Source of the DNA: Halorhodospira halochloris | GTDB taxonomy: Bacteria > Pseudomonadota > Gammaproteobacteria > Nitrococcales > Halorhodospiraceae | NCBI RefSeq assembly: GCF_002356555.2 | Contig: NZ_AP017372.2 | Location: 2,710,501-2,774,500, forward strand | DNA: 64,000 nucleotides | Reading direction: 5' to 3' | Shown here: positions 1 through 64,000 of the stretch, in pieces | Layout: every line of letters begins with the position of its first letter | How positions within the stretch are numbered: the stretch's first letter is position 1 | Position numbers and translations under genes: made by a program | Notes under the pieces: generated by a model | Database searches by the model: none | What the model was told of the DNA's origin: nothing | The model's input: the letters and a program-made list of their open reading frames with translations, nothing else

Positions 1-908
1 CATCTGCTGAACTTCACGGCAGTCCAACAGTAGAACTCGACTTGGACAGTCAGCGCGGTGGCTCCAAACCTGTCACCATAAGCTATCTGAGCGGCGGTCT
101 TGAGTGGCAGCCGCACTATCAAATCATTAGATCGACCGAGGATGATCAGTTGCGGGTCAAGGCTTTAGCGAGGGTCGAAAATCAAACAGAAATGGATTTT
201 CGCGCCGTTGATCTGACCTTTGTGAGCGCCGCCAACCCAACTTCGGCAGCAGCAAGTAGCAACCTATCCAGCCAACCAACAACCAAGCCAAGCGGGCTGA
301 CCGGTGAAGCGGCAGGTGACGGACGAGCCTATTCCCTTGATGACGGTCAGAAGCTACTTGCTGGGCGCTCTTATAATCTAAAGCTAGACAGCTTTGTGGT
401 AGACGATGGCAATACCTCCTACCAACTGCATGGCAATGCCGCCGCCAACCAACAGTCTGGCCTAGAGATTAAAGCCATCAAGATCGTTAACTGGACCGCC
501 GAGCAAAATCTGCCATCGGGCTTAGCAGATATTTACACAGCTCCCGATTTGCAGTTCAGACAAAGGAGCAAGCTTCCAGATACCGCTAGCGGCGAAGAGG
601 TCAGCATACCGGTTGGCAGCAGCGAGGATGTTACTGCAACACGGAACCTGGCACACCCCTACGACAGACCCATTGACGCAGCGACTGATGAGATAGAGTG
701 GGAAATTGTGGTCAATAATAATGCTAGCGAGCGCAAAGAGGTTACCCTTAAAGAGCAGATCCCCAGTGATCTGCCAGCTGAGTGGGAAATCCTGGAATCA
801 TCGCACGAGACAGAACTTGAGACCGCTAATACCGCAATATGGCAGATAGAGCTTGGCGAGGGTGAGCAAAAAACGATAAATTACCGTGCCCGGATCAACC
901 ATAAGTAG
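1..908 (+). CDS. DUF4139 domain-containing protein, C-terminal part (5' truncated by window edge)
   Basis: The frame is open from base 3 with no stop, so the gene begins before the window. The visible ~300 residues include a stretch reading YLSGGLEWQPHYQI, typical of the DUF4139 domain (COG5316, mucoidy-inhibitor A-like proteins). After it come an acidic Ser/Thr/Ala-rich linker and a C-terminal beta-rich segment with a conserved-looking WEIVVNNNASERKEVTL strand pair. These proteins are usually secreted or outer-envelope and their function is poorly known. No membrane segment is seen in the visible part. It is followed 15 bp later by the DUF2892 gene on the same strand. The family call is firm; any role would be a guess. 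Confidence 0.8.
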   Translation, partial: SAELHGSPTVELDLDSQRGGSKPVTISYLSGGLEWQPHYQIIRSTEDDQLRVKALARVENQTEMDFRAVDLTFVSAANPTSAAASSNLSSQPTTKPSGLTGEAAGDGRAYSLDDGQKLLAGRSYNLKLDSFVVDDGNTSYQLHGNAAANQQSGLEIKAIKIVNWTAEQNLPSGLADIYTAPDLQFRQRSKLPDTASGEEVSIPVGSSEDVTATRNLAHPYDRPIDAATDEIEWEIVVNNNASERKEVTLKEQIPSDLPAEWEILESSHETELETANTAIWQIELGEGEQKTINYRARINHK

Positions 909-923
909 AGACATTAGGGGAGC

Positions 924-1121
924 ATGATGGAACTTAAACAGAACCTCGGCATGATCGATCGTGCGGCACGAGCAGTAGTGGGAATTTTGCTAATCAGTCT
1001 CTTTTTTGTCGGCCCCCAAAGTGCTTGGGGCTGGATAGGCCTGATCCCCCTCGCTACCGCTATCGTAGGCAACTGTCCTGCGTATATCCCTCTAGGATTC
1101 AACACTTGCAGCGGCAAATAA
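924..1121 (+). CDS. DUF2892 (YgaP-like) small membrane protein
   Basis: A 65-residue protein matching the DUF2892 pattern: an N-terminal N-x-G-x-x-D-R-x-x-R segment (NLGMIDRAAR), two hydrophobic helices (about residues 15-30 and 34-50), and a C-terminal NCPAYIPLGFNTC motif with two cysteines. In other bacteria this domain forms the membrane anchor of YgaP-type rhodanese sulfurtransferases, but here it stands alone. An AGGGGAGC ribosome-binding site lies just upstream of two consecutive ATG codons, so the start may be either. It follows the DUF4139 gene closely and may be cotranscribed. The exact function is unknown. Confidence 0.82.
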   Translation: MMELKQNLGMIDRAARAVVGILLISLFFVGPQSAWGWIGLIPLATAIVGNCPAYIPLGFNTCSGK

Positions 1122-1222
1122 CGGCTGCAAAACCCGCCCACTAGAAGCCAGACCAGGGACGGTCAGCCGCTCAGCCAAATGCTCACACTCCCCCCTCGCA
1201 TATCCAGCTAAGATGTACGGTT

Positions 1223-2878
1223 ATGGAAGAGTTAAGAAAGACCCTACAGCGTATTGATGGAAAAGGCTACAAGGCCTACCGCGATATTCAGGGCAAACAC
1301 CAGTTCACCGGTTTTGAGCTCCAGATAGATAAGGTTCAAGCCGATCCCTACGCCAAGCCTTCTCGGCTACGGGCCTTTGTCCCCTGGCAGCGGGCTGCAT
1401 TGCCCCCAGAATCACAAGCCAGCGCGGCACGGCAACGCGCTACGCGCGACTACCTTGCCCGCAGCTTCGCTCGAGCAAGCGCTGCCAGCGAGGCGATAAA
1501 TATTGACAGTGGTGCGCAGACGGTTCTCGATCGCAGTGCAGTTCTCTTCAACGAGCACGGCATTGAACTGCGTTTTACTGTTCACCTGCCGGCTCGCGGG
1601 CGCACTATACTCGGCCGCCAGGCTGCGGATATCCTGTGCAGCCGTTTGCCTAAAATCGTCCATCATGCAACCAATGCCGATAAGCTTGATTTGTCTGACC
1701 TGGAGAGACACTGCGCCGCGGTAGAAGACCAGGCTGCATTGCGTGCTGACCTTAAAAAAAGGGGATTAGTGGCATTCATTGGCGACGGAGCGACTCTGCC
1801 GCGTCGCTCCGGCATCGACGATCGCCCCTTAAGTGATGCGATCCCGTTCACAAGTCCAGAATCACTCCGTGTCTCGCTCAACACCCCGAACGCAGGTGAA
1901 GTAACGGGGATGGGCATACCGCAGGGCATCACCCTGATTGTAGGGGGAGGTTTTCACGGCAAATCGACACTGCTCAACGCTATCGAACTGGGCATATATG
2001 ATCACTTGCCAGGCGACGGACGTGAGCGCGTCGTTGCCCTGGAGAGCGCCACCAAGGTTCGGGCTGAGGACGGCCGCGCCGTCCACAGGGTAGATCTTTC
2101 CCCTTATATTCGCGAGTTACCATTCAGCAAATCGACCAGCTCGTTTTCTACTGAGCTAGCTTCCGGCTCCACTAGCCAAGCCGCCGCCCTCCAGGAATCA
2201 CTCGAGGCCGGTGCCGATGCCTTGCTTGTCGATGAAGACACCTCTGCGACCAACTTCATGATTCGCGACAAGCGCATGCAGGCACTGGTCGAACGGGAGG
2301 CGGAGCCGATTACCCCGTTCGTCGACCGGATCCGGGAGTTGCGCGACCAACTAGGCACGTCTACTCTGCTGGTCATGGGCGGCTCGGGTGACTACCTCGA
2401 CCTCGCCGACACAGTAATCCAGATGCACAATTACTCGCCACTCGATGTAACCAAGCGAGCCCAAGAGATAGCGCAACAGTACCGCACTGGCAGGGACTCA
2501 GAGGCGGTCGAACCATTGTGGCGATCAGCTACGCGCCGCCTCGATTGCCGCTCCCTGCAGCCAGAAACTAAACCGGGCAAGCAGAAGATACAGGCGCGTG
2601 GGCGTGATGCCTTGGTGTTTGGCAAAGAGACTATCGATTTGCGGTCGGTGGAGCAGATAGCTGACCCCGCACAGGTGCGGGCAATAGGGCTTATCCTCGC
2701 CCGCATGGCCGGTATCAACCAAAAACTCGAACAACCACCTCAGTGGTTAGCAGACGAATTGGAGCGTAGCTGGGAAGAGCTATCCGCAAGACCTGAAGGA
2801 GACTTGGCCCGGCCCCGTAGTATAGAAGTTATGGCGGCATTGAACCGACTGCGCAACGCGCAATTTATCGAGGACTAG
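1223..2878 (+). CDS. ABC-class P-loop ATPase (COG3044 family)
   Basis: A 551-residue soluble protein. The N-terminal ~220 residues are of the type seen in predicted ATPases of the ABC class (COG3044). The P-loop is GGGFHGKST near residue 243, and a Walker-B-like segment LLVDEDTSA follows near residue 336. A long spacer containing SGSTSQAAALQE separates them. There is no transmembrane segment and no permease neighbour, so it is not a transporter; the biochemical role of the family is unknown. Length agrees with the family. The start ATG gives the full N-terminal MEELRKTLQRIDGKGYKAY motif. A palindromic repeat follows 38 bp after the stop. Confidence 0.85.
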   Translation: MEELRKTLQRIDGKGYKAYRDIQGKHQFTGFELQIDKVQADPYAKPSRLRAFVPWQRAALPPESQASAARQRATRDYLARSFARASAASEAINIDSGAQTVLDRSAVLFNEHGIELRFTVHLPARGRTILGRQAADILCSRLPKIVHHATNADKLDLSDLERHCAAVEDQAALRADLKKRGLVAFIGDGATLPRRSGIDDRPLSDAIPFTSPESLRVSLNTPNAGEVTGMGIPQGITLIVGGGFHGKSTLLNAIELGIYDHLPGDGRERVVALESATKVRAEDGRAVHRVDLSPYIRELPFSKSTSSFSTELASGSTSQAAALQESLEAGADALLVDEDTSATNFMIRDKRMQALVEREAEPITPFVDRIRELRDQLGTSTLLVMGGSGDYLDLADTVIQMHNYSPLDVTKRAQEIAQQYRTGRDSEAVEPLWRSATRRLDCRSLQPETKPGKQKIQARGRDALVFGKETIDLRSVEQIADPAQVRAIGLILARMAGINQKLEQPPQWLADELERSWEELSARPEGDLARPRSIEVMAALNRLRNAQFIED

Positions 2879-2916
2879 ATCTAGCAACTGCTAACGAATG
2901 AGATTTGGAGGAGAAT

Positions 2917-3052
2917 CGAAAAACTTCCCCTGGGCCAATTGGTTGTTCCGATGTGTAGGACGCCGAACCCCTCCCTGGAGGCTTCATGGCGCCATCCCTG
3001 GCGCCAAGAGCCCCACATCGGAACAACCAATTGGCCCAGGGGAAGCTTTTCG
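2917..3052. repeat. Palindromic repeat copy 1 (39-nt arms, 58-nt core)
   Basis: Left arm 2917-2955 and right arm 3014-3052 are reverse complements with one mismatch. The core (2956-3013) holds the family signature GGAGGCTTCATGGCGCC and a small internal hairpin (GGCGCCA/TGGCGCC). The arm sequence, with its CCAATTGGTTGTTCCGATGTG part, differs strongly from the other copies even though the core is shared. A short reading frame runs through it but is a by-product of the palindrome. It lies between the ATPase gene and the SDR gene and could act as a transcription terminator or processing hairpin. Confidence 0.9.
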
Positions 3053-3098
3053 AGAGGCCCTCTAGCAGATCCCATAGACAGGCAAGGACAAACAATCA

Positions 3099-3749
3099 AT
3101 GCATATTCTAGTAGTTGGTGCCCACGGCCAAATCGGCAGCCTGCTGGTAGAGAGGCTCGCACCTAGTCGCCACGAGGTTCGCGCCATGGTCCGCTACCCT
3201 GATCAACAGCCTGCCTTAGCGGCCCGCGGGGCATCTGAGACAGTAGTTGCCGACCTAGAAAGAGATTGCCGTGAAGCCGTACGCGGAGTAGAGGGGGTAA
3301 TATTTACCGCAGGATCAGGCCCCCTTACTGGGGCTGATAAGACTGACAGTGTCGACCGCCGGGGCGCTAAGCGTATCATCAGCGCCGCTGAAGATGCCGG
3401 GGTAAGGCGTTTTATCATGGTTTCCGCCATGCGCACAGAGTGCCCAGAACAAGCGCCCGAAAAGTTACGCTACTATCTTGATGCAAAACGCGAGGCGGAT
3501 GAGCATCTACGCAACAGCTCTTTGGATTGGACTATAGTTCGCCCAGGGAGGCTGCTCGATACACCCGGCAAAGGGCGTATCAAATTCGGCGAAGATCTCG
3601 ACTATGGTGAGATACCCCGGTCTGATGTGGCTGCTCTACTCGGCGCGCTGATCGATGTTCCAGCCAGTAGTCGGCGCATACTCGACGCAGTCACCGGTGA
3701 GACACCCATAAAGCAAGCAATCCGCGAACTTACCCAGAGCGCAGAGTAA
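3099..3749 (+). CDS. NAD(P)-binding atypical short-chain dehydrogenase (SDR, NAD(P)H-binding family)
   Basis: A 216-residue Rossmann protein. The N-terminal HILVVGAHGQIGSLL has the atypical-SDR dinucleotide motif GxxGxxG. FIMVSAMR sits where SDR proteins carry the catalytic serine, then YYLDAKREADEHLRNSSLDWTIVRPG provides the downstream Lys and the RPG motif of the YwnB/NmrA-like group. Such proteins act on unknown small substrates or serve as redox sensors. It is likely transcribed alone, since it lies between a palindromic repeat and a GC-rich terminator. Substrate unknown. Confidence 0.85.
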   Translation: MHILVVGAHGQIGSLLVERLAPSRHEVRAMVRYPDQQPALAARGASETVVADLERDCREAVRGVEGVIFTAGSGPLTGADKTDSVDRRGAKRIISAAEDAGVRRFIMVSAMRTECPEQAPEKLRYYLDAKREADEHLRNSSLDWTIVRPGRLLDTPGKGRIKFGEDLDYGEIPRSDVAALLGALIDVPASSRRILDAVTGETPIKQAIRELTQSAE

Positions 3750-3753
3750 AAAA

Positions 3754-3790
3754 GCCCCCGCTCAGATCGCGCGCCGATCAGACCGGGGGC
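3754..3790. terminator. Rho-independent bidirectional terminator
   Basis: A GC-rich hairpin (GCCCCCG at 3754-3760 pairing with CGGGGGC at 3784-3790) has a partly paired interior. An A run precedes it, which reads as a T run on the minus strand, and a short CCTT follows it. It sits between the converging SDR gene and prpD and could serve both. Confidence 0.7.
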
Positions 3791-3856
3791 CTTGCCGAGC
3801 CGATACTGCCCTAGCTGTGGGATAAGTGGCTCAAGGCAGCATCACTTAGCAGCTGC

Positions 3857-5302
3857 CTACATGCGCCACAGATCCATAAACTCATGGACCGGCATCCGCT
3901 CTAGCGCCTCCTGCTCAGCAACTGCTTCAGCAATCGCGCCAGCCTGGCGCGGCGCAAAACGATCGGCAAGGGCGGCATGGAATTTATCCTTAAGCACCGG
4001 AATGCCCTCATCGCGCCGGCGACGGTGGCCGATCGGATACTCAACGGCTATGCGGTCGGTAGCCGATCCATCTTTGAAATGGACCTGCACAGCGTTACCG
4101 ATTGAGCGCTTTTCCGGATCCATGTAGTCACGCGAGAAATCCTTATTCTCAGTGACCTCCATCTTGTCGCGCAGCTGATCAATGCGCGGGTCGACAGCCA
4201 CAGCATCTTCATAGTCGGCAGCGGTCAAACGGCCGAAGATGAGGGGTATAGCTACCATGTACTGGATGCAGTGATCCCGGTCAGCTGGATTGTCGAGCGG
4301 ACCGGTCTTATCGATTATCCGCACCCCGGCTTCTTGAGTTTCAATAACAATCTTATCTATCTGATCAAGCTTCGGCGCAACTTGCTCGTGCAGCGCCATC
4401 GCCGCCTCAACCGCCGTCTGGGCGTGGAACTCGGCAGGGAAGGAGATCTTAAACAAGACGTGTTCCATGACATAGCTGGCGTAATCCTGCGAGCGCTTGA
4501 TCTGCTCACCCTTGAACAGCACATCTTGGAAACCCCAGCCCTTAGCACTGAGCGCCGAGGGGTAGCCCATCTCGCCAGTTTGGCTCATCAGCGCCAGGCG
4601 TACGCCACGGGCCGAGGCATCACCAGCCGCCCAGCTCTTACGTGAGCCGGTATTAGGCGCATGCCGATAGGTACGCAGGGCCCCACCATCTATCCAGGCA
4701 TTAGACACAGCATTGATGACATCCTCGCGCGAACCGCCGAGCAAATGGGTGGTCACCGCGGTGGTTGCCAATCTGACTAGGAGCACGTGATCGAGGCCAA
4801 CGCGGTTGAAGCTATTCTCCAGCGCCAAAACACCTTGGATCTCGTGGGCCTTAATCGCCGCTGTCAACACATCGCGCATAGTCAACGGCTGCTTGCCCAA
4901 TGCTAAGCGCCGGCGGCTCTCATAATCGGCCGCGGCCAAGATGCCACCAAGGTTATCCGAGGGGTGACCCCACTCAGCTGCCAACCAGGTATCATTGAAA
5001 TCCAACCAGCGGATCATGGCCCCAATATTGAAGGCGCCCATAACCGGGTCGAGACGATAGGCGGTGCCCGGAACCACCACCCCATCGCGCATCTCAGCCC
5101 CCGGCACGACCGGACCTAGCAGCTTAGTACAGGCTGGATAATCAAGCGCCATCATGGCGCAGGCGAGGCTGTCCATCAGGCAATAACGCGCAGTCTCATA
5201 GGCCTCAGCCGACTCAATAGCCTTATCGGCTACATAGTCGGCGATTGCCACCAACTCCTGATCCGGGTCCGGCCGCTTGGCATCACGAATATTACTTCCC
5301 AT
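3857..5302 (-). CDS. prpD: 2-methylcitrate dehydratase PrpD
   Basis: A 481-residue MmgE/PrpD-family protein that dehydrates 2-methylcitrate to 2-methyl-cis-aconitate in propionate catabolism. Family-typical segments include [41 protein letters not shown] and [18 protein letters not shown], and its length is normal. A GGAG ribosome-binding site lies 6 nt before the ATG. It is the last gene of the minus-strand cluster acuI-prpB-prpC-prpD, 53 bp after prpC, and ends near a bidirectional terminator. No separate methylaconitate isomerase (prpF) or acnD is present, in line with the PrpD-type route. Confidence 0.95.
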
Positions 5303-5355
5303 TTACATCTCCAGATTTACTCAACTTAACCTATTTCTTACTTGCAACAGTCAAA

Positions 5356-6480
5356 CTAGCGTTGATCGATCGGTGGCACCTCACGCAATTCATAACCAGT
5401 ATAGTCTGCGCTTGGCCGGATGATCCGATTCTTGGCCCGCTGCTCCATTACGTGTGCTGCCCAACCACTATGCCGTGACATGACGAATATCGGTGTAAAC
5501 AGCTTAGTCGGGATACCCATGAAGCGATATGCCGATGCATGGTAGAAATCGGCATTAGCAAACAGCTTCTTCTCATCCCACATCATCTGCTCTACGGCCT
5601 CGGAGACCGGGAACAGAGTATCGTCACCGACTTCCTTGGCCAGACTCCGTGACCATTCCTTAATCACCGCATTGCGTGGGTCAACTTCACGGTAGACAGC
5701 GTGCCCGAAGCCCATGACCTTTTCCTTGCGATCCAGCATAGCCTTGAGCTCACGCCGCGCCTCCTCCGGGCTTGACCACTGCTCAAGCATCGCCATAGCC
5801 GCCTCGTTAGCACCCCCATGAAGTGGCCCGCGCAAGGTGCCAATAGCGCCCGTTATCGCCGAATGCATGTCTGACAGTGTTGAGGCACAAACCCTAGCGT
5901 TAAATGTCGAGGCATTGAACTCGTGCTCAGCGTAGAGGATCAACGAGATATGCATTACATTCTCATGCAACTCGTTCGGCTTCTCGCCGCGCAACAGGTG
6001 CAGAAAGTGGCCACCTATAGAATCGTCATCTGTTGCCGTATCAATGCGCACACCATCATGGCTGTAGCGATACCAATAGGTAATTATCGACGGGAAGACG
6101 GCAAGCAGTCGGTCTGCGACCTCCATCTGCTCAGAAAAGTCCTCTTCTGTCTCAAGCGTGCCAAGCATTGAGCAGCCGGTACGCATGACATCCATGGGAT
6201 GAGCATCGCGCGGGATCTGTTCCAGGACACTCTTTACCGGCTGCGGTAATTCACGCTTACTCATCAGGCGCTTTTTGTACTCATCGAGCTGAGTACGATT
6301 AGGCAACTCGCCATACAGCAGCAGATAGGCAACCTCTTCGAATTGGCACTTCTCCGCCAAATCACGGACATCGTAGCCACGATAGGTTAGCCCCGTGCCT
6401 TCTTGACCGACCGTGCACAGAGCAGTCTCACCGGCCGACTGGCCCCGCAGGCCGGCACCGCCAACTTTCTTTTCGGTCAT
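5356..6480 (-). CDS. prpC: 2-methylcitrate synthase PrpC
   Basis: A 374-residue citrate-synthase-family enzyme that condenses propionyl-CoA with oxaloacetate. It contains the signature GFGHAVYREVDPRN with its catalytic His, an upstream LHGGANEAAM His motif, and a C-terminal region with the catalytic Asp neighbourhood (FYHASAYRFMGIPTKLFTP). The short length and the MTEKKVGGAGLRGQSAGETAL N-terminus match PrpC rather than TCA-cycle GltA. A GGAGG site precedes the ATG by 10 nt. It lies between prpB and prpD in the same operon, which settles the methylcitrate assignment. Confidence 0.94.
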   Translation of the reverse strand: MTEKKVGGAGLRGQSAGETALCTVGQEGTGLTYRGYDVRDLAEKCQFEEVAYLLLYGELPNRTQLDEYKKRLMSKRELPQPVKSVLEQIPRDAHPMDVMRTGCSMLGTLETEEDFSEQMEVADRLLAVFPSIITYWYRYSHDGVRIDTATDDDSIGGHFLHLLRGEKPNELHENVMHISLILYAEHEFNASTFNARVCASTLSDMHSAITGAIGTLRGPLHGGANEAAMAMLEQWSSPEEARRELKAMLDRKEKVMGFGHAVYREVDPRNAVIKEWSRSLAKEVGDDTLFPVSEAVEQMMWDEKKLFANADFYHASAYRFMGIPTKLFTPIFVMSRHSGWAAHVMEQRAKNRIIRPSADYTGYELREVPPIDQR

Positions 6481-6564
6481 CTTTGCTTTCCTCCGTTTGC
6501 GGCCCGCATCAGCACGGGCATTGCAATGTAAAACCAGGTCTGCACTACTTAAAAAAAACTACTA

Positions 6565-7446
6565 TTAGCGATTCCCGAACAGTTCATCTAGTTTACGTTC
6601 ATAATCGTGATAACCGAGCACTTCGTACAACTCATCCCGGGTCTGCATCTGATCAATAACATTCTGCTGCGTACCATCCCGGCGGATCGCCGAGTAGACA
6701 GACTCCGCGGCACGGCTCATAGCACGGAAGGCCGAAAGTGGGTAGAGAACAAGCCCGGCCCCGGCGTCACGCAACTCGGCCACGGTGAAGTATGGTGTCT
6801 TACCAAACTCGGTGATATTTGCCAGCACCGGGACATTGAGACGCTCCGTAAAGGCTTGGACATCTTCAATGGTGTGCATGGCCTCCGCAAAGACCATATC
6901 GGCCCCAGCCTCAACATAAGCCTCAGCCCTCTCAATCGCTGCCTCTAACCCCTCTGAGGCCCGCGCATCGGTTCGCGCCATGATCACCAGACTCTCATCA
7001 GTGCGCCCATCAATTGCCGCTTTGAGACGATCAACCATCTCCGCAGTAGAGACCAACTCCTTGCCCGGGCGGTGACCACAGCGCTTAGTCTGGACCTGAT
7101 CCTCAATGTGTACCGCGCCGGCTCCAGCCCGAGTAAGCTCGCGGATGGTACGTGCTACCGAGAAGGCGCCGCCAAAGCCGGTATCGATATCTACCAGCAC
7201 CGGCACTTCAGTGACATCGGTTATTCGCCGAACATCTTCGACCACATCCGGGAGCTGGGTAATGCCTAAATCGGGCAGCCCGTAAGAGGCATTCGCAACC
7301 CCTGCCCCCGAAACATAAAGAGCCTGAAAACCAGCACGCTCAGCGAGCAAGGCCGAATAGGCATTGATTGTGCCTACAACCTGCAGCGGACGCTCCGCTT
7401 CGACCGCCTCGCGAAACCGCTGTCCGGCAGTAGCTTTTTGACTCAT
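6565..7446 (-). CDS. prpB: Methylisocitrate lyase PrpB
   Basis: A 293-residue isocitrate-lyase/PEP-mutase superfamily enzyme that cleaves 2-methylisocitrate to pyruvate and succinate. The catalytic loop [12 protein letters not shown] (K-R-C-G-H) is intact, and the DIDTGFGG metal-binding and MARTDARA motifs are present. The start is supported by a GAGGAG site just upstream. It is the second gene of acuI-prpBCD, 84 bp ahead of prpC. The pathway makes propionyl-CoA usable and detoxifies it. Confidence 0.95.
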
Positions 7447-7490
7447 TACGCACTCCTCGCTGTAAATAAAACCATAGCTTAATAACTAGT

Positions 7491-8486
7491 TTACTCGTCG
7501 CTAACGTGCACCAAGATTCGGCCACGCACCTTGCGCTCAAGCAGCTCTTGGGATGCCACACGCAGCCCGTCCAAACCGATCTCCGAACTGATTATCGCCT
7601 CCGGGTCACTCGGGCGCAGATCATCGCCGAGCCGTCGCCATGACTCCATAAGCTGCTCACGCGGACAATTCGGGGTACTCACACCGATTAAGCTTACTCC
7701 ACGGAGAATAAAGGGCATCACGGTGGTCTCAAGTTTGATCCCACCGGCAAGGCCTATAGCCGCGACATTGCCATACTCCTGGACGTGAGCCAGTAAACCG
7801 GAAAGCAGTTCGCCACCGACAGTATCTACCACTCCGGCAAAACGCGCCTTATCCAAGGGGCGGCTGCCAAGCTCAAGGGCATCCGGGGTTACCACCTCAC
7901 TCGCCCCAAGTTTACGCAGATAATCGCCTGCATCAGGTTTACCTGAGACAGCGAGCACGTTGTAACCGGCGCTACTGAAAAGGTCGACCGCCAGGCTACC
8001 TACCCCACCAGAGGCTCCGGTAACCACCACATCGCCCCGCTCAGGTCTCTGCCCCGCCGCTTCCATGCGGATCAATGCCAGTGCCACGGTAAAGCCGGCT
8101 GTGCCCAGCGCCATAGCCTGACGAGGGGTATATGCACTTGGCAGCGGCACCACCCAATCAGCGGGGACTTGTACATATTCGGCAAATCCGCCGTCATGAA
8201 CCTCGCCCATGCCACAGCCGGTTACCAGCACCTTATCTCCCGGCGAAAACTGGCCACAGCGATCTGACACAACCTCGCCGGCCACGTCTATCCCAGGCGT
8301 CAGGGGGAACTGGCGAGCAATTTTGCCCTTGCCGGTAACGGCCAGGGCATCTTTGTAATTGAGGCCTGAATAGGCGGCCTTGATGAGCACATCACCCTCA
8401 GGCAAGTCACCGGCTTGCAAGGTATTTACGCCGCCTTCTGCCTCACCGCCCTGATATGGTATTCGCCACGCTTTAAAAGAATTCAT
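7491..8486 (-). CDS. acuI: Acryloyl-CoA reductase AcuI / YhdH-type quinone oxidoreductase
   Basis: A 331-residue zinc-independent medium-chain dehydrogenase. The N-terminus has GLNYKDALAVTGKGKI and the substrate/NADPH-fold motif TPGIDVAGEV, and the Rossmann loop is VVTGASGGVGSLA. This pattern matches the YhdH/YhfP group whose characterised member AcuI reduces acryloyl-CoA to propionyl-CoA with NADPH. Being the first gene ahead of prpBCD (44 bp before prpB) makes the AcuI role likely, because its product would feed straight into the methylcitrate cycle. A TAGGAG site precedes the ATG. The alternative is a generic quinone/enoyl reductase. Confidence 0.82.
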   Translation of the reverse strand: MNSFKAWRIPYQGGEAEGGVNTLQAGDLPEGDVLIKAAYSGLNYKDALAVTGKGKIARQFPLTPGIDVAGEVVSDRCGQFSPGDKVLVTGCGMGEVHDGGFAEYVQVPADWVVPLPSAYTPRQAMALGTAGFTVALALIRMEAAGQRPERGDVVVTGASGGVGSLAVDLFSSAGYNVLAVSGKPDAGDYLRKLGASEVVTPDALELGSRPLDKARFAGVVDTVGGELLSGLLAHVQEYGNVAAIGLAGGIKLETTVMPFILRGVSLIGVSTPNCPREQLMESWRRLGDDLRPSDPEAIISSEIGLDGLRVASQELLERKVRGRILVHVSDE

Positions 8487-8833
8487 TTCACCTACTCCTA
8501 GCTTGAACGCGAGTTTACACCAGCCTAATGAAAGGTCCCAAATCTTTTCTATATCAACACCTTATATGCCTGGCTAGCATTATATTAAGCAATACAAGAA
8601 CAGCCTTAATTATTGTTTTTTTAGATGGCAGGCTGAGCCCTTCACTAAGAAGGCGCCTCTAATCTCCGCCCTGAGGGAACCTGACTGCCCCACAAAGGGG
8701 TCTCCACTTGCAGTCCCGCGACCTCACAGCTACCATACTCTCGCAAGTGAACGCCTGCGGTTAATCGCCTTTTGTTGTGACTGGCGAGACGCAGCCAGGG
8801 TAACCATCCCTTCCCTACGTGGACAGTAAGCAT
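8487..8833. other. Divergent intergenic region between acuI-prp operon and methyltransferase operon
   Basis: About 340 bp without a convincing gene. The middle (about 8540-8630) is clearly A+T-rich and is the likely place for the minus-strand promoter of acuI-prpBCD and for an upstream control region. I could not find an unambiguous -35/-10 pair or a long dyad. No PrpR-type regulator gene lies beside it. Confidence 0.4.
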
Positions 8834-9406
8834 ATGAATCTAGACCCCAAGAGCCTTGTCGAATCACTTACCACTAAGCGCCACAAAGCCAGGCAAGCGC
8901 TGGGTATTCTGCTGCTGATATTGACCGTTGTGGTTAGTGCGCCACAGTCAGCATCACTATTCGTCGTGGGCACTATTCTCGCGGGTATAGGCATCATGAT
9001 CCGCCTCTGGGGCGCCGGGCACCTAAAAAAGGACAAAGAACTCGCTCAGGATGGTCCTTACGCCTTTGTCCGTCATCCGCTCTACGTCGGTAATACGCTG
9101 ATCATAACTGGTTACCTAGCAGCCGCCCAGATTTGGTGGTTGGTGCCGATAGCTATAGCATTTGGCTTGCTCTATTACCCCCCTGCCATCCGAAAAGAAG
9201 ACGCAAAACTGCGTAAAAGATTCCCTGAACAGTGGGAGGCGTGGGGAACCAAGACCCATGCGCTTATACCCAAGCTCCAGCCAGAAGGCGAGCTCAACAT
9301 CCATAACTGGTCATTCAGTCAAAGCTTGCGCGCCAACGGTGAACCGATAATCGCGGCATTCTTGATTCTTGGCCTCGTGGTGATGGGTAGCAGAATCTTC
9401 GGCTAA
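8834..9406 (+). CDS. Isoprenylcysteine carboxyl methyltransferase-like membrane methyltransferase (PEMT/ICMT family)
   Basis: About 190 residues with four or five hydrophobic segments. The family signature lies in the second half: DGPYAFVRHPLYVGN followed by KEDAKLRKRFPEQWEAW, the SAM-binding RHPxYxG and E-x-x-L-x-x-xF-x-x-xY/W motifs of ICMT/PEMT proteins. In bacteria these methylate lipids or unidentified small substrates in the inner membrane. A GTG at 8819 could extend it by five residues; neither start has a strong ribosome-binding site, and the ATG at 8834 is my choice. The kinase-like gene begins 2 bp after the stop, so the two are coupled. Confidence 0.78.
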   Translation: MNLDPKSLVESLTTKRHKARQALGILLLILTVVVSAPQSASLFVVGTILAGIGIMIRLWGAGHLKKDKELAQDGPYAFVRHPLYVGNTLIITGYLAAAQIWWLVPIAIAFGLLYYPPAIRKEDAKLRKRFPEQWEAWGTKTHALIPKLQPEGELNIHNWSFSQSLRANGEPIIAAFLILGLVVMGSRIFG

Positions 9407-9408
9407 AC

Positions 9409-10098
9409 ATGCCATCTCAAGATACATACCCAGAGCTGAAGACCCAAGACGTTCTTGATCTGCTCAACACAGAGGGCATTGGGCAACGAGCTCGCGGCGC
9501 TAACCAATCCAAGGTTTACCTATTCCCTGACAATTCTCCCCCGGTGGCCATAAAAACCCCCACTGGCAAAGGCCTCTGGCGCTGGGTATCGAGATTTATA
9601 ATACAGCGCGAGCATGAGATCTACCGTATACTGGAGATGGTCCCTCGCGTACCTCACTGCTACGGCCTCTTCCAAGGTCAATATTTAGTTATAGAATATC
9701 AGCCAGGCGGCAAGACCCGGCGTGAAGCAACCTCCGTAGCCCCCGGGACCACCAGCCCTAGCGAACCCGTAGCAGGGCTGAGAAAAACAATTGCCACGAT
9801 GCACCGCTGCGGCATCGCCCACGCCGACCTGAAGCGTCCTGATAACGTCATCCATACCCCCGATAACCGTTTGGTGGTTATAGACTTCGGCACAGCCCTG
9901 AAGCGACGCACAGCCCGTGGAGGACCACTCTGGCGCTGGGCTGCACAGCAGGACTGGAACGCTTGGGCACACTACGGCTGGGGCAAAGACCCACAGTTGA
10001 TGCCGCCAGCGGTCGCCCGACTCTATCAACGAACCTTCTTGGAGCGCATAGCAAAAACGCTGCGTCGCGCCTATAAAAGGGTTAGAGGTATAGACTGA
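9409..10098 (+). CDS. Small protein-kinase-fold protein (RIO/LPS-kinase-like)
   Basis: A 229-residue kinase fold. VAIKTPTG supplies the ATP-binding Lys, AHADLKRPDN is the catalytic loop (HxDxxxxN), and VIDFGTALK is the DFG motif. It is short and lacks a classical glycine-rich loop, which is closer to RIO- or LPS-type kinases than to Hanks Ser/Thr kinases. The C-terminus (residues ~190-229) is basic and may hold it at the membrane. It is packed between the methyltransferase gene (2 bp) and glnE (1 bp), so all three are probably one transcript. Substrate unknown: sugar/lipid or protein are both possible. Confidence 0.75.
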   Translation: MPSQDTYPELKTQDVLDLLNTEGIGQRARGANQSKVYLFPDNSPPVAIKTPTGKGLWRWVSRFIIQREHEIYRILEMVPRVPHCYGLFQGQYLVIEYQPGGKTRREATSVAPGTTSPSEPVAGLRKTIATMHRCGIAHADLKRPDNVIHTPDNRLVVIDFGTALKRRTARGGPLWRWAAQQDWNAWAHYGWGKDPQLMPPAVARLYQRTFLERIAKTLRRAYKRVRGID

Positions 10099-10099
10099 A

Positions 10100-12973
10100 T
10101 TGCTTCACCAACTCCCCGAATCCTTACAAGATCTAGCCGCCGCTAACATTGCCAAGATGGAGGCAGCCGGGGCTATCCCTGATGAGCCGAGAATCACATC
10201 AACCATACCTTTAGTTGCCGCAGCTAGCGACTTTGTCACTAACTCATGCAGCGAAAACGACAGCAACCTGTTACACGACTTATGCACTAGCAAACAGCTA
10301 TTTGAGCCATCCACACGTGAGCAACTCCGCGCTCGCCTCCAGGAGAAGCTAGACAAAGTCAGCAGCGAAGAACAACTCCTTGCTGAGCTGCGTCAATACC
10401 GCCGCCGTGAGGCTGTGCGCATTGCCTATCGCTCTCTTGCCGGCTGGGCAGATTTGGAAGAGACGCTGGATGAGACTAGTGAGATGGCCGAGGCGGCGAT
10501 CGATCTTGCTCTTCATTGGCTGTATACAAGCCTAACCAAACGCTGGGGCGTACCACGTGACGAGCACGGCAACGCGCAGCAAATGGTCGTTTTAGGCATG
10601 GGCAAACTTGGTGGCCATGAACTAAATTTTTCCTCAGACCTTGATCTGATTTTCGCCTTCCCTCAACAAGGTGAGACTGACGGCAAACGTCCCCGAAGTA
10701 ACGACGAGTTCTTCGTCAAATTAGGTCGCCAACTAATCGGCGCATTAGACGCTGTTACGGTGGATGGCCGCGCTTTTCGAATCGATATGCGACTGCGCCC
10801 TAATGGCGATGCCGGCCCCCTCGCACTACCTTTTTCGGCCATCGAGACTTACTACGAAAGTCAGGGGCGTGAGTGGGAAAGATACGCTATGATCAAAGCC
10901 CGCTGCGTAGGTGGCGACTATACCGCCGGCGATGCACTGACCCGTGACCTACGCCCCTTCGTCTATCGTCGCTACCTCGACTATGGCGCCTTGGAGCAAC
11001 TGCGCGAAACCAAAGAGATGATAGTCAACGAGGTGCGCAGAAGGGGCGCTGAGGAAAATCTCAAAACGGGCGAAGGGGGGATTCGCGAAGTAGAGTTCGT
11101 TGCCCAAGCTTTTCAGCTAATCCGCGGTGGTCGAGACGCCAATTTGCGCTCTAGGCGCTTGATGAAGACACTCTACTATCTGCGCGACCAAGGCATCTTA
11201 ACGCCGCGCAGTGCGGATGAGCTGATTGAAGCTTATCGCTTTCTGCGACGCGCTGAAAATGCCGTACAGATGCTAGCTGATGAGCAATCGCACACCGTCC
11301 CACAAGATCCGGTATTGCGCGCTAGAGTTGCATTAGGAGCAGGTTTTACTGATGTGCACAACTTCGAAGAAAAACTCGAGCACCTGCGTGCCCAAGTTCA
11401 CGACCATTTTGAGCAGGTCTTCTCATCCCCGCAAGTTGAAAACGCCCCAGAAGTACAACCGAGCACTGCTACGCTGATCTGGAATGAGTCTCCTAGTAAC
11501 GAAGAAACGATCACACGATTACAGGAAATTGGCTTCGAGCATCCGGAGCTACTAGCTGAGCGACTACGGCACTTTCATGATGGCTCCACCGTGCGCTCGT
11601 TATCGACACGCGGGCGCAAGCGTCTCGATTGCCTTATGCCGCTGCTTATCGGCGCCTGCGCTCAGGCGCGCCGACCTACCCGGGCTCTAGAACGAACCCT
11701 TGACCTAGTCGATACTGTAGCACGGCGAACTGCTTACCTCGCCTTGCTAGCTGAACACCCCATGGCCCTTTCCCAGCTTGTACAGCTATGTGACGGATCG
11801 GCCTGGGTAGCCCGCTTCATAACTGCTCACCCGCTACTGCTTGACGAATTACTTGACCCGCGCAGTCTCTACGAACCTCTCGGCCGGGCATCACTCGAAG
11901 AAGACCTTGACTATCGTCTCTCTCAAGTGGAAAGCATGGACCTTGAGCAGCAGATGGAAGTGGTGAGACAGTTCAAACAGGCCCAGCAACTCAAAGTAGC
12001 AGCTGCCGATGTCAGCGGCGCAGCCCCGCTAATGGTGGTGAGTGACTACTTGACTAATATTGCTGAGGTGACGTTGCATAGGACTATAGAACTTTGCTAT
12101 CAACACCTAACTCGCAAGCACGGCCACCCGCGCTGTGGCGAAGGCAATAATCAGCGCCTAGCTCACTATGCTGTTGTCGCCTATGGCAAGTTCGGCGGGC
12201 TTGAACTCGGTTACAACTCAGATCTAGATCTAGTCTTTATTCATGACAGCTGTGGTCAAGCAGCAGTAACAGACGGCCAGCGCCCTTTGGATAATCAAGC
12301 TTTCTTTAGTCGTCTGGCGCAACGAGTCATACACTTTCTAAACACCCCTACCCCTGGCGGCATAGTATATGAGATAGATACCAGGCTTAGGCCTTCAGGC
12401 AAGGCCGGCCTTATGAGCACCAGCATTGAGGCGTTTTATGCTTATCAATTACATAATGCCTGGACCTGGGAGCATCAAGCGCTGGTCCGCGCCCGCCCAG
12501 TCGCCGGCGATGAGCAGCTTTGTCAAAGGTTTAATAAGATCCGCAGCGAAGTACTAGGTTTGCAGCGCGACAGCGCACAGCTTAAAGAACAGGTGAGCAG
12601 TATGCGCGAGCGTCAGCGTCGCGAAAAAGGTTCGAGTGACAGACGCTTATTCGACATAAAAAACGACCACGGCGGCATCAGCGACATTGAGTTTATAGTG
12701 CAGTACCTTGTCCTTGTTAGCGCTCACGACCACCCTGAGGTGGTGCGCTATACAGATAAGATTCGCCTGCTCCGTGCCCTTGCCGACGCCGAACAACTTA
12801 GCTCCGTCGATGCACATCGCTTAGCCAATGCCTATCGCTCTTACCGGCGCCGACTCCATCAACTAGCCCTCCAAGACGAAGAGATGGCTGTCGAGTGCGA
12901 GGAGCTTCAGCCGCAGCGAGAAGCGGTTACCGAGCTCTGGCAACGCATTTTCAATAACAACCAAGATCACTAG
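10100..12973 (+). CDS. glnE: Bifunctional glutamine synthetase adenylyltransferase/deadenylase GlnE
   Basis: A 957-residue protein that adenylylates and deadenylylates glutamine synthetase in response to PII and glutamine. Both nucleotidyltransferase centres are visible: GMGKLGGHELNFSSDLDLIF in the N-terminal (deadenylase) half and YGKFGGLELGYNSDLDLVF in the C-terminal (adenylylase) half, each with its GG...DxD metal ligands. Length is normal. The predicted start is TTG, right after the stop of the kinase gene, which fits translational coupling. It is followed by a palindromic repeat and then ilvE, as in Pseudomonas. Confidence 0.96.
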   Translation: MLHQLPESLQDLAAANIAKMEAAGAIPDEPRITSTIPLVAAASDFVTNSCSENDSNLLHDLCTSKQLFEPSTREQLRARLQEKLDKVSSEEQLLAELRQYRRREAVRIAYRSLAGWADLEETLDETSEMAEAAIDLALHWLYTSLTKRWGVPRDEHGNAQQMVVLGMGKLGGHELNFSSDLDLIFAFPQQGETDGKRPRSNDEFFVKLGRQLIGALDAVTVDGRAFRIDMRLRPNGDAGPLALPFSAIETYYESQGREWERYAMIKARCVGGDYTAGDALTRDLRPFVYRRYLDYGALEQLRETKEMIVNEVRRRGAEENLKTGEGGIREVEFVAQAFQLIRGGRDANLRSRRLMKTLYYLRDQGILTPRSADELIEAYRFLRRAENAVQMLADEQSHTVPQDPVLRARVALGAGFTDVHNFEEKLEHLRAQVHDHFEQVFSSPQVENAPEVQPSTATLIWNESPSNEETITRLQEIGFEHPELLAERLRHFHDGSTVRSLSTRGRKRLDCLMPLLIGACAQARRPTRALERTLDLVDTVARRTAYLALLAEHPMALSQLVQLCDGSAWVARFITAHPLLLDELLDPRSLYEPLGRASLEEDLDYRLSQVESMDLEQQMEVVRQFKQAQQLKVAAADVSGAAPLMVVSDYLTNIAEVTLHRTIELCYQHLTRKHGHPRCGEGNNQRLAHYAVVAYGKFGGLELGYNSDLDLVFIHDSCGQAAVTDGQRPLDNQAFFSRLAQRVIHFLNTPTPGGIVYEIDTRLRPSGKAGLMSTSIEAFYAYQLHNAWTWEHQALVRARPVAGDEQLCQRFNKIRSEVLGLQRDSAQLKEQVSSMRERQRREKGSSDRRLFDIKNDHGGISDIEFIVQYLVLVSAHDHPEVVRYTDKIRLLRALADAEQLSSVDAHRLANAYRSYRRRLHQLALQDEEMAVECEELQPQREAVTELWQRIFNNNQDH

Positions 12974-12977
12974 AGGG

Positions 12978-13104
12978 ACTAAACCCTCCTGGGTTCATCG
13001 AGCTGCCCCGGTGTGGAGGTATTGGGGCCAGGGATGGCGCCATGAAGCCTCGAGGGATGTATTCACGGCGTCCTCCACACCGGGCAGCGGATGGTTTTTT
13101 GAGG
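12978..13104. repeat. Palindromic repeat copy 2 (inverted orientation, degenerate arms)
   Basis: The core is in the opposite orientation to copies 1, 3 and 6 (GGCGCCATGAAGCC followed by ACGGCGTCCTCC). The inner arms GCTGCCCCGGTGTGGAGG (13003-13019 region) and CCTCCACACCGGGCAGC pair with one bulge; the outer arms have decayed. It starts 5 bp after the glnE stop and may serve as its 3' end. Confidence 0.82.
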
Positions 13105-13306
13105 TGCCCATATGGCCCGCATAAGCAAGTACAGTAGCTCCAATTTGCCATGCTCGGCAATTAACGCTTAATGTGGCAAACTACGGGTTTGCCCTAATCC
13201 AGTTGGGCAGGGCTGGCTAGCTGACAGGGTATAGTTTTTTGTGCACCGAGAGCCAGCAGCGTCTCTGCCAATGAGTTGAATGATTAACATGGAGAATGGA
13301 GCGGCC
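13105..13306. other. Intergenic region upstream of ilvE
   Basis: About 200 bp between the palindromic repeat and ilvE. It must carry the ilvE promoter if the repeat terminates glnE transcription. A TATAGT hexamer lies near 13229 but no well-spaced -35 element was found. No tRNA or leader peptide with runs of branched-chain codons is apparent. Confidence 0.3.
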
Positions 13307-14233
13307 ATGTCCAATTTCGCCGACCGTGATGGTTATATCTGGTTTGATGGAGAGTTGCTTCCCTGGAGGGATGCGCAGGTCCACTGCCTGACCCATACGC
13401 TTCACTACGGCATGGGGGTATTCGAAGGGCTAAGGGCTTATGCAACCGAGCTAGGGCCAGCCATATTCCGTCTGGAGGAGCACACCAAAAGATTATTCAA
13501 CTCTGCCAAGATCCTTGGCATGGAGATCCGCCACACCCCGGAGCAGATTAATCAAGCCTGTATTGATGCGGTTCGTGCCAACAACCTTTCCAGCGCCTAT
13601 ATACGTCCCATGTCATTTTACGGCTCGGAGGGAATGGGACTCCACGCCGACTCGTTAAAGACCCACACCATTGTCGCTGCTTGGGAGTGGGGGGCTTATC
13701 TCGGAGCTGAAAACCGCGAACGCGGCATCCGCGTTCAGACATCATCATTCACTCGGCACCACGTTAACATCGCTATGTGCCGAGCCAAGGCTAACGGTAA
13801 CTACATGAACTCAATGCTGGCTGTACAAGAAGCCGCTCGTGCAGGGTTTGATGAAGCGCTGCTATTAGACGTTGATGGTTTTGTCTGTGAGGGATCGGGG
13901 GAAAACTTTTTCATGGTGCGTAACGATGTTTTATACACGCCCACGTTAACATCAGCCCTTGAAGGCATAACCCGTGACACCATTATACAGCTAGCTGCAG
14001 AAGAGGGGATTGAGGTTCAGGAGCGTAGGATAACCCGTGACGAGGTATATATCTGCGATGAGGCCTTCTTCACCGGAACAGCGGCTGAGGTTACGCCAAT
14101 CCGTGAACTTGATGGCAGGAGTATTGGCGGCGGCAAGCGAGGACCGGTGACCGAAAAACTCCAGCAGAGGTACTTCGATATTGTTGAGGGACGTGACCCA
14201 AGCCACAGCTATTGGTTGAAGGTGGTTGATTGA
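13307..14233 (+). CDS. ilvE: Branched-chain amino acid aminotransferase IlvE
   Basis: A 308-residue class IV PLP aminotransferase that makes Val, Leu and Ile from their keto acids. Key segments are THTLHYGMGVFEGLRAY, the PLP-lysine region RAKANGNYMNSML, and VCEGSGENFF followed by LEGITRDT. An in-frame ATG at 13280 would add nine residues, but the ATG at 13307 has a GGAG box at ideal spacing and matches the usual N-terminus. Its position after glnE copies the Pseudomonas glnE-ilvE arrangement that leads into the LPS-core genes. Confidence 0.95.
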   Translation: MSNFADRDGYIWFDGELLPWRDAQVHCLTHTLHYGMGVFEGLRAYATELGPAIFRLEEHTKRLFNSAKILGMEIRHTPEQINQACIDAVRANNLSSAYIRPMSFYGSEGMGLHADSLKTHTIVAAWEWGAYLGAENRERGIRVQTSSFTRHHVNIAMCRAKANGNYMNSMLAVQEAARAGFDEALLLDVDGFVCEGSGENFFMVRNDVLYTPTLTSALEGITRDTIIQLAAEEGIEVQERRITRDEVYICDEAFFTGTAAEVTPIRELDGRSIGGGKRGPVTEKLQQRYFDIVEGRDPSHSYWLKVVD

Positions 14234-14392
14234 TAATCAGCCATCGAGATAGACGCAAAAATCCAAACCCAACGTTCCACACTTTAAGGCCTATTCACTT
14301 TGAACAGGACCAAAATAGCCCAGGATTGCGGTACCAGTAACCGCCGGATAAGACTGACCATGGCGTGCGATTGGGATTAGCGTTGAGCTAGT

Positions 14393-14944
14393 TCAATAGG
14401 CTCGTTCTCTGCGCGGCACATAGGAGATAAGAAATCGACCCTTAGGGCGATTTGAGCCGAAGCTCTGGAAACCGCCAATTCGCTTTGCTAGACGCCGCGC
14501 CTGCTCATTGTCGAGCTGCTTATACTCAATCGAATATACCGCCAGCAGCGCCCCAGTGCGCCCAACACCGTGAACACAGTGAATCACCACTGGATAGTTA
14601 CCAGGATCATCCATGATTTCAAGGAAACTATTGACCACGTCTTCGGTGGGAACCTGCGGTGAAGGCAAGTGAACATGCTTTATTCCCGCCTGCTTGAGCG
14701 CAACACGCTCAGCCTCAGCACGGTCATGCTTGCGACGTAGATCAATGACGGTGCGGATATTTTGCGCAAGACACAAACACGCCATCCGCTCGGGGGGCAT
14801 TTCAGTCGAGCGGTATAAGACATCAGGGCAAACAGGCACTAAGCGATAGTAGCCAAAAGTATTTACAAAAGCTTGCCAGCCATTGAGAAAACCGCCTTCA
14901 ACCACGTCCAGTACAGCCTGCAGCCAACTCGTCCTACCACTCAC
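14393..14944 (-). CDS. Protein tyrosine/dual-specificity phosphatase-like protein
   Basis: About 183 residues. The active-site P-loop HCVHGVGRTG fits C-x5-R-[ST], and an upstream IDLRRKHDRAEAE segment plus the D-containing LPSPQVPTED loop resemble Siw14/DSP-type phosphatases. The N-terminal ~45 residues (ending YRLVPVCPDVLYRST) resemble the leader of bacterial tyrosine-phosphatase-like lipid or protein phosphatases. A GTG at 14944 follows a GGAGG box and is preferred over the ATG at 14956 that overlaps this box. It is divergent from two LPS-kinase-like genes and upstream of msbA, so a role in LPS or phospholipid phosphate turnover is plausible but inferred. Confidence 0.78.
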   Translation of the reverse strand: MSGRTSWLQAVLDVVEGGFLNGWQAFVNTFGYYRLVPVCPDVLYRSTEMPPERMACLCLAQNIRTVIDLRRKHDRAEAERVALKQAGIKHVHLPSPQVPTEDVVNSFLEIMDDPGNYPVVIHCVHGVGRTGALLAVYSIEYKQLDNEQARRLAKRIGGFQSFGSNRPKGRFLISYVPRRERAY

Positions 14945-15076
14945 ATAAACCTCCATCTGGTGTTAACATATCCCATGATTCGGTTACGATATAGCAAGGT
15001 CGCCTCCTGCTCAACTATTTCAGACGCTCTTATTTTTTTTAATTATTTCTGCCACAAGATAGGGAGTATAGGGCAC

Positions 15077-15931
15077 ATGCCATACCAACATGTCCACCTC
15101 GAAGGGACTGCCCAAACAGACTCAGTAGATCCAGACCTGCACGCGGCCATAAAGCAAGCCACCCCACAACAAAAAAAACATGTTTTTACAATTAAGCATG
15201 GTGATCGACAGCTAGTTGTTAAATATCCGGAGGACAAACGAGGCTATTTCAAGGCTTTTGGCGAACGACTTTATTTCTCGCTGCTGACTAACCACAACAT
15301 ACCTATTTCAGCTTTTCAACTTAAGCCGCCCAAAGAACGCACGCACTTTGAAGCGGCAAGAATAAGCGAACTAAAAAAACTAAATATAAATGTTCCCGAG
15401 GTTGTTGCAGTCACGGCTGATTACATCGTGCTTGAACATTGTGGCACCAGGCTTGAAGACTTTATCCGCTATGGTTATGCCTCCGCTAATAAGATTGAAC
15501 GCCTGGTGTGTAATGCTGCGGAGCAACTAGCCCATATGCACTCTAACCAGGCATGGCACGGAGCGCCACAAGTAAGAAACATTATGATACTAGACAATGG
15601 CAATGTTGCATTTATTGACTTTGAGGAAAACTTAGAGGGGCTCCCGCATCTGATGCGCGAGACGTACGACATACTGCAGTTTATCGGCGCACTTATTGTA
15701 CCTCGCTACGACTCACAGCCTCTCATTGACTTAACAGAAGCTGCTGTCGAAAGGTATATAGCAATACGAGGCCCTGAACCTCTATTACAGCTAAAAACTT
15801 ACTATAAATATTTGTCCACAGCAAAAAAACTGATCAAACCCTTTGGCTCAAGGGTGGGCAGAGATGCAACACGCATAATAGTACTTTGCGAAATGCTTGA
15901 GTCGCTCCTCAAAAGAGAAGGAGTGTTATAA
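15077..15931 (+). CDS. LPS-core kinase-like protein 1
   Basis: About 284 residues with a divergent kinase fold: VVKYPED as the ATP-Lys strand, HGAPQVRN in place of the catalytic HxDxxxxN loop, and FIDFEEN in place of DFG. Loss of the usual catalytic Asp (HGAPQVRN) is notable. LPS-associated kinases of the Pseudomonas waaP-PA5006 region are similarly divergent. The start at 15077 excludes a 68-residue upstream extension that has no kinase homology and runs through an A+T-rich promoter-like stretch. It is transcribed with the next kinase gene, 4 bp away. Base composition is A+T-richer than glnE/ilvE. Confidence 0.7.
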   Translation: MPYQHVHLEGTAQTDSVDPDLHAAIKQATPQQKKHVFTIKHGDRQLVVKYPEDKRGYFKAFGERLYFSLLTNHNIPISAFQLKPPKERTHFEAARISELKKLNINVPEVVAVTADYIVLEHCGTRLEDFIRYGYASANKIERLVCNAAEQLAHMHSNQAWHGAPQVRNIMILDNGNVAFIDFEENLEGLPHLMRETYDILQFIGALIVPRYDSQPLIDLTEAAVERYIAIRGPEPLLQLKTYYKYLSTAKKLIKPFGSRVGRDATRIIVLCEMLESLLKREGVL

Positions 15932-15935
15932 GCCC

Positions 15936-16766
15936 ATGCATTTTTGGAGCACAGCAACCCCAAACCAAATGCACATCGAGATTGCTCGACGCCTTCTGCT
16001 TGAAGGCACCGTCCCTCAGGATGCTGAGCTAATAACAGATCGCAAATCAACTGTCTATCGTATAGAAATTGAGCGAAGCGCCTACTATGTAAAACATTAC
16101 TGTGCGACAGATACAAAAGAGCGTATTAAGCGCATGCTACGCTCCCCGCGTCGTAATATAGACCTGTGGGAAAGACTCAAAGCAATTGGAATACTCTCGC
16201 CGGAACCTTTACTTGTTGCTAAACAGGGCAAAAGATTCGTATTAATAACTCCAGAAGTCAGGCTCCCCAGTATACGTCAGCACTCGGCCAAACAGGGAAC
16301 CTTAGGCGTTGTGGCAATGCACGCCCTTGGAAGGACCTGGGGAATATTGCATACCAATGGCCTTATGCACGTAGATCCCAGCCCAAGCAATATACTTTTA
16401 ACAAACGGGCAATCAGAGCAGCCCATGGGCCTGTTAGACCTTGATTCGCTGTATTATGTTGGCTTGATTCCGAACTGGTTGGCAAGACAGCGGCTGAGTC
16501 AGCTATTCTCCCGATTTAGTGCAGACTCTTTAAAGCAGTGCGGAGCCCTTCCACCCCCCACAGGATTCCAAGCCTTCTGGCAAGGTTACCAGACAGTTAC
16601 AAAACAGCCCGCCTTTCAGCACGCGATTGCTGTTATCAACAGGCTTGAGAAGAGCACCGCGTACAAACGTGCTCGTAGTCACCGCGAGCAGCTTTTAGCA
16701 GCGACGGCGGAGTGGCGCCGGCATATCTGCTCTCACGGAATAAGCAACAGCTCTAGTCACAACTAG
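15936..16766 (+). CDS. LPS-core kinase-like protein 2 (InaA/WaaP/Kdo-kinase family)
   Basis: About 276 residues with a kinase fold of the InaA/KdkA/WaaP type. YYVKHYCATD holds the ATP-Lys, HTNGLMHVDPSPSNILL is the catalytic loop (HxDxxxxN intact), and GLLDLDSLYY replaces DFG. Such enzymes phosphorylate heptose or Kdo of the LPS inner core at the cytoplasmic face of the inner membrane. The ATG at 15936 is chosen over a TTG at 15897 that would overlap the previous gene by 35 bp. A GGAG box lies about 12 nt upstream. It converges on msbA, which flips lipid A-core. Confidence 0.78.
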   Translation: MHFWSTATPNQMHIEIARRLLLEGTVPQDAELITDRKSTVYRIEIERSAYYVKHYCATDTKERIKRMLRSPRRNIDLWERLKAIGILSPEPLLVAKQGKRFVLITPEVRLPSIRQHSAKQGTLGVVAMHALGRTWGILHTNGLMHVDPSPSNILLTNGQSEQPMGLLDLDSLYYVGLIPNWLARQRLSQLFSRFSADSLKQCGALPPPTGFQAFWQGYQTVTKQPAFQHAIAVINRLEKSTAYKRARSHREQLLAATAEWRRHICSHGISNSSSHN

Positions 16767-16800
16767 AAAGATCAGCGATCAGGAGCTTCCAAAAACACCC

Positions 16801-18663
16801 CTAGCCATTTTCGCTATACTGCATTCTATATAGCTCGGCATATCTTCCCTCCCTATCCAGCAGTTCGCTATGACTACCTTGCTCAACAACCTCGCCATCT
16901 TCCAAAAACAGGATCTGATCTGCATTTTCAACCGTAGAGAGCCTATGCGCTATAACAATGCTAGTCCTATCTGCCATTAATCTTTCGAGCGCAGCGTGGA
17001 CGTTATACTCAGACTCATTATCTAGGGCGGAAGTAGCCTCATCCAAAAGCAATATAGGTGCATCTTTAAGTATAGCACGCGCAATTGCAAGCCTCTGCCT
17101 TTGCCCTCCAGAGAGCATTACGCCATCCTGGCCTATCTGCGTATCAAATCCGTGCGGGAGATTCTCAATAAACTCTAGCGCATTAGCTGCGGCTGCCGCT
17201 CTGCGGACTTGCTCCCGCGAAATATCATCAACTGCCCCTACCGCGATATTCTCGGCAACTGAAGTGTTAAATAGTGTGACATTCTGATCAACCAAGGCTA
17301 TTTGTTTGCGTAAGTCGGCCAGTTTATATTCGAATAGAGGCACGCCATCCAACTCAATAACGCCACTGGTAGGCTCATAAAACCGCGGAATCAGGCTTAT
17401 TAACGTTGACTTACCGCCACCTGAGGGACCGGTAAGGGCAACTGTCTGACCAGGCTTCGCTTCAAAGCTAATTCCCTTTAAGACTTCACGATCAGCATCG
17501 TAAGAGAATTTAACCTGATCAAATACTATATGTCCATCTGCACGCCCTATTCGCTTTGAGCCATCGTCTGGCTCAGGTTTAATATCTACTATCTCAAATA
17601 TGCTTCGTGCAGCGGTCAAACCGTTCTGCATAGTAGCGTTGAGCTTCACTAGATCACGTAGTGGACGATTCAGCATGGTCATAGCAACAATAAATGATGC
17701 TATTTGACCTACAGAAATCGCTTCAACAATCTCATCAACGGTGACTAAGAATATCACAATAGCTAAAGCCACTGAGATAATTAAGCGTATAGCCGGAACC
17801 GCGGCAAACTTAGTTGCCGCAAATTTCATAAACTGCCGCCGATTTTTTTCATTGTAACTATCGAAACGTTTCCTTTCGCGCTCATTCTGCCCAAAGAGCT
17901 TTATTTCCTGGTTAGCAGTTACAGTCTCTTCGGCGATAGCTCCTATGCCGCCAACAGCACCATGAATACGTTCGCTTAACTTTCTAAAACGTTTATTGAT
18001 ATAAGCAATCACCCCCCCTACAAATGGCAGCACCAGACCGGCAATCAGCATCAGCCATGGTGATAAGTAAATCATATAGCCTAGAATACCAATAACCCTG
18101 ACTGCATCCTTGAACAAAGTCACGATGGCTTTCACGACCGCGCCTGCGGTTTTCTCGGCCTGATAAGTTAGTTTAGATACAAGCCGCCCTGATGAGAACT
18201 GATCAAAGGCAGACTCGGGCATGTTTAACAGTCGGCTGTGAGCATCCAGGCGCAGATTTTTGATCAACTGACGGGAGAGCCAACCGCTCAAGTAGTGAGA
18301 GAAGAAGTATGCTATGCCCTGCACGACCAGCAGCAGCAAAAAAACTAGGGCAAACATCCTGATGACGGCAGTATCGCGCTCCACCAAACCGTCATCCAGA
18401 AACGGTTGAACTGAAGCTATTATCCCGACTTGAGTGGCTCCGAAAGCCAGCATTGCCATAATCGCAAGCAAGCCGACCTTCCAATGCGGCAGCACATAGC
18501 TCGCAAAAAGCCTTTTAAAGACCGGCCAGGACCGCTTAGCAGCAACGGCCGAGTTGTCGTCACCTTCCTGATCGGCCTGTGTCACGTCTTGCGATAAGCT
18601 CCCCGACTTGGAGGCGTTACTAATATCTTCCGAAGTTGGCTGCTCGGATGCTGATTTACTCAA
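16801..18663 (-). CDS. msbA: Lipid A export ABC transporter, ATP-binding/permease protein MsbA
   Basis: A 620-residue half-transporter that flips lipid A-core across the inner membrane. After a ~45-residue hydrophilic Ser/Asp-rich N-terminal extension come six transmembrane helices (about residues 55-345), then the nucleotide-binding domain with Walker A GPSGGGKST, signature LSGGQRQRLAIARAIL, Walker B ILLLDEATSALD and H-loop IVIAHRLSTV. The domain order, length and neighbouring LPS-kinase genes support MsbA rather than a peptide exporter. A palindromic repeat precedes it on the upstream side. Confidence 0.92.
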   Translation of the reverse strand: MSKSASEQPTSEDISNASKSGSLSQDVTQADQEGDDNSAVAAKRSWPVFKRLFASYVLPHWKVGLLAIMAMLAFGATQVGIIASVQPFLDDGLVERDTAVIRMFALVFLLLLVVQGIAYFFSHYLSGWLSRQLIKNLRLDAHSRLLNMPESAFDQFSSGRLVSKLTYQAEKTAGAVVKAIVTLFKDAVRVIGILGYMIYLSPWLMLIAGLVLPFVGGVIAYINKRFRKLSERIHGAVGGIGAIAEETVTANQEIKLFGQNERERKRFDSYNEKNRRQFMKFAATKFAAVPAIRLIISVALAIVIFLVTVDEIVEAISVGQIASFIVAMTMLNRPLRDLVKLNATMQNGLTAARSIFEIVDIKPEPDDGSKRIGRADGHIVFDQVKFSYDADREVLKGISFEAKPGQTVALTGPSGGGKSTLISLIPRFYEPTSGVIELDGVPLFEYKLADLRKQIALVDQNVTLFNTSVAENIAVGAVDDISREQVRRAAAAANALEFIENLPHGFDTQIGQDGVMLSGGQRQRLAIARAILKDAPILLLDEATSALDNESEYNVHAALERLMADRTSIVIAHRLSTVENADQILFLEDGEVVEQGSHSELLDREGRYAELYRMQYSENG

Positions 18664-18719
18664 GGCTTACACCTTTTAACTGGACTCAAGCGAACAAATA
18701 GCGGGCGGCTTGGTGGCGT

Positions 18720-18859
18720 CCAAAAACTCACCCTGGAGCCACTCAACTACCCCGGCGTGGAGGACGCCGTGAATCCATCCCTGGAGGCTTCATGGCGCCA
18801 TCCCTGGCGCCAAGACCTCCACACCGGGGTAATTGAGTGGCTCCAGGGTGGGGTTTTGG
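18720..18859. repeat. Palindromic repeat copy 3 (44-nt arms, 52-nt core)
   Basis: Left arm 18720-18763 pairs with right arm 18816-18859 with a handful of mismatches. The core 18764-18815 is identical to copy 6 except for one base. It lies between the start of msbA and the 3' end of cysC, where it could end cysC transcription. Confidence 0.92.
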
Positions 18860-18880
18860 AGGTTCACTATAGTCCCCAAA

Positions 18881-19480
18881 TCAGTTTGCGGCATATACCC
18901 TCTGCACTACATATTGCGTAATCTGCTCCAAACACTCTTCGACAGCAAGGCCATCCGTCTTCACTGCCAACTCAGGATTGTTGGGCGGCTCATAGGGATC
19001 ATCAATCCCTGTCATCCCCGAAATTTCCCCGCTGCTTGCCATAGCGTATAAGCTCTTCGGGTCTCTTTGCTGACAACTCTGCAAGGATGCATCCACAAAG
19101 ACTTCTACGAAATTCTCGGTTCCAATCAGCTGACGAACCCTATCCCTATCCTCGCGGTAGGGTGAAATAAAGGCTGTAATCGCGATGATCCCCGCATCGA
19201 CAAATAACTTGCAGACCTCACCAATGCGCCTTATGTTCTCTTTGCGGCCGTGGACTGACAAATCGAGATCACTGTTCAAACCGTGACGGATGTTGTCACC
19301 ATCAAGCAAAAAAGTATGATAGCCCTGCCGGTGCAGTTGGACCTCAAGCGCATTAGCCAATGTCGATTTGCCTGCCCCGGATAGGCCTGTAAACCACACT
19401 ACTAACGGATTCTGGCTTTTAAGCTTGGCACGGTCGACAGCTGGGACATGATTTTCATGCCAAATAAAGATATCGTTCAT
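18881..19480 (-). CDS. cysC: Adenylylsulfate (APS) kinase CysC, stand-alone
   Basis: About 199 residues that phosphorylate APS to PAPS. The P-loop is GLSGAGKST, followed by LLDGDNIRHGL (complete DGDN metal/substrate motif), GRKENIRRIGE and AFISPYREDRD with the family Ser, and RDPKSLYAMASSGEISGMTGIDDPYEPP near the C-terminus. The ATG at 19480 (NDIFIWHENHV start) matches CysC proteins; an extension to 19537 is unlikely. It is divergent from the SLC13 permease with about 70 bp between starts. A second APS kinase domain is fused to CysN 3 kb away but has lost part of this motif. Confidence 0.94.
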   Translation of the reverse strand: MNDIFIWHENHVPAVDRAKLKSQNPLVVWFTGLSGAGKSTLANALEVQLHRQGYHTFLLDGDNIRHGLNSDLDLSVHGRKENIRRIGEVCKLFVDAGIIAITAFISPYREDRDRVRQLIGTENFVEVFVDASLQSCQQRDPKSLYAMASSGEISGMTGIDDPYEPPNNPELAVKTDGLAVEECLEQITQYVVQRVYAAN

Positions 19481-19549
19481 AAGCTCACGGCGATTAGCAC
19501 TCAGGCAAGCTAACCTTACACAAATCAACGGAGTCATCCAAGCCGACTT

Positions 19550-21319
19550 ATGCCCTGGGAAGCCTGGCTAACAGCCGTAGTATTAATCACGTTGCTGACT
19601 ATCTTGATCGGCACCAGAGCCGCTCCGGATATGGTCTTCTTGGCAGCTTTGGCGGTTTTGCTGGTTAGCGGTGTAATAGAGCCCCAGCAGGCCTTTAGCG
19701 GACTAGCTAATCCTGGAGTGCTCACGGTCGCTGTGCTCTACGTCGTTGTCGCCGGAATCCGGGAAACGGGTGGCATTCAGTGGATCAGTCAACGTCTGCT
19801 CGGCAAGCCCCGCTCGCTGCTGGCTGCTCAGCAGCGGGTAACTATACCGGTTGCTGGCTTCTCAGCATTTCTGAATAACACGCCCGTAGTGGCCATGTTA
19901 ATCCCGGCAATCAGCGACTGGGCACGCAAAAATAATCTGTCTGAATCAAAGCTCCTCTTACCTCTATCATACGCCGCCATGCTCGGCGGTACCTGCACCC
20001 TAATCGGCACCAGCACCAACCTGGTTGTAAATGGCGCCTTGGAAAAACGCCTTGGCGAAGGGTTGATGTTATTTGAAATAGCCCTGGTTGGCGTGCCTGT
20101 GCTGATCGTCGGCCTGCTGTTTATGTTCATCACCGGACATTGGTTGCTCCCTGATCGCCGCCCAGCAGTAGAAACCTTAGATAACCCGCGCGAATACACG
20201 GTAGAAATGCTCGTCGAGCCCTCCGGTCCGCTTGTCGGTCGCACTATAGAGGCTGCCGGCCTACGCAACCTGCCTGGCTGTTATCTGATGGAGATTGAAC
20301 GTAGCAGAGACATACTGCCAGCAGTATCACCACGAGAGAAACTACAGGCCAATGATCGTCTAGTGTTCGTTGGGGTAGTAGATTCAGTAGTCGAACTGCA
20401 AAAGATCAGGGGCCTCAAACCGGCAACTGAACAAGTCTTCAAGCTCGATGGCAAACGCTCAGATCGAAGCTTGGTGGAAGCGGTAGTAGCCGAGACATCG
20501 CCGGTGGCCAATCTCACGGTTCGTGATGGCCGCTTTCGCACCAGATACAACGCCGTGGTCATCGCCGTTGCACGCAACGGTGAGCGGGTTAGTGGCAAGA
20601 TTGGCGACATCACTCTGCGTCCAGGCGACACCTTGCTGCTCGAAGCTGGTGAAGATTTTATTGAGCGTCAGCGCAACTCACGCGACTTTTTGCTAGTGCG
20701 CAGCATTGAAGGGTCAGTAACGCCGCGCCATGAACGTGCCTGGTTGGCTCTCACCATCCTCGGTGGGATGCTAGTTACGGTGGGATTAGGCTGGCTGTCG
20801 ATGCTAGAGGGTGCTCTAGCAGCCGGAGCAATGCTGATAATTACCCGCTGTCTGAGCGTCAATTCAGCCCGCCAGGCCATCGATTGGTCGGTGATACTAA
20901 CCATAGCCGCCGCTTTTGGGATTGGTGCGGCCATGGATACAACCGGACTTGCTCAGACCATAGCCGGCTCACTATTACAACTAGCCGGTGATGGACCTTG
21001 GCTAAACCTAATGATTATCTACTTTGTTACCGCCCTATTCACCGCGGTCATTACCAACAATGCCGCCGCTGTGTTGATGGTTCCCATAGCGGCATCTGTT
21101 GCCGATGACCTCGGCGTCAGCCTCATACCCTTTGCCGTAGCCATAATGCTTGCCGCCTCGGCAAGCTTCGCCACCCCAATGGGTTACCAGACCAACTTGA
21201 TGGTCTACGGCCCCGGCGGTTACCACTTCACGGATTACCTGCGCGCCGGGCTGCCTCTAAATATCGTTACAGCGGCAGTCGCGCTTGCCATCATCCCCTG
21301 GGCATGGGGCTTTAATTAG
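19550..21319 (+). CDS. SLC13/DASS-family permease with two RCK_C domains (probable sulfate transporter)
   Basis: A 589-residue inner-membrane carrier. N-terminal membrane helices carry the SNT-type motifs FLNNTPVVAMLIP and GTCTLIGTSTNLVVNG. Two TrkA-C (RCK_C) regulatory domains follow in the cytoplasmic middle (about residues 215-380), then a second helix bundle with ITNNAAAVLMVPIA and FATPMGYQTNLMVYGPG. Members transport sulfate, dicarboxylates or other anions. Lying between cysC and cysD-cysNC strongly suggests sulfate uptake. No CysTWA-type ABC importer is seen in the window. Confidence 0.88.
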   Translation: MPWEAWLTAVVLITLLTILIGTRAAPDMVFLAALAVLLVSGVIEPQQAFSGLANPGVLTVAVLYVVVAGIRETGGIQWISQRLLGKPRSLLAAQQRVTIPVAGFSAFLNNTPVVAMLIPAISDWARKNNLSESKLLLPLSYAAMLGGTCTLIGTSTNLVVNGALEKRLGEGLMLFEIALVGVPVLIVGLLFMFITGHWLLPDRRPAVETLDNPREYTVEMLVEPSGPLVGRTIEAAGLRNLPGCYLMEIERSRDILPAVSPREKLQANDRLVFVGVVDSVVELQKIRGLKPATEQVFKLDGKRSDRSLVEAVVAETSPVANLTVRDGRFRTRYNAVVIAVARNGERVSGKIGDITLRPGDTLLLEAGEDFIERQRNSRDFLLVRSIEGSVTPRHERAWLALTILGGMLVTVGLGWLSMLEGALAAGAMLIITRCLSVNSARQAIDWSVILTIAAAFGIGAAMDTTGLAQTIAGSLLQLAGDGPWLNLMIIYFVTALFTAVITNNAAAVLMVPIAASVADDLGVSLIPFAVAIMLAASASFATPMGYQTNLMVYGPGGYHFTDYLRAGLPLNIVTAAVALAIIPWAWGFN

Positions 21320-21323
21320 CCAA

Positions 21324-21566
21324 CTAGCCTTTGCCGAGCAGGGCTTTGGCTGCCGCACGAATATCATCTTCCTCTATGCCCAGCTCGCGTATCTCCTCTT
21401 TTACCCGTTGCTGCTTTTGCTCCGGGGCGACCGGGGCGAGTAGCAGACGACCCTTGTGGGTCAGGACCACTTCGAAATAATCAACATCCGAATAGTGGCC
21501 TGCGATCTCCGGTGGCAGCTTTACCTCGTTCCACTCCGTCTTGCGGGCCAACATCTTACGGGCCAT
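21324..21566 (-). CDS. Small hypothetical protein, AbrB/SpoVT-like N-terminus
   Basis: An 80-residue protein that I do not firmly recognise. The N-terminal half, with WNEVKLPPEIAGHYSDVDYFEVVLTHKGRLLLAPV, could form the swapped-hairpin beta fold of AbrB/MazE-type DNA-binding proteins. The C-terminal half is a charged helix with EIRELGIEEDDIRAAAKALLG, common in antitoxins. No toxin gene adjoins it. It converges on the SLC13 permease gene, with 4 bp between the stops. Could be an orphan antitoxin or a small regulator. Confidence 0.5.
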   Translation of the reverse strand: MARKMLARKTEWNEVKLPPEIAGHYSDVDYFEVVLTHKGRLLLAPVAPEQKQQRVKEEIRELGIEEDDIRAAAKALLGKG

Positions 21567-21615
21567 AGCTCTAAGCCCTCATATAGTTATGACATCTCAA
21601 TTCTAGCAGTATCGT

Positions 21616-21638
21616 TACCCAACTCGTACAATTGGGTA
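21616..21638. promoter_or_regulatory. Inverted repeat upstream of cysD, possible operator
   Basis: TACCCAA and TTGGGTA form a perfect 7-bp dyad with a 9-nt spacer in the 109-bp gap before cysD, about 40 bp ahead of its start. This is a plausible binding site for a dimeric regulator of cysD-cysNC or of the divergent small gene. It is short enough to arise by chance. Confidence 0.3.
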
Positions 21639-21675
21639 CCTCAGATTGCCAAAAGACATCAAGGGATAATAACCC

Positions 21676-22590
21676 ATGCAGATCAGCGAGGCGCGCCTTA
21701 CCCACCTTAAAGAACTCGAGGCGGAGAGCATCCACATTATCCGTGAGGTCACGGCAGAGTTCGAAAACCCAGTCATGCTCTACTCCATCGGCAAAGATTC
21801 GTCGGTAATGCTGCGCCTAGCATTAAAGGCATTCTATCCAGGCAAGCCACCTTTCCCCTTAATGCATGTCGACACAACCTGGAAATTCAAGGAGATGATC
21901 GACTTCCGCGACCGTATGGCTGCGCAAGCGGGAATGGAGTTGATCGTACATATCAACCAGGAAGGCCTAGAACAAGGGATATCCCCATTTACCCACGGCT
22001 CGCGCATTCATACCGACGTCATGAAGACCCAGTCGCTCAAACAGGCGATGGAAAAGTACCGGTTCGACGCAGCCTTCGGCGGTGCGCGGCGCGATGAGGA
22101 AAAGTCACGTGCCAAAGAGCGAGTCTACTCCTTCCGTGATCGCCACCACCGCTGGGACCCCAAAGGCCAACGCCCGGAGCTGTGGCGACTCTACAACGGC
22201 CGCGTCCACAAAGGCGAGAGCATGCGCATCTTTCCGCTGTCCAACTGGACAGAACTGGACGTCTGGCAATACATCTACCTTGAGGATATCCCCATAGTCC
22301 CCCTCTATTACGCTGCCGAGCGACCAGTTGTAGAACGTGATGGTGCACTGATCATGGTTGATGATGAGCGCATGCCCCTTGAGCCGGGAGAACAACCCCG
22401 TAACACCAAGGTCCGTTTCCGCACCTTAGGCTGCTACCCGCTAACCGGCGCCATCCGCTCAGACGCAGATACGCTGCCCGAGATAATCCAAGAGATGCTG
22501 CTCACGCGCACCTCTGAACGCCAGGGTCGGGTCATTGACCACGACGCATCGGGATCCATGGAAGAGAAGAAAAAAGAGGGGTACTTCTAA
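21676..22590 (+). CDS. cysD: Sulfate adenylyltransferase small subunit CysD
   Basis: A 304-residue PP-loop ATPase subunit that with CysN forms ATP sulfurylase (sulfate + ATP to APS). The PP-loop [20 protein letters not shown], the [16 protein letters not shown] segment and [14 protein letters not shown] are all family-diagnostic. Length is normal. The cysNC start follows 1 bp after its stop. Together with the upstream SLC13 permease and cysC it forms a sulfate uptake and activation block. Confidence 0.97.
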
Positions 22591-22591
22591 G

Positions 22592-24508
22592 ATGTCCCAC
22601 GCCTCTGAGCTTATCGAAACTGATATCGAAACCTATCTCAAGCAGCACGAGCAAAAAGACCTGCTGCGCTTTATCACTTGCGGATCGGTAGACGACGGCA
22701 AAAGCACCTTTATCGGTCGTCTGCTCCACGACTCAGCCCTGGTCTACGAAGATCAATTGGCAGCAGTGCAGCGTGACTCTAGCCGCTATGGAACTACCGG
22801 CGATGAGGTCGATCTAGCGCTGTTGGTAGACGGACTTCAGTCGGAGCGCGAACAGGGCATCACCATCGATGTGGCTTACCGTTATTTCTCGACCGACCGG
22901 CGCAAGTTCATTATTGCCGACACCCCGGGACATGAGCAGTACACCCGCAACATGGCAACCGGCGCCTCTACCGCGCAGCTAGCGGTAATCTTGGTCGATG
23001 CCCGCAGCGGAATACAGGTTCAAACCCGCCGTCACAGCTACATCTGTTCGCTACTCGGCATCCGCCATGTACTATTGGCGGTCAACAAGATGGATCTGGT
23101 CGATTGGGACCAAACCACCTTTGAAGCCATCCGCACCGACTATGAAAGCTTCGCTAGGCGCTTAGGTATACCCAACGTGCGCTGTGTCCCCCTTTCAGCG
23201 CTCAAGGGCGATAACGTCGTCAGGCGCAGTAATAACCTCCACTGGTACGACGGCCCGACATTCATGGAGCTGCTTGAGACGATTGAGGTCAAGGCCGACC
23301 GCAACTTGGACGATCTGCGTTTGCCCATCCAGACGGTGATACGCCCCAGCCACGAATTTCGCGGCTTTGCCGGAACCTTGGCAGCCGGCATAGCGCGCCC
23401 GGGGGACCCGGTTGTCGCGCTCCCAGCAGGTACTCAGAGCCACATAGAGCGCATCGTCACCCACGATGGTGATCTTGACTACGCCTTTGCGCCGCAGTCG
23501 GTAACAATCACCCTGACCGATGAGATAGATGTCTCACGCGGCATGCTCCTGAGCAGCCCGAAACGCCCGGCAACCGTTGCTGATGCCCTTGATGCTCGGG
23601 TGGTATGGATGGCCGAACAACCTTTGCTGCCAGGTAGGCAATACGACATCAAACTTGCCACCGCGACTGTCCCCGCAGTCATCGAACAAATCCACCACCG
23701 GATTGATGTCAACACCCTGGAGAACTGCCCCACTGACAGCTTGGAACTGAATGAGATCGGGCTGTGCCGAGTACAACTCTCCGCCCCGGTTGCCTTTGAC
23801 CCTTACGATGAGATTGCCGATACCGGGGCATTCATAATCATCGACCGCATCTCGTTACACACCGTCGGTGCCGGCATGGCTACTCGGCAGGCGACAGAGA
23901 CACCGGGCACAGAAAAAGATGTGCCGCGGCGTCAACCGCTGCTCACCAAAACCCAGCGCGCCGGGCAAAAAGGCCAACGGCCGTGCACCATCTGGCTTAC
24001 CGGCTTGTCTGGCTCCGGCAAGTCGACCCTTGCCAACGCCCTGGAGCAAGCCCTGTTCCGGCGGGGTTATCACAGTTACTTGATAGATGCCGGCAATATT
24101 CGCCATGGCCTAAGCCACGACCTTGGATTCAGCCGCGATGCCCGTGCCGAGAACATACGCCGTATCGCCGAGACGGCAACCATGTTTGTTGATGCCGGCC
24201 TTATAGTCGTCTGCGCCAGCCTCTCGCCCTACCGGGATGACCGGGAAATGGTCCGCGAGCGACTCGAACCAGGCGAAATGATTGAGGTCCACGTCGATGC
24301 CCCCGTAGAGCTATGCCGAGAACGCGACTCGGACGACATCTATTCGCGCGCCGATGCCGGTGAGATCCACGGCCTACCCGGAGTGGACATAACCTACGAG
24401 GCTCCCGCAAAGCCCGAGGTTCACATCGACTCCAGCGCGATCGATGTTGATGAATCGGTAGAAAAAATCCTTCAGGTGCTCAAGGAGAAAGGCGTCATTC
24501 GCTTATGA
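22592..24508 (+). CDS. cysNC: Bifunctional sulfate adenylyltransferase large subunit / APS kinase CysNC
   Basis: A 638-residue fusion. The N-terminal two-thirds is the EF-Tu-like GTPase CysN ([16 protein letters not shown]-loop, [18 protein letters not shown]) that drives ATP sulfurylase. The C-terminal ~175 residues are an APS kinase domain with an intact P-loop GLSGSGKST. In that domain the family motif DGDN reads DAGN ([10 protein letters not shown]), so the second Asp is lost, and RDPKGLY reads RDSDDIY. The kinase half may therefore be weak or dead. NodQ/CysNC fusions often supply PAPS for sulfation. The ATG at 22592 follows the cysD stop directly; the longer upstream frame overlapping cysD is ignored. 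Confidence 0.94.
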
Positions 24509-24524
24509 TGCCTTGAGCTAACCG

Positions 24525-25625
24525 ATGAAGATTCTCTACCTATTCGACACCACCGACCGTGCTGAAAGCGAAAGCGTAATAGAAATGGCCCAGCACGGCG
24601 TCGAACCGACCATCTGCTGTCGGCCTGATGCCCCTATGCGCAAGCGTTTCGAGCAGGCAGGACTGGAGGTCATACCGCTGCCTTTGCGCTCTAAACTTGA
24701 TCTGCAATCTATTCGCATACTGCGCCAACTGCGCCGCTCACGACAGTTCGATATAGTCCATGCCTACTACAAGATCGCTCTAACCAATTACAATTTGGCA
24801 GCGGTCGGGTTGCCGCGAGTCCCTGTAATCGCTTACCGGGGCATCATCGGCAATCTCAGCTACTGGGATCCGTTCTCGTGGCTATCCTTTCTCGATCCAC
24901 GCATTGAGCGGATAGTCTGCGTTTGCGAGGCAATTAGGCAGTATTTCCTCGGCAAACCCTTTTTTCTAGGCTTGCGCCTCTTCTCGCCTGAGCAAGTAGT
25001 GACTATCCACAAGGGCCACCAGCCGCAATGGTATCAGCAGCCTGAGCCGCAACTACCCGATGATCTGCAGGTGCCCAATGAGGCGCTAGTGATTGGCTGT
25101 GTTTCACGGATGAAAAAGCGCAAAGGCATAATCGAGTTGATCAACGCCTTTGAGCAAATACCCGCCGAGTTCAACGCTTATCTCTTATTGGTTGGCCCTA
25201 TAGAGGATAAGATCATTGAGCAAAGCGTAAGGCGCAGCAGTGCTGCCGCGCGAATCCGGCTAACCGGTTATCGCACTGATGCACCTAAGATTGCCGGGGC
25301 ATTTGACATCAAGACCCTGCCCTCGCTGCGGCGCGAAGGGTTGCCTCGCGCCGTCATAGAGGCCATGGCCCAGGGCATTCCTGCGGTTGTCTCGGATTCT
25401 GGCGGCAACCCGGATCTGGTTATTGACGGACAGAGTGGCCGGGTAGTCCCGGCCGGGGATACTGAAGCACTGCGAGTGGCCCTCACTGAGCTGATCGCCA
25501 ACCCCGAGTTGCGTCAGCAAATGGGCAAAGCTGCGGCGCAGAGGATCAAGGAGGATTTCACCGTGGAGAAGACAGTAACCCAGACGCTAAAGCTTTATCG
25601 CGAACTTGCCCCTGCCGCTAGTTAG
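24525..25625 (+). CDS. Glycosyltransferase family 4 protein
   Basis: A 366-residue GT-B fold enzyme. The N-terminal half reads as a Rossmann acceptor domain (MKILYLFDTTDRAESE, then FDIVHAYYKIALTNYNLAA). The C-terminal half has the donor-site pattern VIGCVSRMKKRKGIIELINAF, then LRREGLPRAVIEAMAQGIPAVVSDSGG with the E-x7-E type retaining-glycosyltransferase motif. It adds a sugar to an envelope polysaccharide or lipid; the acceptor is unknown. It starts 16 bp after cysNC and is probably cotranscribed, which hints at a sulfated surface glycan. Its last 8 bp overlap the convergent lipoprotein gene. Confidence 0.88.
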   Translation: MKILYLFDTTDRAESESVIEMAQHGVEPTICCRPDAPMRKRFEQAGLEVIPLPLRSKLDLQSIRILRQLRRSRQFDIVHAYYKIALTNYNLAAVGLPRVPVIAYRGIIGNLSYWDPFSWLSFLDPRIERIVCVCEAIRQYFLGKPFFLGLRLFSPEQVVTIHKGHQPQWYQQPEPQLPDDLQVPNEALVIGCVSRMKKRKGIIELINAFEQIPAEFNAYLLLVGPIEDKIIEQSVRRSSAAARIRLTGYRTDAPKIAGAFDIKTLPSLRREGLPRAVIEAMAQGIPAVVSDSGGNPDLVIDGQSGRVVPAGDTEALRVALTELIANPELRQQMGKAAAQRIKEDFTVEKTVTQTLKLYRELAPAAS

Positions 25626-26382
25626 CCGCCGGATGCTCAGGGTGCTTGATCTGCAGCATGCGCCGCGTTGCTTCAGCCTCACGCGGGCGGCCTAGATTCT
25701 CTAGAGCCTCAGCTTGCAAGGCCAGAGCATCAGCCGCTTCCTGCTGCCCGGGATACTGCTCGGCCACCCATGCAGCGCGCTCAGCAGCTTGAACAAAATC
25801 GCCTTCATCCATCTTGAGTTGCGCCTTGCGTAGCTCTTCGGCAGCTAGGTCGGCACGCAGGCTATTCATCTGTCGCAGGGCGTCCTCTACCCGCTCACCC
25901 TCCGGAAATCGTTCAACCAGCTGACGGTAAAAGGCAAAGGCTTGGCGCGCGTAATCGGTATTCGGCGGGATATCTTCCTCATCCCACCGGGCGTGGGCGG
26001 CGGCAGCCCGCAGATAGAGCGCATAGGCTACATCTTCGCTGGCGGCATCCGGGCGTTCCTCGGCGTACTGCCTGACCAGCTCTATAGACTCTTCATAACG
26101 ACCCAGACGATAGCTGACATAGGCCTTCTCCAGCGCCGCTTGACGCCCGTGCGGGGTGTTTTGATAATTCTCACGCAACTTCACGAGATGGGCTAGGCCG
26201 TCCTCCAACTCCCCGGCATCTATCACCGCCATCGCCTCGCCAAAGATCTCCCTGGCCTGCTGCTGATGAGCACCACGCTCGCCCAGGGAAGCGCAGCCAC
26301 TGATGAAAATAACTACTGCTAAAAGCGCAAGGAAGGAGTAACCTAGGCGAGTGTCGATGATGTTTTTCATTGCAACTCTCAT
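25618..26382 (-). CDS. BamD-like outer-membrane lipoprotein with tetratricopeptide repeats
   Basis: A 254-residue lipoprotein. The signal peptide ends in a lipobox (FISGC, Cys near residue 30). The mature part is a string of TPR helices, with AFAFYRQLVERFPEGERVEDALRQM and then AAERAAWVAEQYPGQQEAADALALQAEALENLG matching the BamD pattern of repeats 3-5. BamD is part of the beta-barrel assembly machine, but the spacing here is looser than in typical BamD, so a BamD/YbgF-like paralogue is possible. It is divergent from gspD with only 3 bp between the predicted start codons. An internal ATG at 26370 is an alternative start. Confidence 0.65.
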   Translation of the reverse strand: MRVAMKNIIDTRLGYSFLALLAVVIFISGCASLGERGAHQQQAREIFGEAMAVIDAGELEDGLAHLVKLRENYQNTPHGRQAALEKAYVSYRLGRYEESIELVRQYAEERPDAASEDVAYALYLRAAAAHARWDEEDIPPNTDYARQAFAFYRQLVERFPEGERVEDALRQMNSLRADLAAEELRKAQLKMDEGDFVQAAERAAWVAEQYPGQQEAADALALQAEALENLGRPREAEATRRMLQIKHPEHPAAN

Positions 26383-26385
26383 TCG

Positions 26386-28410
26386 GTGAACACTGTGCGC
26401 CAGCCTAAAAGTTTTCCAGTTTATCGGCTATACCGAGCCCGGGCAGTCCTACCCATATGTTTCCTGTTAGCTACGCTCGCGCTGGGCTTACCTGGCCAGG
26501 CCAATACCGCAAATAGCTCCGCCGACTGGGAAGCTCGTCCGAGTGGAGTAACGTTGAACTTTGAACGCGCCGATATCAAGTCGGTTATCGCCATGGTTGC
26601 CGAGCGCACAGGTCGCAATTTTATCGTCGACCCGCGGGTACGAGGTGAGATAACCATAATCTCCCAGAATCCGATTGACGAAGAACAACTGTACCAGGTA
26701 TTCCTATCAGCATTGCAAATTCACGGCTTTTCAGCAGTACCGGTTGATGGGGCAACACGGATAATCCCCAAAAACCTTGCTAAACGTGACCATTCCCCGG
26801 TAGCCGATGATCAGACACCGGGACAGGGCTATGAGTTCGTCACCCGGGTCCTGCAGATTGAGCACGTCGAGGCCGCTGAGATGGTCCCGCTACTGCGCCC
26901 TTTGATTTCCGATGAAGCACAACTGGCCGCATACACCAAGACCAACACCCTGATTGTCTCCGAGGCAGCCGGCAACATTGCCCGTATAAAACAACTCATC
27001 TCGCGCATAGATCGTGACACTACCGGCGTTACCGAGGTCGTCTCCGTAGACCACGCCAAAGCCAGTGAAATAGTATCACTAATCAATGATATTGAACCGC
27101 AAGAGCGTGCTGGGCGCAGGCTATTGATTACCGCTGATGAGAGAAGCAACAGCGTGCTCATCGCTGGCGACCCCACCCGGCGTAGTAATGTCAAGGCCTT
27201 GATCGCCCGCCTAGACGAGCAGCTGCGCGACGAAGATGGCATCGCCGTCCACTATCTGCGCTACGCCGACGCCGAAGGCCTCCTGCCCATACTCGAGGGG
27301 CTCTCCGAGGGGTTATTGCGCGATACCGATAGTGCCGCGCAGATCACCATCCATGCCCACGAAAGCACCAACTCATTAATCATAAATGGCGCACCCGATG
27401 CGGTAGCGGAGCTGCGTTCAGTTATCAACCGGCTTGACGTGCGCCGTGCGCAAGTACTGGTCGAGGCGATAATTGCCGAGGTCTCGGCCGAGCGAGCCCA
27501 GCAACTTGGCATCCAGTGGGGTGCCTTGGGCAGCAGTTCCGTAGGCCTGATAAACTTCGGCGCAGCCGGCTCTGGTTCTGTCACCAACATCGCGGCAGCG
27601 GCTAGTGCCAATCGCGTACCCGACCTGGATGGCCTAACTACCGGTATCACCGACCGAAAAGGGGAGCTGGGCATCCTGCTGCGCGCCTTGGCCAGCGAGG
27701 CTGATACCAACATCCTCTCAACCCCATCGATCCTAACCATGGACAACGAAGAAGCCCAGATTGTTGTTGGCCAGAATGTGCCCTTCGTTACCGGCCGGGC
27801 AATCGAACAATCGGGCCAAGCCTTCTCCTCAATCCAGCGCCAGGACGTCGGCGTTCAACTGCGTGTCCGACCACAAATTAACGAAGGCGACGCCCTCAAG
27901 CTTGAGCTGGAGAAAGAGGTCTCCTCGGTTGCGGGCCGTCCAGAGGGGGCCGAGGATCTGGTCACCAGCATGCGTTCGATAAAAACCACCGCTATGGTGG
28001 ATGATGGTCAAATCATCGTCCTTGGTGGCCTGATCGATGAGCAAGCCCAGACTCAAAGCCAGCAAGTCCCTGGCCTTGGCAGCATACCTTTTCTGGGCAG
28101 GCTGTTCCGCTACGAACGCTCTCAGGCGGAGAAGCAAAACCTGATGGTCTTTTTGCGCCCCCGCATAGTAGAGAACCGCAACGATGCTCGCGCTGTCACA
28201 AGCCCAAAATACACCTTGTTGCGCAATCGCCAACTAGCAATGCGTGAACGCGGCCTGCGTTTTCTTGATGGCGACGACATCCCGGTGCTCAAGCCCGCCA
28301 GCGATCTGATGCAGCTACCGCCGGCGTTCGAGGACCGGGTCAGTGCGCACCGCACGCAGAACAGCCGCGCGCAACTCGGTGCGCCGCCGCGCGATGCCGG
28401 ACTGTTCTAA
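26386..28410 (+). CDS. gspD: Type II secretion system secretin GspD
   Basis: A 674-residue outer-membrane channel of the type II secretion system. A signal peptide (hydrophobic about residues 21-37) is followed by the N0 domain (VTLNFERADIKSVIAMVAERTGRNFIVDPRV), three N-domain repeats, and the secretin core with VGQNVPFVTGR, the GVQLRVRPQI strand and the C-terminal GLIDEQAQTQSQQVPGLGSIPFLGRLFR signature. The start is a GTG at 26386 or 26395. It leads the operon gspDFGHIJCE, with gspF 21 bp downstream. Confidence 0.95.
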   Translation: MNTVRQPKSFPVYRLYRARAVLPICFLLATLALGLPGQANTANSSADWEARPSGVTLNFERADIKSVIAMVAERTGRNFIVDPRVRGEITIISQNPIDEEQLYQVFLSALQIHGFSAVPVDGATRIIPKNLAKRDHSPVADDQTPGQGYEFVTRVLQIEHVEAAEMVPLLRPLISDEAQLAAYTKTNTLIVSEAAGNIARIKQLISRIDRDTTGVTEVVSVDHAKASEIVSLINDIEPQERAGRRLLITADERSNSVLIAGDPTRRSNVKALIARLDEQLRDEDGIAVHYLRYADAEGLLPILEGLSEGLLRDTDSAAQITIHAHESTNSLIINGAPDAVAELRSVINRLDVRRAQVLVEAIIAEVSAERAQQLGIQWGALGSSSVGLINFGAAGSGSVTNIAAAASANRVPDLDGLTTGITDRKGELGILLRALASEADTNILSTPSILTMDNEEAQIVVGQNVPFVTGRAIEQSGQAFSSIQRQDVGVQLRVRPQINEGDALKLELEKEVSSVAGRPEGAEDLVTSMRSIKTTAMVDDGQIIVLGGLIDEQAQTQSQQVPGLGSIPFLGRLFRYERSQAEKQNLMVFLRPRIVENRNDARAVTSPKYTLLRNRQLAMRERGLRFLDGDDIPVLKPASDLMQLPPAFEDRVSAHRTQNSRAQLGAPPRDAGLF

Positions 28411-28431
28411 ATGCTAGCGAACTGAGCTAAG

Positions 28432-29661
28432 ATGCCTGCGTTTGAGTACCAAGCCCTAGACGCCAACGGCCGCACCCGCAACGGTGTCTTGGAGGGAGAT
28501 AGTGCCCGCCAAATCCGCTCCAAGCTCCGCGAGCAATCTATGGTGCCGCTCGCCGTAGAGCAGGTAGGCGACCGCGAGCAGCAGAGCGGGGCAGAGGGTG
28601 GGATTAGCCTGCGCCTGCCACGCCGCGGAGTCAAAGCGGGTGATCTCGCCCTCATAACCCGGCAGATGGCTACACTAGTGCGCTCTGGCCTACCGTTGGA
28701 GGAGGTGCTGCTCACCGTTTCACGGCAGACCGAACGCAAGCGGCTAAAAAGCGTCATGCTCAGCGTTCGCACCAAGGTAACCGAGGGCTACGGGTTATCC
28801 AGCGCATTAGCCGATTTCCCGCACATTTTTCCCGACGTCTATCGCACCTCGGTAGCGGCAGGCGAGCAATCGGGCTACCTCGACGTCGTCCTTGAGAGGC
28901 TCGCAGAATACGCGGAAAAGCGCCAACAGATGCGCCAAAAGGTCCAGCTAGCCCTTTTCTACCCGCTCCTGCTGACCGTAATGGCCGTCCTGGTCACAAT
29001 CGCACTGCTCGGCTATATAGTCCCAGAGGTAGTGCAGGTCTTCGACAACATCGGCCAGGAGCTCCCTCCCCTGACCATAGGATTGATCGCTCTTAGCGAG
29101 GCGGTTCAAGACTATGGGCCGTACGCCGGCCTAGCCACCGGCGGGGCCATTCTCGTTGGCAGCCAGCTGCTGCGGCGCCCGGGGCCGCGGCGCACCTACG
29201 ACCTACTCTTACTGCGCACCCCGTTGCTCAACCGTTTAGTGCGCGGCACCAATACCGCCCGATTCGCTCGGACGTTAGCTATAGTGAGCGCATCAGGTGT
29301 CCCTATTCTCGAAGCGCTGCGCATCTCCAGCCAGGTAGTCGGCAATGTCGCCATGCGCGAGGCAATCGAAGATGCTGCGCGCCAAGTAAGGGAGGGCGGC
29401 TCACTGGCAAAATCCTTGGAGAGCAGCGGCTACTTCCCACCGATGACAGTACATCTGATAGCCAGCGGCGAATCCGGAGGTAACTTGACCGAGATGCTTG
29501 GCCGTGCCGCCGAGAGCCAGGAACAGGAGATGGAAACCACTACGAGCGTATTAGTGGGACTATTTGAGCCGGCACTTATCCTGATTATGGGAGCAGTAGT
29601 ATTGACTATTGTCATGGCAATACTTTTGCCTATATTTGAGATCAACCAACTTGTCCAATGA
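28432..29661 (+). CDS. gspF: Type II secretion system inner-membrane protein GspF
   Basis: A 409-residue platform protein with two homologous cytoplasmic four-helix domains (for example DLALITRQMATLVRSGLPLEEVL and TNTARFARTLAIVSASGVPILEAL) and three membrane helices, near residues 180-200, 225-250 and 378-400. The N-terminus PAFEYQALDANGRTRNGVLEGDSARQ is standard for GspF. It follows gspD directly; gspE, usually before gspF, has been moved to the end of the operon. Confidence 0.96.
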   Translation: MPAFEYQALDANGRTRNGVLEGDSARQIRSKLREQSMVPLAVEQVGDREQQSGAEGGISLRLPRRGVKAGDLALITRQMATLVRSGLPLEEVLLTVSRQTERKRLKSVMLSVRTKVTEGYGLSSALADFPHIFPDVYRTSVAAGEQSGYLDVVLERLAEYAEKRQQMRQKVQLALFYPLLLTVMAVLVTIALLGYIVPEVVQVFDNIGQELPPLTIGLIALSEAVQDYGPYAGLATGGAILVGSQLLRRPGPRRTYDLLLLRTPLLNRLVRGTNTARFARTLAIVSASGVPILEALRISSQVVGNVAMREAIEDAARQVREGGSLAKSLESSGYFPPMTVHLIASGESGGNLTEMLGRAAESQEQEMETTTSVLVGLFEPALILIMGAVVLTIVMAILLPIFEINQLVQ

Positions 29662-29680
29662 AGCGAGAACAGTAAGCGCC

Positions 29681-30106
29681 ATGTCTAGAAGATCACACAG
29701 CGGTTTTACCCTGATTGAGATAATGGTAGTGGTCGTAATCCTCGGGATATTGGCAGGGATTGTCGTGCCGCGCATCATGGATCGGCCCGACAGCGCCCGA
29801 GTAGAGGCCGCTAAACAGGACATTCGCTCTATAGAATCAGCGCTCAATCTCTATCGGCTGGACAACAACCACTACCCCAGCACTGACCAAGGCCTAGAAG
29901 CCTTAGTTGAAGAGCCTACCGGCAGCCCCGAACCGCGCAACTGGCAAGGCTACCTTGACCGGGTCCCAACCGACCCGTGGGGCAACGAATATCAATACTT
30001 GAACCCCGGCGAACATGGCGATATCGACATCTATAGCCTAGGCGCCGATGGCGAACCCGGAGGTGAGGGGGTAGATGCCGAGATCGGCAACTGGGAGATC
30101 GACTAA
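29681..30106 (+). CDS. gspG: Type II secretion system major pseudopilin GspG
   Basis: A 141-residue prepilin. A short leader ends in the prepilin peptidase site HSG/FTLIEIMVVVVILGIL with Glu at +5. The rest is the GspG fold with YPSTDQGLEALVE and the calcium-loop region DPWGNEYQYLNPG...YSLGADGEPGG. The ATG at 29681 is chosen over longer in-frame extensions overlapping gspF. The gspH start overlaps its last 32 bp. Confidence 0.96.
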   Translation: MSRRSHSGFTLIEIMVVVVILGILAGIVVPRIMDRPDSARVEAAKQDIRSIESALNLYRLDNNHYPSTDQGLEALVEEPTGSPEPRNWQGYLDRVPTDPWGNEYQYLNPGEHGDIDIYSLGADGEPGGEGVDAEIGNWEID

Positions 30107-30623
30107 ACCGGCAAACGCCGGCTTTACCTTAATCGAACTGCTCGCGGTAATAGCGATTATGGCTGTGCTGACCGGCTTGGTGGTGCTATCAACCGGCGAC
30201 GGCGGCCGCGAGCGGGAGATTCGCCAGGAGGCGGAGCGGCTAAGCGCCTTAATCCACTTAGCCCGCGAGGAGGTAATGCTTGGTGCCAGCGAGGTTGGCG
30301 TAGCCTTTACCCGCCACGGCTACCACTTTCAACGCCAGCAGCTAGTCAACGAGCAGACTCTGGAATGGCGTGATATTACTGCTGACGGCCAACTGCGTTC
30401 GCGCTCTCTGATCGATCAAGATCTCGAGCTTGAACTTAGCGTAGAAGGCCGCCGAGTCCGCCTCGAGACCGACCCCGAGCACCCCGACCCGAATGTCTTT
30501 CTCGAGGGCAGCGGCGAGATCACGCAATTCGAGCTGACCATTTCCGATACTCGCGAGCGTGATCGCGGGGTGCGCATCAGTGGCGAGATGGACGGCACAA
30601 TAAGCCTGGAGCGGATTAACTGA
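30075..30623 (+). CDS. gspH: Type II secretion system minor pseudopilin GspH
   Basis: A 182-residue prepilin-like protein with a 15-residue leader and the cleavage site NAG/FTLIELLAVIAIMAVLTGL. The C-terminal part (LSALIHLAREEVMLGASEVGVAF) resembles the GspH/FimT fold. It overlaps gspG by 32 bp in a different frame and its TGA overlaps the ATG of gspI by one base, so translation is coupled. Confidence 0.92.
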   Translation: MPRSATGRSTKPANAGFTLIELLAVIAIMAVLTGLVVLSTGDGGREREIRQEAERLSALIHLAREEVMLGASEVGVAFTRHGYHFQRQQLVNEQTLEWRDITADGQLRSRSLIDQDLELELSVEGRRVRLETDPEHPDPNVFLEGSGEITQFELTISDTRERDRGVRISGEMDGTISLERIN

Positions 30624-31042
30624 TGCGCCAGCGCGGCTTTACCCTGATGGAGGTCTTGGTAGCCGTTGCAGTACTTGCCACTGCCCTCGCCGCTGCCATC
30701 CGTGTCGGCAGTCAGGCCGGCAGCAACACGGTTGAATTGCGCGAACGCGCCTATGCTGGCTGGGTAGCTGAGAATCAACTGGCCCGCATCCAGTCTGGTA
30801 TCGACCCCTTGGACGGCCCTACCCAGAGGAGTGGGGCAACACAGATGGCGGGGATGGAGTGGGACTGGGAGTTAAATGCAGCGCAAGCCGCCCCGCCATT
30901 GCCGGTTAATCTCGATTTGCCCGGGTTACTGGAGATTGAAATCGAAGTCTTTCGCGAGGGAGATACCGAGCAGCCGGTAGCTGTGCGTAGTCTCTGGTAT
31001 CAAGTCCCCCGCCAGCTGCAGGAGGAGGATGGCGATGAATAA
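30623..31042 (+). CDS. gspI: Type II secretion system minor pseudopilin GspI
   Basis: A 139-residue prepilin-like protein. A very short leader MRQRG precedes FTLMEVLVAVAVLATALAAA, with Glu at +5. YAGWVAENQLARIQ matches the conserved W.A.NQL segment of GspI. It forms the pseudopilus tip with GspJ and GspK. It shares a stop/start junction with gspH and slightly overlaps gspJ. Confidence 0.93.
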   Translation: MRQRGFTLMEVLVAVAVLATALAAAIRVGSQAGSNTVELRERAYAGWVAENQLARIQSGIDPLDGPTQRSGATQMAGMEWDWELNAAQAAPPLPVNLDLPGLLEIEIEVFREGDTEQPVAVRSLWYQVPRQLQEEDGDE

Positions 31043-31808
31043 CCTGCAACCGGACCCCACAGCGAGAGTTGCACGGCCAAACATGCTGTATGCAGGTGCT
31101 AAGGGAACACCTGGGCGCCATGGGGGATTCACCCTGCTTGAGCTATTAGTAGCTGTTGCAATCTTCGCCCTAGTATCGGCCATGGCCTACGGCGGCTTGC
31201 AAACCGTACTCGAGACCCGCAATCGGGTCCAGGCTGAAGGGCAACGCCTCGGCGAACTACAGCTTGCCTTCGGAGTAATGAGACGCGACTTCACGCAACA
31301 CTTACAGCGCGACTGGTATGATGACTGGGGAGACTCGAGACCATCTATCGGCTACGACCCACTTGATGCCGAGCCACGGCTTGAACTAATTAACACTAGT
31401 GGGCGGATCGGCACCCAACGCAGTGATTTGCGCAGGATTGGTTATGAATTGGATGATGGCATACTCTACCGCCTAAATTGGAATATACTCGATGGTGGCG
31501 GCCCTGAACCACAGTCACGGGCACGCATTGCCGGATCAAGCGACGAGGAGAGCCGCGCTCACATAGCTGAAATCTTCTATACCTTTTACCATCGGGCAGC
31601 AGGGGGCGATGCACGAGCCAGCGGCAATACCAATGGTACTGAAATCGAGCAGTTACAGCGTTGGCCTCCCGACGAGGCCCTAGGCGAAATAGGTGAACTG
31701 GTGGCCGTTGAGGTTACTTTAGAGCTCGGCACCGGCGAAGAGATAAGCCGCCTCTTCCCGGTTAGGGCATCCGCACAAGAGGCAGAGACAGATGCAGACG
31801 CGGATTGA
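31035..31808 (+). CDS. gspJ: Type II secretion system minor pseudopilin GspJ
   Basis: About 257 residues with the prepilin motif HGG/FTLLELLVAVAIFALVSAMAYGGL followed by the GspJ-typical LQLAFGVMRRDFTQ. The ATG at 31035 has an AGGAGG box at ideal spacing. That start gives an unusually long (about 31-residue) leader; an ATG at 31083 would shorten it to 15 but lacks a good ribosome-binding site. The C-terminus overlaps gspC by 17 bp. In most operons gspK would follow; here gspC follows instead. Confidence 0.92.
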   Translation: MNNLQPDPTARVARPNMLYAGAKGTPGRHGGFTLLELLVAVAIFALVSAMAYGGLQTVLETRNRVQAEGQRLGELQLAFGVMRRDFTQHLQRDWYDDWGDSRPSIGYDPLDAEPRLELINTSGRIGTQRSDLRRIGYELDDGILYRLNWNILDGGGPEPQSRARIAGSSDEESRAHIAEIFYTFYHRAAGGDARASGNTNGTEIEQLQRWPPDEALGEIGELVAVEVTLELGTGEEISRLFPVRASAQEAETDADAD

Positions 31809-32865
31809 GCAGCTAAAAAACCTGGCAACACCAGAAAAAGGCGGGCCTTGGGCTCGCCGGCTGGGCGCCATGCTCCTTTTTATTGCCATCATACTCATCG
31901 CCAACAGCGCTGCTCAAACCACTTGGCAGTTCATTGAGCCCATGGTTCAAGACGCCCCTAGTGAGGGTATACCAGCCTCCTCTGCAGCCTCCGCAACCGC
32001 CGCCCGAGAACAGCAAAACGGCCAGATCGACCAAAGGTCACTGAGCGCAATAGCCGATTACTATCTCTTCGGCCGCCCCCCTGAGCAAAGAGAGGAACAG
32101 CGCCGAGAAATCCCCACCGATGCCCCGGAGACCCGCCTTGACCTATCCTTGAAAGGCATCCTGGCCAGTGGAGGTGAAGGCCAGGGCGCAGCAATAATTG
32201 ATGCTGGTGACGGCCAAAAGGTCTTTATCGCCGGTGCTGAACTACCTGGAGATGCTGTCCTAGAGCGGGTTCAGCACGACCGGGTCATTCTCTCGCGTGA
32301 CGGTAACTTTGAGATGCTTCGCCTTGACCGCGAGACTCTAGAAATCGAAGAGCACGCCGCCCCTGCAATGAGTAGCGCAGATTTGGAGTCCTCCTTCGTT
32401 GAACGTGGGGAAGGCGGCCGCACGACCAGTGAACATATTGATTACGACGATCTGTCCGATTACTCGCCACCAGATAATGGCGCTACAGCCGACGACAGAG
32501 CAGACGAATCAGCTACCGACACGGATCACGTCACCGCAACTTTCGAGCGAGGCGAAGTCGAGTCTCTGCGCAACGAGTTACGTGATAATCCAAGCAAGAT
32601 AGCCGACCTGATACAAATCCGCCCGGTACTCAGCGGCGGTTCGATCCGCGGCTTTCGCATTAGTCCGCGCAACGAACGTGCTGAGGCCTATTTCGAACGC
32701 GCCGGTTTGCGTTCGAATGACCTAATCCTTGAGGTTAACGGGGTATCCGCAGCCAATCACCACGAGATGCAGCAGATGGCCGAAGAGCTGGAAAACACCT
32801 CACAAGTGCGTTTGCGAATCGAGCGCAACGGCACTGAACAAGATCTGACCTTAAGGATCGACTGA
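31792..32865 (+). CDS. gspC: Type II secretion system protein GspC with C-terminal PDZ domain
   Basis: A 357-residue bitopic inner-membrane protein. One membrane helix (about residues 26-42) precedes a Pro/Ala-rich linker and the homology region LDLSLKGILASGGEGQGAAIIDAG, which contacts the GspD secretin. A second acidic linker leads to a PDZ domain (IRGFRISPRNERAEAYFERAGLRSNDLILEVNGV). It normally sits first in gsp operons; here it lies between gspJ and gspE. Its TGA overlaps the ATG of gspE. Confidence 0.92.
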   Translation: MQTRIEQLKNLATPEKGGPWARRLGAMLLFIAIILIANSAAQTTWQFIEPMVQDAPSEGIPASSAASATAAREQQNGQIDQRSLSAIADYYLFGRPPEQREEQRREIPTDAPETRLDLSLKGILASGGEGQGAAIIDAGDGQKVFIAGAELPGDAVLERVQHDRVILSRDGNFEMLRLDRETLEIEEHAAPAMSSADLESSFVERGEGGRTTSEHIDYDDLSDYSPPDNGATADDRADESATDTDHVTATFERGEVESLRNELRDNPSKIADLIQIRPVLSGGSIRGFRISPRNERAEAYFERAGLRSNDLILEVNGVSAANHHEMQQMAEELENTSQVRLRIERNGTEQDLTLRID

Positions 32866-34346
32866 TGGAAGAGATCCCGTTCGCCTTTGCCCGCCGTAAC
32901 GGCCTACTCCCTTTGGAGGCTGGCGAGGAGCAGGTGCGGGTGGCTTATCGCGGTGGGGTAAAGCCTAGCGCTATTGCTGAATTGCGCCGCCGCTTACAGC
33001 GCCCCCTGACCCTGGAGCGCGTCGATAACGAGCGCTTCGAGTCACTACTGCGCGAGGTCTACGAGCGCTCTTCCGGCGAAGCGGCTCAGGCCATGGAGGG
33101 CATCGGTGAAGACATGGACCTACAGCGGGTCGCCAGTGAACTCGCCGAGCCGCAAGATCTTATGGAGACCGAGGACGACGCCCCGGTTATCCGTCTGATC
33201 AACGCCCTGCTGACCGAGGCAATCAAGGAGGAGGCTTCGGATATCCATATCGAGACCTTCGAAAGCCGCCTAGTGGTCCGCTTCCGGGTCGATGGGGTGC
33301 TGCGCGAAGTGCTGGAACCGCCGCCGGGGCTAGCCCCGCTACTGATATCGCGGGTCAAGGTCATGGCCAGGCTCGATATTGCCGAAAAACGCCTGCCCCA
33401 GGATGGGCGGATTTCGCTGCGCATCGCCGGTCGGCCGGTCGACGTGCGCGTCTCGACTCTACCGGTGGGTCAAGGCGAGAGGGTGGTTCTGCGCCTACTC
33501 GATAAACAGGCCGGCAGGTTGGATCTCACCCATCTCGGCATGGACAGCGATACACTAGCTCGCTTACAGCGCATCATCCACCGCCCGCACGGTATCTTAC
33601 TGGTCACCGGCCCTACCGGTTCGGGTAAGACCACTACCCTGTATGCCGCATTGGCAGCAATCAATGATCGCCAGCGCAACATCATGACGGTGGAGGACCC
33701 GATTGAATACTACATCGATGGCGTCAACCAGACCCAGATCAATACCAAGATCGATATGACCTTTGCCCGCGGGCTGCGCGCCATCCTGCGCCAGGACCCC
33801 GATGTCGTTATGGTCGGCGAGATCCGCGACGCCGAGACCATGGAGATCGGTATCCAGGCCTCTTTGACCGGACACCTAGTCCTCTCGACGCTGCATACCA
33901 ACACCGCAATCGGCGCCGTAACCCGCTTACGCGACATGGGCATTGAGCCGTTCTTACTCGCCTCTAGCCTGATCGGGGTAATGGCGCAGCGCTTAGTCCG
34001 GCTGCTCTGCCCTCACTGCCGGAAGCCTTATACGGCGAGCGAGGCCGATCTTGCCAAGCTCGGTGTGAAGCGTTCTGGAACCGGCGAGCAATCCACTATA
34101 ACTCTTTATGACGCGGTTGGCTGCGAGGCCTGCAACCACCTCGGCTTTCGTGGCCGGACCGGGATCTACGATGTCATTGAGATCGATGCCAACCTCAGGC
34201 AAATGATCCACGATGGTACCGGCGAGCACGAGTTGGAGAGGTACGCCCGCGAAAGCGCCCCGTCGATGAGCCAAGATGGCGCTCGGCGGGTGTTGCAGGG
34301 GGATACCACCCTAGCCGAGGTTTTGCGAGTCACTCAAGCCGAATAG
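32865..34346 (+). CDS. gspE: Type II secretion system ATPase GspE
   Basis: A 493-residue traffic ATPase. N-terminal N2E-like region, then Walker A GPTGSGKTTTLYAAL, Asp box (EDPIEYYIDGVNQTQ), Walker B QDPDVVMVGEIRDAET, His box LVLSTLHTNTA and the zinc-binding four-Cys region (CPHCRKPY and CEACNHLGF). All catalytic motifs are intact. It is the last gene of the operon, and no gspK, gspL or gspM follows. A palindromic repeat begins 6 bp after the stop. Confidence 0.96.
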   Translation: MEEIPFAFARRNGLLPLEAGEEQVRVAYRGGVKPSAIAELRRRLQRPLTLERVDNERFESLLREVYERSSGEAAQAMEGIGEDMDLQRVASELAEPQDLMETEDDAPVIRLINALLTEAIKEEASDIHIETFESRLVVRFRVDGVLREVLEPPPGLAPLLISRVKVMARLDIAEKRLPQDGRISLRIAGRPVDVRVSTLPVGQGERVVLRLLDKQAGRLDLTHLGMDSDTLARLQRIIHRPHGILLVTGPTGSGKTTTLYAALAAINDRQRNIMTVEDPIEYYIDGVNQTQINTKIDMTFARGLRAILRQDPDVVMVGEIRDAETMEIGIQASLTGHLVLSTLHTNTAIGAVTRLRDMGIEPFLLASSLIGVMAQRLVRLLCPHCRKPYTASEADLAKLGVKRSGTGEQSTITLYDAVGCEACNHLGFRGRTGIYDVIEIDANLRQMIHDGTGEHELERYARESAPSMSQDGARRVLQGDTTLAEVLRVTQAE

Positions 34347-34352
34347 GAGTGC

Positions 34353-34493
34353 CCTCCAAAACTTCCCTTGAGCCTATTGGCTGCCCGGCGTGGAGGCTTT
34401 GGCGCCAAGGATGGCGCTGAGTAGCCTCCAGAGATGGATTTACGGCGTCCTCCACTCCGGGGCAGCAAAATGGCTAGGTGGGTGGTTTAGAGG
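34353..34493. repeat. Palindromic repeat copy 4 (inverted orientation, imperfect arms)
   Basis: Left arm 34353-34396 and right arm 34449-34493 pair imperfectly. The core contains GGCGCCAAGGATGGCGC and GATTTACGGCGTCCTCC, so it is oriented opposite to copies 1, 3 and 6. It begins 6 bp after gspE. Its right arm is shared with copy 5, 14 kb away, and lies at the edge of the envelope-gene island. Confidence 0.85.
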
Positions 34494-34511
34494 CTCGAGT
34501 AGAATCCAGCC
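34443..34511. repeat. Left direct repeat bordering the envelope island
   Basis: This ~69-bp stretch, starting in the right arm of palindrome copy 4 and running past it to GAATCCAGCC, aligns with 48807-48877 in the same orientation. The two share CGTCCTCCACTCCGGGGCAG and, beyond the palindrome, GAGTAG followed by a CAGCC end. The match extending outside the palindrome sets this pair apart from other copies. Confidence 0.7.
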
Positions 34512-36742
34512 TATCGTGGAAGCACTCGCCCCAACCGAAAACCTACGTCCGGGCTCCCTCCACCCCTATAGGAGTGTTTCTCTTCACCCGGCTGTGGCCC
34601 GGTGGAATAACTGGGACCTACGATGCCGACGTGAGGAAAGCGCAAATCTGGAGCCCTGCACAATTCGCTGACATTTCCTCCCAAGTTTGCCGCACCGATT
34701 GATGCCTCTGGAGATTCGGTTACTTTACGTACACCGCCATGGAGATTTTCCACGCAATCTTCTCCGCATTCAGGGTTATTCCCCCAAACATATTCTTGTT
34801 GTCCACCACAAGTGGAGACATATTGCATTACTGAGCAGTCAATAGTATCAAGTTCGACACCTGTTTGCTGAGTCATCCACTCGGAAAACTCCAGTGCTCC
34901 CTCCCATCTCACACAACGTATAGGATATTTGCCACCTTTCTCGGACTCACTTAACCTCTCTAAACAATTCTCATCTAAGTAGTTATCCATTTCTACATGC
35001 TGATCGTTGGCAAATGCTTCAAAAAGATCCCAACTAACCTCATGAGTCATCAATTCTATGTTGTCCTCAGCTCCCTCGTAATGGGTACTTCCACGCACCC
35101 TCACCGTCTCTATTTGGTGATTTTCTCCTCCAACTGTAAATTCATAGACTTCTCCGCCCAACTTCAGTTGGCCACAAACATCTTCGGGTTCAACCACAAA
35201 ATCGAATGCAGCGACTACGCCGAGATTTTGACCGTCACTATAAGGTATGATTTTCACTTGGTCATAAACTGTATGTAGCTGATCAACCCGAACATCTTGC
35301 TCTAGGCCGGTTTGACCAAGGGTTCTATCTATAGTCCCTCCCGTTTCAACAGCCAGCGACTCTATCTCCCCCAGAATGTGCCTCGTAGTAAAATTTATCA
35401 ACATAACATCGGCTACATCCATGGTTTCCAACTCCCTTTTGAAAACCATTCTATTTTTTACGCCTTCACTCGCTAACTGTTGTTGTTTATCTGACAGGTG
35501 TCTTGCCATACAGCTTAGATTGTTGCAGTCCGGAAAGGCCTCAGCCAACTCTCTACCTCTTTGTTGTGCAGACTCCATCTGCTGATTTATTTTTTCTAGT
35601 AACTCGGCAATATCATGTTGCTTCTTATTTATCTTTTCAGATTTGGCATCGAGATCACCGAAGTTGTTTTTGGCTTCAAACACCTTCTCCACACAATCCG
35701 ATTGGCTTGAAAACACGCGTTCAAGCTCTTCTCTTAAACTATCTTCAGATGATTCAAGTAAGTTTTTTACCCTAATAGACCCGGTTCTGCCCTCAGTATC
35801 CTTCGTACGTTGTCCGTCATTAACAGCAGCACCGGACAAAGATGCCTGTTCATCACTCCTATCTGGCTGGCGAAAAGGGAAAAACTCAAATTCACCTAAA
35901 AAAAGATATCCGAGTTCACCCTCGCTAAACTCGTGACACTCATCGCGGTCCGTTACCCTAGATCCCAACGACCCGAAAGTAACTTCACGTATAGTTTCAT
36001 CGTATTCCCATTCCGCACCGTGTTCAACCAAAGTCGATACGGCGTCTATATCTGTTGTTCCGTACTCCTCAACTATGCCGAAGGTAATCTTTTCCCGAAA
36101 ACTCTGTAGCAGTTCTTGTCTAGCCTTTCGATCCCCTTTATAAACACTCAGCACCGGTACTTCTATAGACAAGTCATGGTGCGGCTGTAGTTCTCTTGCA
36201 AAGACATGCTGGGCTAACGCATCAGGATCAACCTTCTGATCTGGCTCAACTTCTAAAGATTCTTGTAAATAATCAATATGGCTGGCAAGCTCATTCAAGC
36301 TATCAACTCCAGCATCTACTTCAGCCTCCAGCTGTTCTTCGCTTAATCTTCTCTTCAGCTTCTCGGCCTCACCCTTAGACAAGAACTGCATTGAATCAAC
36401 CTGATCTAATATTTCTACCGATGTCAATCTCTCTTGAACGCGTGACGCATCATCTAAATACTCTAAATCAACGACCAAGTGATTCTGGGAGCTATATACA
36501 CACGTCGCTACTAGTGTAAAGCTGATGAGGAAACTTATTTGCAGAAAAGACTGGCGACTCCTAAGATTAGCAATTTGACGTCGCTTGTTATGTCGCTGAC
36601 GAGGAATGAATTGCTTAAGCCGCCTCATAATCCCATAAAACGCATTATTGATAGCATACAAGCTGTCTGGATAACCAGGTTGCGTCACCCTAAAATAATC
36701 CAGCGTAGTTTCCGATTTTATACCCTTACTCATAGATCTCAT
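34511..36742 (-). CDS. Membrane-anchored coiled-coil protein with degenerate formylglycine-generating-enzyme-like (SUMF1) domain
   Basis: A 743-residue protein of no family I recognise over most of its length. A basic N-terminal segment is followed by one membrane helix (about residues 67-84), which could also act as a signal anchor from an internal ATG at 36628. Next come a long acidic periplasmic region with a coiled coil (around residues 345-420), and a C-terminal SUMF1/FGE-like domain (about 565-743) with MTHEVSWDLFEAF, VRWEGALEFSEWM, GGNVSEL and the RGGGSPDVGFRLGR end. The segment between RGG and GFR, which in true FGE carries the catalytic cysteines, is deleted, so catalysis is unlikely and a binding role is inferred. 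Last gene of the island, overlapping the lipoprotein gene by 17 bp. Confidence 0.7.
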   Translation of the reverse strand: MRSMSKGIKSETTLDYFRVTQPGYPDSLYAINNAFYGIMRRLKQFIPRQRHNKRRQIANLRSRQSFLQISFLISFTLVATCVYSSQNHLVVDLEYLDDASRVQERLTSVEILDQVDSMQFLSKGEAEKLKRRLSEEQLEAEVDAGVDSLNELASHIDYLQESLEVEPDQKVDPDALAQHVFARELQPHHDLSIEVPVLSVYKGDRKARQELLQSFREKITFGIVEEYGTTDIDAVSTLVEHGAEWEYDETIREVTFGSLGSRVTDRDECHEFSEGELGYLFLGEFEFFPFRQPDRSDEQASLSGAAVNDGQRTKDTEGRTGSIRVKNLLESSEDSLREELERVFSSQSDCVEKVFEAKNNFGDLDAKSEKINKKQHDIAELLEKINQQMESAQQRGRELAEAFPDCNNLSCMARHLSDKQQQLASEGVKNRMVFKRELETMDVADVMLINFTTRHILGEIESLAVETGGTIDRTLGQTGLEQDVRVDQLHTVYDQVKIIPYSDGQNLGVVAAFDFVVEPEDVCGQLKLGGEVYEFTVGGENHQIETVRVRGSTHYEGAEDNIELMTHEVSWDLFEAFANDQHVEMDNYLDENCLERLSESEKGGKYPIRCVRWEGALEFSEWMTQQTGVELDTIDCSVMQYVSTCGGQQEYVWGNNPECGEDCVENLHGGVRKVTESPEASIGAANLGGNVSELCRAPDLRFPHVGIVGPSYSTGPQPGEEKHSYRGGGSPDVGFRLGRVLPR

Positions 36743-37472
36743 CTCTGATCTTCTCCAGCTTTTCTCTATACTCCTCTGGATATCGATCTAGATTCGTGGT
36801 TGACAGCTCATGCCTAAGTCTTTCTAAGTCACTATCCAGCAGCAAGTCGATCTGCTCACTAACGGGATCTGCAGAATACTTATAAGTCAACACATCAGTC
36901 TCATCATTTTTTTGCATTGGTTGCCAGTAGAATTCAAAATCTCGATATTCCGACTGCACTCTGAACTCATTGCCATCCCCATCATAATCTTTTCCACTTC
37001 CGCTTATAGTCAAGCTATACCTAGCTGGGGAATCAATCATATAAACGCCTATCGGGCGAATCATGACAATCAATTCATTTAAGGGATCATTCCAAAAATA
37101 ATCCGCACTTGGGGCCAGAATGCGCTCTAGCCCTGCTTGCTCAACACTTAATTCAACACTCATCACCTCGCTGAGGCTAGCAACCGGAATCCTGAATATC
37201 ACAGGTTCTGCAAGCTCGGAAACCGCAACTTGTATCTTTGAGCTATCTTCATGTAGTTCTATATCGTGAAGTGGATCAACAGCATCTACAAACTCTCGTG
37301 CATCCTGCAAGCGGGCATATTCACGCTCCGTCAACTCTTCCTTTAGCGGATCCTCTTCTGGCTCTCTATCGAAAAGGCCACAGGATGACGCCAGGAGAAT
37401 AAAAGTTAATGATACAGTAACTATGTATAGAGACATTAATTTATTCTTAAAAACGCGCATAATCGCCCTCAA
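36726..37472 (-). CDS. Lipoprotein of unknown family
   Basis: About 244-248 residues (ATG at 37460 or 37472). The signal peptide ends in the lipobox LLASSC, followed by an acidic linker with DREPEEDPLKEELTEREYARL and a beta-rich domain (PVIFRIPVASLSEVMSVELSVEQAG, then YSLTISGSGKDYDGDGNEF). I see no known domain. The Ser at +2 after the Cys is absent (Gly, Leu follow), so outer-membrane localisation by the Lol system is expected. It overlaps the preceding and following genes of the island, which indicates tight cotranslation. Confidence 0.72.
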   Translation of the reverse strand: MRAIMRVFKNKLMSLYIVTVSLTFILLASSCGLFDREPEEDPLKEELTEREYARLQDAREFVDAVDPLHDIELHEDSSKIQVAVSELAEPVIFRIPVASLSEVMSVELSVEQAGLERILAPSADYFWNDPLNELIVMIRPIGVYMIDSPARYSLTISGSGKDYDGDGNEFRVQSEYRDFEFYWQPMQKNDETDVLTYKYSADPVSEQIDLLLDSDLERLRHELSTTNLDRYPEEYREKLEKIRDEIYE

Positions 37473-37938
37473 TCACACCTAGCTCGGCTTGGTGCCTAAG
37501 CAACTCAGTAATGGCAATTACGATAGATTGATAACTATCATCCTCGATGTCGAACGCACCTACCATACTGCCCCCTTCAATCTCTTCACTGGTCTCAACA
37601 TCTATCGTTGTGTGCCCTCCCTCAACACCGAACCTACGCTCCTGCAATACATGAGCTACAGTGCAGTTATTTTCCTCCAGCCAGGCGGCTGTGGCCTGTA
37701 ATTCTTCCCACTTACTCTCATCGCCTTGGATAATCCTTAGCTCATCGCTACCACCCTCATAGTACCTCAGCTCATCCCTTAGTCTTTCTTCTAACCTACT
37801 GGAATCAATTAAGATCTCAGGCTCCAGGTAGACGCAGGCCACTTCACTCGCTTGTACTACTGTTGGTATTGATGTAACTAATACTAGCACCAAAGAGCAG
37901 AATGTCTTGGTAATAAGGTGGCTTATTGATGATTTCAT
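37447..37938 (-). CDS. Secreted protein of unknown function
   Basis: 163 residues with a signal peptide (hydrophobic about residues 12-29, cleavage after VQA). The mature part has a mixed alpha/beta pattern: ACVYLEPEILIDSSRLEERLRDEL, then NNCTVAHVLQERRF, and a C-terminal helix. The layout (a strand, a helix, then a strand with Cys) resembles small periplasmic CsgG/TolB-N-like folds, but I cannot support that by a motif. Two Cys in the mature protein could form a disulfide. It lies 13 bp after the ABC ATPase gene. Confidence 0.6.
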   Translation of the reverse strand: MKSSISHLITKTFCSLVLVLVTSIPTVVQASEVACVYLEPEILIDSSRLEERLRDELRYYEGGSDELRIIQGDESKWEELQATAAWLEENNCTVAHVLQERRFGVEGGHTTIDVETSEEIEGGSMVGAFDIEDDSYQSIVIAITELLRHQAELGVIEGDYARF

Positions 37939-37951
37939 ATTTTTTATCTCT

Positions 37952-38668
37952 TTAATCTTCAGCAGGGATCAATTCATTAGCGCTCAGGTAGTATGAATTA
38001 TTAATCATAGAATCATGCCTAAGATATTCTTTGTGCGTAATCAAAAGAAGCGCTTTACTGCTGCCCTCTATATGCTCTTTCACTCTTGACCAAACTTGCT
38101 GTTCAGCATCGAAATTAAAAGATCGTAATAGCTCATCAGCGAATATGTAATCGACATCTAGCATCATACATCGAGCTATTGAGACAATTTCCTTCTGCCC
38201 ATTTGAAAGCGCCTCTAGAGGTTTACGCTCTAGCTCCCCTAACGTCAAAAACCCCATAGGGTTGTTATCAACCTCTGCCCCGAAATCCAGCAGTTCCCGG
38301 ACATAATTATAGCGCTTCATAACAGTTTTTTTGTTAATTTTGGCAAAGAGAGCTGGCAACATTACATTGTCTCTTATACTCAACCCCTCAAGAAAGAAGA
38401 ATGTTGAGTGTATCATCGAGATATGGTTCGATCTCAGCTTATTAGCCTGATGGCACGATTTAACAGGTCCGCTCGGCCATGATACCTCACCATAACTAGG
38501 CGCCATCAAATATGACAACATTTTCATAAAAACAGTCTTTCCAGACCCAGAGGGACCACAAATCACAACCCTTTGTGAAGGAGCAAGACGAAAATCTACG
38601 TCTTTTTTGTAAAGGGTATCACCGCCTTTACCAAAGTACACATTAACACCATTAGCAAGTATACCCAT
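37952..38668 (-). CDS. ABC transporter ATP-binding protein (LolD/MacB-type, atypical Q-loop)
   Basis: About 238 residues. Walker A GPSGSGKT, signature LSNGQKEIVSIARCM, Walker B DYIFADEL with the catalytic Glu, and H-loop LLLITHKE are present. The Q-loop region reads NHISMIHSTFFFLEGLSIRDN, where the usual Gln is replaced by His. The ATG at 38668 has an AGGGAG box 6 nt upstream and is preferred over 38692, which would overlap the permease gene. It follows two genes for permeases with the MacB/LolC layout, so the three form one type VII ABC transporter. Confidence 0.88.
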   Translation of the reverse strand: MGILANGVNVYFGKGGDTLYKKDVDFRLAPSQRVVICGPSGSGKTVFMKMLSYLMAPSYGEVSWPSGPVKSCHQANKLRSNHISMIHSTFFFLEGLSIRDNVMLPALFAKINKKTVMKRYNYVRELLDFGAEVDNNPMGFLTLGELERKPLEALSNGQKEIVSIARCMMLDVDYIFADELLRSFNFDAEQQVWSRVKEHIEGSSKALLLITHKEYLRHDSMINNSYYLSANELIPAED

Positions 38669-38678
38669 GGGTAACTCC

Positions 38679-40187
38679 CTATGACCTCTCAAGCTGCCGG
38701 AACATAAACCACTCCGTCACTGATAATATAATCAGCAAAGCAATCAGATATAAAGCCGCTAATAACAATGAAAAAGTTTGGTATGGCAGCTCTGGGAAGT
38801 AGTAGGACTGCAGCAAATGATTCAATGCATAATGCGCTACAGCGTGTCCAAGTGCAGAAACGACGAAACTCACTAGCATGGCAACCGCAATTGCACTGCT
38901 AAACAAGCACCACCTAAAACCATTAAGCTTCAAAAAGTAGATTTGCTTCCCGTATGCATCATAAAACTTTTTGAGCCCTACAAACATCATGAATATCATT
39001 AGTGCGGCGACAGAAGCTATTAATGCATATATTCCAGTATTTATGTCTCGTGCATGCCTGTCAGCTGCACCGACCATTTCGCTTCTACTGTAAAGGTTTA
39101 CACCATTTAGAGCGATATCTTGAGCTACAGAATCATAAATCAAAGCCACATATTGAATGTCTTCTGCTAAATCCCCAACCAACCGCTCGAAAGTGTTTTC
39201 ATTAACTATCAGAAAATTTTCACTTGCAGCTAATTCACCATAATCCACATCAAGCGGAAAATTTATCTGACTGCTAATATATGCATCCTTTTCGGCACCA
39301 TCGAATCCAGCTCTTACGACGGACAAAGCCCTAGCTGCGAGGAACTCATACAACGACTCCGAAGCCAAAGCGTAGTGCGCATCTCGTGCGGTGCCAATAC
39401 CTAAATCAAGAATAGCACTAACTCCATCTCGTAGATGATTATCGAAATAGGCAAGCTCTCTGTCCTCATGACAGTCGAGTCCAGATTCACTCGGAGCAAT
39501 GGGTATAGTATCTGAAGGCAGAATACCCTGCGCCATATCTCTAATCTCTAGATTAAATTTGTTTACACGCGCAGCATCTGCATCTGAGCACGATGAGTAC
39601 AGCAGTTCTGCCTTTCTATCATGCTGGCGATGGATTTCTATAGGAACTTGAGCATCTCCCAGGACTAAGTAAAGGTCATTATAATTCTCAAAGTAGTCAT
39701 CAAAACCATCAACCGCCATAATCCAACCAGTGCCGGTATCCCTCAGCTCAGTGAGACGATACTCTTCACCGGCACCTTGCTCTTTACTGCTCTTAATTAT
39801 CACGTGAGAATGCTTGTCTTTAGCAATTTCGAAATCCAGGCCCAGAACCGCTGTATCTCCAACCCGTACAGTTCCACTTGGCAGGTTTATTGCTGCATCA
39901 TCGATGATGGCTAATTTTCCAGTAAGATAATTATCGTGCTCTCTTTTAAAGTTTTGAATTTTTTCTTCTAGAGGCTCATCACTTACCGCTAAATTGTTTG
40001 GTATTGCCCCATAACGCAGTTGATGGTAGTAATCGTAAAATCCGCTGCCCGTGTGCAACAGCATGAGGAGCATCAGGCCGGCTGATAATGCAAGAGAGAA
40101 ACCTAAAACTGTTAATGCATTAAGCCGCAGCAGGGATATACCAGCCTTTATGTAGCCGTAGTTAACCATTGTATTGAACAAGCCCAC
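38679..40187 (-). CDS. ABC transporter permease 2, FtsX/MacB/LolC-like topology
   Basis: A 502-residue protein. One N-terminal helix (about residues 20-45), a large periplasmic domain of about 330 residues, then three helices near the C-terminus (about 390-410, 425-450, 475-495). This 1+3 arrangement is that of MacB, LolC/E and FtsX permeases, which couple ATP hydrolysis to movements of the periplasmic domain rather than carrying substrate through the membrane. The periplasmic part contains Cys pairs (SSCSDADAA and GLDCHEDREL). It overlaps permease 1 by 26 bp and precedes the ATPase gene. Confidence 0.78.
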   Translation of the reverse strand: MGLFNTMVNYGYIKAGISLLRLNALTVLGFSLALSAGLMLLMLLHTGSGFYDYYHQLRYGAIPNNLAVSDEPLEEKIQNFKREHDNYLTGKLAIIDDAAINLPSGTVRVGDTAVLGLDFEIAKDKHSHVIIKSSKEQGAGEEYRLTELRDTGTGWIMAVDGFDDYFENYNDLYLVLGDAQVPIEIHRQHDRKAELLYSSCSDADAARVNKFNLEIRDMAQGILPSDTIPIAPSESGLDCHEDRELAYFDNHLRDGVSAILDLGIGTARDAHYALASESLYEFLAARALSVVRAGFDGAEKDAYISSQINFPLDVDYGELAASENFLIVNENTFERLVGDLAEDIQYVALIYDSVAQDIALNGVNLYSRSEMVGAADRHARDINTGIYALIASVAALMIFMMFVGLKKFYDAYGKQIYFLKLNGFRWCLFSSAIAVAMLVSFVVSALGHAVAHYALNHLLQSYYFPELPYQTFSLLLAALYLIALLIILSVTEWFMFRQLERS

Positions 40188-41241
40188 GGTAAAATTTATA
40201 CGACATGTACCCTAGTGCAAGCATGGCTACAGAGGCATACGTCAGTAACACGATCCATAGGTAATCATAATCTGGTTCAGCATAACGGTGCCATTGCGCA
40301 ATGGTTTCTCCCCAAAACCCTGTAGCTCCCTTAAACAAAAGCCAACTACCAAGCAGTACGCTTATGAATACTACAGTCAATATCCCAATTGTCCCTACCG
40401 CAGTCCTCAATGCTCCAAGGCCATAATGCGCAGATAAAGCCAACAAGGATGACAATTCACGCATAACGTCACTTGATATGATGATCAACGCCGTAAAGAT
40501 CATAATCCCGAAAAGCACGAAAAACAGCACTGCCGAACTCTCTGTTACAACTAATGCGATCTGCCGCGGAAATGATATATCATCCCGCCATGTTCGCACG
40601 CTTATTCCATATTCTGAGTAAGTACTTACTAGCTCAGCACTCACATCTTGATGGAGGGGCCTTATTATGTGCGCGTTAGCCAAGCGCTCGGGAAATAGGT
40701 CTTCGGCGATATGATTACTGATAAGCAACCAAGCATGATCATCGACGAGGCCATCCAACGGTTTTATATCAACTTTTACCTCGTTAGCCCCGTATGCTAA
40801 CGTTACCTTCTCAGCACCGAGCAGGCGATCATGGAGAACGTCATTGACATAAACCGTGGCATTTCTTTCGTTCCGCGAATCAACACCTCGCAACGCGTTG
40901 GGCTTGTAGTCACGTGAGTAACTACGCACGCCTGTACGCTGAATCACATAGTTTTGCTCACTCCCTTTAGGTCGGTATGAAAGACCCTCAATTTGAAACT
41001 CAAATATCACCCGATCGTGATAATACCCCTGAGGGGGATCTATTTCATCACCAGCTCTAAAGTAATTTTCAGGAAAAAACCCTCTAATCTTCTCAACTAT
41101 ATGTTCGTTATAGGCAACCGTGTGGCTATGAATAAACGCTGATCCACCAAAAAAGAGACAGACAAAAGCAAACAATATCACCTGGTCACTGCGTAAGAAG
41201 ATATTGCGCGCTACCTCAGCGTAAACTCTAAGCCAGCTCAC
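40162..41241 (-). CDS. ABC transporter permease 1, FtsX/MacB/LolC-like topology
   Basis: A 359-residue protein starting with GTG. One N-terminal helix (about residues 18-36), a periplasmic domain of ~195 residues, and three C-terminal helices (about 235-260, 285-310, 330-348). It is clearly different in sequence from permease 2, so the transporter would be a heterodimer as in LolCE rather than a MacB-type homodimer. It lies first in the ABC trio after a 127-bp gap, the largest gap inside the island, so a secondary promoter there is possible. Confidence 0.76.
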   Translation of the reverse strand: MSWLRVYAEVARNIFLRSDQVILFAFVCLFFGGSAFIHSHTVAYNEHIVEKIRGFFPENYFRAGDEIDPPQGYYHDRVIFEFQIEGLSYRPKGSEQNYVIQRTGVRSYSRDYKPNALRGVDSRNERNATVYVNDVLHDRLLGAEKVTLAYGANEVKVDIKPLDGLVDDHAWLLISNHIAEDLFPERLANAHIIRPLHQDVSAELVSTYSEYGISVRTWRDDISFPRQIALVVTESSAVLFFVLFGIMIFTALIIISSDVMRELSSLLALSAHYGLGALRTAVGTIGILTVVFISVLLGSWLLFKGATGFWGETIAQWHRYAEPDYDYLWIVLLTYASVAMLALGYMSYKFYRGLVQYNG

Positions 41242-41368
41242 TACTCAAACACCCAATGTAATCCGGCACCCAATTTCCTCAGCTCCCGCATTTTTTGGTT
41301 GACTTAGCACTGCAACCATGCCTATGAAGCCTTCTTTTAGAATTTACCAGCTAATAACACGAACACCC

Positions 41369-42055
41369 CTAAAGCTCTGCTTGCTCTTCTGACTTTTCTT
41401 CCGAATCCGAATCCTCATAACCGAGCAAAACTTTCTTCAATTTAAGCACGATCCACTCGCGCAGCAGTTCTTCCTCAGATTCTGACCCGGCCACACCTAA
41501 TCGCACTTTTTTGGATAAATGCTCACCTTCTTCACAGCTAAAGACATTCGCCTGCATCTCTAGAACATCAATGAAATCACTTTCTGCATGCTCACTAACG
41601 TCACCGAAGGACATTGGGCTATACGCCAATGAAGATACGCCCACACGTTCACAAAGCTCTTGTAAGTACTCCCCGCCTTCGTCGCCTTTGCGCTTATAAA
41701 ATGTACTTATCTCATCCTTATTAGCCGGGTGCGGGGGGACAATTTCGTGTACAGAAATGATTTCATCGGAGCTATCAACACTACTGTTGTGTTCTGCGAC
41801 GGCATCGCTCTTGATATCATAAAAGGATGAGCCGAAGTGCAATAAGTCATCCTCAACATCACCGAGCTGATTGTCTTCATTGTACTCGAACGAAAACAAC
41901 TCTGAAGGAACCAGCAGGAGCGATCTTTCCGCAGCGATGCAGCCACTCCACGCGAGGCCCATAAACAGTACAGCTATCCCCAAACACCTTTTTCGCATCA
42001 TTAAATCTGTTATACGCATATCTGACTGTTTTTCCTGTGCATTTTTTAATCCCAC
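41369..42055 (-). CDS. Secreted acidic protein of unknown function
   Basis: Up to 228 residues. A GTG at 42055 abuts the upstream stop, but ATG codons at 42019 and 42001 would place the signal peptide (hydrophobic core CLGIAVLFMGLAW) closer to the N-terminus and are likelier. Cleavage after CIAA gives a strongly acidic mature protein with three Cys and an acidic C-terminal tail rich in Glu and Ser. The pattern CIAA fits a normal signal peptidase site better than a lipobox. No known domain recognised. Confidence 0.6.
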   Translation of the reverse strand: MGLKNAQEKQSDMRITDLMMRKRCLGIAVLFMGLAWSGCIAAERSLLLVPSELFSFEYNEDNQLGDVEDDLLHFGSSFYDIKSDAVAEHNSSVDSSDEIISVHEIVPPHPANKDEISTFYKRKGDEGGEYLQELCERVGVSSLAYSPMSFGDVSEHAESDFIDVLEMQANVFSCEEGEHLSKKVRLGVAGSESEEELLREWIVLKLKKVLLGYEDSDSEEKSEEQAEL

Positions 42056-42772
42056 TTAGAACATATCGTCGCCGTCGCCTGCCTCGCCTCCCTCGCCATT
42101 CCCGCCTCCGGAACCACGACCGGCGTGGCTAGCCCCTTCAAGAACCGCTCTTACCGCGCTTGTGGCCTGCTCCTCAATCAGAAGCCGCATCTCTTCCATC
42201 TGGAAGGCATCGACAACGTCCCGAGGAATTTGTGCCTCTCTACTGGCTGTAGCCCCAGTACCGGTGTAATATGCGCGGACCAGGAAGCTTAGATCGTCAA
42301 TCACGTTTTGCCTGAATAGCATCAGCGGCCTGGGCGGTATATCCGTCCAAACGACGATTTCGGCATCGTTATAGTCCAAGAAATCCCTTCGAAAGCCGTC
42401 GCCGTGGGCTCTTTCACTTTCGGTGAAGTGCTCAAGCGCAGGGGCATTCAATCTAGCTGGCAATAACCTATACTCGTCTCCTTCAAATTCGAGTACGCCG
42501 TCCTCAAAATTGAAATTTTCATCGCGCATCTCTGTAGCAAGCATTGAGCTTGTGTTGCGCAGCAGAGGATAGGTAAACCCTAATACCTCACTTATTATCG
42601 CTCCCTCAAGGTCGCCTCTCCTAGCGCCCTCCCCAATCGACTCCTCGTAGCCAGATGCGAAGACCACCTTGGTTTGCTCCTCATCGGCGCTAGCGGCTGC
42701 ACACCAAACAAGGAGCAAAAGCGCGAGTGCTGCGGGCTTTAATATGGGAGATCTCGACTCATAAACAGCCAT
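42056..42772 (-). CDS. Secreted protein of unknown function with Gly-rich acidic tail
   Basis: 238 residues. The signal peptide (hydrophobic about residues 13-28) ends at CAAASA/DEEQ. A mixed domain contains FNFEDGVLEFEGDEYRLLPARL and AEIVVWTDIPPRPLMLF. The last ~25 residues are a flexible tail of Gly, Asp and Glu ending DDMF. I recognise no family. It starts inside the end of the 585-residue gene (14-bp overlap). Confidence 0.6.
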   Translation of the reverse strand: MAVYESRSPILKPAALALLLLVWCAAASADEEQTKVVFASGYEESIGEGARRGDLEGAIISEVLGFTYPLLRNTSSMLATEMRDENFNFEDGVLEFEGDEYRLLPARLNAPALEHFTESERAHGDGFRRDFLDYNDAEIVVWTDIPPRPLMLFRQNVIDDLSFLVRAYYTGTGATASREAQIPRDVVDAFQMEEMRLLIEEQATSAVRAVLEGASHAGRGSGGGNGEGGEAGDGDDMF

Positions 42773-44516
42773 CTGCCCCCCCGTCCAACTTTGACCTTAT
42801 TGCCCTGAAAGACACTTCAGTTCCGTCTACCTGAGGTTCACCGCTGCCCACTATGTCGATATCGGGATACTTATCGTGAACATTTTCAACCAGATCATCG
42901 GCTGATAAACCCGAGGTTACCGAAAAGTCGAAAGCGCAGAGATTGCCACTATGCTGGTAATCGATTTGGCTAGCACCCAGTCGCCTCTCTGCGTAGCTTT
43001 CGCAAGTATGCTGATTTATGCTTTCATAACTGGAGCTGAATACATATGTAGCATCTTTTAGGGTTTCGCCTGCACGCATCTCTAGGTCACCTGGCGATAA
43101 ATCCCCCTGGTCAGCGTTGTAGCGGTCCACTAGGGCAAATACCGCCCCTTGCTGAATCTGTCCAGACCCAACCTCTTCGCGCCGCTCGATGCGTGCCGTT
43201 GTTCTCGGTGGGCCCTGTTCGGGACCAAATGACCTTATATCGACTTGAACAACATTCCCATCGACGGTCTCATTGATAGCTTCCGCTACCGCGTCTTGCC
43301 CCCGCTCCTGGCCATCACAGACAAAGGCTGCCGAGTAAGTGTCAGCCTCGCACTGCTGATAGCCACCAACACTCTCCAACAGTTCTCGTACCTGATGCGC
43401 GCGATAGGTTCTTTCCATGCGCTGGATCCGCTCAGTGCAGTCATCATTATACTCCCACTGTTGAATTCGTGGTTTCAAAGCCTCACAGGCTTCATGGTGG
43501 GAAATCTCAACCGCGATACCATCTCCACCCGAGTCCATATCAGCGGCTCTCCCACCCTCTAAAAGCGACCTAACGTAGCTTGCAAATTCTGAAGAATCTT
43601 TCGATGGGTTGCTGATATACCGCTCACCACTATAAGTGACCCTATATTCACCTCCTGGACGCTTATCGACACCCGCTAGGTGAGTAGCGACGCCTGTAGT
43701 CTGCGCATCAACTTTATCCTCAGCAGCTTCAACGATCTGGTCCTCGAAATCTATCCGCTTCTCTCCCTCTGTCCCAATACCCAGCAACTCTAACGACCAA
43801 CGCCCTGAGCCGGCATTGACCTTGACCGGAAAGCGATCGTTATAAATCTTAAAATGCAACAACTCCCCTTGATCGCCCCCAGCACGCCTGTATACACTTT
43901 TATTCACTGGGCACTCCCCTAGGTGGGTTCGCACCGTGGTATTATCACCCTCTTCATGTTTTAGCCTGTACAACCTGTCGGCTATCGGGATGTAGTACAT
44001 AAATTCCTGAAATTTTTCGCCCGTTAAGTGGCTCAGAATTAGCGCCTCGGTATCGGTAGTAGGTTTGTGTGACGTATAGTTATATATTGGTGATGAGCGT
44101 ATTTCATCAACTATAATAGAGCTTTGCGCGATCTCATCTTCATTGTATAAGCCAGCGCGCTGCAGAAAGGCCTCATCTTTATCGCTGAGATCATAGTGAA
44201 AACTGATCTCCTGCTCGCCATCCTGCTCCAAGTAGCGAAGTCGAATTGGCTCTTCACTATCAACTTGAACGTTTTTATCGTCTGAGTAGAATGGAAGGCG
44301 ATCGTCTTGGGTAACCCCATATAACTCGGTCTCTAATTCATCACCTTCCTTCAGCAAACGCATTACGCCTACCGTGTCGTTGTCAATAGAAATCAGATAC
44401 CGCATCTCGTAGTCTTCATTCCAGCTAAATGCATGCGCCGCTGGCATAGCTGCTATGCCCACAATCACCATAGTCAGCACTATAAAAACCGGAACAGACT
44501 CGCTTCTCATCTTCAC
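42759..44516 (-). CDS. Large secreted protein, N-terminal DUF3108-like region
   Basis: 585 residues with a signal peptide (cleavage near AHA/FSW). Residues ~35-260 (YEMRYLISIDNDTVGVMRL, then YYIPIADRLYRLKHEEGDN and NDRFPVKVNAGSGRWSLELLGI) have the strand pattern of DUF3108-type periplasmic/outer-envelope proteins, a weak call. The remainder has several Cys (EACEALK, DDCTERI, QQCEAD, VCDG, HTCESY, NLCAF), likely disulfide-bonded, and two repeated domain-like units each followed by a VDIRSFGP/DIDIVGSGEP strand. The ATG overlaps the stop of the upstream gene (ATGA). Confidence 0.6.
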   Translation of the reverse strand: MKMRSESVPVFIVLTMVIVGIAAMPAAHAFSWNEDYEMRYLISIDNDTVGVMRLLKEGDELETELYGVTQDDRLPFYSDDKNVQVDSEEPIRLRYLEQDGEQEISFHYDLSDKDEAFLQRAGLYNEDEIAQSSIIVDEIRSSPIYNYTSHKPTTDTEALILSHLTGEKFQEFMYYIPIADRLYRLKHEEGDNTTVRTHLGECPVNKSVYRRAGGDQGELLHFKIYNDRFPVKVNAGSGRWSLELLGIGTEGEKRIDFEDQIVEAAEDKVDAQTTGVATHLAGVDKRPGGEYRVTYSGERYISNPSKDSSEFASYVRSLLEGGRAADMDSGGDGIAVEISHHEACEALKPRIQQWEYNDDCTERIQRMERTYRAHQVRELLESVGGYQQCEADTYSAAFVCDGQERGQDAVAEAINETVDGNVVQVDIRSFGPEQGPPRTTARIERREEVGSGQIQQGAVFALVDRYNADQGDLSPGDLEMRAGETLKDATYVFSSSYESINQHTCESYAERRLGASQIDYQHSGNLCAFDFSVTSGLSADDLVENVHDKYPDIDIVGSGEPQVDGTEVSFRAIRSKLDGGADGCL

Positions 44517-45253
44517 TCTCCTCCAAGCTTGACTCGCGGCGGAACCAGCGCAAAACGCTCTTGTGCTTCAATTCGTCCCTCCTCCCCAACGGCGGCATCC
44601 AGCTGCAACTCTTCTTTAGCCACCTCACCTTGACTAATGTCACCCAAATCAGCCACTGCCACTGGATCGCTCGAATCATTGCCAGTCGCGGTTCCAATCT
44701 CTACTGATAAACTAGTCAGATCAGCAACCGCTGGAGCCCCATCTGCAGCATGTCGCCCATTAGAAGCCTGAACCCGCAGCTGATCCGTCGCTTCACCATC
44801 GCCGTGGGGCTCTTCATTTGAACCACCAATATGTTCGACAACTATTACCGAGCGCGGCGGCATTGCCCGCCTGATAGATTTACCTACCTCGATCGGATCG
44901 TAGTCCAACTCCCGAGTCGTTTGGCGTGGCTCCCGACGCGGACCATGAGCTCCTGCTACCATCTGGTAGCAGGTCATGTCGTAGCTAACTTGCGCAGGCT
45001 CAGCACCAAGCTCTTCAATCGCGATCTCTAGGCTATCATTAGCCGCCTCGTACTCACCCTCTTCTTTCTTATCAGCAGCTTCCCAGTACGCACTAATGGC
45101 CTCACCCATTAGATCATCATTAAACTCACAATCCTCCGCTCCGGCAATACCTGCATGGAATAGCGCACTTCCCGCGTAAAAACACAAACAGCAGCCAGCC
45201 AGTTTTACCTGCGCAAAAGCTCCCTTTTTGAGTGCATGACCAAACTGAATCAT
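44513..45253 (-). CDS. Secreted protein of unknown function
   Basis: About 246 residues. The ATG at 45253 overlaps the TGA of the FadL-like gene as ATGA, the usual coupled start, and is preferred to 45268. A signal peptide (hydrophobic about residues 20-38, with Cys) is followed by a helical hairpin that resembles a TPR-like unit (DLMGEAISAYWEAADKKEEGEYEAANDSLEIAIEEL), then a long low-complexity acidic region. Its own stop overlaps the next ATG by four bases. Family unknown. Confidence 0.6.
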   Translation of the reverse strand: MIQFGHALKKGAFAQVKLAGCCLCFYAGSALFHAGIAGAEDCEFNDDLMGEAISAYWEAADKKEEGEYEAANDSLEIAIEELGAEPAQVSYDMTCYQMVAGAHGPRREPRQTTRELDYDPIEVGKSIRRAMPPRSVIVVEHIGGSNEEPHGDGEATDQLRVQASNGRHAADGAPAVADLTSLSVEIGTATGNDSSDPVAVADLGDISQGEVAKEELQLDAAVGEEGRIEAQERFALVPPRVKLGGE

Positions 45254-46350
45254 GGCGAGCGCACCCAATTCATTGATATAGATGATAAGACTTCATCGTA
45301 GTCTTCCCCTCCAGCGATGGTATTCTCCCGCGCCTCGAAGGCAAGCTCTAAGCTCAACTCGCCGTGCTCCCGAATAGCATTAAACCCAATGCCGAGTGTC
45401 GCCCCATCAGAATCTATCGCGTCCGATGTTGAGCTGTAATAGCCACTCCTAAATGACAGACTACCGCCAGCTAAACCCAATTCTAGGCCTACGCTATTAG
45501 TCTCCATGTCATCATATTCTGTAGTAACCGCTTCATAACCCGTTTCTCTGTGCGATGCAGTCAGAGACACTAGGTATCCCGTGCCTTGGTAGTGCATTGC
45601 AGCACCATAAGAGACCTCTTCAGGCAGTCCCCATGGCTGTTTTGATACTGGACTGTCCATACTCCCATCTACATCAAATACTTCAGCCTCATCAAATGTC
45701 GCCTCGCTGCGATATGATCCACCCAGATCGAAACTAAATGTACGAGTATCTACAATGCGGGCTTTTAGACCTGCCACCCCAAAGAACTCTTCATCAGAAT
45801 AATCGTCTTCTTCGTCTTCACGCCAGTCTGCTGAACTCTCTAGGTAACCAGCCGATGCTCCGAGGCTTATGAATAGGCCTTCGCCGTGCTCTGCCCTGTC
45901 GCTAATATCCCAGCCAAAACCGACCATATAGGCGTCTAACTCTTGAGCGTTTTCATCGCCGTGGGATACCTCCCAAATAGGGGAGTACATAAACCCATAG
46001 GACAGTGTTGGAGTTAATGCAGCCATCCCAAGCATGTAGTTATCAACCTTGTCACCTGTTGGGCCAGCTGCCGCCTGCACCGACTGTGAATATTCAAGGC
46101 TTGAGACCACCTGTTGTTGGGTTTGTATCTCCCCTTCAGCATCTTCCCAGACAAAATCAGGCCGTACCATCGCCGCAGGATTATAAAGGAGACTAGACAC
46201 ATTCCCTGGTGCCGCGGTGAATGCGCCGCCCATGCTCGTAGCCTTTGTGCCGGGATAACTAATCAAGGGGTCCGCGATGGCATCCCCCACCTTGCATGCC
46301 GTAATTACGCAGCCAATCACGAGGGCCTGTCTCACCTTGCTGTCTCTCAT
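45250..46350 (-). CDS. FadL/OmpP1-like outer-membrane beta-barrel
   Basis: About 366 residues. After a signal peptide the N-terminal hatch motif reads TKATSMGGAFTAAPGNVSSLLYNPAAM, the OmpP1/FadL/TodX signature in which MGGAFTA and NPAA are diagnostic. The rest alternates as amphipathic strands with highly acidic loops, as in halophiles. FadL-type channels pass hydrophobic compounds through a lateral opening. The start at 46350 overlaps the LPP20-like gene's stop as ATGA. In this cluster it may be a structural or transport part of the machine. Confidence 0.75.
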   Translation of the reverse strand: MRDSKVRQALVIGCVITACKVGDAIADPLISYPGTKATSMGGAFTAAPGNVSSLLYNPAAMVRPDFVWEDAEGEIQTQQQVVSSLEYSQSVQAAAGPTGDKVDNYMLGMAALTPTLSYGFMYSPIWEVSHGDENAQELDAYMVGFGWDISDRAEHGEGLFISLGASAGYLESSADWREDEEDDYSDEEFFGVAGLKARIVDTRTFSFDLGGSYRSEATFDEAEVFDVDGSMDSPVSKQPWGLPEEVSYGAAMHYQGTGYLVSLTASHRETGYEAVTTEYDDMETNSVGLELGLAGGSLSFRSGYYSSTSDAIDSDGATLGIGFNAIREHGELSLELAFEARENTIAGGEDYDEVLSSISMNWVRSP

Positions 46351-46799
46351 TGCGCTACCACCCAATAATAGACTGTCCCATCATCCGGATCTTCCCACTC
46401 TTCCTTTACCTCAACGCCTCCGAGCATACGATGGGAACGTTGTTGCACCTCGCTCCTGCGCTCACTTTGATCCCTATCCGAGCTAGCAACAACCTCTTCT
46501 TCTCCCTCAACCTGAACAGACCCCTGACGATTGATTTCAGCCTTAGCGCGCATCAGCGCGACTTCTTTGTCCTCATCGGCTTCTGCATAACCGACAGCAG
46601 CCCTTTTGCCCTTTACCCCGGGCTCTGTCACCCAGCGGGGCTGTTCTGCACTCGGGTCAGCGGCAGCTTCATCGGCTGCCTCGGCCTCACTTATTTCGGG
46701 TTGCCCAACTGGGGAAGCGCAACCGTACTGGCCAATACAGATCGCGCAACCTACAAGATATGCCGTAACTGGCTTCCCCCTAAGAACCGGTGTAATCAT
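46347..46799 (-). CDS. LPP20-family lipoprotein
   Basis: About 150 residues. The signal peptide ends in a possible lipobox around GQYGC. A Glu/Ala-rich linker leads to the LPP20 pattern: PRWVTEPGVKGKRAAVGYA, EVALMRAKAEINRQ, and the C-terminal RMLGGVEVKEEWEDPDDGTVYYWVV. LPP20 domains occur in surface lipoproteins and in flagellar outer-membrane components of Vibrio (FlgP-like). The ATG at 46799 has a GAGGG box 8 nt upstream and is preferred to the GTG at 46814. Confidence 0.75.
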   Translation of the reverse strand: MITPVLRGKPVTAYLVGCAICIGQYGCASPVGQPEISEAEAADEAAADPSAEQPRWVTEPGVKGKRAAVGYAEADEDKEVALMRAKAEINRQGSVQVEGEEEVVASSDRDQSERRSEVQQRSHRMLGGVEVKEEWEDPDDGTVYYWVVAQ

Positions 46800-46862
46800 T
46801 ACCACTACCCTCACCTACCAGAATTTATTGGTATGGCTTACACGGCGAGCCTATCAATCGCC

Positions 46863-47429
46863 TCAGAAGACATAGCGCAAACCAACAGTCGTTGAAATAA
46901 CCTCTGGAACCTCGTCGTCTTCTTCGCTGTATATCATGTACTCAGCGGATACCCACAAATCCCTCAAAAGGTTCAACCCCACCGCAGCGCCGTAAGACGG
47001 ACCAAAACTGGGATCAGTTACTAGACCCTCTGCACTGACCTGTACCGCAGCGACTCCAGCCAGCAATTCCGCTGACAGAGCGCGTCCGGATAGACGTGCC
47101 CGGTAGTGGATTGCGCTGAGTGTATCGATTTCGGTTTCACTGTCTTCATCAAGCTGGTAACCGATACGTCCTTCCAGTGCGTGGATGCCATCAGCACCGC
47201 CAAAATGCCCGCCCCCGCGAACTATAAGCACATCGCCGCTGTCGTCTTTCTCTCCATCTCCCTCACCAAGGCTAATATCTGTCTGTCCATAGTTTAAGTA
47301 AATATATGGGACAATCCCGCCCCTGTCATCGTTGTTTGCATAGGCCGCCGTAAAGCCCACAAAAAAAGCCCCAAGCAAAACCGACTTAGATACCAGCCTT
47401 GATGCCTCAACGCTCATCAGTGATTTCAT
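46863..47429 (-). CDS. Outer-membrane beta-barrel protein, YfaZ/OmpW-like size
   Basis: About 188 residues from the ATG at 47429 (a TTG at 47444 is less likely). A signal peptide ends at AYA/NND. The mature part has alternating strands with short acidic turns (YIYLNYGQTDISLGEGDGEKD, then HALEGRIGYQLDEDSETEIDTL) and a C-terminal phenylalanine (TTVGLRYVF), the sorting signal for the Bam machine. About eight strands are predicted. Close to the YfaZ layout, but no specific family is certain. Confidence 0.65.
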   Translation of the reverse strand: MKSLMSVEASRLVSKSVLLGAFFVGFTAAYANNDDRGGIVPYIYLNYGQTDISLGEGDGEKDDSGDVLIVRGGGHFGGADGIHALEGRIGYQLDEDSETEIDTLSAIHYRARLSGRALSAELLAGVAAVQVSAEGLVTDPSFGPSYGAAVGLNLLRDLWVSAEYMIYSEEDDEVPEVISTTVGLRYVF

Positions 47430-47479
47430 GATATGTAATCTCAACTTTCAGACCTTCAAACGCCAGTACTTCTTAATCA

Positions 47480-48148
47480 TCAGAAATACCGAACTACTCC
47501 AATACCGGAAGATTGAAGCTCCTGATCAAATGCATTTGCATTGTCCCCCCCCCAAGGATCATCAACCTCAAAGGCTTGAGTCTCGCTAAACATTGTTATT
47601 CCGGTGCTATCAGTAAGCGCCACCTGGGCACCAATCGAAAAACGGTAGCCGAAACCACCTCCTGTCTCATCATCTTCGGATCTAAATGATGCTGGTTCCC
47701 TTTCGGCACTCGCACTGCCATATATAAGCCCTAAGGTTCCAAATAAATCAAGGCCAGGGAGTATCTCGAAGGTAGCACGAGCACTACCGCCAAAGATTAA
47801 AAAATCTAACTCAAGATCTTCCGCATTAAATCCGGGAACGTAGGTCAAGTGCCCCTCGAAGCCTAACGTCCCAAGAAGCCCTATGTTAGTCCTACCTGGA
47901 TAACCTACTAGAGCGGAAATGCCTGTCTCTGTCTGCCCATGGAACTCCCTTTCAGGTGGATCACTAGCCAACCGTTCAATACCCCCGGCTTCCTCATAGG
48001 TGGTTTCTAAGTAGCTCAGCCCCCAATATGAAGATGTCGTTCCGAATACAGCCTTAGCTACGCCTGTTGATAACAAAAAGGGAAGCAACGCCAAAGCTGA
48101 AAACAACCTGATAAACAGGCGCGCATGCCGCAAACTTCTTGTATCCAT
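47480..48148 (-). CDS. Outer-membrane beta-barrel protein, first gene of the island
   Basis: 222 residues with a signal peptide (cleaved near VAKA/VFG) and an eight-stranded OmpA/OmpW-like barrel pattern (SYWGLSYLETTYEE, SALVGYPGRTNIGLLGTLGFEGHL, DLFGTLGLIYGSASAE), ending in Tyr-Phe. It begins the minus-strand gene set; the ~560 bp upstream must hold the main promoter. Like its neighbour it may be a lid, receptor or structural barrel. Confidence 0.65.
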   Translation of the reverse strand: MDTRSLRHARLFIRLFSALALLPFLLSTGVAKAVFGTTSSYWGLSYLETTYEEAGGIERLASDPPEREFHGQTETGISALVGYPGRTNIGLLGTLGFEGHLTYVPGFNAEDLELDFLIFGGSARATFEILPGLDLFGTLGLIYGSASAEREPASFRSEDDETGGGFGYRFSIGAQVALTDSTGITMFSETQAFEVDDPWGGDNANAFDQELQSSGIGVVRYF

Positions 48149-48712
48149 ATAACTCGCCCACCCGTTGACTCGTTACAATAGTAGTTACGTAATGCACTGT
48201 ACGATCAGAATTTTCAAACAGCTAATCTAGTACAGAAGGGGGTGTCAAGGTGAGTTCTTGTGATCACCCGTAACCGCTCAATAAGACGCCCTGTATACAA
48301 ACAGAGGCCACTAAATGGATGCACCTAGCATCTTCCCAAGTTGTCAACAATTAAAGCCATGGCTGCTACCTAGCCCCCCTGCTTATGTCAGCACTTTTCA
48401 CTGATAAGCGGCGCTGAGTAACTCGGAAAACTTTATTCACAACTCCCAACATCAGCAAATTAGTCAAATAAAGACGGGGCCTTTCTAGATGCTTTGCGGA
48501 GGAACACCGCACACCCGAGGCTACGGCACCTCTAGAATATCCACAATATCAAAGTGAGAATTGAAACCGTCAAGCAGAGAAGAACCACACGCGCGCGGCG
48601 TTTTTGCACATGCCATCTGAGTTAACCTCTTGGGAGCTTTACACAATTCGGCTAATCGCTATGGCCAAAGATGCAATGATGGTTAGCGGCTGAAAGGTGT
48701 TATTGAAGGACG
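48149..48712. other. Non-coding region upstream of the envelope island
   Basis: About 560 bp between the first island gene and palindrome copy 5, A+T-rich and without a supportable gene. It is the most probable site of the island's promoter(s). A minus-strand TTGACA-like element (near 48246-48251) is present, but no matching -10 box at 16-18 bp is clear. No sigma-54-type site was seen. The length leaves room for a small RNA or an upstream control region. Confidence 0.4.
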
Positions 48713-48859
48713 CTTCCAAAACTCCCCCGAATCCCCCAGAGCCACTTGCGCCCCAATGTGGAGATCTTTGCGTCATCAAGCCTTCTGAGATAGATTAACG
48801 GCGTATCGGCGTCCTCCACTCCGGGGCAGCAAAACGGCTAAGTGCGTAGTTTTAGAGGT
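48713..48859. repeat. Palindromic repeat copy 5 (inverted orientation, degenerate)
   Basis: The most decayed full-length copy. The left half (CTTCCAAAACTCCCCC...AATGTGGAG) and right half (CGTCCTCCACTCCGGGGCAG...GTTTTAGAGG) keep only partial pairing, and the core is diverged. Its right end overlaps the cysH stop codon, and it is in direct orientation to copy 4. Confidence 0.78.
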
Positions 48860-48877
48860 TCCGAGTAGTATGCAGCC
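48807..48877. repeat. Right direct repeat bordering the envelope island
   Basis: About 71 bp aligning with 34443-34511 in the same orientation, beginning in palindrome copy 5 and continuing through the last codons of cysH (GAGTAG then GCAGCC). Together the two define a ~14.3-kb interval holding all the island genes. Confidence 0.7.
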
Positions 48878-49640
48878 CACACTCTTTATGCTCCGGCGCC
48901 TCCCACCACCATCTTCCGGCCCGGGCATCCTCACCGGCAGCTACCGCCCTGGTGCAAGGGGCACAACCGATGCTGCGATAACCCTTATCGTAAAGGGCGT
49001 TGTAGGGAATGGCGTTATCATGGATATACTGCCAGATATCCTCCTCTTGCCAAGCAGCCAGCGGGTTGAACTTCATCAGCTGATTAGCTTCATCGAACTC
49101 CTCAACCGGCAAGTGCTCGCGGGTAACAGCCTGCTCGCGCCGCATGCCAGTCAGCCAAGCACGCTGCCCGGCCAGAGCCCGGCGTAACGGGGCGACCTTG
49201 CGAGCCGCGCAGCAGGCCTGCCGCGCCGCAATGCTGGCATAAAAACCATTTATCCCGTAATGCTCCGTGTACTGCTCCACGTCCCCCGTCTGCGGATAGA
49301 AGGTCGCTATGATGGCGCCGTAGCGCTCCCGCACCAGCTGATGGAGTGCATAAGTCTCGCTATTCAGGCGCCCGGTGTCGATCGTGAATACAGTGATCCG
49401 TGGAGTATTTCGGTAAATAAGATCGAGCAGCACCATATCCTCGGCACTCAGGCTAGAAGCCATGGATGCGGGCAGATACTCCGCCTCGATCCGTTGCAAG
49501 GTAGCCACTGTGCTCTCGATTAACTGTTGCAGATTATTCCTATCTGGTCGCCTGTCGGGCCGTCCATCGGGCTGTTTGTTAGCCCTATTAGTAGTGACTT
49601 GTGGATCGCGGCTTAGCGTGTAGACAGCGTTAGCTGACAT
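48852..49640 (-). CDS. cysH: Assimilatory APS/PAPS reductase CysH (4Fe-4S, APS-reductase type)
   Basis: About 262 residues. The two cysteine pairs expected of Fe-S-containing APS reductases are present: RQACCAARKVAPL and GCAPCTRAV. The catalytic tail KECGLH is intact, and the WLTGMRREQAVTR and TIDTGRL segments are normal. Reduces APS (probably preferred over PAPS) to sulfite using thioredoxin. The ATG at 49640 directly follows a GGAGGAGAGGAGA stretch. The final four residues and stop codon come from the edge of the palindromic repeat. It lies 36 bp after cysB. Confidence 0.93.
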   Translation of the reverse strand: MSANAVYTLSRDPQVTTNRANKQPDGRPDRRPDRNNLQQLIESTVATLQRIEAEYLPASMASSLSAEDMVLLDLIYRNTPRITVFTIDTGRLNSETYALHQLVRERYGAIIATFYPQTGDVEQYTEHYGINGFYASIAARQACCAARKVAPLRRALAGQRAWLTGMRREQAVTREHLPVEEFDEANQLMKFNPLAAWQEEDIWQYIHDNAIPYNALYDKGYRSIGCAPCTRAVAAGEDARAGRWWWEAPEHKECGLHTTRNL

Positions 49641-49676
49641 TCTCCTCTCCTCCATAAAATGTTTCGTTTCGCGCTT

Positions 49677-50648
49677 CTAAAGCCGGGCCTCCAGCGCGTT
49701 ATGTAGGCTTTCGCTCTCTTGCGATGTGCGTGCGTTGATCGCCTGATCGACCACCTCAGGGGTTAAGTGCGGGGCAAACAGCTGGATAAATTCATAGATA
49801 AAGCTGCGCAGGTGGCTGCCACGCCGAAAGCCGAGATTGGTAGTGCTCGGGGCGAAGAGGTGGCTGGCATCCAAAGCGACCAGACCGTGATCCTGATCAG
49901 GGTCAAAAGACATCCGAGCTATTATGCCGACCCCCAGGCCGAGGCTGACGTAGGTCTTGATGACTTCAGCATCGGTGGCTGTAAATACCACCTGCGGCGC
50001 TAGCCCTGCGGCCTGGAAGGCTTCATCGAGCCGCGACCGCCCGGTAAAACCGAATAGGTAGGTCACCAGCGGATAGGCGTTAAGATCCTCCAGGGTCAAG
50101 GTCTCCTGGTGGGCCAAGGGGTGGTCGTGAGGCACCACCACACTGCGATTCCAGCGATAGCAAGGCATCATCACCAGGTCCTCGAAGTGCTCAATGCCCT
50201 CAGTGGCGATAGCCAGATCGACTTGGCCCCGGGCGGCCAGCTCGGCTATCTGCAGCGGGGTCCCTTGGTGCATCTGCAAGGTCACCTCGGGGTAACGCTG
50301 GCGAAACTTGCGGATGACCGCCGGCAAGGCGTGTTTGGCCTGGGTCTGGGTAGTGGCAATAGATAAGTGACCGCGCTCCTCGGCGGCGTAATCGGCGGCG
50401 ATCGCCCGGATATTGCGCTCCTCTTCCAGCAGCCTGATGATCGCCTCGAGCACCTTCTCACCGGCCGGGGTCAATTTGGCTAACGACTTGCCGCTGCGAA
50501 TGAATAACTCCACCCCCAACTCGTCTTCGAGCATGCGGATCTGCTTGCTGATACCCGACTGTGAGGTGTACAGCGCCTCAGACGCCGCGGAGATATTCAG
50601 GTTGTGGCGAACGATTTCGTGGATATAACGTAGCTGTTTGAGTCGCAT
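49677..50648 (-). CDS. cysB: LysR-family transcriptional regulator CysB
   Basis: A 323-residue LysR regulator. The N-terminal helix-turn-helix MRLKQLRYIHEIVRHNLNISAASEALYTSQSGISKQIRMLEDELG closely follows CysB/Cbl, and the effector domain has the CysB-type ATTQTQAKHALPAVI and TEGIEHFEDLVMMPCYRW segments that bind N-acetylserine or sulfate. It sits between cysI and cysH on the same strand and presumably activates them. Its start lies inside the 3' end of cysI (52-bp overlap). Confidence 0.94.
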   Translation of the reverse strand: MRLKQLRYIHEIVRHNLNISAASEALYTSQSGISKQIRMLEDELGVELFIRSGKSLAKLTPAGEKVLEAIIRLLEEERNIRAIAADYAAEERGHLSIATTQTQAKHALPAVIRKFRQRYPEVTLQMHQGTPLQIAELAARGQVDLAIATEGIEHFEDLVMMPCYRWNRSVVVPHDHPLAHQETLTLEDLNAYPLVTYLFGFTGRSRLDEAFQAAGLAPQVVFTATDAEVIKTYVSLGLGVGIIARMSFDPDQDHGLVALDASHLFAPSTTNLGFRRGSHLRSFIYEFIQLFAPHLTPEVVDQAINARTSQESESLHNALEARL

Positions 50649-52342
50649 AATATTTCCCTTTTTGGCTGGGCATGCAGGGCGCTGCGAAACGGTTTGACGC
50701 CGACCCGGGCCACTACAGCGGAGAAGCTCTCCGACGGCCGCAGCCGCAGCTCTTGGTAGCGCTCAGCCAGTGCCTCTACCACGTCCGGCACCTGCTCCTG
50801 GGGTACCGCTGGACCCAGCAGCTGGCCGAGGCGCAGATCGCCCCGCGGCGACCCGCCAATCACGAACTGGAACCAATCATGGCCATTCTTGCTAACACCG
50901 CGGAGCCCGATCTCGCTTATCGCGTGGTGACTGCAGCCGTTCATGCAGCCAGAAATAGCCAGCTGCGTATCGCCAAGCTCTTTGGCCGCTGGCGAGGTAC
51001 TGAGTCGCTCATGGATAAGCTCGGTGACTGCGCCGGTCGCGGTATTGGCCAGTTCGCATGCACCCTTACCGGGGCATGCCAATGGGCAAGAGGGGGAGCC
51101 GGCGATTGGCTCTGCTAGCCCCGCATTGCGCAACTCCTGCCATAAGCCGTAAAGCCTGTTCAGAGGCACATGGGGAATGAGGATGTTTTGCTGCTGCGTG
51201 CAGCGCAGCTCCCCACCATTCACCCATTGCGCTAAGCTGGCGAGCTGCTCCAACTCGGCGCTTGTTATATTACCCGCAGCCTGCCCGCGCCCGCGCAAGC
51301 AGACAGTGACCGCGCGGCGCTCTTCCCGGCTTTGGGGCTGACTATTCCACAGCAGCCAGCGGCCGAATTCGGCATCTGCCCGCGCCCAGACATCGAGCAA
51401 ATCCGCAGTCAGTACCTCATACTCACCGGATCGGGGATTTAATCCGGGGAGGCTGGCAACGGCTGCTGCATAGCTTGAGGCATCAATGCTTAGCTCAGCC
51501 AGCGCCTGCTCGTCGGCGGCTATTGCTTCAAGTTCCGCCGCAACTGCACTGCGGATATTAGCGATGCCTCGCTCTTCGACAAAGCTCTTAAGCCGAGCGC
51601 GCTGTTTGTCGTGGCGCTGACCATCGCGGTCATAGACGCGCAGAATGGCCTCTAGGTAAAGCAGCAACTCGGAGCCTGGAATATCGGCGTAGAGGAGCTT
51701 CGCTAAGGCGGGCCGGCGCCCCAAACCGCCCCCTATCCAGATCTCAAAACGGGACTGCTCAGCACTACCTCCGGTAATCCGTAAACCGATATCGTGCGCG
51801 CGCAAGGCGCTGCGGTCATCAGCCCGGGTGCTTATCGCTATCTTGAGCTTGCGCGGCAGGTTGGCAAAACCCTGATGGAGGGTAGCCCAGTGGCGCAATA
51901 GTTCGCTCCACGGACGAGGATCAGTGACTTCCTCAGCCGCCAGCCCGGCTAGGGGGTCGATAGTTACTGCCCGAATGCACGGCCCGCTGGTTTGCATGGT
52001 GTAAAGGCCGCTTGCAGCAAGTTCCCCTATTAGCTGCGGAACTTGCTCTAGCCGGGCTTGGTAGAGCTGAATGTTTTGCCGGGTAGTGAAATGGCCTCTG
52101 CCATCGGCAAAGCGCCGTTGCAGGTCTGCTAGATGGCGAAGCTGGGAGGCGGACATCACCCCGTCGGGGATGGCGATGCGTAGCATCGACTCGCCATTTT
52201 GGAAGAAGAGTCCGTTGCGCAGCCGCAGTGGCGTAAACTCCGTTTGATCCAGTTCGCCGGAGAGGTAATCACTGATCGCTTGTTGAAAGTGAGCAACGTT
52301 TTCGCTGATTAGGCTTCTTTTGGAGGCGTTCAGCACAGACAT
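50597..52342 (-). CDS. cysI: Assimilatory nitrite/sulfite reductase hemoprotein (CysI-like)
   Basis: About 581 residues, two repeats of the ferredoxin-like/sulfite-reductase fold. The siroheme-[4Fe-4S] ligands appear as ACPGKGAC (C-x5-C) and SGCMNGCSHH (C-x3-C). Position next to cysB and cysH supports sulfite reduction rather than nitrite. No cysJ flavoprotein gene is next to it, so electrons probably come from ferredoxin or an unlinked partner. The ATG at 52342 (SVLNASKRSLIS) is preferred to an 11-residue upstream extension. The last ~17 residues overlap cysB. Confidence 0.9.
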   Translation of the reverse strand: MSVLNASKRSLISENVAHFQQAISDYLSGELDQTEFTPLRLRNGLFFQNGESMLRIAIPDGVMSASQLRHLADLQRRFADGRGHFTTRQNIQLYQARLEQVPQLIGELAASGLYTMQTSGPCIRAVTIDPLAGLAAEEVTDPRPWSELLRHWATLHQGFANLPRKLKIAISTRADDRSALRAHDIGLRITGGSAEQSRFEIWIGGGLGRRPALAKLLYADIPGSELLLYLEAILRVYDRDGQRHDKQRARLKSFVEERGIANIRSAVAAELEAIAADEQALAELSIDASSYAAAVASLPGLNPRSGEYEVLTADLLDVWARADAEFGRWLLWNSQPQSREERRAVTVCLRGRGQAAGNITSAELEQLASLAQWVNGGELRCTQQQNILIPHVPLNRLYGLWQELRNAGLAEPIAGSPSCPLACPGKGACELANTATGAVTELIHERLSTSPAAKELGDTQLAISGCMNGCSHHAISEIGLRGVSKNGHDWFQFVIGGSPRGDLRLGQLLGPAVPQEQVPDVVEALAERYQELRLRPSESFSAVVARVGVKPFRSALHAQPKREILCDSNSYVISTKSFATT

Positions 52343-52461
52343 GGCGGTACCCGCTTTACTGTTGACTAAGGTCAATATAGCGGCTTATGTTTGCGCCGTG
52401 AAATAATAAATGGACATGTGCTTATGCCGATATAGAATAACGGCGGTTAAAAAGAGGCTCA
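52343..52461 (-). promoter_or_regulatory. Presumed promoter region of cysI-cysB-cysH
   Basis: About 120 bp between palindrome copy 6 and cysI, A+T-rich. On the minus strand a TATATT hexamer lies near 52375-52380 with a weak TTCACG-like element about 18 bp upstream, as expected for a CysB-activated promoter with a poor -35 box. I cannot point to a defined CysB site. Confidence 0.35.
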
Positions 52462-52593
52462 AAAACTCCCCCAGAGCCACTTGGCTGCCCCGCTGTGGAG
52501 GACGCCGTGAATCCATCCCTGGAGGCTTCATGGCGCCATCCATGGCGCCAAGACCTCCACAGCGGGGCAGCCAAGTGGCTCTGGGGGAGTTTT
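52462..52593. repeat. Palindromic repeat copy 6 (perfect 40-nt arms)
   Basis: Left arm 52462-52501 and right arm 52554-52593 are exact reverse complements over 40 nt. The 52-nt core 52502-52553 differs by one base from that of copy 3. Perfect arms suggest a recently formed or actively maintained copy. It separates the cysI promoter region from the 3' end of the electron-conduit operon. Confidence 0.95.
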
Positions 52594-52650
52594 AGGGGCG
52601 CCCAAGCAGCCTGCCGAATCTCAGACAGGTAGCTTGATTTACATAAGCAA

Positions 52651-52676
52651 CAACAAAAGGCCCGCAAGCGCGGGCC
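52651..52676 (-). terminator. Rho-independent terminator of the mtr operon
   Basis: On the minus strand a 7-bp stem GGCCCGC/GCGGGCC (52659-52676) with a 4-nt loop is followed by TTTTGTTG. It lies about 55 bp after the mtrC stop and is correctly oriented for it. Confidence 0.8.
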
Positions 52677-52730
52677 CTAATTGATAGTCCTTTTTGTTGT
52701 TATAGCGCTTCCTATTGCTGCTCTTTTTGG

Positions 52731-55700
52731 TTACTCCTCCTCAATTTCGTTATTCAGATTGAAGTTTGAGTAGGCTTGACCGGGCGGAGCCACCCCAGGC
52801 GCTACCCCGCCTCGGTACCAGATATGCTCGCCGACAGTAACGCCATCAAATGGCGGTCCCCCGGCTCTGTTTATCACACCGTCATGGCAAGAAGTGCATA
52901 CCGAAGAGATCGGGCTCATTTTACGGTGAACGCTAAGATCGTCTATCTCTGCGTCACCGATCGTCCCATGATCTCCTCCCCAATCGCCGGTCAAGGCTGT
53001 AGAGCCGATAAGGTCGGCCGGTAAGTTTTCCAGCATATAAGTACCGCCGTCGAGGCCCTCCACATGGCAGCTTAAGCAATTACTCACGAAGCCGGGATAG
53101 TTGGTGTTGTCGCGGGTAGTTGCACGACCCTTAAAAGATTCCTCCCTATATCCACTTCCGTCGCGACCGGAGGCATGGACAGCGTGAATTAGGCGCTTGA
53201 AGTCCATGGCTTCCTCATACTTGCCATCTGTATATACGCTGGGATCCATATCCAATTCCACTACTTCTTCGCGCCCAGGAGGCGGTCCTTGTAACAAGTC
53301 CGTTCCAATCGCCGGACGATACGCCACATCCGTCATCTGTGGATTGTGGCAGGTTACGCATACTTGGGGATTATTCGTCCGGTTCTCACCGTGATAGGAA
53401 AGCTGCATGTGACAGCTGCGACAGCCCTGAACACCTCCGTGTCCAGCAGACTCATCTCCCAGTAAAGGATCTGAGTTAGCAACGCGATCGAAATCGACAA
53501 CTTGGCGCCTCCCATCATCATCGGCGAGTAGCTCGCCATTACCGGTAAAGGCAAAGTCTGCCGCGGCGCTGGGCAAACGGACTGTTGATTCATCATCGCT
53601 CTCAATCGTCCCTTCTACTACTACTGTCGCTGTGCTCGACTGCGGGGAGTTAAAGTCATCCCAGTCCGTGCGGGTAATCTCCGACCACGGCAGACTGACA
53701 GTATAATTACCTCCCTGGTTGCTACCCTCTATTAAATCGACCGTTTCCGTTGGCGCTGCGGGCTGTCGCGCATCACCGCTTGAATGGTTATAGTCCGGTG
53801 AACCGTCAGCCATCCACCCGAAAAAGATACTGACATCGCTCAGGTCTAGATCGTCATCGCCAAGTTCCCCAACTTCATCGTCGTGCACCAAGAGGTTGCC
53901 CGTATTTCGATCCCTAATGGCAACCTCGGCCTCAAAACCGTCCTCATCGACCTCAGCTCGGTTGATCTCGACTTCGAAACGGTCCGCAATGAGGCTTTGG
54001 CGGATTAGCATTAAGTGGGCTCTGTCAATGTCATTATTACCACCATCACCAAGATCACTGGAATCCCAGCCTGCTGGCGTATGACAACCCCCGGCGCAGC
54101 TCTCAGATGATTCATCGGTACCGGGGCCATGCGCTGTCAGCCACTCTTCTTTATCATCCAAATCCAGATAACCATCTCCGTAAATCCTATACGCCGGATC
54201 ACCATCATCATCCTTATGCCAATAGCGATCATCATGGCAGGAATGGCAGGCCTCTATACTCACCACATCGTGCCAATTATCACCTTGCGGGGTTCGTTCA
54301 GCTAAAAAGAGCCGCTCCAGGTCATCTGCCCCGTTGCCCGGCCCCAGCTCTGTCGCTAGATCGCTTAGAGCGCTGTAACTCTCCTCGCCCATGTGGCACT
54401 TGACGCAATTTGCTACGCCCTCTGAATCGCCAGAACTTGGGCCTTGCGGGAAATTGACGCTCGTCCAGTCCGTAGCCTCATCAGGTATAAATCCATCAAC
54501 GCCGGCACTAGGCAGATCTGACCCCCTGTGGATCCTGTGTGCTAACTGTTTAAGATCGAGGCTGCGGCCACTAGCTGCGTCCAGGTTCCCCGGGTTATGG
54601 CAGGTTACGCACATCTGCACCTCAGAGCGGTTACCTCCATGCGCCGAGATCTGATCATGACAGGAGTTACAGCTCGCTGTGTCGACTATCTCGCGGGCCG
54701 CGGGCGCGGTGTGATCTGTATCAGCCGGATCATATTGCTCGGCATCAACTCTGCCATCAGCCATAACATGACTGTAATTGCCCTCATCACCGGCTGGCAC
54801 GAAGTCGTACCAGACGTTATGGCCCGGATCACCATTAACCTGTAGAGCCAGACGATGGGTTTGTTCTTCCTTATAGGCAACAATCAACTCGTTATCGTCG
54901 CTTACAAAGACCCCTGCCGGAAGGGCCGTCCCATCCGGCCACCAGCAGACTGGTTTATCACCATTATTTCCATTTGGATCTATCTGGCTGTCATCGTAAT
55001 CAGCCTCACTACACTCTATATGATCGCTAAGATCTGGCACCTCAGAGCTGAAGCCCTTTATTTCATACTCTGCATCATCCGAGCCATCCAATGAAACATC
55101 AAAATCATGCTCACCCCACTCATTCAAGGTATTATCGTCATCATCTTCAATAACCTCATCATCAATTTCAATAACCACCTCGTTGCCATTGATACTGACA
55201 TGCTCCCCATCAGCAGGTTGTGGGCGTGGCGGATGGTCAATTAGTGGGTCTCCTAGGTCATCCCGTGGCGATGGGCCAACCTCGTTGAAATAGCTCTGCC
55301 AATCGTGGCCATATTGGTTTTCATCATCCTCTCTTACCCTTGGGGCTAGGCGCGCAAAGGTTGCAGAGACAGAGGCATCGCTGGGAAGTGCCTGATTTAA
55401 CTGCGCTGTAATAGTTATGCCGTCTTCACCATCAACATCTACGTCCACAGTATCGATAGCAAGCCCCTCGACCCCCAAATCAGCCGGTGAGTCGTTGCCC
55501 GCCAAACCGACGTTGTGCACCTCCGGGTCGCCTATGTCCTGCCATTCATGTTCGCCGTGGCAATCTATACACGTCTCTCCTAAGGGGTCGAGGTTCTGGA
55601 TACTGGCCCACTCATTTTGGTGGAAACTCGTCTCAGCATCTTCCGTCCAGGCAGCCTCATGTTCGTCATCCGCCTCATCGCAGCCGGCTAACGACAGCAT

Positions 55701-55877
55701 GGCCAGTCCTATGGCTATGATCAGAGAACTGAGAGGCCTTTGCTTGCTACCGATCGCCCAATCAGCTCTGCCGACATCTCCCGGCGAACTTACTGGCCCC
55801 CTAACCCCGCTACTCACGGCTTTCTGGGGAAATGTGCCGTTGCCGATCTGCCAATCGCTTGTGTTTATCATCTTCAT
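52731..55877 (-). CDS. mtrC: OmcA/MtrC-family outer-membrane decaheme cytochrome c (surface terminal reductase/oxidase)
   Basis: A 1048-residue lipoprotein. After an unusually long hydrophilic N-terminus, a signal segment ends in lipobox LSLAGC (Cys about residue 66). Ten heme sites are seen: nine CxxCH (CIDCH, CNSCH, CVTCH, CVKCH, CHSCH, CRSCH, CVTCH, CLSCH, CTSCH) and one CxxxCH-type (CAGGCH), in two clusters of about five separated by beta domains, as in OmcA/MtrC. It is expected on the cell surface, docked on the MtrAB conduit, exchanging electrons with minerals, metals or other donors/acceptors. Third gene of the operon, 19 bp after mtrB. Confidence 0.9.
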   Translation of the reverse strand: MKMINTSDWQIGNGTFPQKAVSSGVRGPVSSPGDVGRADWAIGSKQRPLSSLIIAIGLAMLSLAGCDEADDEHEAAWTEDAETSFHQNEWASIQNLDPLGETCIDCHGEHEWQDIGDPEVHNVGLAGNDSPADLGVEGLAIDTVDVDVDGEDGITITAQLNQALPSDASVSATFARLAPRVREDDENQYGHDWQSYFNEVGPSPRDDLGDPLIDHPPRPQPADGEHVSINGNEVVIEIDDEVIEDDDDNTLNEWGEHDFDVSLDGSDDAEYEIKGFSSEVPDLSDHIECSEADYDDSQIDPNGNNGDKPVCWWPDGTALPAGVFVSDDNELIVAYKEEQTHRLALQVNGDPGHNVWYDFVPAGDEGNYSHVMADGRVDAEQYDPADTDHTAPAAREIVDTASCNSCHDQISAHGGNRSEVQMCVTCHNPGNLDAASGRSLDLKQLAHRIHRGSDLPSAGVDGFIPDEATDWTSVNFPQGPSSGDSEGVANCVKCHMGEESYSALSDLATELGPGNGADDLERLFLAERTPQGDNWHDVVSIEACHSCHDDRYWHKDDDGDPAYRIYGDGYLDLDDKEEWLTAHGPGTDESSESCAGGCHTPAGWDSSDLGDGGNNDIDRAHLMLIRQSLIADRFEVEINRAEVDEDGFEAEVAIRDRNTGNLLVHDDEVGELGDDDLDLSDVSIFFGWMADGSPDYNHSSGDARQPAAPTETVDLIEGSNQGGNYTVSLPWSEITRTDWDDFNSPQSSTATVVVEGTIESDDESTVRLPSAAADFAFTGNGELLADDDGRRQVVDFDRVANSDPLLGDESAGHGGVQGCRSCHMQLSYHGENRTNNPQVCVTCHNPQMTDVAYRPAIGTDLLQGPPPGREEVVELDMDPSVYTDGKYEEAMDFKRLIHAVHASGRDGSGYREESFKGRATTRDNTNYPGFVSNCLSCHVEGLDGGTYMLENLPADLIGSTALTGDWGGDHGTIGDAEIDDLSVHRKMSPISSVCTSCHDGVINRAGGPPFDGVTVGEHIWYRGGVAPGVAPPGQAYSNFNLNNEIEEE

Positions 55878-55896
55878 CTTTGAGTGCCCTCAACCG

Positions 55897-57960
55897 TCAG
55901 AACCGATAACCGAGCGAAGCGACCATCATGTGCGCGGTGTAGTCGTAGGCTTCACGCCCCATGAGAACCATGTCGTCGTCGAAATCGTCATCCCAGCCCG
56001 GCCCGAAACCGCGGCTCCAGTCCTGCTCCTCAAAGCTCTGGCCTAAGTACGCCAAGCGCAGCTGCAGTTGCTCGCTCGCGGCATACTCGCCGTAGAGCTC
56101 CAACTGCGTCATGCGGATTTCCAAGGTCGGGAAATCGCCACCATCACTTACTGAGATATCGGTATCCGACTGTAGATAAAAAACCTCTGCGCCCAACTCC
56201 AGCCGCTCATCCTCAAGCAGGCTAAGTGTCCCGCCTAAGCCGACGGTCAGGACTTCCTCATCCTGGGTCAGATCGCGCTGAATACCGCCTTGATCACGAA
56301 CATGATCCTCAAAGACCACAAAGCTGTATCCAGAGATCATCTCATCTGGGAAGTAATCCACGGTTAACGTGTATGCATATCGTTCGTCGGAGAGCATGCC
56401 GACTGCAGATTCGTGGTAGTCGTCTTCGGTGGCAGTCAACTCCAGACCTATGGCCAATTCCGGGATAACCGCATAGCTACCTATGGCTCCCGCCTCGATC
56501 CGACGCAGATCAGCCAAGTGGTACATGCGCATAGTTGGAACATTCGAGGCAATCCCAGGCTGAGTCGCCTCAAGGCCGTAGTAATTGGCGCCGTAACGGT
56601 CCAAGTAACTGGCGTAGATACTGCCGCTAAGTGAATCGGTTACTTGGCTGCGCACACGGGTGTGGACGGTGTGATCCTGCGTGTCATCGTCGGCCAAGTC
56701 CCGCTCTGTCTGCTCATATTCGTAACCCAAGAGCAGATTGGTGCGTGCCGGCAGACGGATATCGGCATCCAAATCTGCCGTATGGCGTGTCAATGAGTGT
56801 ACCCGGGTTCTCTCGTTGCCCTGCAACTCATAGTGCGGAGTGCTATTGTCCCGATCGTCGTAGCGATAACCGCCGCGTATCTGTACCCGCGGGGTAAAGC
56901 GATGGGTACCGCGCACACCTATGCGAGTGGTATCTATCTGACCATTTAGTGACTCATCGAGAATACTAAGATTCTGCTGATATTCCGTATCCTCAACAAA
57001 ATCCTCATCCTGCTCAGCCCGGCCTATATCCACATTCATGTGGAGCGTAGTCTCCGGCTGAAAGGAATAGGCCGCCGAACCGTAGACCCGCTGATAGGTA
57101 TTATCCGGGGCAAGCGAAAGGGTATGGACATCAGGATCCCCCCAGTCATCCGAATGGGGGTCCTCAACCTCAAAATAGTTGGCCTGATCAGCATCATCAC
57201 GACGGCCATAAGACCGCACCCCGTCAAGGTGATTGAACCGTGACAAGTGGTAGCCGAAGCGACCTTGTAGCTCCTCTCCAGAGTATGCAGCGCTGATGTC
57301 AAATTGATCGGTTCGGTGGTCGACTGGCGCCGGCATTGCGAAGCCCTCTTGGCTGATCCAATCGCCGTAACCACGATAGAGCCGCCCCTCCTTCTCCTCG
57401 CGGCTGAAGGAGGCATCGACCTTCCAATCCTCATCCACATGGCGTTGGACGCCAACGCTTAATTGTCTCCGTTCTCTATCAACTTCCCAGTCCCGGGTCC
57501 AATCTTCCAGGTCAGCCGTGCTTCCTCCCTCCGGCAATCGCAACCGGTCGCGACCATCTGAACGCAATGGGCTCTGCAAGTCCTCGTCGTAATAGCGAGT
57601 CCGCTGGTTATACTCCATAAATACGCCGTAGGTCCCCTGCACCCCATACCGGCCTTCCACCCGCCGCGATCCTATGCCCAAATCCTGACCTTTCAGCTGC
57701 ATATATCGGGCGTCGTCTTCCCCCTCCCCGCGATAGCGCAAATCGAGTTCAATATGGGGATAAAACCCTTCCTCCTCCGGTCCCGTGTACCGATTTATGT
57801 GGTAGTTGTCTTCACTCAGATACCCGGCACCGAACCAGATTTGGGATTCCGCTGGGCCGACAAACACTGATGTCCCTGCTGCTGATCCTGCTTGTGCAGT
57901 TGTCTGCAAACACAGCGCAGATATCACCATGGCGCTGCTCATCAGGCGCGTGTTATGCAT
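55897..57960 (-). CDS. mtrB: MtrB/PioB-family outer-membrane beta-barrel of the electron conduit
   Basis: 687 residues. A signal peptide (cleaved around AQA/GSA) is followed by a large barrel ending in Phe (VASLGYRF) with family-typical GVFMEYNQRTRYYDEDLQSP and RIGVRGTHRFTPRVQIRGGYRYDDRDN segments. MtrB sheathes the MtrA cytochrome through the outer membrane. No cysteine follows the signal peptide, so the N-terminal CxxC described for Shewanella MtrB is absent. It lies 31 bp after mtrA and ahead of mtrC. Confidence 0.9.
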   Translation of the reverse strand: MHNTRLMSSAMVISALCLQTTAQAGSAAGTSVFVGPAESQIWFGAGYLSEDNYHINRYTGPEEEGFYPHIELDLRYRGEGEDDARYMQLKGQDLGIGSRRVEGRYGVQGTYGVFMEYNQRTRYYDEDLQSPLRSDGRDRLRLPEGGSTADLEDWTRDWEVDRERRQLSVGVQRHVDEDWKVDASFSREEKEGRLYRGYGDWISQEGFAMPAPVDHRTDQFDISAAYSGEELQGRFGYHLSRFNHLDGVRSYGRRDDADQANYFEVEDPHSDDWGDPDVHTLSLAPDNTYQRVYGSAAYSFQPETTLHMNVDIGRAEQDEDFVEDTEYQQNLSILDESLNGQIDTTRIGVRGTHRFTPRVQIRGGYRYDDRDNSTPHYELQGNERTRVHSLTRHTADLDADIRLPARTNLLLGYEYEQTERDLADDDTQDHTVHTRVRSQVTDSLSGSIYASYLDRYGANYYGLEATQPGIASNVPTMRMYHLADLRRIEAGAIGSYAVIPELAIGLELTATEDDYHESAVGMLSDERYAYTLTVDYFPDEMISGYSFVVFEDHVRDQGGIQRDLTQDEEVLTVGLGGTLSLLEDERLELGAEVFYLQSDTDISVSDGGDFPTLEIRMTQLELYGEYAASEQLQLRLAYLGQSFEEQDWSRGFGPGWDDDFDDDMVLMGREAYDYTAHMMVASLGYRF

Positions 57961-57991
57961 ATTTATTCTCCTTTTCCCCAGCCATCACCGT

Positions 57992-58978
57992 TTAACGCTG
58001 AAACAGTGCGCCGCCCGGGTGATTTGAGCCGTGCACCTCGGAGTGACAGTTCATGCAGCCTTGGCCACGCACCATAAATTGGCCCTGCTGTGGAATGTCA
58101 TCGCCCGGATCGGCTCCCAGGACGTCCCCCGGGTGCCCCAACGTCACGTGACACGACTGACAGACCTGTGCGGTGCGCGACTCGAGCATGCCGGGATGGA
58201 CCGAGCCGTGCGGATCGTGGCACTGAGTGCAGTCTTCGCGCACCGGCTGGTGTTCCCACAGAAAGGGGCCGCGGTACTCGGCGTGGCATTGGTAACAGGT
58301 CTCGTTGACCTCTCCTTCGCGCAGCTGTGCCGAACCTACTTCACCGTGCGGGTTATGGCAGTCAGAGCACTCAACCTGGCCCTCTCTGACCGGATGGTGA
58401 TGTGGCCGGTGGAAATCGACGCGCCGCTCCTGATGGCAGTCACTGCATAGCTGCAGCTGGTCTTCGGCCCGCAACAGCCGTTCGTTATCGCTGTGGGCGT
58501 TATGGCAATCGATGCAGGCCATATCCTGGAATTCGTGTGCCCCACCGTGCCAGTGCATGCGCTCACCGCCGCTATGGCAGTCGAGGCAGGTTTCGTTAGC
58601 CTGGTCGGTAGTTATGTCATCACCGATGTTATAAAAGTGCTCAAAGCCATCGCCGTGACAGGCGTAGCAGAACTGCTCCCCCTCCGCGGCCTGTCCAGCG
58701 GGCGAATTCGGATCGGCTTGAACAGCGTGGGCGGTCTCTTCGACCCGCTCAATGTGCTCACGCAGATCTTCCATGCGGCGCTCAGCAACAACCGGTGAGA
58801 TAGCCCGCACCTCCTCGATTATCTCTTCTACATCTTCTTCGAGCAGCTCTTCTAGTTCATCGGGCTTCTGATCAGCAGCGGCCCCTGCACCTATAGCAAC
58901 ACTCACAATAAGTGCTAGCGAGATAGCCAGCAGAACCGACCAGACAGGTGATGCTGTGCTCGGCGATTTGATTGACAA
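57992..58978 (-). CDS. mtrA: DmsE/MtrA-family periplasmic multiheme cytochrome c (nine CxxCH motifs)
   Basis: About 328 residues from a TTG at 58978, which has a GGAGTGGAGGG box upstream; an ATG at 59014 would add 12 residues but has no ribosome-binding site. A signal peptide (residues ~12-35) is followed by an acidic, probably helical segment (about 37-90) and nine CxxCH sites (CYACH, CLDCH, CIDCH, CSDCH, CSDCH, CYQCH, CTQCH, CQSCH, CMNCH). MtrA homologues normally have ten. The protein would thread through MtrB and pass electrons to MtrC. First gene of the operon, downstream of a sigma-54 promoter. Confidence 0.9.
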   Translation of the reverse strand: MSIKSPSTASPVWSVLLAISLALIVSVAIGAGAAADQKPDELEELLEEDVEEIIEEVRAISPVVAERRMEDLREHIERVEETAHAVQADPNSPAGQAAEGEQFCYACHGDGFEHFYNIGDDITTDQANETCLDCHSGGERMHWHGGAHEFQDMACIDCHNAHSDNERLLRAEDQLQLCSDCHQERRVDFHRPHHHPVREGQVECSDCHNPHGEVGSAQLREGEVNETCYQCHAEYRGPFLWEHQPVREDCTQCHDPHGSVHPGMLESRTAQVCQSCHVTLGHPGDVLGADPGDDIPQQGQFMVRGQGCMNCHSEVHGSNHPGGALFQR

Positions 58979-59046
58979 CGGTAGCCCTCCACTCCTGGCG
59001 CCATCAGCTGACATTTATCAATTTGATTCCCGTCAGCCTCCAAATA

Positions 59047-59061
59047 GCAATTCGCGTGCCA
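59047..59061 (-). promoter_or_regulatory. Sigma-54 (RpoN) -24/-12 promoter for mtrABC
   Basis: On the minus strand the bases read TGGCACGCGAATTGC, matching the consensus TGGCAC-N5-TTGC exactly, including the -24 GG and -12 GC. Transcription would start near 59035, just ahead of mtrA. A divergently encoded NtrC-family activator with a GAFTGA motif begins 210 bp away. Confidence 0.85.
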
Positions 59062-59112
59062 AGCACACATCGAGGAATCCTTTTGCACTAAATCAACTGG
59101 ATGTGCGATTGA

Positions 59113-59127
59113 TTGTATTTGATACAA
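59113..59127. promoter_or_regulatory. Dyad TTGTAT-TTG-ATACAA, candidate activator (UAS) site
   Basis: A perfect 6-bp inverted repeat with a 3-nt spacer (wider imperfect symmetry around it) lies about 80-90 bp upstream of the predicted sigma-54 start point, where NtrC-type activators usually bind. It is the clearest dyad in the gap between the two divergent transcripts. Confidence 0.5.
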
Positions 59128-59270
59128 GTCAATATCGATGGCCAGCTGCTCAATTACCGCTCAGCCCTGGTAAAAATCTGCGCAGTTGTACTCTCAAGCG
59201 CTGCCTTGATATTGCTCAAATTCTGCGTGCATAATCCAAATTGGGGTTCCAAAATTGAGGCAGGGGTCCA

Positions 59271-60644
59271 ATGCAGGGTCGTATTCTGGTAATTGATGAC
59301 CACCGCGAAGTCGTCTACGCCGTCCGCCGCCTCCTGGAAAGCCGCGGCCTAGAAGTGCTTAGTGCCGCCACAACACAACAAGCCCAGGCCCTGCTAGATC
59401 AGGCCGATGCCCTGATAATAGACATCCGCCTAGAACAGGAGAGTGGCCTGGAACTATTACGGCAACTCCGTAGCGAGGCATATGAGACGCCGGCGATCAT
59501 CCTCTCCGCCCACACCTTTCCGGATAATGTCGTTGAAGCTAGTAAGCACGGGGCGCAACAAGTTCTCGCCAAGCCCATCGACGCTGAGGCCTTGATCAAC
59601 GCAGTACATGAGGCCCTTGCTCAGACGCCGCAGGATACCGACGGGCTCGCTATCGACCACTTTGGTAACGATATACTCGGCTCATCCGCAGCGATGATGG
59701 AGGTCTTTAAGCTGCTCGGGGTAGCAGCCAGCAACGACCTCAATGTCTTGATTACCGGCGAGACCGGGGTCGGCAAGGAGATCTCCGCTGAGCTAATCCA
59801 CCGCCACTCAGCACGCGTTCAAGGCCCGTTCGTCGCCCTCAACTGCACTGCAATGCCGGAAAATCTGCTTGAGGCCGAACTCTTTGGGCATACCGCCGGG
59901 GCCTTTACCGGGGCAACCAAAGCCTCTACCGGTAAGATCGAATCGGCAGCAGGGGGAACCCTCTTTCTCGATGAGATTGGCGACATGCCGCAAGCCTTTC
60001 AGGCTAAGCTGTTGCGCTTTCTGGAAGATAAGAGTTTTTACCGGTTAGGCGACTCTACCCCACGGCAGGCCGATGTACGGATTATCGCCGCGACCAATCG
60101 TGAGTTGATGAGCAATTGGGACAACTCCTTTCGCAGTGACCTCTATTTTCGTCTCGCCCAGATACCCGTCGAGATACCCCCACTGCGTGACCGCCAAGAC
60201 GACTTACCGGCTTTGATTGATTTCTTCGTCCAAAGCGCCAATCAAGAGATGGGGCTTGAACTGCAGGGAGTCAGCGATAGTGCCCTTGCTCAAGCAGGCG
60301 CACACAATTGGCCAGGCAATGTTCGCGAGCTCAAGAACACCGTTTTTCGCGCGGCTGCTAAAAAACAACGCGGTATTATCGAAAGATTTGAGCTGATCGA
60401 ATCAAATACTGACGCTTCTGCGCCTGATGCCGAGCAACGCCAGACAATAGACCAGCAAATCGATCAGGCTCTGCAAGCCGGTGACCTCGGCCAGTTCCTC
60501 CATGATGTCGAGCAGCGGGCCCTGCACCGCGCTTTGCACTTTCACTCCGGTAACAAGAGCCGCGTTGCTGAGGCACTCGGCGTATCGCGCAACACTCTCC
60601 GCGCCCGCCTCCAGCAAACCCTAGAGCGCAGCGAGGCCGAATGA
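59271..60644 (+). CDS. Sigma-54-dependent NtrC-family response regulator
   Basis: 457 residues. The receiver domain is complete (acidic pair D9/D10, phospho-acceptor D51 in IIDIRL, Ser in ILSAH, K101). The AAA+ domain has Walker A GETGVGKE (163-170), the sigma-54-contacting GAFTGA loop (210-215) and LFLDEIGDM. A Fis-type HTH closes it (NKSRVAEALGVSRNTLRARL). It is paired with the histidine kinase, whose ATG overlaps its stop, and is divergent from mtrABC, so it is the likely activator of that operon. Confidence 0.93.
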   Translation: MQGRILVIDDHREVVYAVRRLLESRGLEVLSAATTQQAQALLDQADALIIDIRLEQESGLELLRQLRSEAYETPAIILSAHTFPDNVVEASKHGAQQVLAKPIDAEALINAVHEALAQTPQDTDGLAIDHFGNDILGSSAAMMEVFKLLGVAASNDLNVLITGETGVGKEISAELIHRHSARVQGPFVALNCTAMPENLLEAELFGHTAGAFTGATKASTGKIESAAGGTLFLDEIGDMPQAFQAKLLRFLEDKSFYRLGDSTPRQADVRIIAATNRELMSNWDNSFRSDLYFRLAQIPVEIPPLRDRQDDLPALIDFFVQSANQEMGLELQGVSDSALAQAGAHNWPGNVRELKNTVFRAAAKKQRGIIERFELIESNTDASAPDAEQRQTIDQQIDQALQAGDLGQFLHDVEQRALHRALHFHSGNKSRVAEALGVSRNTLRARLQQTLERSEAE

Positions 60645-62140
60645 TGACATGGCGCCCTCGCAGCTTAGCCATTCGGCTCAGTGCCACTTTTCTAGCCCTG
60701 ACCTTGGCCATTGCGGTGCCGATTACCTTGATCTTCGATCACTTTGCTCAGCACCTAATCAAGGATCGTGTCGAGCAGGTCATTGAGCAATCCCACCAAA
60801 CCGGCGTCTTAGACTCCGATGACCTCGCCGCCGGCTTCTCCTCAGTAAGGTTCGCTGCAGTCGCCATGGTATCCCTAACCTCTCTGCTAGCAGCCTTCTT
60901 CGGGGCCTGGGTTGCCTTTCGCTGGCGCAGCAGCCTGCAAGCGATAGTACAACGTGGCCGGCGGCAAGCAAATCTAGTCCAACCCTCGATTAGGCCACCT
61001 GAGAACTGCTCATTCGTTGATCATCAGCCGCGCCAAACCGACGAATTAGCGGAGCTAGAAGATCAGCTTATTCACACTTTGGAGCGGCTGAGTCGCTCGC
61101 AGTGGCTGCTTGATAGTGTCGATGACATAGTCATCCTCGCCGATATTAGTGGCTATGTCCGCCACGGCAACGCCGCCATGGGCACAGCCTGCGCCTGCTG
61201 CCCGGTGCCAAACTGCAACAGCGTCCATGTCGCCTCAATAATCGGCAACCGGCTTTGGCAGCGCATCCATAGCATCCTGAGTCAGGGCCGCTCAGCGACG
61301 ATAGAGGATGAAGTCAGAATCGCTGGTCGTGACTTTCCAGCACTTATCTCTTTACGGATGCAGGACGGCCATGCCGTTATTAAGATCACCGATCTGACCG
61401 AGTACCGCCGGCTTAAAGAGCACATGGAAAAGTTGCAGGCGCTATCAACCTTGGGGGAGATGTCGACGGAACTAGCTCACGAGATAAAAAACAACATCGT
61501 TCCGGTCAAGCTACTCTGCGAGCTCGCCCCCATGAATGAGAGCGATAGAGATTCAGTGCTGCGCTCGCTCGATCACATACACAATCTTGTCCACGATTTC
61601 ATGGACTTCGGTTCCGGCAAATCGAGTAATAGTAAAGTCCTCGCCCTCAGTAGTGCCCTAGAGAGCTGGACTGAGGTATTGCGCACCAACGCCAAAAGAA
61701 AGGGGGTAAGACTCGAGGTCGACGCTCCAGACACTGAGGTTCAGCTACCATCAGGGTTGCGAGTGGTTTATGCCAATCTAGTCCGCAACGCTATCCAGGC
61801 TGCACCTGCAGATGGTTATGTTAAAGTTCATGCCTGTTTGGATGATCACGGCACCCTGGAGCTGAGCATTGCTGATAACGGCGAAGGCATACCAGAGCAC
61901 ATTCGCGAGCGGATCTTTGAGCCGTTCGCGACTACTCGCGCCGAAGGTACCGGCCTGGGTCTGGCCCTGGTTGAACGCTACGTCCATGAGGCCGGCGGAT
62001 ACGTTACCTGCGAGTCGCAGCCTCAGCAGGGCAGCACCTTCCGTATCTCCTGGCCACAGGCGGCACGCGCTGATGCTGACAGTGGCGCTGGCAGTTTTAG
62101 CAACTCTAATCACCATAGCGCCGGCAAAAGCCGAGGATGA
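60641..62140 (+). CDS. Sensor histidine kinase with Cys-rich PAS domain
   Basis: 499 residues. Two membrane helices (about 12-32 and 70-92) frame a short ~38-residue periplasmic loop. A cytoplasmic linker leads to a PAS-like domain carrying C-x-C-C-x4-C (Cys 184, 186, 187, 192). The phosphoacceptor box ELAHEIKNNIVPVKLL has H280; the N box is NLVRNAIQAAP; the G boxes are DNGEGIPE and GTGLGLAL. NtrY/AtoS-like in layout. The short periplasmic loop suggests sensing inside the cell or membrane, perhaps redox or metal through the cysteines. The last 68 bp overlap a barrel gene. Confidence 0.9.
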   Translation: MMTWRPRSLAIRLSATFLALTLAIAVPITLIFDHFAQHLIKDRVEQVIEQSHQTGVLDSDDLAAGFSSVRFAAVAMVSLTSLLAAFFGAWVAFRWRSSLQAIVQRGRRQANLVQPSIRPPENCSFVDHQPRQTDELAELEDQLIHTLERLSRSQWLLDSVDDIVILADISGYVRHGNAAMGTACACCPVPNCNSVHVASIIGNRLWQRIHSILSQGRSATIEDEVRIAGRDFPALISLRMQDGHAVIKITDLTEYRRLKEHMEKLQALSTLGEMSTELAHEIKNNIVPVKLLCELAPMNESDRDSVLRSLDHIHNLVHDFMDFGSGKSSNSKVLALSSALESWTEVLRTNAKRKGVRLEVDAPDTEVQLPSGLRVVYANLVRNAIQAAPADGYVKVHACLDDHGTLELSIADNGEGIPEHIRERIFEPFATTRAEGTGLGLALVERYVHEAGGYVTCESQPQQGSTFRISWPQAARADADSGAGSFSNSNHHSAGKSRG

Positions 62141-62660
62141 ACAACTCGGTTACGGCCTCGTTATCGATGACAGCTGGCGACTCAACTTTGGTTACGGCAC
62201 CATGAAGGTGCTTGATGGCAGCTCAAGCGGCCGAGCCAACTCCATCTCACTGGCCAACGGCGCCCGGGTGGTGGCAGACAGCGGCGCAACTTGGGATTTT
62301 GAAGCCGGCTTGAGCTATGCCAAAACAGATGACCATCCCCTTACCCCAGCGGGTGAGACCATACGCATCGGTCAAGCTGAACTCTTTAGCCAGGCGCGCA
62401 GGCTTTTCGGCTCCAGCGGTTGGTTTATGGGCTGGCATATTGGCGTAACTCGGCTAACGTTACGCCCCGACGGCGACGATAATGAACGTGACATGGATAC
62501 TTCGCTGGGGGTAATCGCCGGCTGGATAAGCCCATGGGGCATCTCTTTGCAACTCGATGCCATCACCACCAGCCCCTCCCCGGATATATCAATTCCCGAA
62601 CATCTGCGGGTAGAATATGAAACTCTGCAATATCGGGGCACCATAGGGATCCGCTTCTAA
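62073..62660 (+). CDS. Small outer-membrane beta-barrel protein
   Basis: About 195 residues from the ATG at 62073, overlapping the kinase gene by 68 bp; longer upstream frames are shadows of the kinase. A signal peptide ends at AKA/EDE. The mature protein alternates strands (DSWRLNFGYGTMKVL, TWDFEAGLSYAKTD, GWFMGWHIGVTRLTL) and ends in Phe (GTIGIRF). It is likely cotranscribed with the two-component genes. Family not recognised. Confidence 0.7.
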   Translation: MLTVALAVLATLITIAPAKAEDEQLGYGLVIDDSWRLNFGYGTMKVLDGSSSGRANSISLANGARVVADSGATWDFEAGLSYAKTDDHPLTPAGETIRIGQAELFSQARRLFGSSGWFMGWHIGVTRLTLRPDGDDNERDMDTSLGVIAGWISPWGISLQLDAITTSPSPDISIPEHLRVEYETLQYRGTIGIRF

Positions 62661-62662
62661 GT

Positions 62663-63409
62663 ATGCGCCTTCGTCTCCACTGCACCGCGGTTGCGGTAAT
62701 CTTTTATGCCCTTTGTGCTCCCACGCTGGCTATTGCATCTGGGAATGAGTCACAGCCGCGCAGCCACAGTTTCGTCCAAGCTGGTCTGGGCAAAGCATTC
62801 TTTGACCGCACCTTGGCTGCTTTTCCCGGTGGTGAGAAGCCACAAAACGAGAACGGTGATGATGCGCCAGAGCCCATAACGTATCGTCGTACACTTGGTG
62901 TAAACCTGCGCGCCTCGTGGCAAGCCGAACATGGCACCTTTTTCTTTTTCGATTACTTTGGTAGCGAAGGCTGTGTTGACGATTGCTACCGAGATGACTC
63001 TGCCGAAGGCACCAGCACCGCCTTGGAGCGTTACTTCTACGGCGCCGGCTTTAATTTGCCTGTGAGTGAGCAGATAGATCTATACGCTACGGCGAGCCGC
63101 GAGCGACACACCATTGAGAGGTGCCATGACACGGATGATCGCGACGAGCAGTGCACTACAGATCAACGCCGTGGCTACACCATAGGCGCCGGCGCAACTG
63201 CACAAATCAGTGCAACATGGTCGCTTGCTTCGCACTATGAGCGCTATTTCGGACTGAGTGATGATGATGGGTTACAGAAGCTAGGCAATGGCAGATTAAC
63301 CACCCGCCTGGAAGCAGCACTCGATGACGGCAAACGTAGCCGAGCCTATGTTGAGTATCTTTTTGAGCGCAACCGGTCAGCAAGGATCGGCTTTAGGTTT
63401 TATTACTAG
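62663..63409 (+). CDS. Outer-membrane beta-barrel protein
   Basis: 248 residues with a signal peptide (cleaved around AIA/SGN) and a barrel-like strand pattern (SFVQAGLGKAFFDRTL, LGVNLRASWQAEHGTFFFFDYFG, YTIGAGATAQISATWSLASHYERYFG) ending FRFYY. Two Cys pairs in loops (EGCVDDCYR and ERCHD...QCTTD) could form disulfides or bind metal. It starts 2 bp after the previous barrel gene. Function unknown; a role as an outer-membrane partner of the mtr module is only an inference. Confidence 0.68.
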   Translation: MRLRLHCTAVAVIFYALCAPTLAIASGNESQPRSHSFVQAGLGKAFFDRTLAAFPGGEKPQNENGDDAPEPITYRRTLGVNLRASWQAEHGTFFFFDYFGSEGCVDDCYRDDSAEGTSTALERYFYGAGFNLPVSEQIDLYATASRERHTIERCHDTDDRDEQCTTDQRRGYTIGAGATAQISATWSLASHYERYFGLSDDDGLQKLGNGRLTTRLEAALDDGKRSRAYVEYLFERNRSARIGFRFYY

Positions 63410-63461
63410 ACTTTCCGAACTGCAACATTTTTCTGCTTAGCTGCAGCATTGTACTTAAATT

Positions 63462-63497
63462 TCACGGCGCCCTCCACACCACCGGGGTAGCTAAATC
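63462..63497. repeat. Remnant of the palindromic repeat family
   Basis: CACGGCGCCCTCCACACC followed by ACCGGGGTAGCT resembles the core/arm junction of the repeat family (compare CACGGCGTCCTCCACACCGG in copy 2). Only about one quarter of an element is left, with no pairing partner. Confidence 0.55.
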
Positions 63498-63558
63498 GCG
63501 CACAAAAAGGGGGAGGCAGATGAAGGAAGAAGTCAAAGAGATTGCTCAAGGAGGGCCA

Positions 63559-64000
63559 TTATAAGCTCCCTTCAAGTCCGATATGGACACCGTCATCCTG
63601 CCTAGGGCCAGCCAATTCTAAGCTGCGGGTAAGAATATCGGCGGCCTCTTCACGGGTGTCCACAATAGCGTCAACTTCATAACTGCCGCTGGCCAGATCG
63701 AGCCACCAGTTTCCTGAGAGGACTAGCTCTCCTCCCGTATCCCCCAACTCCCCGGTCACCCTGCCATCGGCATCGGTTACCAAGGTTGTCGTAATACCGC
63801 CTAGCCGAGCGTGTTGATCAACCGTTATAGCCGCATCATGCCATGCCAGCCGCCCATCGGCACGGTGTATATCGCCGCTATAGTCCAACTCAAGCTGATC
63901 TATTGCAAAACTAAAGGTACCCTCCAGGGCAACCTCTTCACCCCCAAATTCAGCAGCCAAGGCGCCCCAGGGTGAGGCCGGTAAGCGGCCATTCAGATCG
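63559..64000 (-). CDS. gspN: Type II secretion system protein GspN, C-terminal part (5' end beyond window)
   Basis: The frame stays open to the window edge, so the gene starts outside. The visible ~147 residues begin LNGRLPASPWGALAAEFGG, the GspN-typical G-x-LP-x-SPWG motif, and end with the repeated strand pattern and a DDGVHIGLEGSL terminus characteristic of T2SN proteins. GspN is an accessory inner-membrane/periplasmic part of the secretion system. It faces the gspDFGHIJCE operon from 29 kb away; gspK, L and M may lie further upstream on this strand, outside the window. Confidence 0.78.
   Translation of the reverse strand, partial: DLNGRLPASPWGALAAEFGGEEVALEGTFSFAIDQLELDYSGDIHRADGRLAWHDAAITVDQHARLGGITTTLVTDADGRVTGELGDTGGELVLSGNWWLDLASGSYEVDAIVDTREEAADILTRSLELAGPRQDDGVHIGLEGSL

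Follow-up and report, generated by a model that had tools for sequence, protein, structure and literature searches.

A minus-strand gene island of Halorhodospira halochloris that may encode a trans-envelope complex with a type VII-like ABC unit

An island of 14 genes (g1-g14), all on the minus strand, occupies positions 34511-48148 of the stretch of Halorhodospira halochloris DNA analysed here (64,000 nucleotides, hereafter the window). The preferred reading, to which a probability of roughly 0.35 is given, is that these genes specify a trans-envelope complex driven by ATP, in which a type VII-like ABC pair would do mechanical work. Supporting it are the gene content and shared strand, the LolD/BceA/MacB-type ATPase, the four-helix layout of the permeases and the joining, in g14, of an FGE domain to a single N-terminal anchor. 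Against it stand the failure of g9 and g10 to match the FtsX model, the altered Q-loop and D-loop of g11, a 127-bp gap and a composition step near g8/g9, and the absence, in the genomes searched, of a homologous neighbourhood, which deprives a joint action of all 14 genes of evolutionary support.

Layout and composition of the island

The 14 same-strand ORFs listed in a first-pass annotation of this DNA were all recovered (Table 1). Stop-free stretches of at least 150 codons numbered 14 on the coding strand; 200 dinucleotide-preserving shuffles averaged 0.06 such stretches and never had more than one. With longest-ORF starts (the true starts of several genes may lie a few codons later), eight of the 13 junctions overlap by 4-26 bp, in agreement with that annotation, one abuts, and the remaining four are gaps of 13, 35, 48 and 127 bp. 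The annotation had further held that nearly all of the genes carry a signal peptide, lipobox or helix and that they are A+T-richer than their flanks; both claims were borne out. A strong N-terminal hydrophobic segment, sought in the first 60 residues (the first 90 for g14), was found in 12 of the 14 island genes, the exceptions being g3 and g11, and in only 7 of the 27 other, hand-picked, window genes. Mean GC3 was 0.455 for the island and 0.602 for those 27 genes (Mann-Whitney p 2.8e-6, adjacent genes not being independent).

Table 1. Genes of the island, with window coordinates and predicted products
Gene	Coordinates	Strand	Length (aa)	Predicted product	Family or basis
g1	47480..48148	-	222	Signal peptide, outer-membrane beta-barrel	PF13505 OMP_b-brl
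g2	46863..47444	-	193	Signal peptide, outer-membrane beta-barrel	PF13505
g3	46347..46814	-	155	LPP20-like putative lipoprotein	PF02169
g4	45250..46365	-	371	Signal peptide, probable PorV/PorQ-like outer-membrane barrel	NCBIfam NF033709
g5	44513..45268	-	251	Secreted, no family	N-terminal hydrophobic segment
g6	42759..44516	-	585	Secreted, 8 Cys, no family	
g7	42056..42772	-	238	Secreted, no family	
g8	41369..42055	-	228	Secreted or lipoprotein, no family	
g9	40162..41241	-	359	Putative permease, 4 helices, MacB/LolC layout	Hydropathy
g10	38679..40187	-	502	Putative permease, 4 helices	Hydropathy
g11	37952..38692	-	246	ABC ATPase, LolD/BceA/MacB-like	PF00005
g12	37447..37938	-	163	Secreted, no family	
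g13	36726..37472	-	248	Putative lipoprotein, no family	LASSC box by eye
g14	34511..36742	-	743	Membrane anchor, probable coiled coil, C-terminal FGE-like domain	PF03781

G+C content drops stepwise along the island, from 0.48-0.55 in g1-g7 to 0.41-0.46 in g8-g14, and the 127-bp gap, which separates g8 from g9 (41242-41368), may split the island into two transcription units. Both features fit a rather doubtful alternative, that two separate units lie side by side, an outer-membrane/secreted set (g1-g8) and a set comprising the ABC unit and the FGE protein (g9-g14), acquired together or successively; the whole set was, moreover, found together in no relative. The single strand throughout and the tight spacing inside each part argue against it, as does the composition of g8, which fits the second part, so that the G+C step and the gap do not coincide. 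In addition, a consensus scan detected no minus-strand promoter-like or terminator-like site within 41242-41368. Over the whole region the scan gave 26 promoter-like and 18 terminator-like sites, the respective figures for shuffled sequence being 20.5 +/- 4.9 and 10.9 +/- 3.5.

The ABC unit and the g14 protein

The first-pass annotation had described g9-g11 as an ATPase with a type VII ABC permease pair. The ATPase was confirmed: g11 passes the curated cut-off of PF00005 (2e-19). Its best NCBIfam score was to LolD (2.7e-19, 69.6 bits, below the equivalog cut-off of 307.75), and its matches in the PDB included BceA and MacB. Because Walker A, the signature (which reads LSNGQ), the Walker B glutamate and the H-loop are kept, g11 can probably bind ATP. 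Two other motifs are altered. The Q-loop has Ser in place of Gln (Gln in 27 of the 29 comparators, Ser in the other 2), and the D-loop has Asn in place of Asp (Asp in 27 of 29, gaps in 2); these changes might leave the ATPase weak or inactive. PADLOC, applied to 10 of the 14 island proteins, returned rows for g11 only (best mad3, 7.5e-13), which were taken as generic ATPase matches.

For the permeases, the MacB/LolC layout stood, and the type VII label rests on it. By hydropathy, g9 and g10 each have one N-terminal helix, a large intervening part and three C-terminal helices, located in g9 at about 13-40, 226-261, 274-309 and 325-348; in g10, helices 1 and 2 are separated by about 330 residues. 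The FtsX model, PF02687, is passed at 6 other places in the genome. The g10 match spans positions 3-116 of its 120 but reaches 12.1 bits against a cut-off of 25.5, and is one of 30 rows below the cut-off, 23 of which have a better E-value; g9 is absent from the rows of that genome search. HHalign of g9 and g10 against a home-made FtsX alignment gave nothing, that alignment being poor and the signal of single sequences low. A single-sequence structural model of g9 (pLDDT 44.5; best fold-search E 1.1) was too poor to use, and its NCBIfam match to myxosortase MrtX (40 residues, 0.0015, 18.4 bits versus a cut-off of 180) was taken as chance.

The protein g14 had been described as a membrane-anchored coiled-coil protein with a SUMF1-like end. 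A single anchor is placed by hydropathy at about 64-85, and a probable coiled-coil region at about 316-425 by a crude heptad count, on which residues 136-177 score similarly. The C-terminal assignment held in that residues 561-700 match PF03781 above its cut-off (24.0 versus 23.3 bits), the sole FGE-domain match in the genome, but a core segment has been lost: 5 residues separate the RGG and GFR motifs. In an FGE alignment of 30 rows, 6 of which are without one of these motifs, the spacing is exactly 26 residues in all 24 rows that show both. The FGE catalytic Cys pair is located between RGG and GFR; this segment has no Cys in g14, nor in 22 of the 24 comparison rows. With a core 21 residues short, g14 is probably no sulfatase-modifying enzyme, and the deletion argues for binding over catalysis by the FGE-like domain. 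The matches retrieved with g14 are almost all FGE-domain proteins.

Outer-membrane and secreted proteins

Three barrels, one of them FadL-like, had been proposed. Two of them, g1 and g2, exceed the PF13505 cut-off of 28.7 bits (33.9 and 37.9, respectively); these are barrels of OmpA size. The third, g4, is probably an outer-membrane barrel, judging from its match to NCBIfam NF033709 (6.6e-8, 32.5 bits, under the curated cut-off of 90). It matched no Pfam family and no solved structure related by sequence, and its FadL-type row (FilD, NCBIfam) stands merely at 0.089. The description 'PorV/PorQ-like' is therefore better than 'FadL-like', the PorV/PorQ family being, we assume, a member of the FadL superfamily.

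Both g3 and g13 look like lipoproteins. The LPP20-like label of g3 is upheld by a nearly full-length match to PF02169 (positions 1-95 of 97; 7.9e-5) and weakened by its score, 23.5 bits against a gathering cut-off of 25.9; its lipobox placement is ambiguous by eye, and its N-terminal hydrophobic segment falls slightly under the threshold used. For g13 no Pfam family was found, and its single NCBIfam lipoprotein row (LytA) is at 0.13.

As previously claimed, the five secreted proteins g5-g8 and g12 are without a family in Pfam and NCBIfam. Rows for g5 (KDM8-like, 0.034) and g8 (Kv_beta, 0.041) were taken as chance, and a supposed likeness of g6 to DUF3108, and of g7, g8 and g12 to TolB-N/CsgG-type domains, found no support in Pfam even at E 10. 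Nor did HHalign relate the small secreted proteins to one another, single sequences carrying little signal, and the single-sequence model of g12 (pLDDT 34.9) was unusable.

These proteins bear on a second alternative, likewise improbable though deserving of consideration, in which g9-g10-g11 would draw a hydrophobic molecule, be it a lipid, a lipoprotein or another, from the inner membrane by a Lol- or YbbAP-like route, the secreted proteins would carry it, and g4 and the lipoproteins would receive it. As in LolCDE, there are two dissimilar permeases of similar layout with one ATPase, LolD is the best NCBIfam score of g11, and g4 matches a family presumably of the FadL superfamily. YbbAP extracts hydrophobic compounds, according to a report in which partner proteins are said to define what type VII ABC systems do (PMC12646458). 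On the other side, neither LolA/LolB, TesA nor any other carrier family was recognised among the secreted proteins in Pfam or NCBIfam, the LolD match lies far under its model cut-off, and g14 is left without a clear role. The island also differs from LolCDE in its dedicated barrels and FGE protein, and its permeases are not detectably homologous to those of that system.

A type IX secretion-like system can be constructed from the same genes, with g4 as the PorV-like barrel, the FGE protein as GldJ/GldK and the ABC unit as GldAFG. FGE domains occur in GldJ/GldK, and GldAFG is an ABC unit linked with type IX secretion. The g4 match and the FGE domain of g14 are consistent with such a system; it is nevertheless the least credible of the readings considered, as g4 falls below the curated cut-off, g14 appears to be membrane-anchored, unlike a lipoprotein, and, the generic FGE domain aside, no T9SS family, motor and translocon included, was matched within the island (Pfam, NCBIfam).

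Relatives and comparison with known systems

The host of the island is a purple sulfur bacterium. Whole-genome searches took in g6, g9, g10, g11 and g14; g4, g7, g8 and g13 were searched for in a plasmid collection, and g1, g2, g3, g5 and g12 in profile libraries only. No ortholog of g10 was found among 53 other genomes of the order, none of g11 or g14 among 368 genomes of the class, and none of g6 among 397 other genomes of the phylum; g9 had matches in 0 of the 368 other genomes of the class. The plasmid collection held no match to g6, g7, g8 or g13. A weak g10 row in one genome (G034) corresponds to a 126-residue ORF, which we take to be CrcB and not a relative. Two weak g6 matches were judged to be chance, one in an 823-residue frame overlapping a 441-residue ORF of the opposite strand, the other in an ORF that is presumably phosphoglycerate-mutase-like. 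No other island relative lies within about 8 kb on each side of the ATPase matches in Aeromonas, Burkholderia and Rhizobium.

The search for conserved co-occurrence, which the first-pass annotation had named as a check, thus yielded no ortholog of the five proteins in the genomes searched. In the absence of a related neighbourhood, the proposal of a single machine is without confirmation from that source; because no related island was found in those genomes, the system may be very young or very fast-changing. A repeat common to both island ends was rejected as an insertion mark, since it is interspersed genome-wide (41 places reported in the genome, six in the window). No clean empty site emerged from the surroundings of cysH, since the genes downstream of it in the six relatives read are neither those of the window nor the same from relative to relative: large ORFs read as carAB in two (L061, L063), and relatives of the window ORFs at 21.7-24.5 kb in another (L064).

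The annotation knew of no described system with this composition. The literature searched agrees, except that a close functional analogue had not been named: TagQRST, the signalling module of the Pseudomonas aeruginosa H1-T6SS. As described in three reports (PMC6657622, PMC6565705, PMC7253367), it shares with the island an ABC ATPase and permease, an FGE-domain envelope protein and an outer-membrane lipoprotein, a likeness of composition. TagR is entered in PMC7253367 as an 'FGE-sulfatase domain-containing protein'; its partners are TagS/TagT and TagQ, a lipoprotein of the outer membrane (PMC6657622, PMC6565705). The island differs in having two permeases rather than one, two or three barrels, five orphan secreted proteins, and, in place of the periplasmic TagR, the membrane-anchored g14, which probably has a stalk and whose FGE core is shortened.

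It is very improbable that the island serves the cell's own T6SS as a sensor, in the way that TagQRST does in Pseudomonas. T6SS genes do occur in the genome (about 2.05-2.08 Mb), in which no FGE-domain match other than g14 was found. The island, however, is not beside those genes but roughly 0.7 Mb away, whereas the four genes of the TagQRST module lie inside the T6SS locus (PMC6657622). In addition, a Pkinase search of the genome gave no match above the cut-off of 31.7; two significant rows below it (29.8 and 28.0 bits; 4.2e-7 and 1.5e-6) lie in ORFs 235 and 252 residues long. Since a T6SS is present without an above-cut-off kinase-domain match, the island is not a standard TagQRST/PpkA switch.

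FtsEX-EnvC provides a further comparison, having a four-helix permease and an ATPase that act on a periplasmic partner; that partner, EnvC, is a coiled coil. The island departs from it in its two dissimilar permeases, which fail the FtsX model, in a partner that ends in an FGE-like head and in its added outer-membrane parts.

Under the preferred reading of an ATP-driven trans-envelope complex, g9, g10 and g11 would together be a type VII-like ABC unit, heterodimeric and acting by mechanotransmission, through which no cargo crosses the inner membrane. When ATP binds, the periplasmic domains of the two permeases would shift and thereby push or release a coiled-coil stalk formed by g14. With its FGE-like head, g14 would take hold of g3, g13 or g4, a lipoprotein or barrel of the outer-membrane side, sensing or gating an outer-membrane structure of which g5-g8 and g12 may be parts. 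Such a working mode would be akin to that of TagQRST (ABC TagST, FGE-domain TagR, lipoprotein TagQ) or FtsEX-EnvC, and the island is not filed as a member of either. Tentatively, and at some risk of error, it could be an undescribed envelope-spanning type VII-like machine with a dissimilar permease pair, an FGE-fold binding head, a membrane-anchored stalk and its own barrels and lipoproteins, confined to one haloalkaliphilic phototroph lineage.

If the 14 genes do encode one machine, the range of work powered by ABC proteins of MacB/Lol/FtsX layout would be broader. The combination of an FGE domain with an ABC unit, known from type VI secretion signalling, would be seen in a second setting, one that apparently has no PpkA-type kinase. 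An envelope system of 14 genes with no relatives detected would also bear on how fast such machines originate or diverge.

Layout and composition of the island

All 14 genes of the island (g1–g14, g1 lying at the 48148 end) were found as described in the first-pass annotation, on the minus strand at 34511–48148 of the window, which occupies positions 2710501–2774500 of one contig of 2,834,560 bases. Stop-free stretches of 150 codons or longer number 14 on the coding strand, whereas 200 dinucleotide-preserving shuffles averaged 0.06 and never gave more than 1; the genes are, therefore, not chance. With longest-ORF starts, the 4–26 bp overlaps reported for most of the genes were seen at eight of the 13 junctions; one other is abutting and four are gapped, the widest gap (127 bp) separating g8 and g9. 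A strong N-terminal hydrophobic segment, consistent with the signal peptides or helices noted for nearly all of the genes, is present in 12 of 14, as compared with 7 of 27 genes hand-picked from the rest of the window, g14 having been scanned over a wider stretch than the other island genes. The island is also A+T-richer than its surroundings, as noted earlier (mean GC3 of 0.455 versus 0.602 in the same 27 hand-picked genes). Its G+C content drops stepwise, from 0.48–0.55 in g1–g7 to 0.41–0.46 in g8–g14, which may reflect two origins; that the island consists of two separate neighbouring units is considered possible, if rather unlikely. A second A+T-richer patch, at 14393–18663 (G+C of about 0.45–0.52 in 1-kb steps), contains ORFs that by eye are phosphatase-like (one), kinase-like (two) and MsbA-like (an ABC protein).

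On one side, the island is flanked by an oppositely directed, gspE-like ORF (32865–34346), the terminal part of a type II secretion operon, and on the other by cysH-, cysB- and sulfite reductase-like genes. In two relatives (G021 and G022, loci L061 and L063), large ORFs, which we take to be carAB, lie downstream of cysH, and local gene order varies among species. An interspersed repeat of ~98 bp was found at 41 or more places in the genome (40 of 260 candidates scored), six of which are in the window.

Occurrences of the ~98-bp interspersed repeat in the window
Feature	Position	Strand
Repeat copy	34379-34476	-
Repeat copy	52475-52572	+
Repeat copy	18747-18828	
Repeat copy	13002-13088	
Repeat copy	2934-3016	
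34-base piece	48807-48840	

Predicted proteins of the island

The barrels g1 and g2 gave OMP_b-brl matches over the Pfam cut-off. The third, g4, had been called FadL-like; it matches PorV/PorQ at 6.6e-8, which is under the NCBIfam cut-off. A T9SS-like system is regarded as extremely improbable, and a route for hydrophobic cargo as a possible, if rather unlikely, reading of the island. The putative lipoprotein g3 resembles LPP20, as had been proposed, with a score slightly under the Pfam cut-off. The description of g5–g8 and g12 as secreted proteins of no recognised family holds: neither these nor the putative lipoprotein g13 gave anything credible in Pfam or NCBIfam, even when split into parts at E 10. 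Matches of g5 to a KDM8-like family (0.034), g8 to Kv_beta (0.041) and g13 to LytA (0.13) were taken as chance.

Hydropathy places one helix at the N-terminus of both permeases, g9 and g10, followed by a long stretch and three helices. The FtsX model, which six places in the organism's own genome pass, gave g10 only 12.1 bits (cut-off 25.5). Over the 12 family genomes, this row is one of 30 under the cut-off, and 23 of the 30 have better E values; g9 is absent from the rows for those genomes. The type VII ABC transporter label thus draws on helix layout and on the ATPase, and not on a permease profile. A 40-residue match of g9 to the myxosortase MrtX (0.0015; 18.4 bits, cut-off 180) was taken as chance. 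By Pfam, g11 is an ABC ATPase; among many NCBIfam ABC models, LolD scores best, far under its cut-off. The Walker A, signature (LSNGQ), Walker B (including the glutamate) and H-loop motifs are retained. Among 29 comparators, taken from g11's own matches, the Q-loop has Gln in 27 and Ser in two, and the D-loop has Asp in 27 (two gaps); g11 has Ser and Asn, respectively, and may be a slow, specialised or partly degenerate ATPase.

The SUMF1-like end attributed to g14 was recovered as a C-terminal FGE-sulfatase domain, slightly over the Pfam cut-off and the only FGE-domain match in the genome. When g14 was aligned with 30 regions taken from FGE-domain matches, the RGG and GFR motifs were 26 residues apart in all 24 rows having both (the remaining six, in which one or both motifs are missing, are truncated regions or, in a single instance, an unrelated one), versus five in g14. 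This stretch is presumably the site of the catalytic cysteine pair in true FGEs. Given its shortening, g14 is unlikely to be a formylglycine-generating enzyme, and many of the aligned relatives are probably non-catalytic themselves, since 22 of the 24 have no cysteine there. A binding role for the head is the natural inference. Among solved structures, the best sequence match of g14 is a weak one (E 0.012), to 7spq, which bears the name serine/threonine kinase ToxD.

Relatives in other genomes

For g10, the order was searched in 53 other genomes, which include 11 others of the family (some of them only 77–83 % complete); they yielded a single weak row that was put down to chance. In the class, g9 was found in 0 of 368 other genomes, and g6 gave two weak rows, both judged chance, in 397 others of the phylum, the class and phylum sets being samples, not censuses. 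Matches to g11 (E 1e-12 or better) were found in 96 of the 368 class genomes, at 24–34 % identity, as would be expected for the ABC superfamily. Those to g14 were found in 44; all listed rows but one lie within the FGE domain, the exception being a 50-residue N-terminal alignment with an internal stop. No ABC ATPase lies within the short flanks of 29 FGE loci (L014–L042). Across 89 loci, most with 1.5-kb flanks, matches to the island proteins were limited to ATPases resembling g11 (37 rows), ORFs of the FGE type (30) and a CrcB-like place (2). In the plasmid collection, g11 gave generic matches and g4, g6–g10, g13 and g14 none. Scans of genome contigs with g9 and g10, and of viral contigs with g6, g10 and g14, confirmed nothing, a single-protein scan detecting close relatives only. 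Comparison of g1, g2, g3, g5 and g12 was with profile libraries only, and that of g4, g7, g8 and g13 with these and the plasmid collection.

No related island was thus found within the material searched, from which absence elsewhere does not follow. The conserved co-occurrence that was to support a single trans-envelope machine is missing for this reason, which makes the island stranger and the machine claim weaker. The original observation was correct and its reading cautious.

A possible sensing or gating complex

As had been stated, no described system of this composition was found, here in the open-licence literature. The closest described counterpart, TagQRST, likewise combines an ABC unit with a lipoprotein and an FGE-domain protein; PMC6657622, PMC6565705 and PMC10482370 describe it as an envelope sensor turning on Pseudomonas type VI secretion via the kinase PpkA, and TagR is given as an FGE-domain protein in PMC7253367. 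The genome has a T6SS, with VipB, at about 2.05–2.08 Mb (L059/L060), where seven of ten ORFs scanned beside VipB have families (TssA-type, IcmF, DotU, VasE, SciN, PAAR-like and DUF2169). A 1292-aa ORF at that locus has a Tox-PAAR-like domain (PF13665) near its start; close to it lie a DUF2169 ORF and three others that match no family. No Pkinase match in the genome exceeds the cut-off of 31.7 (two short ORFs reach 29.8 and 28.0 bits), and the island is ~0.7 Mb from the T6SS genes; it was therefore not filed under TagQRST, and a T6SS sensor is considered highly improbable.

The presence of the parts and their likely location are shown by the sequence; all interactions between them are inferred, as are the direction in which work is done, the output and the coiled-coil form of the stalk. 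In the reading preferred here, to which a probability of roughly 0.35 is assigned, g9, g10 and g11 would spend ATP to move the periplasmic domains of the permeases, which would act on the stalk of g14, while its FGE-fold head would reach the outer-membrane side and touch lipoproteins or barrels there. The whole complex would sense or gate an outer-membrane structure, and TagQRST is retained as a possible functional analogue of the island.
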